Below, one piece after another: positions 1-28,602 of a stretch of DNA of 28,602 nucleotides. Numbering within the stretch: the first letter of the stretch is position 1; each line of letters opens with the position of its first letter. The notes beneath the pieces are model-generated. The model worked only from the letters and a program-made list of their open reading frames with translations, was not told where the DNA came from and did not search any database. The position numbers and the translations under genes were made by a program. Origin of the DNA: a virus; IMG/VR virus record IMGVR_UViG_3300042924_006111, positions 1 through 28,602 of that record; one strand, written 5' to 3'.

Positions 1-456
1 AGAGATATTGCAAGACAAATCATCAGGCATCGTTCTTTCTCTTTTCAAGAGTTTAGTCAGCGATATGCGGTAGCTGATATGGGATTTAAACTAAAAGAAG
101 CAAGATTGCAAGATACGAAAAATAGGCAAAACTCTGTAGAAATTGATTTCAATAACGACAAGGAAAGGCAGCTTGCTTATCAATGGGAGATGATGCAACA
201 AAGAGTTCTTACGGAGGCAAAAAGTGCTTATGAATGGGCTATCGATAAAGGTATTGCAAAGGAGCAAGCAAGAGGTGTTCTACCTGAAATAACAGTATCT
301 AGAATTTATATGGCAGGAACTATTAGGTCCTGGGTTCACTACATACAACTCCGCTCTGCAAACGGGACACAAAAAGAACATCGTGAAATAGCACTTGCTT
401 GTGCAAATGCACTTGAGCCTATTTTCCCAATGATTAAGGAGTTTGTTAATGTATAA
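1..456 (+). CDS. thyX: FAD-dependent thymidylate synthase ThyX (5' end missing)
   Basis: Makes dTMP from dUMP with methylenetetrahydrofolate and FAD/NADPH, without using the ThyA mechanism. The reading frame is open from base 1, so the gene starts upstream of the window; the ATG at 79 is internal. Codons 9-19 give the ThyX signature RHRX7S (R9 H10 R11, S19) inside RHRSFSFQEFSQRY. The C-terminal half has the expected conserved R..S..Q.E.R region near the end (RSANGTQKEHREIA). The stop overlaps the next gene by 8 bp, so it heads or sits inside the deoxynucleotide operon that continues into nrdA and nrdB. Family assignment is firm; only the missing N-terminus is unseen. Confidence 0.95.
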   Translation, partial: RDIARQIIRHRSFSFQEFSQRYAVADMGFKLKEARLQDTKNRQNSVEIDFNNDKERQLAYQWEMMQQRVLTEAKSAYEWAIDKGIAKEQARGVLPEITVSRIYMAGTIRSWVHYIQLRSANGTQKEHREIALACANALEPIFPMIKEFVNV

Positions 457-784
457 TGATGTGGTTAAATTTATTGAAGCTTGTGAGCAAAAAAAGACAC
501 TTGAAAACGTGAATCTTTATTTGAAATTGATAACAGAAGAATATACTGAATTGATGAATTCTTCTCAAAGGACCGAAGAATTGGATGCATGTATGGATCT
601 AATTTGGGTTGTATTAGGTTATTGTTACATGAGAGGTTATAATGTAGAAGGAGCGTGGAAAGAAGTTGCCGATTCAAATTTGTCTAAAATAGATCCTGTG
701 ACGGGCAAAGTTAAAAAACGTGATGATGGTAAAGTTTTGAAGCCAGAAGGATGGAAACCACCACAACTAGAATTGTTTGTATAA
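449..784 (+). CDS. MazG-like / HisE-like nucleotide pyrophosphohydrolase
   Basis: Predicted all-alpha NTP pyrophosphohydrolase, 111 aa. An ExxE (E31-E34) is followed by ExxD (E43-D46) and a further Asp at D50, the metal-binding arrangement of the MazG/HisE superfamily. The C-terminal segment DSNLSKID..GK..KPEGWKPP is typical of phage members of this group. The likely start is the ATG at 449, which has AAGGA 9 bp upstream; an in-frame TTG at 443 is less likely. It overlaps thyX by 8 bp and is followed 9 bp later by nrdA, so a role in dNTP pool control (hydrolysis of a non-canonical or excess nucleotide) is inferred. The exact substrate cannot be told. Confidence 0.8.
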   Translation: MYNDVVKFIEACEQKKTLENVNLYLKLITEEYTELMNSSQRTEELDACMDLIWVVLGYCYMRGYNVEGAWKEVADSNLSKIDPVTGKVKKRDDGKVLKPEGWKPPQLELFV

Positions 785-793
785 GGAAAAACC

Positions 794-2581
794 ATGCAGT
801 ATTTGGGTATTAACATAGATTTAAGCAGGGATAGTTTATTCGACACTCTTGGAATAAAAAGATTGCAAGAATCCTATATGATGGAAAACGAAACATCACC
901 ACAACATAGGTTTGCGTATGTATCAAAAGCATTCTCTTCCTCGCCGGAACACGCTCAAAGGTTATATGAGTACAGCAGTCAGCATTGGCTCAGTTATTCT
1001 ACTCCCATTTTGTCTTTTGGGCGTTCTCGTCGTGGCCTGCCTATTTCATGTTTTCTACCGTACTTACATGATAGTGCAGAAGGTTTGGTGGACTGTCTTT
1101 CAGAGGTAAACTGGCTATCAATGTTAGGAGGCGGAATTGGAATTGGTCTTGGAATACGTTCTGCTGATGACAAGTCTGTTGGCATTATGCCTCACCTTCG
1201 TACTTACGATGCCTCCTCGTTGGCATATCGTCAAGGTCGCACTCGCCGCGGTTCTTATGCTGCATATCTTAATGTTTCCCACCCTGATATTCATCTCTTC
1301 CTTGAAATGCGGAAACCAACAGGCGATCCTAATATGCGAGCATTAAATCTGCATCATGGTATTAATATCACTGATGATTTTATGCAGATTATTGAGAAGT
1401 GTATGCTAGATTCAAGTGCTGATGATTCTTGGAATCTAGTTGATCCAAATAATGGTGAAGTTAGAGACACAGTTTCAGCCAGAGAACTGTGGCAAAAAAT
1501 TCTTGAAACGAGAATGCTCACCGGTGAACCTTACATTCACTTCATTGATACAAGCAATCGTCACTTGCCTTGGTATCAAAAAGAAAAGGGTCTATCGATT
1601 AAACAATCCAATCTTTGTAGTGAGATTGTATTGCCAACAGATAAAAATCGAACCGCAGTATGTTGTTTGTCCTCATTAAATCTGGAGTATTATGATGATT
1701 GGAAAGATAACGAACTTTTTCTTCGGGACGTGGCCGAGATGCTTGATAACGTTCTACAGTATTTCATTGATAATGCTCCTGATAGCATTTCACGAGCAAG
1801 ATATTCTGCTTCTATGGAACGCTCTATTGGTATTGGTGCCCTCGGTTTTCATGCATATCTACAAAAGAAAAACATACCTTGGGAATCATCACTAGCAGTT
1901 GGTGTGAATAAAAAAATCTTTAATAATATAAGAGGTAAACTTGATGTTGCAAATAAACAATTGGGTACTGAACGAGGTGAAGCCCCTGATTGCGCTGGCT
2001 CTGGCAATCGTTTTGCCCATCTTATGGCTATTGCTCCCAATGCAAGTTCATCTATTATTATGGGTAATACCAGCCCTAGCGTTGAGCCTTATCGCGCTAA
2101 TGCTTATCGTCAAGATACTTTATCGGGATCTTTCCTGAATAAGAATAAGTTTCTGGATAAAATTATCAAGGAGAAGGTTGATGAACAATCAGTGGACTAC
2201 CAAGACATCTGGTCAAGTATTATTGCAAACGACGGATCAGTTCAGCACCTTAGCATACTATCTGACTGGGAAAAAGACGTATTCAAAACGTCTATGGAGA
2301 TTGACCAGCGATGGATTGTGGAACACGCAAGTCACCGACAGAGTTTCATTGACCAAGCGCAATCCATTAACCTCTTTTTCAGACCAGATGTAGACATTAA
2401 ATATCTCCATGCTGTACACTTTCAGGCATGGAAACAAGGGCTGAAGACTTTATATTATTGTCGTAGTGAGAAGTTAGCTAAGGCTGATAAAGTATCTAAT
2501 AGAATTGAACGAAAGATTATTCAAGAAGTTGATTTGAAAGCATTAGCAGAAGGTGATAACTGTTTAGCTTGCGAAGGATAA
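794..2581 (+). CDS. nrdA: Class I ribonucleotide reductase, large (alpha) subunit
   Basis: Reduces ribonucleoside diphosphates to deoxyribonucleotides, 595 aa. Visible active-site elements: C86 (redox Cys, in GLPISCFLP), the N273-L-C275-S-E277 triad (thiyl radical Cys with Asn and Glu), C290 as the second redox Cys, the radical-transfer pair Y554-Y555 in KTLYYC, and C-terminal C590/C593 (CLACEG), which pass electrons from the thioredoxin. The protein is much shorter than the E. coli enzyme (about 760 aa) and begins almost directly with the catalytic domain, so the N-terminal ATP-cone seems absent and allosteric activity control is probably lost. It lies in order nrdA-trx-nrdB with gaps of 3 bp and an 8-bp overlap. 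Confidence 0.96.
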   Translation: MQYLGINIDLSRDSLFDTLGIKRLQESYMMENETSPQHRFAYVSKAFSSSPEHAQRLYEYSSQHWLSYSTPILSFGRSRRGLPISCFLPYLHDSAEGLVDCLSEVNWLSMLGGGIGIGLGIRSADDKSVGIMPHLRTYDASSLAYRQGRTRRGSYAAYLNVSHPDIHLFLEMRKPTGDPNMRALNLHHGINITDDFMQIIEKCMLDSSADDSWNLVDPNNGEVRDTVSARELWQKILETRMLTGEPYIHFIDTSNRHLPWYQKEKGLSIKQSNLCSEIVLPTDKNRTAVCCLSSLNLEYYDDWKDNELFLRDVAEMLDNVLQYFIDNAPDSISRARYSASMERSIGIGALGFHAYLQKKNIPWESSLAVGVNKKIFNNIRGKLDVANKQLGTERGEAPDCAGSGNRFAHLMAIAPNASSSIIMGNTSPSVEPYRANAYRQDTLSGSFLNKNKFLDKIIKEKVDEQSVDYQDIWSSIIANDGSVQHLSILSDWEKDVFKTSMEIDQRWIVEHASHRQSFIDQAQSINLFFRPDVDIKYLHAVHFQAWKQGLKTLYYCRSEKLAKADKVSNRIERKIIQEVDLKALAEGDNCLACEG

Positions 2582-2584
2582 AAA

Positions 2585-2827
2585 ATGAAAAAAATCTATA
2601 GATTTACAGCTTCATGGTGTCAACCATGCAAAGCACTAGCCAAAAATTTAGAAGCAGCAAATTTAGAAATTCCAATCGAAGTTATCGACATTGATGTTTT
2701 TGAAGATGTTGCAGTAGAATATGGAATTCGATCTGTTCCTACTTTAGTTTTAAAGAATGAAGGAACACAAAAACGATTGATTGGTGTTCACACACCAGAA
2801 CAAATAAGAGAGTGGGTAAATGGTTAA
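2585..2827 (+). CDS. Thioredoxin-like protein (RNR electron donor)
   Basis: 80 aa thioredoxin fold reduced to its core. The redox motif is W11-C12-Q13-P14-C15 and the cis-Pro loop is SVPT, followed by GVHTPEQIREW. Position between nrdA and nrdB, with an 8-bp overlap into nrdB, makes it the likely reductant of the NrdA C-terminal CLAC pair, like T4 NrdC or NrdH-type redoxins. The CQPC active site differs from thioredoxin CGPC and from NrdH CVQC, so I leave the gene symbol open. Confidence 0.92.
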   Translation: MKKIYRFTASWCQPCKALAKNLEAANLEIPIEVIDIDVFEDVAVEYGIRSVPTLVLKNEGTQKRLIGVHTPEQIREWVNG

Positions 2828-3809
2828 AAAGAAACTAAAACTAACAGATGAACGAAATTATTTTAAACCTTTCACATATCCTTGGGCATATGATTCATGG
2901 CTTAAACATGAACAAAGTCATTGGCTACACACTGAAGTTCCAATGATCGAAGATGTTAAAGATTGGAAAAACAAGTTGACACAAAATGAAAAAGAATTTC
3001 TTACGCATATTTTTAGATTTTTTACGCAGGGAGATATTGATGTTGCTGGCGGTTACGTCCGTAATTACTTACCTCATTTTCCTCAGCCTGAAATTCGTAT
3101 GATGTTATCTGGTTTTGCTGCGCGAGAAGCTTTACATATTGCTGCATATAGTCATTTGATTGAAACTCTTGGGCTACCAGAAACTACATATAATCAATTC
3201 TTTGAATATCAAGAGATGCGTGATAAACATGATTACGTTTTGAATCAATCTAATAGCTTAGTGAACACATCATCTGTAGCAAAAAATATTGCATTATTCT
3301 CCGCTTTTACTGAAGGTATGCAATTGTTTAGTTCATTTATTATGCTGCTGAATTTTCCGCGTCAAGGAAAAATGAAAGGTATGGGTCAAATCGTAACTTG
3401 GTCGATTGTTGATGAAACTATGCATGCCGAGTCAATGATTAAATTGTTTAGAACCTACATAGAGGAAAATCGTGAAATTTGGAACGATACTCTCAAATCT
3501 GAAATCTACACTATTGCAACAAGAATGGTTGACCTCGAAGATCGTTTTATTGATTTATCATTCGGCATGGGCGATATGCATAATCTATCTTCTGATGACG
3601 TTAAAACCTATATTCGTTACATTACTGATCGTCGCCTTATTAGTCTTGGTCTCAAGGGCATAATGAAAGTGAAAAAGAATCCATTGCCTTGGGTCGAAGA
3701 AATGATTAATGCTCCGACACATACTAACTTCTTTGAAAATCGTGCTACTGATTATGCAAAGGGTGCATTGTCTGGAACATGGGACGAAGTTTGGGGGAAA
3801 GCCGCTTAA
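2820..3809 (+). CDS. nrdB: Class I ribonucleotide reductase, small (beta) subunit
   Basis: Diiron-tyrosyl radical subunit, 329 aa. Expected ligands are visible: an Asp at D72 or D74 (QGDIDVAGG), E103 and H106 (REALH), E165 (FTEGMQ), and E199 with H202 (DETMH). Y110 stands four residues after H106, where the radical Tyr of class Ia enzymes sits (E. coli Y122), so it looks like a tyrosyl-radical enzyme rather than a radical-free class Ic type. The start overlaps the thioredoxin gene by 8 bp and the two subunits are in one transcription unit. Confidence 0.96.
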   Translation: MVKKKLKLTDERNYFKPFTYPWAYDSWLKHEQSHWLHTEVPMIEDVKDWKNKLTQNEKEFLTHIFRFFTQGDIDVAGGYVRNYLPHFPQPEIRMMLSGFAAREALHIAAYSHLIETLGLPETTYNQFFEYQEMRDKHDYVLNQSNSLVNTSSVAKNIALFSAFTEGMQLFSSFIMLLNFPRQGKMKGMGQIVTWSIVDETMHAESMIKLFRTYIEENREIWNDTLKSEIYTIATRMVDLEDRFIDLSFGMGDMHNLSSDDVKTYIRYITDRRLISLGLKGIMKVKKNPLPWVEEMINAPTHTNFFENRATDYAKGALSGTWDEVWGKAA

Positions 3810-3825
3810 TTTTGAAAGGAAAAAA

Positions 3826-4833
3826 ATGAAGAAACTATTATTTTTATTGATTGCTACTTTTTCGTTGTCACTAAATGCGCAGATTATTACCGGCGCAGGA
3901 GCCACATTTCCTTATCCCATTTATGCAAAATGGGCTGAAGCTTACAAGAAAGAAACAGGCGTAGGTCTAAATTATCAGAGCATCGGCAGTTCAGGTGGCA
4001 TTCGACAAATTAACTCCGGTACAGTTACATTTGGTGCATCAGATGCACCTGTAAAAGGAGATGAGTTGGAAAAGAGAGGCCAGGTACAATTTCCTGCAAT
4101 CATTGGTGGCACAGTGCCAATCGTCAATTTAGATGGATTTAAACCTGGCGAATTGCAGATTACTGGTCAAGTCCTTGCAAGAGTCTTTATGGGTACAATT
4201 ACTCGTTGGAACGATCCTCAACTTAGAGAATTAAACCCAGGAAAAAATCTTCCGAATTCTGCAATTACTGTAGTTCACCGAGCAGATGGATCGGGCACCA
4301 CATTTAACTTCACCGACTACTTGACTGTTGTAAGTAAAGAATGGGAAGAAAAAGTTGGGCGTGGTGCTGCTGTAAAATGGCCAGGCGCAAGCTCAGTTGG
4401 TGGTAAAGGTAATGAAGGCGTTGCAGCAAATGTTGATAGAATTAAAGGTTCGATTGGTTATGTTGAATATGCATATGTTAAGAAAAACAACATGACATAT
4501 ATGAAATTGCAAAACAAAGATGGTGTTTTTGTAGATCCCGATGATACCGCATTTGCTGCCGCTGCTGCTGGTGCAGATTGGTTTAGTGTTCCAGGTATGG
4601 GACTAAGCATTGTTGAACAACCAGGAAAAAATACTTGGCCTATCAGCACAGCAAGTTTTATTATTATGTACAAGGAACCCAAAGACAAGAAGGCCAGTGA
4701 TGATGTACTAAAATTCTTCGATTGGGCGTTTAAGAATGGCTCCAAAATGAGCGAAGAATTGGACTATGTTCACCTACCAGAGTCTCTGCAAAACGAAATT
4801 CGCAAACGTGTATGGTCGCAAATTAAAAATTGA
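3826..4833 (+). CDS. pstS: Periplasmic phosphate-binding protein PstS
   Basis: Phosphate-binding component of the host Pst ABC transporter, 335 aa. Residues 1-18 are a signal peptide (MKK, hydrophobic core, probable cut after LNA), predicting export to the periplasm. Family motifs follow: GAGATFPYP at 23-31, SIGSSGG at 52-58, GASDAP at 70-75 and HRADGSGTTF at 151-160, which supply the phosphate-contacting residues. The start at 3826 has GAAAGGA upstream and is the only one that gives a clean signal peptide; an in-frame start inside nrdB at 3709 would hide it. It is 16 bp after nrdB. Phage-borne pstS genes are known in marine cyanophages as host-derived metabolic genes. No pstCAB genes are here, so it must use the host permease. 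Confidence 0.95.
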   Translation: MKKLLFLLIATFSLSLNAQIITGAGATFPYPIYAKWAEAYKKETGVGLNYQSIGSSGGIRQINSGTVTFGASDAPVKGDELEKRGQVQFPAIIGGTVPIVNLDGFKPGELQITGQVLARVFMGTITRWNDPQLRELNPGKNLPNSAITVVHRADGSGTTFNFTDYLTVVSKEWEEKVGRGAAVKWPGASSVGGKGNEGVAANVDRIKGSIGYVEYAYVKKNNMTYMKLQNKDGVFVDPDDTAFAAAAAGADWFSVPGMGLSIVEQPGKNTWPISTASFIIMYKEPKDKKASDDVLKFFDWAFKNGSKMSEELDYVHLPESLQNEIRKRVWSQIKN

Positions 4834-4841
4834 GGTTGATT

Positions 4842-5243
4842 ATGAGATACACATTAGAACCTATTTGGAAAAAATCAGTAACAGACATTCAAAACTGGTT
4901 TAAAGAAGATGGTGAAAGAAAACTTTGGTTTGAGCGAGAGTATGGTTGGCGCTGGGGTTCTGCATCATTTGAATCTGAAGAATTTCCTGATATCGATTTG
5001 AAAAATGAACATGGTTTTAATGTCACAGAAGATTTAGAATATCCAGATATGTATTCCGATGATGGCTGTTGGTCATTTAATAATTTTTGCGATGAATTGA
5101 CCGAAGACGAAAAAGAGCAGCTTCAATATATGGATGATGAAGAGCTTGAAGAGAATGGATGGTCACTTCATTACATAGATACATATTATTCAGGACCTCT
5201 TAAACTAACAGATGAAAACGGTAACGAATGGAGAGGAGATTAA
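4842..5243 (+). CDS. Hypothetical acidic phage protein
   Basis: 133 aa, not recognised. Rich in Trp, Asp, Glu and Tyr, with WGWRWGSAS-like aromatic content near residue 38 and many acidic residues in the second half; no signal peptide, membrane segment or catalytic motif. The ATG at 4842 is preferred because GAGG lies 6-7 bp upstream; the TTG at 4830 that extends the frame has no such site. The gene begins 8 bp after pstS and its stop abuts the next ATG at 5244, so it probably belongs to the same transcript. Confidence 0.8.
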   Translation: MRYTLEPIWKKSVTDIQNWFKEDGERKLWFEREYGWRWGSASFESEEFPDIDLKNEHGFNVTEDLEYPDMYSDDGCWSFNNFCDELTEDEKEQLQYMDDEELEENGWSLHYIDTYYSGPLKLTDENGNEWRGD

Positions 5244-5429
5244 ATGGAAAAAGTAGTAACGGCGGAATGTTCGGAATGTGAATCATCTTTTGAGTTAGTC
5301 TATGAAGAAGAACTAGTATCTGACGATACGCCAAGTTTTTGCCCATTCTGTGGCGAGAAAATCGAGGACATCCAAGAAGAATATATAGATCAGGATGACT
5401 TTGATGATGAGATAGAGGGATGGAAATAA
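5244..5429 (+). CDS. Small zinc-ribbon-like protein
   Basis: 61 aa. Two CxxC knuckles (AECSEC at about residues 8-12 and FCPFCGEK at about 33-38) form a plausible rubredoxin-like zinc ribbon, followed by a strongly acidic tail. Such proteins bind nucleic acid or partner proteins, but nothing here says which. Start directly follows the previous stop with GGAGA upstream; the end overlaps the next gene by 10 bp. Confidence 0.8.
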   Translation: MEKVVTAECSECESSFELVYEEELVSDDTPSFCPFCGEKIEDIQEEYIDQDDFDDEIEGWK

Positions 5430-5830
5430 ATTGGATTTACGAAGATAAAGATTTTTCTGAAGAGCAGATAGAGGATAACTATGGCTTTGTATATGTAATT
5501 ACAAATTTACAGACCGGTAAAAAATATATCGGGAAAAAGTTTTTTTACTCGTTAAAAACAAAAGTTATTAAAGGTAAGAAAAAAAGGCAAAAGTTACCTT
5601 CGGATTGGAAAACATATTTTGGTTCTAACACAGAACTACAAAATGATGTTAAACTACTTGGACAAAGTTTGTTCAGGAGAGAAATAATTTATCTCTGTAA
5701 AACAAAAGGCGAATGCGGTTATATGGAAGCAAAAGAACAGTTTCAAAGATGTGTTCTTGAATCGAACGAATACTACAATACTTGGATAATGGTGAGAGTT
5801 AGAAAGAATCACCTAAAAGGTAATAAATGA
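5420..5830 (+). CDS. SegE-like GIY-YIG endonuclease domain protein
   Basis: 136 aa. The segment G22-F-V-Y-V-I followed by K35-Y-I-G38 is a GIY-YIG signature, and DWKTYFGSN (62-70), R86/R87, and E104/E106 before EYYNTWI match the layout of the putative T4 SegE-type endonucleases. Members cut DNA, often as free-standing homing enzymes. Here it is embedded, overlapping both neighbours (10 bp and 4 bp), which is more like an integrated phage gene than a recent invader. Activity is inferred from motifs only. Confidence 0.75.
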   Translation: MEINWIYEDKDFSEEQIEDNYGFVYVITNLQTGKKYIGKKFFYSLKTKVIKGKKKRQKLPSDWKTYFGSNTELQNDVKLLGQSLFRREIIYLCKTKGECGYMEAKEQFQRCVLESNEYYNTWIMVRVRKNHLKGNK

Positions 5831-6204
5831 CAGACTTAAAAAGGATTGATCCTAGTTTATATGATGGTGTTGATTTTTATCGTCAAGACAATCAATCAAT
5901 TAACATTTCGGCATTTAAACTAATAAAAACAGGTAATAAAAAAGACGGCTCGCCAATGGGTGATTTGTATGATATTATTATATTTCCTGATGTAAACAAA
6001 AAACCTTCTTTGCCCGAAAGATTTCAAGCAATATTAACTTCACCTTTAGATTATGTGGAAAGAATGGTTGAAAGTGGTTTTCTTGGTGTTGTTGTGCGAG
6101 CAACAGACACCTCTGATGACTACATGAAAGAAGTTTTCGATGAAATTAATGAAAATATGATTACTTGTATTAAAAACTATGAGGAACGTGAAAATGTTAA
6201 ATAA
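5827..6204 (+). CDS. Hypothetical protein
   Basis: 125 aa, not recognised. Contains a basic loop (GNKKDGSPMGDLYDI) and a helical C-terminal half (SPLDYVERMVESGFLGVVVRATDTSDDYMKEVFDEINENM). Soluble, no membrane segment. ATGA overlap with the upstream GIY-YIG gene and an 11-bp overlap with the next gene indicate translational coupling. Confidence 0.75.
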   Translation: MTDLKRIDPSLYDGVDFYRQDNQSINISAFKLIKTGNKKDGSPMGDLYDIIIFPDVNKKPSLPERFQAILTSPLDYVERMVESGFLGVVVRATDTSDDYMKEVFDEINENMITCIKNYEERENVK

Positions 6205-6472
6205 GTATGAACTTAAAGAAGTTTTGCAGAATTCGGTTGTTACTGTTGTTTTCACGAAGGTTGACGGAACAGAAAGAGTAATGAATTGTACGTTGCTCCC
6301 GGAATACATTCCACAAGTTGTTGCAGAAAAGCAACAACTTTTGACAGAAAGCTTGCCAAAAGCTGAAAATCCTAATACCATATCTGTATGGGACGTAGAA
6401 AGCAATGGTTGGCGTTCATTCCGTATTGACTCTGTAAAGACTGTAACTAAAAATGAGACTCACATCCGTTAA
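6194..6472 (+). CDS. DUF2693-like SH3-fold protein
   Basis: 92 aa. The pattern LNKYELKEVL..S.VTVVFTKVDGTERVMNCTLLPEYIP, then SVWDVESNGWRSFRIDSV, matches the DUF2693 family of small beta-barrel phage proteins. Function unknown. The start at 6194 has GAGGA 8 bp upstream; an ATG at 6179 would add MRNVK without a site. It overlaps the previous gene by 11 bp and the next by 20 bp. Confidence 0.78.
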   Translation: MLNKYELKEVLQNSVVTVVFTKVDGTERVMNCTLLPEYIPQVVAEKQQLLTESLPKAENPNTISVWDVESNGWRSFRIDSVKTVTKNETHIR

Positions 6473-7541
6473 AGATTATGAAAAGGTACTTTCAGGTGGT
6501 GAACCTACCTGGAAGAATGGCGAATCATCTATTGTCAAAGCATTGAATTGGTACAACTATCATTCAGATTCAAAAGATAGTAAAAAGTACACTATTCAAT
6601 ATCTCAAAGAAAATAAAACCAAAAAAGAAACACTCGATTTGATCGAAAAGGCTCCAGAGGACCTTTTTTCAAATCTTGGTTTTGTTTGCCGTATTAAAAT
6701 GCGTGGCGGTCCAATTACTGAAAATAATCAGAAATGGATTGATACGACAATTGAATCTATCTCAAAGAAAATTAAACCTGCTGTAAAAGTAAAGACAGAA
6801 GAAGTTAAAACAATTTCAATTCAAGACCGCATTCAAGAAAAATCAAAAGAAATAATTGGTGAACTTGAAAGCGTCATCGACGATTGTTTTTCTGTTCGTG
6901 ATTTTGATGCAGTTGATCCGTATGAAATCATGCAAACACTCTCCGTAAAAGGTGTTCACGCCAATCATATCATTTCCTTTTTTAAGAGTCGTGTATCTGA
7001 ATTTGAAGAAGTGCTTTCAAGTAAAGATTCGCAATTGATTGAAGGTTATTCAAACTTTTCGAAAAGTGAACTCAAACAATATCTTGCATATCTTAAAAGA
7101 ATCATTTCTGATGCAGAACGAATCACTCATGTAAACAAGTTGACACGGGCTCCTCGAAAGAAAAAAGCTAAGCCTGTCGATAAAGTGATTTCGAAATTGC
7201 AATTCAAAAAAGAAGACTCAGAATACAAAGTCGCATCGGTGAACCCAGCGGATATTGTAGGCTGCACTCAACTTTGGGTGTTTAATACAAAGACTCGTAA
7301 GGTCGGTGTATACAATTCAATCGACGATGCTGGGCTTTCGGTAAAGGGCACTACAATCATTAATTTCAACGAATCAACATCTGTACAAAAAACTCTTAGA
7401 AAGCCTGAAGTGTCTCTTCCAGAACTTATCAAAGCTGGTAAAGTTACACTCCGTAAATTTTTGAGTAATATCAATGCAGTCGAACAGACATTGACAGGAA
7501 GAATTAATTCTGATACTATTCTTGTCAGGATTATCAAATAA
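6453..7541 (+). CDS. Conserved phage protein of unknown function
   Basis: 362 aa, soluble. An N-terminal helical region (1-120) with repeated Lys-rich helices, a linker rich in Lys/Glu, a helical middle (165-235, KSELKQYLAYLKRIISDAERI), a basic patch TRAPRKKKAKP at about 230-240, and a beta-rich C-terminus containing VGCTQLWVFNTKTRKVGVY. I recognise this architecture as common in T4-like phages of aquatic hosts, next to replication genes, but no function is established that I can cite. The basic patch suggests nucleic-acid contact; this is only inference. Confidence 0.8.
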   Translation: MRLTSVKDYEKVLSGGEPTWKNGESSIVKALNWYNYHSDSKDSKKYTIQYLKENKTKKETLDLIEKAPEDLFSNLGFVCRIKMRGGPITENNQKWIDTTIESISKKIKPAVKVKTEEVKTISIQDRIQEKSKEIIGELESVIDDCFSVRDFDAVDPYEIMQTLSVKGVHANHIISFFKSRVSEFEEVLSSKDSQLIEGYSNFSKSELKQYLAYLKRIISDAERITHVNKLTRAPRKKKAKPVDKVISKLQFKKEDSEYKVASVNPADIVGCTQLWVFNTKTRKVGVYNSIDDAGLSVKGTTIINFNESTSVQKTLRKPEVSLPELIKAGKVTLRKFLSNINAVEQTLTGRINSDTILVRIIK

Positions 7542-7549
7542 AGGTTATC

Positions 7550-8392
7550 ATGATTTTAATTGATCTCAATCAGGTTTTATTGTCTGGCATCATGGCACAA
7601 ATTTCCGACAACAAAACCAAAATCGAAGAAGGGCTTGTTCGCCATCTTGTTTTGAATGTACTTCGCACACATATCAAACAATTCAAAACTGAATATGGTG
7701 ATGTTATTCTCTGTTGTGATAATAAAAACTATTGGCGCAAAGAATACTTTCCTTATTATAAAGCTGGGCGCAAAAAAGCGCGAGAAAAGACCGATCTTGA
7801 CTGGCATCTGATTTTTCAAATTCTTGGTGAAATTAAAAAAGAATTGAAACTTTATTTCCCATATCGCGTACTTGATATTGATGGTGCAGAAGCCGACGAT
7901 ATCATTGGCACACTTGCCGCAAAATATGCAACACGAGAAAAGGTACTCATCATCTCAAGTGATGGCGATTTTCTTCAACTGCAAGTAAACAAGAATGTTA
8001 AGCAATATAATCCTGTAATGAAAAAATACATCAAGTCGGATAATCCCGTTCTTGATCTAAAAGAAAAGATTATCAAGGGTGACAAAGGCGATGGTATTCC
8101 AAACATCATTTCACCTTCTAATTGTTTCATTATAGAACAACGGCAAAAGCCCATCACTAAAAACAAACTGAGTGATTTTCTTGATACGCACCATTCTTTT
8201 TACGAAGAATCTGCAAGGCTCGGTTTTTCCCGCAATCAAACATTGATTGATCTTAGTTTTACACCACAAAATATCAAAGACCAAATCAATGAAGCTTTTG
8301 AAAACACAAAGCCGGCACCCAAGTCTGCTTTGATTAATTACTTCATGGAAAAGAAACTTAAAAACCTAATGGATGTTATCGAGGAATTTTAA
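7550..8392 (+). CDS. rnh: T4-type RNase H, 5'-3' flap exonuclease
   Basis: 280 aa, FEN-1/T4 RNase H family nuclease that removes RNA primers and 5' flaps from lagging-strand DNA. Metal-binding acidic residues appear in the family order: D5 (ILIDLNQ), D57 with Y61..R63-K64 (CCDNKNYWRKE), E114-A-D116-D117 (GAEADDIIG), D138 and D140 (SSDGDF), and D178/D181 (IKGDKGDGIPN). The DKGDGIPN loop is the helix-hairpin DNA-binding element of this family. The next gene starts on the last base of its stop codon. Confidence 0.92.
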   Translation: MILIDLNQVLLSGIMAQISDNKTKIEEGLVRHLVLNVLRTHIKQFKTEYGDVILCCDNKNYWRKEYFPYYKAGRKKAREKTDLDWHLIFQILGEIKKELKLYFPYRVLDIDGAEADDIIGTLAAKYATREKVLIISSDGDFLQLQVNKNVKQYNPVMKKYIKSDNPVLDLKEKIIKGDKGDGIPNIISPSNCFIIEQRQKPITKNKLSDFLDTHHSFYEESARLGFSRNQTLIDLSFTPQNIKDQINEAFENTKPAPKSALINYFMEKKLKNLMDVIEEF

Positions 8393-8814
8393 TGAGAAAA
8401 AACATTTATGAAATTTTTGATGAGTTTGAACTCGCAAAAACAAAAAAAGATAAAATTGATGTTCTAGCAAAACATTGGTCGCCAACACTTAAACTGGTTT
8501 TGCAACTTGCATATCGACCAGAAGTTCAGTGGAAGTACAACAAATATCCGGAAGAATACCGACCTCAAAGCACTGTAGAAGGAATTTCTTTTGCATCACT
8601 TGATACAGAACTAAAGAGGCTGTATATTTTTCAAAAAGGAAATCCAACCGCAGAGAAACTAACCGAAAAAAGAAGTAAAGAACTTCTTATTTTGGTTCTA
8701 GAATCTCTTGAACCACGTGAAGCGGATGTTGTCATGAATATTTTTAAAAAGGATCTGGGTGTGAAAGGATTGACAGTTAAGTTTATCCGTGATAACATTC
8801 CAGGAGTCTTGTAA
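8392..8814 (+). CDS. DUF6433-like protein
   Basis: 140 aa. Begins with the family pattern YEIFDEFELAKTKKDKIDVLAKHWSPTLKLVLQLAYRP and ends with LESLEPREADVVMNIFKKDL..KGLT..FIRDNIPGVL, as in DUF6433 proteins widespread in T4-like phages of aquatic bacteria. All-helical, soluble; function unknown. Adjacent to RNase H (shared TAATG), so a replication or recombination accessory role is possible but not shown. Confidence 0.85.
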   Translation: MRKNIYEIFDEFELAKTKKDKIDVLAKHWSPTLKLVLQLAYRPEVQWKYNKYPEEYRPQSTVEGISFASLDTELKRLYIFQKGNPTAEKLTEKRSKELLILVLESLEPREADVVMNIFKKDLGVKGLTVKFIRDNIPGVL

Positions 8815-8835
8815 ATTAACTACGGAGTATAATAA

Positions 8836-9033
8836 GTGTCAAAATTCGTTGGAAAGTTTCGTCAAAATCGTAACTATATGGACGATGATGATTATTCAAA
8901 GGGCTTCTCTAAAAATAAAAAACGCAAAAAAGATGAATATCGAGAAATGCGTAAAATGAAGATGCGAAGTCAAGAAGATGACGCATACGGTTATGATGAA
9001 AATGAAACACCAAAACGAATGAAAACGTATTAA
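8836..9033 (+). CDS. Small highly charged protein
   Basis: 65 aa, starts with GTG; CGGAG lies 8 bp upstream and decides the start. An acidic stretch (MDDDDYSKG) is followed by a lysine-rich stretch (KNKKRKKDEYREMRKMKMR) and an acidic tail. Likely disordered and nucleic-acid associated, but unknown. It ends just before a promoter and closes the transcription unit beginning upstream. Confidence 0.75.
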   Translation: MSKFVGKFRQNRNYMDDDDYSKGFSKNKKRKKDEYREMRKMKMRSQEDDAYGYDENETPKRMKTY

Positions 9034-9044
9034 AAAAACAACAC

Positions 9045-9073
9045 TTGACAGGATCCGTCGGGCGTGCTAAAAT
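9045..9073 (+). promoter_or_regulatory. Sigma70-type promoter
   Basis: TTGACA at 9045-9050 and TAAAAT at 9068-9073 with a 17-bp spacer. It stands in the intergenic gap before the gene at 9097, which also has CGGAG upstream. Unlike the promoters after 13.4 kb it has a consensus -35, a 17-bp spacer, no CCTG before the -10 and no upstream dyad. Confidence 0.8.
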
Positions 9074-9096
9074 AGCAGTTCGACGGAGAATACATT

Positions 9097-9429
9097 ATGC
9101 TAATCTACACTGCGACTCAAAAGTCAAAGCACAAACTCGCGCCTAAAAAAGAGCGAGAAGAATATGATGCTTGGCTCAAAAAACATCAGACCAATCGGGT
9201 TATTAAACCTATTACTGCAAAACCAAAATATGAACTAAAAGTACCTCCTGGTCGGTCTACGACAAAACACATTCCATCTGTGGATTCTGGGCTTTCCTTT
9301 GCGGCTGCTGCACCTCGCAAAGTTTACACTGGAGATAAAATCATCGGAATCGGCACTTTGCACAAATCCAATGCTGTTCCAATTTTTTCCGATGAAGAAG
9401 CCAAAGATATTGCTAAAATGAGGAGGTAA
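9097..9429 (+). CDS. Hypothetical basic protein
   Basis: 110 aa, not recognised. The N-terminal half is Lys-rich with KSKHKLAPKKEREEYDAWLKKH, the centre has a Pro/Ser/Thr stretch and AAAAPRKVYTG, and the tail is FSDEEAKDIAKMRR. No membrane segment. First gene behind the 9045 promoter; the next gene follows after 1 bp with AGGAGG at its end acting as ribosome site. Confidence 0.75.
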   Translation: MLIYTATQKSKHKLAPKKEREEYDAWLKKHQTNRVIKPITAKPKYELKVPPGRSTTKHIPSVDSGLSFAAAAPRKVYTGDKIIGIGTLHKSNAVPIFSDEEAKDIAKMRR

Positions 9430-9430
9430 C

Positions 9431-9667
9431 ATGAACGAAAATTTTGAAGATATGCAACCCTGGCAACAATTGACACAAATTATTGATTCTTGGATCAATC
9501 CTTTTGTGGGCTTTTGTACTATTGAAGATGCACCTGACGGTTCTGGCGACGGAATTCTGACTTTCCCTGATGGATTCTGTGAAAAAGTGGGCTGGGAAGA
9601 AGGAGACACAATAAATATTGAAGCCCCAGGTGACGGAACGCTTGTTTTGACAAAAAAACAACAGTAA
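9431..9667 (+). CDS. Small AbrB/MazE-like swapped-hairpin candidate
   Basis: 78 aa. The C-terminal half reads ILTFPDGFCEKVGWEEGDTINIEAPGDGTLVLTKK, the typical beta-hairpin layout of AbrB/MazE-type DNA-binding domains (hydrophobic strand, LGW.EGD turn, strand, then L.L). N-terminal part is helical with several Trp. It could be a DNA-binding regulator or a MazE-like antitoxin without its toxin. Strong site AGGAGG at 9422-9427. Confidence 0.65.
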   Translation: MNENFEDMQPWQQLTQIIDSWINPFVGFCTIEDAPDGSGDGILTFPDGFCEKVGWEEGDTINIEAPGDGTLVLTKKQQ

Positions 9668-9689
9668 AACTCGTAAAAACTCAAAAAAC

Positions 9690-9718
9690 TTGACTTTTTT
9701 GTCGAAAATTGCTAAAAT
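9690..9718 (+). promoter_or_regulatory. Sigma70-type promoter
   Basis: TTGACT at 9690-9695 and TAAAAT at 9713-9718, 17-bp spacer, in the 86-bp gap before the VWA/peptidase gene. Same style as the 9045 promoter. Confidence 0.75.
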
Positions 9719-9753
9719 TTCACTCAAGTAAGCAATTTTAACAAGGAAAAGTG

Positions 9754-11907
9754 ATGCTTCTTCAATCAAAATCAAATCTTGCTCGTCTGATGGCTACGGA
9801 AAACATTTTCATCGAGCAAAAAAAAGTCCCAACAGCCTTTTTTGACCTAGAAAATCGCACTTTGACAATTCCTGTGCTAAACGGAAAACTCTCCGCTGAA
9901 CTTTATGACCTTTTGCTTGGGCATGAAGTCGGGCATGCGCTGGAAACTCCAAAAGAAGGCTGGCATCATTCTGTTGTCGATCTAAAAGTCAATCGTACCA
10001 TACTCAACGTATGCGAAGATGCGCGTATCGAGAAAAAAATCAAACGCAAATTTCCTGGAATTCGCCCATCCTTTCTGAAAGGTTACCGCGAACTCATGGA
10101 TATGGACTTTTTTGGTGTTAAAGGGCATGATCTGAATTATCTTAACTTTATTGACAGGCTCAACCTGTACACTAAAGGCGGTTCAGCGCAGGGGATTGAA
10201 TTTCTTCCTGTTGAAGAAGAACTTCTACGCGAGGTTGAAGAAACAGAAACCTTCGATGAAGTTGTCAAAGTCGCGCTTAAAATTCAAGAGTATATGAAAC
10301 AATCGGCCGAAGAAGAAAAGAATCTTTCTTTGACTGATAAATTCATCGACCTGAATGAACTCGAAGAATCAGATTATGATGAGGGTGATGACTTTTATGA
10401 GGATGTTTTTGAAGTAGGCGGCTCAAAAAGCAACAGCAAAGAGAATAAGAGTAAAGAAGATAAGAAATCCAAACTCCGTGGTGCTGGGCTTGACGGTTCA
10501 ATCGATTCAGAAACCGACAAAACTTTCCGTGAAAAGGAAAACCTTCTTCGTGATTCTTCATCACGTTATGGTTCAGTCTATGCTAATATTCCAAAATTGA
10601 ACTTGGAAAATATCATCGTTCCATATTCCTATTTGATGAATGAGTTTGACAATGAAAACAAAAAATATTCTTTTTATTCACTAAACGAATATATTTCAAA
10701 CTTCAACAAATTCAAAAACGAAAGTAGTAAAGTTGTTTCTTACCTTGTCAAAGAGTTTGAACTTCGTAAGAATGCGGAACAACAATCGAAAGTTCGCATT
10801 TCTAAGACTGGCGATTTGAACATGAATCGTATTCATGAGTATAAATTGACCGATGATATCTTTGCGCGTCTAGCATCAGTGCCCAATGGTAAGTCACATG
10901 GGCTTATTATGTTCATTGATTGGTCTGGCTCGATGACTAATCATATGAATAATACGGTAAGGCAACTTTTGAATCTTGTTTTGTTCTGCAAGAAAATCAA
11001 TATTCCGTTTGATGTATATGGCTTCTCAACTCACCTTACACTTGAAAGAAGTATGAGACTTGGTGATAATGAAAATATCTTGAGCAAAGAAGTAAAGATT
11101 GGTGATCTTAGCCCAAATCCTTTTTCTCTTCTCCATTTGCTTTCAAGTAAAATGAAAGTTCGTGAATTTACCAAAATGTGTTCAATTCTGCTTGGGCTTG
11201 GTGCGAAGCTTTCACGTACACAGATTGGTAAGCCACTTGAAAATGGTTTGGACATGTCGGTTCCAAACATTCTTTCGTTGTCGGGCACTCCTTTGAACGA
11301 AGCCATTCTTGCTTGTTTTGAAATTATTCCAAAATTCAAGTCAGACAATAAGGTACAGGTTGTCAATACGGTGTTTCTGACTGATGGTGAAGGTTCGACC
11401 ATTTATGGATATTATGAGGAGCAAAATGCGAGAAAGTTAAAGGGCTTCAATACTTACCGTGATCGAATCATCTTTCGTGATCCGGTGACAAAAGCAATTG
11501 CAGAAGTGTATGATACGATTGGTAATCCTTCCACGCAGGGTACTGACCAATCGATTGCGCTTTTGAGATTGTTGAAACAGCGGACCGACAGTAACATCGT
11601 TGGTTTCTATATCACTTCAAGCCAAGATGCTCGCGCTTCAATTTCGAACTTCATTACAAGAGAAGAAAAGAAGTCACTTGATACTTTTATGTCGGAGTTT
11701 CGCCGAAACAAATATGCGATCTTGCAGAATGCTGGATTTGATGAGTATTACTTTCTTCGTTCAAACGATCTGGCTATCGATGATGAAAATGATTTTGAAG
11801 TATCATCAACGACAACCCGAGCATTGGTCAGCGCATTCTCTAAATATACGACCAATCGAATTACAAATCGTATTGTACTTAATCGTTTTATTCAATTGAT
11901 TGCATAG
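9754..11907 (+). CDS. HEXXH metallopeptidase-like / VWA domain protein (CobT-like)
   Basis: 717 aa. N-terminal metallopeptidase-like segment with H57-E-V-G-H61 and a downstream VCEDARIE (E89) as probable third ligand; a long acidic, Lys/Ser-rich linker at about 200-270; then a VWA domain with a complete MIDAS: D389-W-S-G-S393 (DWSGSM), a Thr in SGTPLNEA and an Asp in FLTDGEG. This arrangement matches the CobT-like VWA peptidases seen in large phages. Family members usually work with an AAA+ ATPase of the MoxR/CobS type; none is adjacent here. The ATG at 9754 is chosen over GTG at 9751 because AAGGA then has 6-bp spacing. Peptidase activity is inferred. Confidence 0.85.
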   Translation: MLLQSKSNLARLMATENIFIEQKKVPTAFFDLENRTLTIPVLNGKLSAELYDLLLGHEVGHALETPKEGWHHSVVDLKVNRTILNVCEDARIEKKIKRKFPGIRPSFLKGYRELMDMDFFGVKGHDLNYLNFIDRLNLYTKGGSAQGIEFLPVEEELLREVEETETFDEVVKVALKIQEYMKQSAEEEKNLSLTDKFIDLNELEESDYDEGDDFYEDVFEVGGSKSNSKENKSKEDKKSKLRGAGLDGSIDSETDKTFREKENLLRDSSSRYGSVYANIPKLNLENIIVPYSYLMNEFDNENKKYSFYSLNEYISNFNKFKNESSKVVSYLVKEFELRKNAEQQSKVRISKTGDLNMNRIHEYKLTDDIFARLASVPNGKSHGLIMFIDWSGSMTNHMNNTVRQLLNLVLFCKKINIPFDVYGFSTHLTLERSMRLGDNENILSKEVKIGDLSPNPFSLLHLLSSKMKVREFTKMCSILLGLGAKLSRTQIGKPLENGLDMSVPNILSLSGTPLNEAILACFEIIPKFKSDNKVQVVNTVFLTDGEGSTIYGYYEEQNARKLKGFNTYRDRIIFRDPVTKAIAEVYDTIGNPSTQGTDQSIALLRLLKQRTDSNIVGFYITSSQDARASISNFITREEKKSLDTFMSEFRRNKYAILQNAGFDEYYFLRSNDLAIDDENDFEVSSTTTRALVSAFSKYTTNRITNRIVLNRFIQLIA

Positions 11908-11914
11908 GAAAATT

Positions 11915-12466
11915 ATGATTTATATTCATCGAAATGTATTGTCGGATGAACTCATCGACAGACTGTTTAAGTGGAACGAAGAAACAAAAGGTGGTGACGT
12001 ATGGGCATCCAATCAGGCCAAATGGTTGGATGTTCTGAAGTATGCTACGACGGGAACGATTCTTTCCAGAGTTTTGCCCGACAATTTTAAGAACGACATT
12101 TTCAATGATCTTTATCAAAGAGGTAAGATTGATTGGATGCCGCATACTACATCGGCGCTTTTTTACATGGGGTTTCCGCTTTCCTGTGTAAACTGGCATC
12201 CAGACTTTCCCGACTATGATGCAATGTCGATTTATCTAAGTAAAGAGTGGGATTCAAATTGGGGTGGTTGGTTTGCATGGACCGATGAGCGAGCCGGAAA
12301 TGATCTGACGCAACCGGCGTTTAATGTTCCGTATGGTAAGTTTTTTGTACCCAGTTACAATTCAGCCATACATTCGACGAACACCGAGTGGCATTGTACG
12401 ACACCCATTTCACCAAAAGCACCAGTTAGATATTCGATTCAACTTTGGTTCTCAAAAAAGTCATAA
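11915..12466 (+). CDS. 2-oxoglutarate/Fe(II)-dependent oxygenase
   Basis: 183 aa, prolyl-4-hydroxylase-like fold. H95-P-D97 is the HxD iron motif, H153 (or H160) is the distal His, and R172 in RYSIQLWF is placed to bind 2-oxoglutarate. Between them YLSKEWDSNWGGWFAW is the usual core strand pair. Such enzymes are common in aquatic T4-like phages; substrate unknown, protein or nucleic-acid modification possible. Start ATG 11915 follows the VWA stop by 7 bp, with TAGGA upstream. Confidence 0.88.
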   Translation: MIYIHRNVLSDELIDRLFKWNEETKGGDVWASNQAKWLDVLKYATTGTILSRVLPDNFKNDIFNDLYQRGKIDWMPHTTSALFYMGFPLSCVNWHPDFPDYDAMSIYLSKEWDSNWGGWFAWTDERAGNDLTQPAFNVPYGKFFVPSYNSAIHSTNTEWHCTTPISPKAPVRYSIQLWFSKKS

Positions 12467-12472
12467 ACCATA

Positions 12473-12898
12473 ATGCCCGACGATCAGAAATATTTCAAAG
12501 CTCATCTGATTAGGTACCGTGATCCAGACTCAGAGGATTATATCTGGTTCTGGATTCATCCTTCTACAGGTAGAAAGATATCAGGCGACTTTCTAAACCA
12601 AGAAGATGCCGAGATATGGTTCAAAGAAGTCATGGAAATCCACACTCAAACAAACGACCTTATTGCCAGAGCAAGATATGGTAAGTTTTTCAAACTCAAA
12701 GCAACCCTAGATGAACCTTACATTTTAAAACCAAACTGCCCCTTTTACTTTACAGTCGAAGACGGTAATCTCCTTTCAATACGAATCCTTGCGCTGGATA
12801 TAAAAGAAGCCCAAGCCCGTACCAGAGAATACTTTAGAGTCAAGGAATGGATTAAAGGTAATCCAAAGAGAAAACCCGAGGAAAAGAAAAATGACTGA
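12473..12898 (+). CDS. Hypothetical protein
   Basis: 141 aa, not recognised. Aromatic-rich N-terminal half (YIWFWIHPSTGRKISGDFLNQEDAEIWF) and a charged C-terminus ending KGNPKRKPEEKKND. Soluble. Six bp after the oxygenase gene and overlapping the next gene by 8 bp. Confidence 0.75.
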   Translation: MPDDQKYFKAHLIRYRDPDSEDYIWFWIHPSTGRKISGDFLNQEDAEIWFKEVMEIHTQTNDLIARARYGKFFKLKATLDEPYILKPNCPFYFTVEDGNLLSIRILALDIKEAQARTREYFRVKEWIKGNPKRKPEEKKND

Positions 12899-13088
12899 TG
12901 TTAAAGCTGACGATAAAAGCGATGATCAACTCCGTGAAATAGTAGAAGAATGCATTAAAGTGATTGAAAGTACCAACCTTGGTGATACAGCCCGTACATC
13001 CTACGATACCTCACTGGTAGAATACACCCGCCAGAGATTTATACGTGATATACGAAAACGATTCAATCTAATCAATAGTAACTACTAG
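12891..13088 (+). CDS. Hypothetical small helical protein
   Basis: 65 aa, acidic N-terminus then helical segments LREIVEECIKVIEST and YTRQRFIRDIRKRFNLI. No recognised domain. Overlaps the upstream gene by 8 bp. Confidence 0.7.
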   Translation: MTDVKADDKSDDQLREIVEECIKVIESTNLGDTARTSYDTSLVEYTRQRFIRDIRKRFNLINSNY

Positions 13089-13100
13089 GAGTAAAAAGAA

Positions 13101-13319
13101 ATGACCGAAGTTAACGATATCTCAACCGAAACAAAAACCTGCAAAATCTATCAAGATGTGAATGGTACGTATGTAGTAGAATTTATCAATGGTGAACTCG
13201 CAGTAATGGCTGGAGCATTCTCAACAGTAGAGAAAGCCGAAGAAAAAGGAAATGAACTGCTCGTCGCCGAACATGTCTCTGGTGAAATGCTGATGGGTGA
13301 TGTAGCTTCCGCTGAATAA
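13101..13319 (+). CDS. Hypothetical small protein
   Basis: 72 aa, a predicted beta-beta segment (KIYQDVNGTYVVEFINGELAV) followed by a helix (STVEKAEEKGNELLVAEHV). AGGAG lies upstream at 13087-13091. Last gene before the GC-rich block; no function visible. Confidence 0.7.
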   Translation: MTEVNDISTETKTCKIYQDVNGTYVVEFINGELAVMAGAFSTVEKAEEKGNELLVAEHVSGEMLMGDVASAE

Positions 13320-13330
13320 CTCTGGGCTGC

Positions 13331-13392
13331 TCTGGGGCCCCTGAAAAAAATTCCATGTTAGGAAAAATCGAAAATTTGTGAGGGGCCCCAGA
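13331..13392. terminator. 12-bp inverted repeat with 38-nt loop, possible terminator
   Basis: TCTGGGGCCCCT at 13331-13342 is perfectly repeated inverted at 13381-13392 (AGGGGCCCCAGA). It stands 11 bp after the last gene of the AT-rich block and is followed by AAATAAATTTTT. Each arm also contains the palindrome GGGGCCCC. Position fits transcription termination between the two blocks; the long loop is unusual for an intrinsic terminator. Confidence 0.5.
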
Positions 13393-13418
13393 AAATAAAT
13401 TTTTAAAAAAAAGAGTTT

Positions 13419-13469
13419 GGGCCATAGCACAAAATTACTTACACCACGTAATTTTTACGCAACTGGCCC
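13419..13469. repeat. Nested inverted repeats
   Basis: Outer arms GGGCCA (13419-13424) and TGGCCC (13464-13469) enclose a perfect 8-bp stem, AAAATTAC (13431-13438) with GTAATTTT (13448-13455), loop 9 nt. With the preceding repeat it makes this 140-bp gap strongly structured. Could be a second terminator or a structured RNA. The gap 13320-13570 otherwise holds only promoter P1. Confidence 0.5.
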
Positions 13470-13483
13470 CCTAATTTTAAGCT

Positions 13484-13541
13484 GTCGCCAAAAAACAACA
13501 CCACCCCACATTGTTGCCACAAGCACCACCTCCTGTATACT
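13484..13541 (+). promoter_or_regulatory. Cassette promoter P1 with upstream dyad
   Basis: Dyad GTCG-N8-CAAC at 13484-13499, 14-bp gap, TTGCCA at 13514-13519, 16-bp spacer ending CCTG, TATACT at 13536-13541. First of eleven such cassettes. Drives the gene at 13571. Confidence 0.8.
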
Positions 13542-13570
13542 CCATTCCATACTGAAACACGGAGAAAACA

Positions 13571-13792
13571 GTGAGCAAAGCGAAACGTGAACTAGCAGAT
13601 TCCCTCTCGAAAACCTTCGTCCTTGGCGTTAAGCGCAAGGCGTCCAAAAGCATCAACACCACCGAGATTGATCAGGTGAACGCCTACAGTCTGGGCTATC
13701 TTGAGTCCTTCCTAGCAGGGTTGATGGCGTCCAACCCTAAGGTGATGGCTGAGGTAGTAGAGCGGATGCAAGCCCACGCCAGCCAGGAGTAA
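13571..13792 (+). CDS. Hypothetical small helical protein
   Basis: 73 aa, GTG start set by GGAGA at 13561-13565. Helical, with SKAKRELADSLSKTF and YLESFLAGLMASNPKVMAEVVERM. No HTH or catalytic motif. First gene of the GC-rich block, about 20 nt behind the expected P1 transcript start; 3-bp gap to the next small gene. Confidence 0.7.
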   Translation: MSKAKRELADSLSKTFVLGVKRKASKSINTTEIDQVNAYSLGYLESFLAGLMASNPKVMAEVVERMQAHASQE

Positions 13793-13795
13793 AGC

Positions 13796-13894
13796 ATGAG
13801 CCGATTCGAAAACCTGTATCCCTATGCGATGGTCGCCACCTACATTTTGGTAGCCCTGGTTGCGGTACTTGACCTGTTTATCTGGAGGCCGTGA
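13796..13894 (+). CDS. 32-aa single-pass membrane peptide
   Basis: ATG at 13796 with AGGAG 6 bp upstream. Short polar N-terminus (MSRFENLYPY), one hydrophobic stretch MVATYILVALVAVLDLFIW, ending RP. Cotranscribed with the preceding gene. Size and layout recall small phage membrane peptides; function unknown. The good ribosome site supports it. Confidence 0.6.
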   Translation: MSRFENLYPYAMVATYILVALVAVLDLFIWRP

Positions 13895-13898
13895 TAGT

Positions 13899-13944
13899 GT
13901 TGTAAGGATGCAACACTTGCCACAACCTCTGGCCCCTGTATACT
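13899..13944 (+). promoter_or_regulatory. Cassette promoter P2 with close dyad
   Basis: Dyad GTTG-N8-CAAC at 13899-13914, only 2 bp before TTGCCA (13917-13922); 16-bp spacer ending CCTG; TATACT 13939-13944. The dyad is 12 bp nearer to the -35 than at most other cassettes. The region after the -10 (CTCCATTCCATACTGAAAC) is almost the same as at P1. Confidence 0.8.
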
Positions 13945-13978
13945 CCATTCCATACTGAAACGAAACGAAAGCGAAACG

Positions 13979-14056
13979 ATGAGCATCCTAGACAAAGCCT
14001 TTGACCTCTTCCTCCTTCTGACCGGTGCGGTCGCCATTGTCGCCTTTTCCATCTGA
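13979..14056 (+). CDS. 25-aa membrane peptide
   Basis: ATG 13979, 26 codons. MSILDKAF then a hydrophobic segment DLFLLLTGAVAIVAFSI to the end. First ORF of the P2 transcript, about 28 nt after its expected start. A purine-rich GAAAGCGAAACG leader is the only ribosome-site candidate, so confidence is limited. Confidence 0.5.
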   Translation: MSILDKAFDLFLLLTGAVAIVAFSI

Positions 14057-14066
14057 GCAAAACACC

Positions 14067-14252
14067 ATGACGAAAAAACACTTCGAAGCCCTAGCAGATT
14101 CCATCCGGTGCATTATGGACCCCCATGCGCGGTTGCAAGCCGCCGTGGCTGTAGCCCATGCGGTTGGCAAGTTTAATCCGCGATTCGATTACGACCAATT
14201 CTATGATGCCGCTGGCGTGGTCTTCACCAGCATCCAACCCAGCGAAAGGTGA
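14067..14252 (+). CDS. Conserved small phage protein
   Basis: 61 aa. The pattern KKHFEALADSI..., then FNPRFDYDQFYDAAGV, is a widespread small protein of phages and proteobacterial mobile elements; no function known to me. ATG 14067 is the start matching that family; longer in-frame starts overlap the upstream peptide. Confidence 0.75.
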   Translation: MTKKHFEALADSIRCIMDPHARLQAAVAVAHAVGKFNPRFDYDQFYDAAGVVFTSIQPSER

Positions 14253-14257
14253 TCGAT

Positions 14258-14467
14258 ATGACCTGGAATCTTGAAGGTAAGCGAGTCCGGGCTACCTATC
14301 TGGTGGATATGCCTCTCACCGGTATGGTGCTGGAGTCCCGTGTAAAGTATGGTGGGGCTGTGCAGCACCGAATCAAGTTGGACGTACCGTTGGCCATGCG
14401 CTGGCGTACCGAGCCAGCGGATATCCTGCTGGTTGACGATGATAAAATTATGGAGGTCCTACAATGA
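14258..14467 (+). CDS. Hypothetical small beta-rich protein
   Basis: 69 aa. Alternating strands GKRVRATYLVDMPLTGMVLESRVKYGG and ILLVDDDKIMEVL suggest an SH3-like barrel. Start ATG 14258 with AAAGGTG upstream rather than GTG 14249. ATGA overlap with the next gene. Confidence 0.7.
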   Translation: MTWNLEGKRVRATYLVDMPLTGMVLESRVKYGGAVQHRIKLDVPLAMRWRTEPADILLVDDDKIMEVLQ

Positions 14468-14682
14468 GCCGCAAGCTTCCCTTTCAATGCATCCTGGGCA
14501 CCGAACCAGAGGTGATCGCCAACCGTTTCACGGGTGAGTCGGTAACCCTTCCTCCTGACGCCGTAGCCGTATATGACACCATCATAGGGTGCGAACGGTT
14601 CGGGGACTATAAGACCATGCGGAAGGGCTTGGATTGGTTCCGTCGGTACTTTCCGAAAGAGTACATGGTCCTGTTGGATTAA
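14464..14682 (+). CDS. Hypothetical small protein
   Basis: 72 aa. Central helix VAVYDTIIGCERFGDYKTM followed by RKGLDWFRRYFPKEYMVLLD. No recognised domain. Coupled by ATGA to the upstream gene; its last codons lie inside the P3 dyad. Confidence 0.7.
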   Translation: MSRKLPFQCILGTEPEVIANRFTGESVTLPPDAVAVYDTIIGCERFGDYKTMRKGLDWFRRYFPKEYMVLLD

Positions 14683-14730
14683 TGCAACACCCCAGGGGTT
14701 GGTTGCCAGCCTCTGGGGTGCCTGTAGAAT
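14673..14730 (+). promoter_or_regulatory. Cassette promoter P3 with upstream dyad
   Basis: Dyad GTTG-N8-CAAC 14673-14688 (overlapping the end of the previous gene), 14-bp gap, TTGCCA 14703-14708, 16-bp spacer ending CCTG, TAGAAT 14725-14730. CACCCCAG (14688-14695) and CTGGGGTG (14713-14720) flank the -35 as an extra inverted repeat. No ORF starts before P4, 88 bp further on. Confidence 0.8.
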
Positions 14731-14774
14731 TCAGTCCATAGCACTGGCGCACCGAGGCTCTAATCCGCCCCTGC
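14721..14774 (+). repeat. 54-bp direct repeat, copy 1 (P3 leader)
   Basis: Identical to 15343-15396. Covers the CCTG, the -10 and about 38 nt of predicted 5' RNA. The part from about 14737 holds GCGCACCGAGGCTCTAATCC, faintly like the D-arm and anticodon part of a tRNA-Arg(UCU), but no complete cloverleaf forms. May be the 5' part of a small RNA. Confidence 0.75.
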
Positions 14775-14787
14775 GCGTTATTAATCC

Positions 14788-14845
14788 GTTGCGCCCATAC
14801 AACGGTTCGAGCCCCTCTTGCCACCGCCTCTGGCTCCTGTATACT
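14788..14845 (+). promoter_or_regulatory. Cassette promoter P4 with upstream dyad
   Basis: Dyad GTTG-N8-CAAC 14788-14803, 14-bp gap, TTGCCA 14818-14823, 16-bp spacer ending CCTG, TATACT 14840-14845. Drives the gene at 14879. Confidence 0.8.
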
Positions 14846-14878
14846 TTGCGCATGTCAACGATGAAAGCGAATAGCACG

Positions 14879-15094
14879 ATGAACCTACGTACCGCAGCCG
14901 CCCTCCGTCTGGTCCTTGATAAGGACCGTCTGGAGCGTGAGATGGAATATCGTCGGTCCCTAGCCGAGTCCTACAGGTTTAGTGGCCAACCTGGTTCGAA
15001 CGAAGTCTACCAGCAAGCCTTAAGCGACGTGGAAGGGCTTCAAGACCTTTGGAATCTACTTGACCATCTGGAGACTGAATATGCTTTCGCCTAA
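14879..15094 (+). CDS. Hypothetical small helical protein
   Basis: 71 aa from ATG 14879. Helical throughout: RLVLDKDRLEREMEYRRSLAESYRF and a second helix ending DLWNLLDHLETEYAFA. In-frame ATGs at 14852 and 14861 are possible, but 14852 coincides with the predicted transcript start. The start is not certain. Overlaps the next gene by 14 bp. Confidence 0.65.
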   Translation: MNLRTAAALRLVLDKDRLEREMEYRRSLAESYRFSGQPGSNEVYQQALSDVEGLQDLWNLLDHLETEYAFA

Positions 15095-15287
15095 TGATTC
15101 CGACCGATTCTACCACGACCAACCAACCGAAGAGGTGAGAATGGAAGAGGCTAACCGAGAGTGCCGCGAGATTGCGGAGCAGGTAGCAGAACAGGAAGCC
15201 GAGATGGCCTACATGGAGTGGATCGACACTATGCTCCATGCATTCTATGAGACGGAATTCCCTGACACGGAATGGGATGTTGCGTAA
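15081..15287 (+). CDS. Hypothetical acidic protein
   Basis: 68 aa, very acidic and helical (EEVRMEEANRECREIAEQ), ending FYETEFPDTEWDVA. GGAG at 15070-15073 supports ATG 15081. Translationally coupled to the upstream gene; its stop lies in a dyad half-site. Confidence 0.7.
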   Translation: MLSPNDSDRFYHDQPTEEVRMEEANRECREIAEQVAEQEAEMAYMEWIDTMLHAFYETEFPDTEWDVA

Positions 15288-15352
15288 AGCGCCTGTTGCG
15301 TAAAGCCAACAGGTCCAGGGCTGGTTGCCACCGGCTCTGGTACCTGTAGAAT
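15279..15352 (+). promoter_or_regulatory. Cassette promoter P5 with dyad and extra half-site
   Basis: Dyad GTTG-N8-CAAC 15295-15310, arms extended to CCTGTTG/CAACAGG; 14-bp gap; TTGCCA 15325-15330; 16-bp spacer ending CCTG; TAGAAT 15347-15352. The 12 bases GTTGCGTAAAGC at 15295-15306 are repeated at 15279-15290 without a right arm. No convincing ORF follows before P6, about 480 bp away. Confidence 0.8.
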
Positions 15353-15396
15353 TCAGTCCATAGCACTGGCGCACCGAGGCTCTAATCCGCCCCTGC
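15343..15396 (+). repeat. 54-bp direct repeat, copy 2 (P5 leader)
   Basis: Exact copy of 14721-14774. After it the two loci diverge completely, but both have a GTTG-N8-CAAC dyad 13 bp further on. Confidence 0.75.
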
Positions 15397-15409
15397 TTGA
15401 CGCCAATTT

Positions 15410-15425
15410 GTTGTTTCCACACAAC
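15410..15425. promoter_or_regulatory. Orphan dyad GTTG-N8-CAAC
   Basis: GTTG 15410-15413 and CAAC 15422-15425, same geometry as the promoter dyads but no TTGCCA 14 bp downstream. It lies 13 bp after the 54-bp repeat, as the P4 dyad does after copy 1, so it may be the relic of a lost promoter. Confidence 0.65.
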
Positions 15426-15494
15426 ACTCCGGCGCGAAACGTTTGGACCATTGTAACATGCGGAGCGCCATAGAGGCAACCAATGCGGTGCGAT

Positions 15495-15510
15495 GTTGTG
15501 TGGATACAAC
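15495..15510. promoter_or_regulatory. Orphan dyad GTTG-N8-CAAC
   Basis: GTTG 15495-15498, CAAC 15507-15510, with the preferred GGATACAAC right half. No cassette -35 or -10 at the usual distance. Confidence 0.65.
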
Positions 15511-15666
15511 AAACTGGCAGGATCGCGCCAGGATCGACGGAATGTTGGAATGGTACTGGGACCTTCCTGCGGTCCTCTGAGGCGCCTGGAGACGCTAGGA
15601 ATCGTTCGGATTTTTGAGCGCCTCTGGTGCTCGGGCTAAGGTTGGCTGAAAGGTTCTGCCTGCGGC

Positions 15667-15681
15667 TGAGAATGATTCTCA
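15667..15681. promoter_or_regulatory. Fur-box-like 7-1-7 palindrome
   Basis: TGAGAATGATTCTCA is a perfect 15-bp palindrome and differs from the 7-1-7 Fur consensus TGATAATNATTATCA at two symmetric positions. It lies in the noncoding stretch, with no clear promoter overlapping it. Function uncertain. Confidence 0.45.
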
Positions 15682-15804
15682 TCCACCCACTAGCACCGTT
15701 CCGCGACAAGTGCAGCGACGGGGCGAAGCGGTACACTACCCCTAGCGTACTCCACACCTTCAGGCACTAGGGCTGTGGCTGAGCCGGGCGGTAGCATTCT
15801 CCTT

Positions 15805-15862
15805 GTTGCACGGATACAACGGTTTTTCCCTTGTTTGCCATACCCTCTGGCCCCTGTATACT
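15805..15862 (+). promoter_or_regulatory. Cassette promoter P6 with upstream dyad
   Basis: Dyad GTTG-N8-CAAC 15805-15820, 14-bp gap, TTGCCA 15835-15840, 16-bp spacer ending CCTG, TATACT 15857-15862. Drives the genes from 15903. Confidence 0.8.
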
Positions 15863-15902
15863 TGGCAACATGTTGAGCGAAGCAACCAACGAAGGAAAAA
15901 CG

Positions 15903-16085
15903 GTGTTGATTTTCATTGAGGAACAATTCGAAGCCATGGCTCTCCTTGAGCAGGTTATTTCCAGCCTGCCTCGGCGAGATAATATCTTCGCTGGCAAGAT
16001 GTTGGAACAATACAACAGGACCGGGCACTTGTCCGATAAACAATTTTCGATTGTTTTGGAGATAATCGAAAGGAGTGGAGTCTAA
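15903..16085 (+). CDS. Small phage protein with LSxKQ motif
   Basis: 60 aa from GTG 15903, chosen because AAGGAAAA sits 3-10 bp upstream and leaves a leader of about 34 nt after P6. The ATG at 15870, in frame, coincides with the expected transcript start. Helical; FAGKMLEQYNRTGHLSDKQFSI is a pattern frequent in small phage proteins of unknown role. TAATG overlap with the next gene. Confidence 0.7.
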   Translation: MLIFIEEQFEAMALLEQVISSLPRRDNIFAGKMLEQYNRTGHLSDKQFSIVLEIIERSGV

Positions 16086-16327
16086 TGGACTTTTCAGTCT
16101 ATGCACCTCACCGGGCAGATATTCTGGCCTGGGGTAAATCACAGGCTTTGGTGTTCGAGCATATTCCGATTCAATATCTGGATGAATTCAAGGCGCGATA
16201 TAAAGGGCGGAACTATAAACTCCGCTGGCGTGGTCCTCGAAAGCATAGACTGGATCGGAGCCCTTTTCTACGCCAGTTGGATTGTACTCGGGCGGATGCT
16301 GTATGCTTTTCGGTGTATGCATACTGA
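16085..16327 (+). CDS. Conserved small phage protein
   Basis: 80 aa. The part YKLRWRGPRKHR...LDCTRADAVCFSVY follows a pattern (RxRGPR, then A-FSVY) seen in many small phage proteins; function unknown. Basic in the centre. Starts on the last base of the upstream stop codon, so coupled. Confidence 0.72.
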   Translation: MDFSVYAPHRADILAWGKSQALVFEHIPIQYLDEFKARYKGRNYKLRWRGPRKHRLDRSPFLRQLDCTRADAVCFSVYAY

Positions 16328-16340
16328 TAGGAGGGTTGGA

Positions 16341-16517
16341 ATGTATAAGGTCGGAATACAGGTGCGGTATATCGGAACTCAGGTGCAGTGTAAAGGCTCC
16401 GAATTCTGGATTGTCTCGGTGGCTGGAGATATACTAGAATTGTCCTTGGTGCCCGGTGGTGCTGGTTCATTCTACACCACCGCGGGCTATGTTGTACCGA
16501 TACAACACATTGGCTGA
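16341..16517 (+). CDS. Hypothetical small beta-rich protein
   Basis: 58 aa from ATG 16341 with GGAGGG 5 bp upstream. Strand-rich (YKVGIQVRYIGTQVQ, FWIVSVAGDILELSLV), probably a small barrel. Its 3' end codes through the P7 dyad (VVPIQH region), so the operator is inside the coding sequence. Confidence 0.7.
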   Translation: MYKVGIQVRYIGTQVQCKGSEFWIVSVAGDILELSLVPGGAGSFYTTAGYVVPIQHIG

Positions 16518-16548
16518 TGGTTGCCATTCTCGGTGGTACCTGTAAGAT
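16491..16548 (+). promoter_or_regulatory. Cassette promoter P7 with upstream dyad
   Basis: Dyad GTTGTACCGATACAAC 16491-16506, arms extended to GTTGTA/TACAAC apart from the centre; 14-bp gap; TTGCCA 16521-16526; 16-bp spacer ending CCTG; TAAGAT 16543-16548. Drives the gene at 16584. Confidence 0.8.
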
Positions 16549-16583
16549 ACCAACATTGAACGATTGATTGATTGGAAAACGGT

Positions 16584-17333
16584 ATGAAACTTCTCTCGGT
16601 GGGTAATCCTAAGGTTCTCAAAGGTATGAATCAAGGTTATATGACCTACATCCTGCACTTGGCTCCTGCTAATGTCTCGGGTTATGAAACGTGCCCGAAA
16701 CGGACTGAAGGTTGCACCTTGGCCTGCCTCAATACGGCCGGGCGTGGTGGCATGTTCCGTAAAGGCGAATCCACTAATGTGATTCAGGAAGCCCGTAAGC
16801 GTAAGACTCGGTTTTTCTTCGAGAATCGGGCTGGCTTTCTGGATACCCTGGTGGCTGATATTGAACTGGCAATTAAACAATGCGCCAAGACTGGTTTTAT
16901 TCCTGTCTTTCGTCTGAATGGCACCTCTGATATTGCATGGGAAAAGTACCCGGTGGTTCGTGGTGGTGTAATGTATGATAATGTCTTCCTGGCCTTCCCT
17001 GAGGTTACCTTTTACGATTACACCAAAATCCTCGGGCGTAAGGTGTCAGCGATCACTAACTACCACCTGACCTTTTCAGCCGCCGATGGCAATGATACCG
17101 ACGTGGTTCGTGCAATTGATGCTGGGATGAATGTGGCGGTCGTGTTCGGTGTGCCCAAGTCACAACCTCTCCCGGTGGCGTATCTGAACCGTGAGGTTTT
17201 CAACGGCGACGATTCGGACCTCCGCTTTCTTGATCCGAAAGGCGTGGTTGTCGGTTTGTACGCCAAAGGTAAAGCCAAAAAAGATACGACCGGTTTTGTC
17301 AAGTTTCCAACCCTTATGATGAAGGTGGCCTAA
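16584..17333 (+). CDS. DUF7227 / GP88-like protein
   Basis: 249 aa. The N-terminus MKLLSVGNPKVLKG...YILHLAPANVSGYETCP, the Cys cluster C37/C44/C48, and LNTAGRGGMF match the DUF7227/'gene product 88' group found in many phages. Later parts (FRLNGTSDIAWEKY, FYDYTKI, NYHLTFSAADGND) suggest an alpha/beta barrel, and the Cys cluster may bind a metal. Function unknown. First gene behind P7; GGAAAA upstream supports ATG 16584. Confidence 0.8.
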   Translation: MKLLSVGNPKVLKGMNQGYMTYILHLAPANVSGYETCPKRTEGCTLACLNTAGRGGMFRKGESTNVIQEARKRKTRFFFENRAGFLDTLVADIELAIKQCAKTGFIPVFRLNGTSDIAWEKYPVVRGGVMYDNVFLAFPEVTFYDYTKILGRKVSAITNYHLTFSAADGNDTDVVRAIDAGMNVAVVFGVPKSQPLPVAYLNREVFNGDDSDLRFLDPKGVVVGLYAKGKAKKDTTGFVKFPTLMMKVA

Positions 17334-17335
17334 TA

Positions 17336-17521
17336 ATGAATGAACGATTACAAGAATTGGCACGAGAGGCTGGATTCTATTCCAATCCAGATATAGAAAA
17401 ATTTCAAAAATTAGCCGGATTGGTTATTCAGGAATGCATCGATAATCTATTCTGGCATGGGCACGATACAGCCGCAAGCCAATTGGAATGGCTACGGGTC
17501 AACCGTTTTGGAATTAAATGA
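17336..17521 (+). CDS. FAELIVxEC-family small paralog, copy 1
   Basis: 61 aa. MNERLQELAREAGF...KFQKLAGLVIQECIDNL belongs to the same family as the genes at 24670, 25343, 26152 and 27009. This copy is shorter and ends RFGIK instead of HFGV. Helical, function unknown. It is AT-richer than its neighbours. ATGA overlap with the next gene. Confidence 0.78.
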   Translation: MNERLQELAREAGFYSNPDIEKFQKLAGLVIQECIDNLFWHGHDTAASQLEWLRVNRFGIK

Positions 17522-17736
17522 TGAATGAAGTTTATTGTATTCACAATGCTCCAAGGCAAAATGGAGATTTGTGGATTAAAGTGATTGGAGACACCGTAAA
17601 AGTTATGAATCCTGCTGGAATTTTCTGGAGAAACAAAACATTTACAATCCAAGAATTTCGTCAAATATTCAAGAAATTGAACAATGAACCAAGTAAAAGT
17701 AAAAAAGTGGTCACCAACCGATCCTCGGCACTTTGA
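17518..17736 (+). CDS. Hypothetical protein
   Basis: 72 aa, beta-rich start (CIHNAPRQNGDLWIKVIGDTVKV) and a helix TIQEFRQIFKKLNNEPSKSKK. No known domain. Its end overlaps the next gene by 53 bp, longer than elsewhere in the window. Confidence 0.6.
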   Translation: MMNEVYCIHNAPRQNGDLWIKVIGDTVKVMNPAGIFWRNKTFTIQEFRQIFKKLNNEPSKSKKVVTNRSSAL

Positions 17737-17878
17737 AGGTAAAACCATCAATGAATTGCAGGATCGGTTGGTCGATGCTGAACAATTTGCAAAGGACCAT
17801 CCTCAATTCGAATATGGTTGGCACAATGAGTACCGTCAGGAACTCAAAAGGCGAATTGCCGAAAAGATTGGAAAGTGA
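17684..17878 (+). CDS. Hypothetical small helical protein
   Basis: 64 aa, with ELQDRLVDAEQFAKDHP and NEYRQELKRRIAEKIGK. No recognised family. Overlaps the gene before it by 53 bp in another frame; the downstream part is better supported than the overlap. Ends just before the P8 dyad. Confidence 0.62.
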   Translation: MNQVKVKKWSPTDPRHFEGKTINELQDRLVDAEQFAKDHPQFEYGWHNEYRQELKRRIAEKIGK

Positions 17879-17880
17879 CC

Positions 17881-17939
17881 GTTGCAGGAAAACAACAGAA
17901 CCAATGGTTGGTTGCCATTCCCACCGGTACCTGTAGAAT
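17881..17939 (+). promoter_or_regulatory. Cassette promoter P8 with upstream dyad
   Basis: Dyad GTTGCAGGAAAACAAC 17881-17896, 15-bp gap, TTGCCA 17912-17917, 16-bp spacer ending CCTG, TAGAAT 17934-17939. The whole cassette is almost the same as P9, which has a 14-bp gap. The expected transcript start falls at the start codon of the next gene. Confidence 0.8.
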
Positions 17940-17949
17940 TGTCTCCATG

Positions 17950-18147
17950 ATGAAAACGAACGAACGATACACGGTCCAAAAAGCATATGCATCCACATTG
18001 GATGGGCGACAGTATGCAATTTGGAATGTAATTGAAACCATCAAAGGTGTGGTGCATGTTATCGACACCTTCAGCCTGCGGCGTGATGCTAAACTATACG
18101 CCGAACTTTGCAATTCGGAATCAGCCCGCAACGGATTCACCTCATGA
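17950..18147 (+). CDS. Hypothetical protein, probably leaderless
   Basis: 65 aa from ATG 17950 (or 17947). Beta strands (RYTVQKAYAS, GRQYAIWNVIETIKGVVHVID) then a helix LRRDAKLYAELCN. Both ATGs lie only 8-11 bp beyond the P8 -10, so the mRNA would have almost no leader. No later in-frame Met is available. ATGA overlap with the next gene. Confidence 0.62.
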   Translation: MKTNERYTVQKAYASTLDGRQYAIWNVIETIKGVVHVIDTFSLRRDAKLYAELCNSESARNGFTS

Positions 18148-18281
18148 ATAAACACTTTCAACCAATTGTCGTACCAGTGCCCAAACCAGTATGCCGGACA
18201 CCCATCAAGCCAGCGGTTAAGCATACGGTCCGCACCGAATACACTCGCAAACCGAAACACAAAGGAAAGGTATCAGAATGA
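18144..18281 (+). CDS. 45-aa Pro/Lys-rich basic peptide
   Basis: ATG 18144 overlaps the previous stop (ATGA) and its own TGA at 18279 overlaps the next ATG at 18278. Composition is Pro-Val-Lys-rich (VVPVPKPV..PIKPAVKH) with a basic tail RKPKHKGK. Both junctions being ATGA supports translation. Role unknown, nucleic-acid binding possible. Confidence 0.55.
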   Translation: MNKHFQPIVVPVPKPVCRTPIKPAVKHTVRTEYTRKPKHKGKVSE

Positions 18282-18505
18282 AGTCCTACATTGTCCTCTA
18301 CCGAATCGAGTCGATTATGTCTCCCGCGGATGCACCGTATGGCTTTCAATGCTGGGCGGAAGATACTGAACACGCCGAGGAACAATGCATGAATGCATAC
18401 CCGGATGGCGAGGTTGTATGGGTCGCCCTTGGCGGTGAGAATGAAGGCGATTATGATTATGCATTGTCGGATTATTGGGATATTCTAGAGGATTGCGGAA
18501 AATAA
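18278..18505 (+). CDS. Hypothetical acidic protein
   Basis: 75 aa. A strand (SYIVLYRIE) then AEDTEHAEEQCMNAYPDGEVVWVAL and an acidic end GDYDYALSDYWDILED. No known family. AAAGGAAAGG upstream; TAATG overlap with the following gene. Confidence 0.7.
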   Translation: MKSYIVLYRIESIMSPADAPYGFQCWAEDTEHAEEQCMNAYPDGEVVWVALGGENEGDYDYALSDYWDILEDCGK

Positions 18506-18693
18506 TGATACATTCTACCAACACCAAAAATCCTATCGATTTTCCAAGAAAGGAAATTCAGGTCCCTACCGAGGATGGTATCGGCTGGGCTGATATTCGA
18601 TTGATGGCTGGTGAAGGTAAACTGACACAAAAGACCATCCAACAAGCCATTGATGTTATTCGTAAACAACGGAAACAACGGAGTAAACAATGA
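18505..18693 (+). CDS. Hypothetical small protein
   Basis: 62 aa from ATG 18505. Central part EDGIGWADIRLMAGEGKLTQKTIQQAIDVI and a Lys/Arg/Gln tail RKQRKQRSKQ. Not recognised. Coupled on both sides. Confidence 0.65.
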   Translation: MIHSTNTKNPIDFPRKEIQVPTEDGIGWADIRLMAGEGKLTQKTIQQAIDVIRKQRKQRSKQ

Positions 18694-18899
18694 ACCAACG
18701 CGACCTTGAAAACCTGGAATTCCTTCGTTCCCTCACCCCCGCAGCCCTTGAAAATTGGTTCTCACAAGCCGATGATGAGGACAAGGAATATGCGGCTGAA
18801 CTTCTGGACGCATGGGAAAAGGAACTGGATGAATTGATGATGGAAGCCGCTGAGGTGATCGAAGTCAATATTCGACCCTCTGGTGTGACCCTCCACTGA
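18690..18899 (+). CDS. Hypothetical acidic helical protein
   Basis: 69 aa. Helical and acidic: LRSLTPAALENWFSQADDEDKEYAAELL, then WEKELDELMMEAAEVIEV. ATGA overlap with the previous gene; ends 2 bp before the P9 dyad. Function unknown. Confidence 0.7.
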   Translation: MNQRDLENLEFLRSLTPAALENWFSQADDEDKEYAAELLDAWEKELDELMMEAAEVIEVNIRPSGVTLH

Positions 18900-18901
18900 T
18901 T

Positions 18902-18959
18902 GTTGCAGGAAAACAACAGAACCATGGATGGTTGCCATCCTCACCGGCACCTGTAGAAT
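18902..18959 (+). promoter_or_regulatory. Cassette promoter P9 with upstream dyad
   Basis: Dyad GTTGCAGGAAAACAAC 18902-18917, 14-bp gap, TTGCCA 18932-18937, 16-bp spacer ending CCTG, TAGAAT 18954-18959. Close copy of P8. Drives 18991-20140. Confidence 0.8.
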
Positions 18960-18990
18960 TGCACTCATGTTGAACGATAAAGGTAACACA

Positions 18991-19179
18991 ATGTCTCCGA
19001 TGCAATTTCTCAAAGCCGCGCAAGATTATGCGGAGTCAATTGGTGATGAATATTGGTTCGCCCAATATTACACCAAATTCCGTGAGAATCATGGTGTAGG
19101 TGAATCTGCCGAATACACCATTATTCTCCTGTATGGTACCGATTGCCCCCTTCTGATGAATCTAAAGGAAACCGCATGA
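18991..19179 (+). CDS. Hypothetical protein
   Basis: 62 aa from ATG 18991, which has AAAGG 7 bp upstream; an in-frame ATG at 18967 coincides with the P9 transcript start. MSPMQFLKAAQDYAESIGDEYWF.. then a strand YTIILLYGTDCPLL. Not recognised. The next gene begins at 19176 (ATGA). Confidence 0.68.
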   Translation: MSPMQFLKAAQDYAESIGDEYWFAQYYTKFRENHGVGESAEYTIILLYGTDCPLLMNLKETA

Positions 19180-19448
19180 AACCCGTGAAAACCATCAAAT
19201 TCAAATTCTATACCGATCCTGGGCATGGCTGGCTCGCCGTGAAGCGTGTACTGGTCAACCAGTATATGGTCGGTGATGAGGTCACCTGTTATTCTTATAT
19301 GAACGGTAAGACAGTCTATCTGGAAGAGGACTACGATGCACCCCGATTCCTAGAGAAAATCAAAGCCGCTGGCTTTATCGTTGAAATCGAACACAAAAAT
19401 TCCGCCACAAAAGACTCGCCGATCCGTCGGTATGATTCCTTTCAATAA
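19176..19448 (+). CDS. Conserved TDPGHGWLAV-type protein
   Basis: 90 aa. TDPGHGWLAVKRVLV, then CYSYMNGKTVYLEEDYDAPRFLEKIKAAG, matches a small protein widespread in proteobacterial phages and islands. Function unknown. Coupled to the previous gene by ATGA; 8 bp before the hydrolase gene. Confidence 0.78.
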   Translation: MKPVKTIKFKFYTDPGHGWLAVKRVLVNQYMVGDEVTCYSYMNGKTVYLEEDYDAPRFLEKIKAAGFIVEIEHKNSATKDSPIRRYDSFQ

Positions 19449-19456
19449 ACAAAAAA

Positions 19457-20140
19457 ATGTCTACTGCCTGGCTTTTTCGAACTGGAATTTTACTTGCGGC
19501 TCCGGCTATACTCTATTGGCAATATACGGATGTAAAAAAGGTTTTTTCAGAATTGGAACGGGTACATGAGGACCAACAAAGGCTCTATGATAATCAAGTC
19601 CAAATTGTAAAACAACAGGCGCAAATCGTTAATGAATTAAAAGAGATTCAGGCGCCAAAGGCACCGCGCATTGAAACACCAATTTCAGTGCCGGCGCCAT
19701 CTGTGCAGCCCTTGAAACCCCTTTCAATTGTAAAAACAAACCAAAAGGTTCCCTATAATTCCAATGACCTGTTCTGTATGGCAAAAAATATCTACCATGA
19801 GGCGGCGCATGAGCCTATCATTGGTAGGTACGCCGTCGCGCAGGTAACACTAAACAGAAAAACCGATCCAAAATATCCAAAACGTATTTGTGAAGTGATA
19901 TTGGATCCATTCCAATTCAGTTGGGCAAACGATAAGAAAATCCATTGGGTACAACCAAAAGGTCCCGCATGGGAAGAATCCAAACGTATTGCCCATGATG
20001 TTATCATCAATGGTTATCGGGTGCAGGGGCTTGAAAAGGGGCTTTTCTATCATGCCGATTATGTAAGCCCTAAATGGCGTGACAATAATGCCAAGATAAC
20101 CCAAATTGGTCGCCACATATTCTACAGCAAGGCTCTATAA
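19457..20140 (+). CDS. SleB-type cell-wall hydrolase, membrane-anchored
   Basis: 227 aa. A hydrophobic segment at about 8-22 looks like a signal anchor, then a Gln/Glu-rich coiled coil (28-65), a Pro-rich linker (67-90), and a Hydrolase_2/SleB domain: MAKNIYHEAAHEP with the catalytic Glu at E115, VTLNRKTDPKYPKRICEVI, QFSW, FYHADYVSPKW, and QIGRHIFY. It probably cleaves peptidoglycan and may be an endolysin exported by its anchor (SAR-like). No holin or spanin gene lies beside it. Ends just before the P10 dyad. Confidence 0.87.
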   Translation: MSTAWLFRTGILLAAPAILYWQYTDVKKVFSELERVHEDQQRLYDNQVQIVKQQAQIVNELKEIQAPKAPRIETPISVPAPSVQPLKPLSIVKTNQKVPYNSNDLFCMAKNIYHEAAHEPIIGRYAVAQVTLNRKTDPKYPKRICEVILDPFQFSWANDKKIHWVQPKGPAWEESKRIAHDVIINGYRVQGLEKGLFYHADYVSPKWRDNNAKITQIGRHIFYSKAL

Positions 20141-20141
20141 T

Positions 20142-20199
20142 GTTGCATAAAAACAACACAACGAAAGATGGTTGCCACAACCGCCAGGACCTGTAAACT
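20142..20199 (+). promoter_or_regulatory. Cassette promoter P10 with upstream dyad
   Basis: Dyad GTTGCATAAAAACAAC 20142-20157, 14-bp gap, TTGCCA 20172-20177, 16-bp spacer ending CCTG, TAAACT 20194-20199. Drives the AAA+ ATPase operon 20232-21637. Confidence 0.8.
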
Positions 20200-20231
20200 C
20201 TCATTCATCGACAACACTTCTGGAGTTTCAT

Positions 20232-21059
20232 ATGCCCCGTGGCGTACCCAAAGCAGGTTTCCGTAAGACCAAAGCCGCAATTGCCCGTAAGACCGATGCC
20301 CTTATGACCAAGGCTGTAGAATCGCGGTTCTCGATCAATGAGCGGTTCGGCTTCGTATCCGATATGATCGCCATGTTAGCCTCAGGCGATCAAGCCTCCG
20401 TGGTCGTGACAGGCCCTGGCGGGCTTGGCAAGTCCTTTACCGTCACCCAAGCCCTTACCGATGCTGGTATGGTCGACGTTTCACTCCTTGATGAATTCGA
20501 CATTGGCGACAAGATCAACACCAACACCTCTTTCCGTGTCATCAAGGGTTACTCTACACCCAAGGGCTTGTACCGTACACTCTACGAAAACAAGGATGGC
20601 GTGGTGGTTTTTGATGATTGTGATTCCGTACTCAAGGATCCCGTATCGTTGAACCTGCTCAAAGGTGCATTGGACTCCTATGCTCGCCGTGTTATCTCAT
20701 GGCGTGCAGACCTTCGTGATGAGGACCTGCCTCAGGCTTTCGAGTTTAAAGGGCGCGTGGTCTTTATCTCAAACCTGCCCTCCGATGCTATGGATCAAGC
20801 CATTATCACCCGTTCAATGGCGGTTGACCTGTCAATGAATGAAACCCAGAAAATTGAGCGGATGCGTTATCTGCTCAGCCAAAAAGATTTCATGCCTGAA
20901 TACAGTAAACAACACAAGGATGATGCCCTCAACCTTATCGATATGTTAAAGGACAAGGTAAAAGAATTGTCCCTTCGGACTCTGATTCAGGTCACCAAAA
21001 TCCGCAAATCGGCTGGTGCTAAATGGAAAGACCTCGCGGAATACACCATCTGCGGTTGA
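20232..21059 (+). CDS. AAA+ P-loop ATPase
   Basis: 275 aa. Walker A GPGGLGKS (61-68), Walker B VVVFDDCD (124-131), a sensor-1 Asn in FISN181, and R194 as possible arginine finger. N-terminal residues 1-20 (MPRGVPKAGFRKTK) are basic and recall the GVPKxG motif of H-NS-type DNA-binding tails, so DNA contact is possible. ATP hydrolysis is a safe inference; the process is not. Some phage ATPases of this size act with a VWA protein, and one is encoded at 9754, but they are 10 kb apart. GGAG 7 bp upstream sets ATG 20232. Confidence 0.85.
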   Translation: MPRGVPKAGFRKTKAAIARKTDALMTKAVESRFSINERFGFVSDMIAMLASGDQASVVVTGPGGLGKSFTVTQALTDAGMVDVSLLDEFDIGDKINTNTSFRVIKGYSTPKGLYRTLYENKDGVVVFDDCDSVLKDPVSLNLLKGALDSYARRVISWRADLRDEDLPQAFEFKGRVVFISNLPSDAMDQAIITRSMAVDLSMNETQKIERMRYLLSQKDFMPEYSKQHKDDALNLIDMLKDKVKELSLRTLIQVTKIRKSAGAKWKDLAEYTICG

Positions 21060-21104
21060 TACATAGTAGACAATCTATGGACCTCTTTCTTGAAAGGATC
21101 AACC

Positions 21105-21365
21105 ATGACCAATCCTGAAATTCAGAACCACCTGTATCAATGGGCATGCGCCAAGGGCTTTGATGCACCTTATGGCGTACTGACCGGGTCCGCAACCAGT
21201 CGGAACGGGCGTAGGCATTTTACTGTTACCTTTGGGCGCGCAAGGACTTTGGACGCAACGGTTGAAGTCTATGGTCCAACCTTCCTGCGCCTCCGCACCT
21301 CCAGCCATGGAAATGAGATATTCCGCGACCTACCTAGCCTCATGGCTAGATTGGAGACCCTATGA
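21105..21365 (+). CDS. Hypothetical protein
   Basis: 86 aa from ATG 21105 with AAAGGA upstream. N-terminal helix then strands (RRHFTVTFGRARTLDATVEVYGPTFLRL). Not recognised. ATGA overlap with the next gene, 45 bp after the ATPase. Confidence 0.7.
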   Translation: MTNPEIQNHLYQWACAKGFDAPYGVLTGSATSRNGRRHFTVTFGRARTLDATVEVYGPTFLRLRTSSHGNEIFRDLPSLMARLETL

Positions 21366-21637
21366 AGATTGTAATTAACCAATGCCACGGCGGCTTCGGG
21401 CTCTCCGATGAAGCCATGGAGCGTTATGTCAAGGAGTCTGGTACCACACCAGCTGGGAATTGGGACATTGCCAGGGACGATCCTACACTGGTCAGGATCG
21501 TGGAGGAGATGGGTTCCAATGCTTTCACCCGGTTCTCCGACCTCAAGGTGGTGGAAGTGCCGGACGGTGTGAGGTGGTTCATACAGGAGTATGATGGGAT
21601 GGAATGGGTAGCAGAGGCCCATCGGACATGGCGATAG
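21362..21637 (+). CDS. Conserved MKIVIN-type phage protein
   Basis: 91 aa. MKIVINQCHGGFGLSDEAMERY, then DPTLVRIVEEMGSNA and VVEVPDGVRWFIQEYDGMEWVAE, is a well-spread phage/prophage family without known function. Last gene of the P10 operon; a 10-bp stem-loop follows. Confidence 0.8.
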   Translation: MKIVINQCHGGFGLSDEAMERYVKESGTTPAGNWDIARDDPTLVRIVEEMGSNAFTRFSDLKVVEVPDGVRWFIQEYDGMEWVAEAHRTWR

Positions 21638-21667
21638 GACCACCTCCAGGGCGCTCCAGGGGAGCAG

Positions 21668-21696
21668 GGAAGGTCCTAGCATGGGCAGGACCTTCC
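21668..21696. terminator. Strong stem-loop, possible terminator
   Basis: GGAAGGTCCT (21668-21677) and AGGACCTTCC (21687-21696) pair perfectly around a 9-nt loop, 31 bp after the last gene of the P10 operon. There is no T-tract, so it may be a terminator that needs help or an RNA 3'-end stabiliser. No ORF fits between 21638 and 21864. Confidence 0.5.
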
Positions 21697-21732
21697 AGCG
21701 CCTCCTGGGCGGTCCTGGCACTTCGCCATTCC

Positions 21733-21786
21733 GTTGTATCGGTACAACACTGTCGCGTTGGAACAACACTGTTGCGCCCATACAAC
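21733..21786. promoter_or_regulatory. Three tandem dyads at 19-bp period
   Basis: GTTG-N8-CAAC at 21733-21748, GTCG-N8-CAAC at 21752-21767, GTTG-N8-CAAC at 21771-21786. The starts are exactly 19 bp apart. The last dyad ends 14 bp before the P11 -35. Confidence 0.8.
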
Positions 21787-21800
21787 ACTCCATGATCCTG

Positions 21801-21828
21801 TTGCCATTCCTACCGGTACCTGTAAACT
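21801..21828 (+). promoter_or_regulatory. Cassette promoter P11
   Basis: TTGCCA 21801-21806, 16-bp spacer ending CCTG, TAAACT 21823-21828, behind a triple dyad. Likely drives 21865 onward. No further cassette appears downstream, so this may be the start of a long transcript into the AT-rich block. Confidence 0.8.
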
Positions 21829-21864
21829 TCTCTTTATCGATTGAGACAACACAAGGAAGAAACG

Positions 21865-22218
21865 ATGGAAATTCTTGACACCCGCGACCTTCAAGACCGC
21901 ATGGATGAAATTGAGATGGACCTGGAGACTTTGGAGATGGATGAGGCTGAGCGTGAAGCCCTCCGCGAGGAATTGACCGCCCTCCAGACCCTACAGGAAG
22001 AGGTCGAAGGGTACTCCTCAGACGATTGGAGAAATGGCGTCCAATTGATTCCTGAAGAGGTTTTCACGGAATACTGCCAGGAACTCTTGGAAGACTGCGG
22101 AGACATTCCCCGCAACCTGCCCTCTTATATTGTAATTGACTGGGAGGAGACGGCCTCCAACCTGCGGGTAGACTACACCGAGGTCGATTATGAGGGTACC
22201 ACGTACCTGTTCCGTTGA
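21865..22218 (+). CDS. Conserved phage protein, coiled-coil plus beta domain
   Basis: 117 aa. N-terminal coiled coil (residues 8-50, acidic) followed by LIPEEVFTEYCQELLEDCGDIPRNLPSYIVIDWEETASNLRVDYTEVDYEGTTYLFR in three parts; this C-terminal pattern (IDWE.TA.NL..DY..V...G.TY..R) recurs in many phages and mobile elements. Function unknown. AAGGAAG upstream of ATG 21865. Confidence 0.8.
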   Translation: MEILDTRDLQDRMDEIEMDLETLEMDEAEREALREELTALQTLQEEVEGYSSDDWRNGVQLIPEEVFTEYCQELLEDCGDIPRNLPSYIVIDWEETASNLRVDYTEVDYEGTTYLFR

Positions 22219-22248
22219 ACGTAAGACAACATAAGACAAGGAGAAACC

Positions 22249-22509
22249 ATGGACTTATTCGTTGAAGTTGAAAAGATGCTGGAATTGGATTGCGATTATG
22301 AGGAAATTATCGCATTCATCCAGGCGGCTCGCCCAGGTTATAATCTAGCAGATTGTGATGAGGTGATTATGGACTGCGAGATGAAATTGGCCGTGCGTTA
22401 TAAAGACATGGAAGACTATGAGGATATGGACGGTGACCATGCATCGGCTTTGGCATCGGCTGGGTGGGGTACCGATGAGGACTATGGCTATGCATCCGAT
22501 GATTATTAA
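22249..22509 (+). CDS. Hypothetical acidic protein
   Basis: 86 aa, very acidic at the C-terminus (EDYEDMDGDHASALASAGWGTDEDY). Helical N-terminal half with two Cys. AAGGAGA upstream. Not recognised. Confidence 0.7.
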   Translation: MDLFVEVEKMLELDCDYEEIIAFIQAARPGYNLADCDEVIMDCEMKLAVRYKDMEDYEDMDGDHASALASAGWGTDEDYGYASDDY

Positions 22510-22532
22510 ATTTTTGCTCCCGGTGGCTTATT

Positions 22533-22664
22533 ATGTCGAATATGTATCCTTTGGTCTATTTTTTATCCTTCTTCGTGCTTTGTCACCTGGCCAATAAACA
22601 TTCAGGTGCGGCCGGTGTAAGTGGGGTTGTAATTGCATGGTTTATTTTTGGTTTTTTTCTGTGA
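22533..22664 (+). CDS. 43-aa two-helix membrane peptide
   Basis: ATG 22533 with GGTGG 6 bp upstream. Two hydrophobic stretches (about 6-19 YFLSFFVLCHLA and 31-43 GVVIAWFIFGFFL) separated by a short loop with Lys-His. Lies between two sure genes. Could be a holin-like or inhibitory peptide; undetermined. Confidence 0.55.
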   Translation: MSNMYPLVYFLSFFVLCHLANKHSGAAGVSGVVIAWFIFGFFL

Positions 22665-22672
22665 GGTGGTAA

Positions 22673-23056
22673 ATGGGTACTCGCGCATTGATTAAAGTTC
22701 TCGATGAGTCTAACTCGGTGGTGACCTGCCTCTATTCACAATGGGATGGTTATCCGTCTGGTATTGGTTCTGCCCTGGCGGCCTTTTTGAGTCAAATTAA
22801 ACTAATTAATGGTATAACTGGCAAAGAAACTCGCCCGGTGGCCAATGGCATGGGTTGCCTTGCGGCTCAATTAGTTGTACACTTTAAGAAGGAAGTTGGT
22901 TCATACTATCTGGTTGATCCAAAAGTTGAACATGGCGAAGAATATATCTATGAGGTATATTCAAATAAAGTAAGAGTAACCAATTATGCTAAAGAAGTTC
23001 TTTACCTTGGTTCGTGGGATCTTTTCTCCGAATTCTGCAACGGTTCTGATGATTAA
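22673..23056 (+). CDS. Conserved MGTRALIKV-type phage protein
   Basis: 127 aa. MGTRALIKVLDE...YSQWDGYPSGIGSALAAFL is a pattern recurring in phage proteins of unknown role; a beta-rich C-terminus (YEVYSNKVRVTNYAK) follows. GAGGTGG upstream. First clearly AT-rich gene after the GC-rich block. Confidence 0.8.
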   Translation: MGTRALIKVLDESNSVVTCLYSQWDGYPSGIGSALAAFLSQIKLINGITGKETRPVANGMGCLAAQLVVHFKKEVGSYYLVDPKVEHGEEYIYEVYSNKVRVTNYAKEVLYLGSWDLFSEFCNGSDD

Positions 23057-23159
23057 ACCTATTTCATATCGCCGTTATTATTGGAAAGAATTTCGCCGCC
23101 ATGCGAAAGTATTGGTTCGTGATATTCGTGGTATTATCCTAAATCGGAGAATAAAATGA
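23049..23159 (+). CDS. 36-aa basic peptide
   Basis: ATG 23049 overlaps the previous gene by 8 bp and its TGA overlaps the next ATG (ATGA at 23156). Rich in Arg, Lys, Tyr (YRRYYWKEFRRH, RDIRGIILNRR). Possibly a nucleic-acid-binding or membrane-surface peptide. The tight junctions support it. Confidence 0.5.
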   Translation: MIKPISYRRYYWKEFRRHAKVLVRDIRGIILNRRIK

Positions 23160-23605
23160 CGGTTGATGATTTGTTTAAAAAGTACCCATTGATTTTTCAA
23201 GTACGCAAAGGGCGAGAATTAGAACCTTTTTGCATGTTCGGTATTGAATGTGGTAGTGGTTGGTTTCCCCTTCTGGATGCACTCTGCTATCAGATTCAAT
23301 CTTATATTGATTATCGTAAAGAATCTAACGAACGAATCGAAGAAAACAAGAAAAAATATCCAGACTACAACCAAACACCTTTTGCATTGATTCCTCAAGT
23401 TACCGTAACACAAGTAAAAGAAAAGTATGGTACGCTGCGATTCTATTATGATGGTGGTGATGAAACAATCGATGGCATGGTCCGCATGGCTGAAGCGATG
23501 AGTTCAATTACTTGTGAAGTATGCGGCAATCTAGGGAAAATGCGCGGGCGTTCTTGGCTCTATACTGCTTGCGATGAACACACTAAAGAAGAGGATAAAA
23601 AATGA
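23156..23605 (+). CDS. Conserved phage protein with zinc knuckle
   Basis: 149 aa. Body with GWFPLLDALCYQIQSYI and VTQVKEKYGTLRFYYDGGDE, then TCEVCG..G..RGRSW..TAC..H, a CxxC...CxxxH layout likely to bind zinc. This two-part layout recurs in many phages. Function unknown. ATGA overlap with the next gene. Confidence 0.8.
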   Translation: MTVDDLFKKYPLIFQVRKGRELEPFCMFGIECGSGWFPLLDALCYQIQSYIDYRKESNERIEENKKKYPDYNQTPFALIPQVTVTQVKEKYGTLRFYYDGGDETIDGMVRMAEAMSSITCEVCGNLGKMRGRSWLYTACDEHTKEEDKK

Positions 23606-23901
23606 AAACTGATGAAATTGCACAACTGGTATCTATTATTGAAAAATGTAATCAAGCTGATGTGAGGAAAATTCTTGTTGACTATCTTGCATCTCAATTG
23701 TATAATAAAGGTATGATCCCGGTGGTTAAACCTTTGACGATTGATGACCTTAATCCTTCTTGGAGCAATAAATGCCCTGTATGCCATCTAATTGGTGCAC
23801 AGGGCTATGTCTGTAGCAGGAATGATTGCCCCTGTAAGATCACTTCTTCAGCCACCAACTATCAGCAAAAAGTCCGTACTAGTGGTGTCGACACATATTA
23901 A
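23602..23901 (+). CDS. Hypothetical protein with Cys cluster
   Basis: 99 aa. N-terminal helices (LVSIIEKCNQADVRKILVDYLASQL), then CPVC (about 58-61) and C..C.C (CSRNDCPC), a possible zinc site. Not recognised. Confidence 0.75.
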   Translation: MKTDEIAQLVSIIEKCNQADVRKILVDYLASQLYNKGMIPVVKPLTIDDLNPSWSNKCPVCHLIGAQGYVCSRNDCPCKITSSATNYQQKVRTSGVDTY

Positions 23902-23914
23902 AAGAAAGTAAGAA

Positions 23915-24304
23915 ATGGGAACTAATTACTACGTTGCTTCCAATCTTTGTGAATGCTGCGACCGATATGATGAAGAATACCATATTGGTAAGTCATCAGG
24001 CGGTTGGGCATTTTCTTTCCATGGATATCGTGCTGAACGGCTGGTAAGCTGGGCTGCATGGAAAGAATTCTTGAAAGATAAAATCATCATGGACGAATAC
24101 GGAGAACGTAAAGACTATGATTGGTTCGTTCAATATATTGAAGGACCAAAAGCCCCCAGTTATACAAATACTCATGGGCATAAAAATCTTCAACATAATG
24201 ATGAAGGGCGAAAACCTGACAAGTTTGGACATGCATGGTTTAATCCTGAATACGATTGGGATGATCCTGAAGGATACGCTTTCTGTGCAAGAGAGTTTTC
24301 ATGA
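23915..24304 (+). CDS. Conserved MGTNYY phage protein
   Basis: 129 aa. MGTNYYVASNLCECCDRYDEEYHIGKSSGGWAFSFHGY in two parts is a very recognisable phage/bacterial family start, with CxxCC and His as likely metal ligands. The rest holds NTHGHKNL and WFNPEYDWDDPEGYAFC. Function unknown. ATGA overlap with the next gene. Confidence 0.85.
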   Translation: MGTNYYVASNLCECCDRYDEEYHIGKSSGGWAFSFHGYRAERLVSWAAWKEFLKDKIIMDEYGERKDYDWFVQYIEGPKAPSYTNTHGHKNLQHNDEGRKPDKFGHAWFNPEYDWDDPEGYAFCAREFS

Positions 24305-24504
24305 ATGAAGATGAACTAATCTATAGTGCATGGCGTGACTCTGAAGCATATCAAGTACCTATGACAGAAGAAGGTATGAGACTTGCAGGAATTAGATTCA
24401 ATACTTTTCGAAAAGGCTGGGAATATCATAAGTTCTACCTAGAACATGGTGATGTTTTTATGAAAGATTATCTTGAACATGGACCGAGGTGTGAAGATGA
24501 ATGA
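24301..24504 (+). CDS. Hypothetical small protein
   Basis: 67 aa. Contains AGIRFNTFRKGWEYHKFYLE and an acidic end. The FRKGWE segment is seen in several small phage proteins. No function known. Coupled both sides. Confidence 0.7.
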   Translation: MNEDELIYSAWRDSEAYQVPMTEEGMRLAGIRFNTFRKGWEYHKFYLEHGDVFMKDYLEHGPRCEDE

Positions 24505-24673
24505 TAATTGGTGGGTCTTTCCCGTAGCAGGTTTAACACTTGCGGCTATTATTTTACTAATTGTTGTTGGTGGCAAGTTGGAAACGTCGCGTATTTACAA
24601 CAACTGTCTTGACAAGAATGGCACATTGGTGTATACTGATGCTGTTAAACATTGCAAAGAGATTGTAAAGTGA
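24497..24673 (+). CDS. Small membrane-anchored protein with two Cys
   Basis: 58 aa from ATG 24497. One hydrophobic segment (about 7-26, FPVAGLTLAAIILLIVVGG) then a polar C-terminal part with C37 and C53, which could form a disulfide outside the inner membrane. Overlaps the previous gene by 8 bp and the next by 4. Confidence 0.7.
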   Translation: MNDNWWVFPVAGLTLAAIILLIVVGGKLETSRIYNNCLDKNGTLVYTDAVKHCKEIVK

Positions 24674-24879
24674 ACGAACGAATCCGAGAACTTGCTGAAG
24701 AATCCTATAATGAGTTCTACAACATTCATATTGATTTAGAATTGTTTGTCGAGTTGATTGTTATGGAATGTATTGATAATATTAGGAGAGTTGGTATCTT
24801 GGAAGATATCGAAAACGAAACTGATATGGTTGTCAATGCTGTAAAAGAACATTTTGGAGTTAAATGTGAATATCGTTAG
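24670..24879 (+). CDS. FAELIVxEC-family small paralog, copy 2
   Basis: 69 aa, GTG start overlapping the upstream stop (GTGA). Starts VNERIRELAEE, centre LFVELIVMECIDNI, end VKEHFGVKCEYR. The GGAG within the FGV codons is placed 6 bp before the next GTG start. Function unknown. Confidence 0.78.
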   Translation: MNERIRELAEESYNEFYNIHIDLELFVELIVMECIDNIRRVGILEDIENETDMVVNAVKEHFGVKCEYR

Positions 24880-25075
24880 ACCAAAAATACTATACTATGT
24901 ACTATTGTACAAACCGAGAACTTTTCCCGACGGTGGTTGGTCTAACTTTATTGCTACCCCACATCTCGGTAAAGCACGATACTATGCTAAGAAACTAAAA
25001 CGACAACACCGTCAAATTGATGTACGGGTTCGTGGTAAGCGTAAAGCTTATGTTCTAAAAGGAAGTTGGCTATGA
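24866..25075 (+). CDS. Hypothetical basic protein
   Basis: 69 aa, GTG start at 24866, set by GGAG at 24856-24859 inside the upstream gene. Very basic (KKLKRQHRQIDVRVRGKRKAYVLKG), with an aromatic N-terminus. Could bind nucleic acid. Overlaps the upstream gene by 14 bp. Confidence 0.68.
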   Translation: MNIVRPKILYYVLLYKPRTFPDGGWSNFIATPHLGKARYYAKKLKRQHRQIDVRVRGKRKAYVLKGSWL

Positions 25076-25350
25076 ACTTCATCAAGTGCCATAAATGTGG
25101 GCGTGAAGAACCTGCATTTGACTATGCACATATATGTGGTCCGGTAGAGATAAAACAAACTAACAAACGAATTGAACTAACAAGGCCCGACGGAACATCA
25201 TACCTAACACTTAGAAAAGATAGTCGGCTTGCCTACATTCAAATTCATGATTATGATTACTTCGGTGATCCTGTAGAGTTTAATTTTGATGTGAGAGCAA
25301 TTCCTATGTTGATTGATGGGCTAATTCAACTGGGAGATACAAATGAATAA
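25072..25350 (+). CDS. Hypothetical protein with N-terminal CxxC
   Basis: 92 aa from ATG 25072 (ATGA). C7xxC10 and a later C22 with H20 make a possible half zinc site; the rest is strand-rich (TSYLTLRKDSRLAYIQIHDYD). Not recognised. Overlaps the next gene by 8 bp. Confidence 0.7.
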   Translation: MNFIKCHKCGREEPAFDYAHICGPVEIKQTNKRIELTRPDGTSYLTLRKDSRLAYIQIHDYDYFGDPVEFNFDVRAIPMLIDGLIQLGDTNE

Positions 25351-25576
25351 ACGAATTGAAGAACTAGCACAATGCAATGAACGCATTCTAAATTTCTTTC
25401 AAACTGGTCCCGTTCAACGTGCAGCCATTGAAGAATTTGCCGAGTTAATTATACAGGAATGTATTGGTATTGTAGAAAACCTAAGCCCAGGATACGCCGA
25501 TTATCGTAACCAAATCGAAGATGCCTTTCGTAGAGACTGTGTTGAAAAAGTCAAAGAACATTTTGGAGTTGAATAA
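25343..25576 (+). CDS. FAELIVxEC-family small paralog, copy 3
   Basis: 77 aa. MNKRIEELAQCNERI, then EEFAELIIQECIGIV and VEKVKEHFGVE. The same FGV-coded GGAG lies 8 bp before the next ATG. Helical, function unknown. Confidence 0.8.
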   Translation: MNKRIEELAQCNERILNFFQTGPVQRAAIEEFAELIIQECIGIVENLSPGYADYRNQIEDAFRRDCVEKVKEHFGVE

Positions 25577-26025
25577 TGAGTGAAATTATTGATGATACGA
25601 TTACAAGAAATCGAGAATGGAAAAAATCAAAACAAGAAAAATTAAATCGGCTAAAACGACTTAATGCCCCCGTCGAATTGATTCAAGAAGCCGAAAAAAT
25701 AGCCAATATGGACTATTTTGAATATCAAAAATATATTCAACAAATGGAAGAAAATGATAAAATCATCAAAGCTGAATATGCCAAAAATAATCCTTTGAAA
25801 AAAGAAATTGTAGATAAAATCTATGACAAAGTAAATAAATTGGAATATGATTTTTACACATACACTTCAAATATTCATTTTCTACAAAAGTTGGATCCTC
25901 TTTCGTTTATGTCAAATGAAGATTATGAACATGATTTGTATCTCACATTCATCAATCATGCTCACGAGTTATATTGCCAAAAGTATGAAGAACAACAAAG
26001 AAATGCGGAGTTGAATAATGGATGA
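25576..26025 (+). CDS. Hypothetical charged helical protein
   Basis: 149 aa, Lys/Glu-rich helices (REWKKSKQEKLNRLKRL, YDKVNKLEYDFYTY) typical of a coiled-coil bundle. No domain recognised. Starts on the last base of the upstream stop and overlaps the next small gene by 8 bp. Confidence 0.72.
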   Translation: MSEIIDDTITRNREWKKSKQEKLNRLKRLNAPVELIQEAEKIANMDYFEYQKYIQQMEENDKIIKAEYAKNNPLKKEIVDKIYDKVNKLEYDFYTYTSNIHFLQKLDPLSFMSNEDYEHDLYLTFINHAHELYCQKYEEQQRNAELNNG

Positions 26026-26155
26026 CACTATTTGGTTTTTTGTTGGTTGGATCGTAGGCATTCTCCTTGGCTATGTCGTGTGGGCACCTGAAACACGATT
26101 CAAGCAGAATTTTATTGATGGATTGACACTGCGATTTCTTTGGGGAAAGCGATGA
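26018..26155 (+). CDS. 45-aa membrane peptide
   Basis: ATG 26018 with GGAG upstream. One hydrophobic segment (IWFFVGWIVGILLGYVVW, about 5-22) then a short basic tail with RFLWGKR. ATGA overlap with the next gene. Small membrane protein of unknown role. Confidence 0.6.
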   Translation: MDDTIWFFVGWIVGILLGYVVWAPETRFKQNFIDGLTLRFLWGKR

Positions 26156-26400
26156 ACAAACGAATGAGAGAACTTGAAAAACAATGTTGGGACTATCAAA
26201 CCAATCATTTGAATACTGATAAGTTCGCTGAGTTGATTGTTCAGGAATGTGCTAGTGTATTGAGAGCAGAATCCGAAAGACTCTATAAACTATCAGCAGA
26301 AGAAAAAGACGAACTGTTTGCCAGTAATTTTGAAATCTGTGCTGAGAAATGTTGGGATAATGAAGTGATGATTAAAGAACATTTTGGAGTTAAAGAATGA
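26152..26400 (+). CDS. FAELIVxEC-family small paralog, copy 4
   Basis: 82 aa from ATG 26152. MNKRMRELEKQ, then DKFAELIVQECASVL, a longer middle helix region, end IKEHFGVKE. GGAG of the FGV codons is 8-9 bp before the next ATG. Confidence 0.8.
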   Translation: MNKRMRELEKQCWDYQTNHLNTDKFAELIVQECASVLRAESERLYKLSAEEKDELFASNFEICAEKCWDNEVMIKEHFGVKE

Positions 26401-26783
26401 GCCAAGTAGTAAGAGCAATTGAAGCACACGATACGGGTGACCGAAAACTTATCAAAGAAAGTTTCTCTACACTGTTCCAAGATGTATTCAACATCAAGTC
26501 ACATATTCAAGATGTAAGAGGAACTGAAGGTATTGCTAAACAATATCGAATCAGTGTCACAATTGGTTCTCAAGTACATGTAAGTGATCTTGATCTTCTC
26601 CAAGAAGGCGGTGACACACTAGAGGAAGCAATTCACCGTACCAAGCGCCAAGTGATTGAAGCCATCTATGGTGAGTTTCGACAAGACCTGATGATGGTTG
26701 AACGTGCATTGTATGATCGGGATTTTCAAAAAGCACGAGATTGCCTGAGGATTCTAGAACAGAAGATGTTTGGGATTGAATGA
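26397..26783 (+). CDS. Hypothetical protein
   Basis: 128 aa. Mixed alpha/beta start (KQYRISVTIGSQVHVSDLD) and a helical C-terminal half (TLEEAIHRTKRQVIEAIYGEFR). Not recognised, soluble. ATGA coupled. Confidence 0.72.
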   Translation: MSQVVRAIEAHDTGDRKLIKESFSTLFQDVFNIKSHIQDVRGTEGIAKQYRISVTIGSQVHVSDLDLLQEGGDTLEEAIHRTKRQVIEAIYGEFRQDLMMVERALYDRDFQKARDCLRILEQKMFGIE

Positions 26784-26785
26784 TA

Positions 26786-26905
26786 ATGCCTTGGTATAAA
26801 AAACTGTTGTATATTCTTATAGCACCGTTTATTATCGGTGCTTGGTGTATTGTGAATCCCCGTAAAGTGTGGGAGCAGGCTAAGAAAGATTTCGGAGTAG
26901 AATGA
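26786..26905 (+). CDS. 39-aa membrane peptide ending FGVE
   Basis: ATG 26786. Short basic N-terminus (MPWYKK), one hydrophobic stretch LLYILIAPFIIGAWCIV, then WEQAKKDFGVE, which repeats the C-terminal motif and GGAG ribosome site of the paralog family. This looks like a fusion of a membrane piece with that family's end. Confidence 0.6.
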   Translation: MPWYKKLLYILIAPFIIGAWCIVNPRKVWEQAKKDFGVE

Positions 26906-27012
26906 TGAAATTTATTACCTCACTTATATCATGGATCATCATGCCCATTGCCATAGTTGTAGTCGCATATGATATAGCCAAATGCTTTGTAGAGAGTAAG
27001 ATCCTTAAATGA
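26905..27012 (+). CDS. 35-aa membrane peptide
   Basis: ATG 26905 (or 26902, overlapping the upstream stop) with CGGAG 7 bp upstream. Hydrophobic core SLISWIIMPIAIVVVAYDIA, then polar tail. ATGA overlap with the next gene. Confidence 0.55.
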   Translation: MKFITSLISWIIMPIAIVVVAYDIAKCFVESKILK

Positions 27013-27266
27013 ACGAACTGATTCAAAAATTTGCGGAACAAGCAGACCTCTTTGCTGATTCCAAACTTCAAATGAAGGGTGAATATCATCCTGATTGGCA
27101 CGACATTCGTGATGAAAAGTTTGCCATGTTGATTGTGCAAGAATGCATTGAGCAAGCTCATTGTGTGGCTGATTCGCGTGGTGTAAATGATGATATGATT
27201 TATGGCGCTGATACTGCTGCTGCGAGAATTGCTAAACATTTTGGAGTAAATAATGAAACTAAGTGA
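27009..27266 (+). CDS. FAELIVxEC-family small paralog, copy 5
   Basis: 85 aa. MNELIQKFAEQADLF, then DEKFAMLIVQECIEQA and IAKHFGVNNETK. Longest copy, with an inserted segment around residues 16-40. GGAG of the FGV codons lies before the next start at 27253. Confidence 0.8.
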   Translation: MNELIQKFAEQADLFADSKLQMKGEYHPDWHDIRDEKFAMLIVQECIEQAHCVADSRGVNDDMIYGADTAAARIAKHFGVNNETK

Positions 27267-27582
27267 ACTGCATCGATTGGTGAATGCCCATCACAATGAA
27301 GAACGTATGATGCGTGAAGATCCAGAAGTTGTAATTCAAATTAAACTTCCATATTCCACTGTAGGTGCTCATCCTACAGTTAAGATCAAACACATTGTTA
27401 TGGGATTTGACTGGGACGCAGGTAAGTTCATTATCACACCAGAAGAAAACCTAACACCTGCTGACCGTGACTTTGCTCAACAGATGCGAAAGATGCAGGA
27501 TGATTTGGGTTGGGTGAAGAACGAGAACTATAAACTCAAAGCAGAAATTAAAAAACTGAAGAAACAACTTGGCACACCATAA
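27253..27582 (+). CDS. Hypothetical phage protein
   Basis: 109 aa. Strand-rich N-terminal part (VVIQIKLPYSTVGAHPTVKIKHI, FDWDAGKFIITPEENL) and a C-terminal coiled coil (NENYKLKAEIKKLKKQL). Overlaps copy 5 by 14 bp. Unknown function. Confidence 0.75.
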   Translation: MKLSELHRLVNAHHNEERMMREDPEVVIQIKLPYSTVGAHPTVKIKHIVMGFDWDAGKFIITPEENLTPADRDFAQQMRKMQDDLGWVKNENYKLKAEIKKLKKQLGTP

Positions 27583-27956
27583 TGAAATCATATAAAGAAG
27601 AAGTAGTCGATCAAGCAATTCTTGGTTTAGTTCAAGGTGGTTATCCAGAAGCAGATTCACTTCGTATGTTGCTTGAACGAATTTATGAGTGTGGTTATAA
27701 CGAACATTCGAGGCAACTAACTGAATCTATTGTTAGAGAACATCCTATCTTCATTGTTGCAGGAACACATGAACAGTTTAGAACATATCATCGAGAAAAA
27801 AGGATGGATCGTAGGTTTCAATATGTATCAGGACCAGAAGTGTTAAGAGGTTATAGTAATCCACAGGTAGAATTTGTTGGCACTTGGCTAGATCGTTCAG
27901 ATATTCAAGAAATCATTACACAAGTAAAAGTATCTGCATGGGGAAGAAAAGAATGA
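27582..27956 (+). CDS. Hypothetical alpha/beta protein
   Basis: 124 aa. N-terminal helix, then alternating strands and helices (HPIFIVAGTHEQFRTYHRE, FQYVSGPEVLRGY, VEFVGTWLDRSDIQEII), which suggests a Rossmann-like fold. I have seen similar layouts in other phage proteins without function. TAATG start, ATGA end. Confidence 0.72.
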   Translation: MKSYKEEVVDQAILGLVQGGYPEADSLRMLLERIYECGYNEHSRQLTESIVREHPIFIVAGTHEQFRTYHREKRMDRRFQYVSGPEVLRGYSNPQVEFVGTWLDRSDIQEIITQVKVSAWGRKE

Positions 27957-28183
27957 GATACTACTGTTACAACGAATATGATCCAGATTCTCCACTAGCC
28001 GATGAAACTGGTGGTTATGTTGTAACTAAATCGGAGGCTGAGATTCGTAGTGAATATTGGCCTCATTGGTATAAGCGAATGTGCGATAAATTCGGTAAGT
28101 TTGAAGTGGATCGCAGATATTCTTTTGAAGATTGCCTCGACGATTGGATCGTCGTAAACTGGGCGTGGCGGGTGAAAGAATGA
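27953..28183 (+). CDS. Hypothetical Trp/Tyr-rich protein
   Basis: 76 aa from ATG 27953. Rich in aromatic residues (YWPHWYKRMCDKF, DWIVVNWAWR), no known motif. Coupled on both sides. Confidence 0.7.
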   Translation: MRYYCYNEYDPDSPLADETGGYVVTKSEAEIRSEYWPHWYKRMCDKFGKFEVDRRYSFEDCLDDWIVVNWAWRVKE

Positions 28184-28374
28184 GCAAATCAATTACACTA
28201 AACCGTGAACAAATACAAAAACTCTATGAGATTGTAAATCACTTCAAAGAAATCAATCATTTCGTTGTTGAAACTGATAGTTCATCGGGCATTGGTGTTG
28301 GCATACAAGTGAGATTTGATTTGTTTCAAAAGAGTGATACAACAATAGATATTACTGATGTAAAGGAATGGTAA
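28180..28374 (+). CDS. Hypothetical protein
   Basis: 64 aa from ATG 28180 (ATGA). A helix (REQIQKLYEIVNHFKEI) then strands FVVETDSSSGIGVGIQVRFDLF. Not recognised. Confidence 0.7.
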   Translation: MSKSITLNREQIQKLYEIVNHFKEINHFVVETDSSSGIGVGIQVRFDLFQKSDTTIDITDVKEW

Positions 28375-28602
28375 TGAGCGAAGAAAAACCTTGTAGAGAT
28401 AAAGAATGGTGGGAACATTATCCTCTACATAAGTGGTGGTGTAACGATGTATGCCCATTAGTGCCTCGGTGGCACTATCGAAAAGGTGATGAATGGAACG
28501 CAAACAATTGGAGTGTTCATTGGCTAATCTTTACTGTTTGGTCGATGGAACACTTTTCGTTTGGTGTGGATGCTGGGCTAGACCCAAATGAACTTTATGT
28601 TG
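28374..28602 (+). CDS. Trp/His-rich protein, 3' end cut by window
   Basis: Open from ATG 28374 (TAATG overlap) to the window end, 76 codons without a stop. Unusually rich in Trp, His and Cys (EWWEHYPLHKWWCNDVCPLVPRW in two parts). No domain recognised; the C-terminus is not seen. Confidence 0.7.
   Translation, partial: MSEEKPCRDKEWWEHYPLHKWWCNDVCPLVPRWHYRKGDEWNANNWSVHWLIFTVWSMEHFSFGVDAGLDPNELYV

Follow-up and report, generated by a model that had tools for sequence, protein, structure and literature searches.

A promoter family with upstream dyads

The DNA analysed here (the window) is a 28.6-kb IMG/VR contig, a fragment with T4-like genes for ribonucleotide reductase, a T4 RNase H-like exonuclease, a cyanophage-type peptidase and PstS, and no near relative of it was found among phage records. 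The PstS-like phosphate-binding protein is encoded at 3709-4833, adjoining the ribonucleotide reductase genes; such a gene is an auxiliary metabolic gene familiar from cyanophages.

The window carries 11 promoters of one family, TTGCCA-N12-CCTGTANNNT, each with a GTTG-N8-CAAC dyad upstream, that of P1 with one mismatch (Table 1). The pattern TTGCCA-N12-CCTGTA-NNN-T gave 11 exact matches in 13514-21828, each of them on the plus strand, and its reversed control gave zero. All 11 promoters are of the sigma-70 type, TTGCCA-16-TANNNT, with 9-10 of 12 consensus matches. Using a first-order Markov model, 0.34 exact dyads would be expected in 13001-28602, where 15 were observed. Moreover, the spacing between GTTG and CAAC is specific, as N8 occurs in 16 copies and the other spacers from N4 to N12 in 0-3. 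The symmetrised consensus of 196 non-redundant dyads is TGTTGYWTN-NAWRCAACA, in which the search imposed GTTG and the Y but left the flanking T, the inner W and the inner T free. The original prediction described a standard gap of 14 bp between dyad and -35; this holds for nine of the 11 promoters, but not for P8 (15 bp) or P2 (2 bp).

Further dyads were found outside this set. A potential twelfth promoter (dyad at 24586, TTGACA-17-TATACT at 24609) has one mismatch, lies inside a reading frame and was rejected; the dyad at 6320 also sits within a reading frame. The dyads at 15410-15425 and 15495-15510, 85 bp apart, are mutual reverse complements in 15 of 16 bases, and no family promoter follows either. 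In another contig (L072:134-230), a single dyad lies between two divergent family promoters, with gaps of 21 and 12, and might be one site serving both.

Table 1. Features of the window and copies of the 38-nt element elsewhere. Dyad centres at P11 were computed with the transcription start assumed 6-7 nt past the -10.
Feature	Coordinates	Strand	Remarks
P1	13484..13541	+	dyad (GTCG variant), gap 14, promoter
P2	13899..13944	+	dyad, gap 2, promoter
P3	14673..14730	+	dyad, gap 14, promoter of short conserved RNA-like element
P4	14788..14845	+	dyad, gap 14, promoter
P5	15295..15352	+	dyad, gap 14, promoter of second short conserved RNA-like element
P6	15805..15862	+	dyad, gap 14, promoter
P7	16491..16548	+	dyad, gap 14, promoter of GP88 gene
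P8	17881..17939	+	dyad, gap 15, promoter
P9	18902..18959	+	dyad, gap 14, promoter
P10	20142..20199	+	dyad, gap 14, promoter of phrog_1250 ATPase gene
P11 distal dyad GTTGTATCGGTACAAC	21733..21748	.	centre ~ -94.5
P11 middle dyad GTCGCGTTGGAACAAC	21752..21767	.	one mismatch (GTCG variant); centre ~ -75.5
P11 proximal dyad GTTGCGCCCATACAAC	21771..21786	.	centre ~ -56.5
P11 core promoter TTGCCA-N16-TAAACT	21801..21828	+	CCTG ahead of -10
First gene after P11	21865..22218	+	117-aa ArdA-like protein; phrog_25535, Pfam ArdA
38-nt element	14737-14774 and 15359-15396		behind P3 and P5
38-nt element, further copies	L049:8540 and 9881; L055 13649 and 12830; L207-L211	L055: minus	
MNxRxxEL paralogs	17336-17521, 24671-24879, 25343-25576, 26152-26400, 27009-27266		

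The triple dyad upstream of P11

At P11, three dyads start at 21733, 21752 and 21771, so the exact 19-bp period that had been predicted was confirmed (start-to-start distances of 19 and 19), with one mismatch in the middle dyad. Each dyad is followed by ACT, and the array reads GTTGTATCGGTACAAC-act-GTCGCGTTGGAACAAC-act-GTTGCGCCCATACAAC, 14 bp, TTGCCA-N16-TAAACT. The proximal dyad ends 14 bp before the -35 TTGCCA at 21801, and the -10 TAAACT occupies 21823-21828. P11 had been suggested as possibly the strongest promoter, but this -10 is weaker than that of P1, P2, P4 and P6 (TATACT). No triple of this type arose in 200 sequences simulated with a first-order Markov model.

The spacing had been described as near two helical turns, which is a loose approximation: at 10.5 bp per turn, 19 bp corresponds to 1.81 turns, and by the same arithmetic neighbouring dyads are ~70 degrees apart and the outer pair ~137 degrees apart. 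The three sites therefore do not lie on one face of the DNA.

The individual units have counterparts at other promoters. Read on the opposite strand, the distal dyad is identical to the P7 dyad at 16491. The GTCG mismatch of the middle dyad is also found in the P1 dyad at 13484, and the proximal dyad has the same sequence as the P4 dyad (14788) and, on the opposite strand, as the more distal of the two dyads at the P11 ortholog of a diverged relative, G001. Since the P11 units match the P7, P4 and G001 dyads, dyads appear to have been copied between promoters, in either orientation.

The first gene after P11 encodes an ArdA-like protein that matches phrog_25535 (E=3.5e-20) and, below the curated cut-off, Pfam ArdA (E=1.3e-4). 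The expectation that P11 may serve a long downstream region is supported, as it is the last family promoter in the window and the next dyad promoter, located in a close relative, is that of the winged-helix gene described below.

Dyad arrays in related phages

The triple with its 19-bp period is kept in three close relatives. These are ~97% identical to the window around P11, so this conservation says little on constraint and was discounted as support for the triple. In two diverged relatives, G001 and G005, the ArdA-like orthologs are 75% and 54% identical, respectively; the P11 ortholog of G001 has two dyads (period 18, gap 14) and that of G005 a single one (gap 13). In G002, three dyads with a 24-bp period, the most distal with one mismatch, precede the GP88 gene, whose window ortholog has one dyad. 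Other dyad pairs are spaced 16 and 22 bp. Thus, with three, two or one dyads at P11 orthologs and periods of 16-24 bp elsewhere, arrays recur and neither their number of sites nor their period is conserved; the exact triple with its 19-base arrangement is, as far as the compared sequences tell, peculiar to the window lineage. No dyad excess was observed in XacN1, RAS14, DLP6 and DC31, the named relatives checked.

Position of the dyads relative to the core promoter

We examined the placement of dyads in a first set of 88 non-redundant promoters, chosen partly by the dyad pattern. Exact dyads, which are missing from 20 of these promoters, cluster at gaps of 2-7, 12-18 and 23-29, and none overlaps or follows the core. 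Because this set was partly dyad-selected, an independent set was made of contigs found solely via the winged-helix gene, from which the contigs used earlier were removed. Of its 50 non-redundant dyads, 29 are no more than 40 bp from a family promoter, and all 29 lie upstream of the -35, with none overlapping the -35, spacer, -10 or start. Their gaps are 5-7 (13 dyads), 10 (1), 15-18 (14) and 28 (1), the two main classes being one helical turn apart. When coordinates were shifted by 700-1500 bp as a control, 0-1 promoter-associated dyads were left.

In the pooled 98 promoters, the 10.5-bp bias (R=0.36) is weaker than in the independent set, yet beyond the smooth null, as none of 20,000 draws reached this R. 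A periodicity test restricted to distinct gap values was not significant. Lineages differ in their preferred gaps: the window group favours 2 and 14, the others 7 and 16-17, and the window group is 3-5 bp out of phase.

Class I activation calls for a site that is upstream only and helically biased, while simple repressors usually overlap the core. The promoter-associated dyads are upstream of the -35, helically phased and never overlap the core, and from their positions they behave like activator sites. The earlier proposal that they are sites of a regulatory protein is supported by their tie to promoters and their helical bias.

A winged-helix protein as candidate regulator

To find a candidate regulator, we compared open reading frames across 13 contigs, together with a list of small conserved proteins. 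Among 36 of the 39 proteins listed, judged by eye, a single one, of ~110 amino acids, has an evident helix-turn-helix. AlphaFold2 predicted a winged-helix core with confidence; pLDDT is close to 90 or higher in most blocks, and the elements follow the order H11-21, H27-33, H42-56, E60-65, E68-74, that is, the H-H-H-beta-beta winged-helix fold. A structural second look matched mostly winged helices (BirA, ToxR, MarR, PadR), with Z at most 8.0, and we therefore take these matches as a fold assignment only. The family counts 364 relatives in IMG/VR; searches of 50,697 phage records and of 84,980 genomes of bacteria and archaea found none.

In G001, G005, G010 and G016, the winged-helix gene starts 77-85 bp after a dyad, which precedes a TTGCCN-17-TATAAT-like promoter; overall, a dyad was present in the 220 bp upstream of the gene at only 10 of 80 winged-helix loci. 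A relative of the window, contig 3300034116_001269 (L170), is collinear with it and ~95% identical over 19894-24304. It carries the winged-helix gene on the same strand, ~2.8 kb past the point matching the end of the window, preceded by the dyad GTTGCTTTATGGCAAC, a gap of 15 and TTGCCA-17-TATAAT. This is the sole dyad in the 6.3 kb examined. Moreover, dyads exceed control matches in 12 of 12 long winged-helix carriers (85 versus 16 in all), and no excess was seen in ten named phages (12 dyads versus 15 control matches). This co-occurrence may result from shared ancestry, the carriers forming one clade.

It should be noted that neither MotA (PF09158) nor AsiA (PF09010) was found in the eight long winged-helix carriers tested, whose contigs are maybe incomplete, whereas both were found in 3 of 3 T4-like controls. 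Given this possible incompleteness, the carriers are likely, rather than proven, to be without MotA and AsiA. T4-like phages RB49, RB43 and Aeh1 were reported in 2006 to be without detectable MotA or a middle promoter consensus, with no substitute for MotA on record, and the partner of AsiA in Aeh1 and KVP40 was not known at that time (PMC1524935). MotA boxes of T4 lie at -30 and take the place of the -35 (PMC2988021). The promoters described here are arranged differently, with the TTGCCA -35 present and the dyad upstream of it.

A model for dyad function and its alternatives

Taken together, these observations suggest that the dyads serve as docking sites for a small phage DNA-binding protein not described before, through which a large uncultured group of T4-like phages turns on its early genes. 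We infer binding, activation, contact with RNA polymerase and a role for the extra sites as follows. A winged-helix dimer would bind each dyad, upstream of the -35, and would touch the host sigma-70 RNA polymerase, presumably at the alpha C-terminal domain, in class I fashion. Initiation would thereby rise at a number of early or middle promoters, that of the activator gene among them. With three sites rather than one, P11 would have higher occupancy upstream of a weak core promoter driving the anti-restriction-like gene and a gene run of ~10 kb. The extra sites may compensate for the weak -10 at this last gene run before the regulator's own promoter. In this form, with the dyads as operators of a phage-encoded, class I-like activator, most likely the ~110-aa winged-helix protein, and the P11 triple acting through dosage, we give the model an even chance of being correct. 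Somewhat more tentatively, an uncultured T4-like clade lacking MotA and AsiA could have replaced them with a phage-only winged helix acting on TGTTG-N8-CAACA upstream of intact sigma-70 promoters, the number of sites serving as an evolvable dosage knob.

Part of the evidence bears on the number of sites at P11. According to the original prediction, three sites at a fixed 19-bp period bind cooperatively on one face and make P11 the most strongly controlled promoter. The period is indeed exactly 19 twice and is retained in the three close relatives, but these are nearly identical at P11, the diverged orthologs show either two sites with a period of 18 bp or a single site, periods of 16, 22 or 24 bp occur in other arrays, and 1.81 turns rotate the sites away from each other. 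A fixed cooperative geometry on one face was not supported beyond the window lineage, and we consider this explanation very unlikely; since dyad number and period change, simple dosage fits better than a rigid cooperative array. A rather stronger competitor, though still somewhat unlikely in our judgement, is that the proximal dyad alone works and the two distal ones are near-neutral leftovers of recombination between short palindromes. The dyad sequences shared, in one orientation or the other, between unit 1 and P7 and between unit 3, P4 and the distal site of G001 agree with it, as does the copy number of 3, 2 and 1 at P11; against this, arrays recur in separate lineages, as in the 24-bp triple at the G002 GP88 gene, suggesting some benefit.

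Other alternatives concern what binds the dyads. The same phage protein could be a repressor that binds later in infection and shuts the early promoters, the triple giving a tighter shut-off. Repressor systems often feature dyad arrays and winged-helix genes under autoregulation, and with near-consensus -35 elements help is perhaps unneeded; yet no dyad of either set occupies the -35, spacer, -10 or start, the usual positions of simple repressors, and a helical placement bias is typical of activators, which makes repression unlikely. Slightly less probable still is a host activator of the CRP/FNR superfamily. FNR sites have the geometry TTG-N8-CAA and the consensus TTGAT-N4-ATCAA, and CRP sites are GTG-N8-CAC; the half-site spacing of the dyads equals that of FNR-type sites, and the preferred gaps would place their centres near -51, -61 and -72. 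However, GTTG is followed by T, C or G and never by A in 226 half-sites, unlike in TTGAT, so that we rejected FNR-type sites, and the dyads track a phage gene absent from the bacterial and archaeal genomes searched. Finally, RNA hairpins or terminators of the upstream transcript are highly improbable: the dyad of 21733 folds into a 6-bp hairpin, but stems are weak, with many dyads retaining just the four outer pairs, no T-run follows the dyads, and the folding energy of the array is only mildly below that of shuffles (z about -2).

Comparison with known systems

The activator model shares features with several known systems. As in CRP/FNR class I promoters, a two-fold site lies upstream of the -35 with distance preferences about one helical turn apart, but the dyads are without TTGAT or TGTGA and the winged-helix candidate is too short for a CRP-like sensor domain. 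P2 Ogr and P4 Delta are small zinc-binding late activators recognising TGT-N12-ACA. They resemble the candidate in being phage activators that serve a sigma-70 promoter from an upstream dyad, with its centre near -55, whereas a winged-helix candidate and a GTTG-N8-CAAC dyad set the present system apart. In the T4 MotA/AsiA system, a phage protein likewise guides the sigma-70 RNA polymerase of the host to a group of phage promoters, a role for which we have a candidate here, whereas the MotA box is centred at -30 and replaces the -35 (PMC2988021, PMC1524935); in addition, both families are missing from the eight carriers. The early promoters of T4 are also many and strong, of the sigma-70 type and one per small early gene cluster, with A-rich UP elements for the alpha subunit instead of palindromes (PMC2988021, PMC1524935). 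With -35 and -10 elements of the quality seen here, promoters of the present family may function unaided by an activator.

A new activator/operator system in MotA-less T4-like phages is, on these sequence comparisons, probable rather than established. If a winged helix has replaced MotA/AsiA, it would represent another way of achieving early/middle control in such phages. MotA replacement becomes testable in another MotA/AsiA-less group, one with a recognisable site and a candidate regulator. The dyad-plus-promoter signature marks early genes of unknown function, including the anti-restriction-like one, and is a possible finder of host-takeover genes in uncultured phages.

Other elements of the early region

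A 38-nt element, CATAGCACTGG-N5-CGAGGCTCTAATCC and then a stretch of lower conservation that ends in TGC, begins a few bases past the -10, at the expected transcription start. Apart from its 5 variable bases it is near-invariant, and each phage of the window group has two copies. It also occurs, again behind promoters, in five contigs where dyads are few or absent. Rfam gave nothing meaningful for the element, for which no covariation was seen, and an Rfam search of the window returned no match. The element resembles a very short small RNA of the phage.

The early region of the window also encodes several paralogs of a small-protein family that starts with MNxRxxEL and has a LIVQEC-like motif. 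In G002, a conserved early protein (L052:1113-1685), with a homolog in G010, matches Pfam Tad3, a type I Thoeris inhibitor (E=1.1e-39). No tRNA genes were found in the window; G002 has one cluster of 32 tRNA genes (L053:1996-9954), covering a near-full amino acid set.
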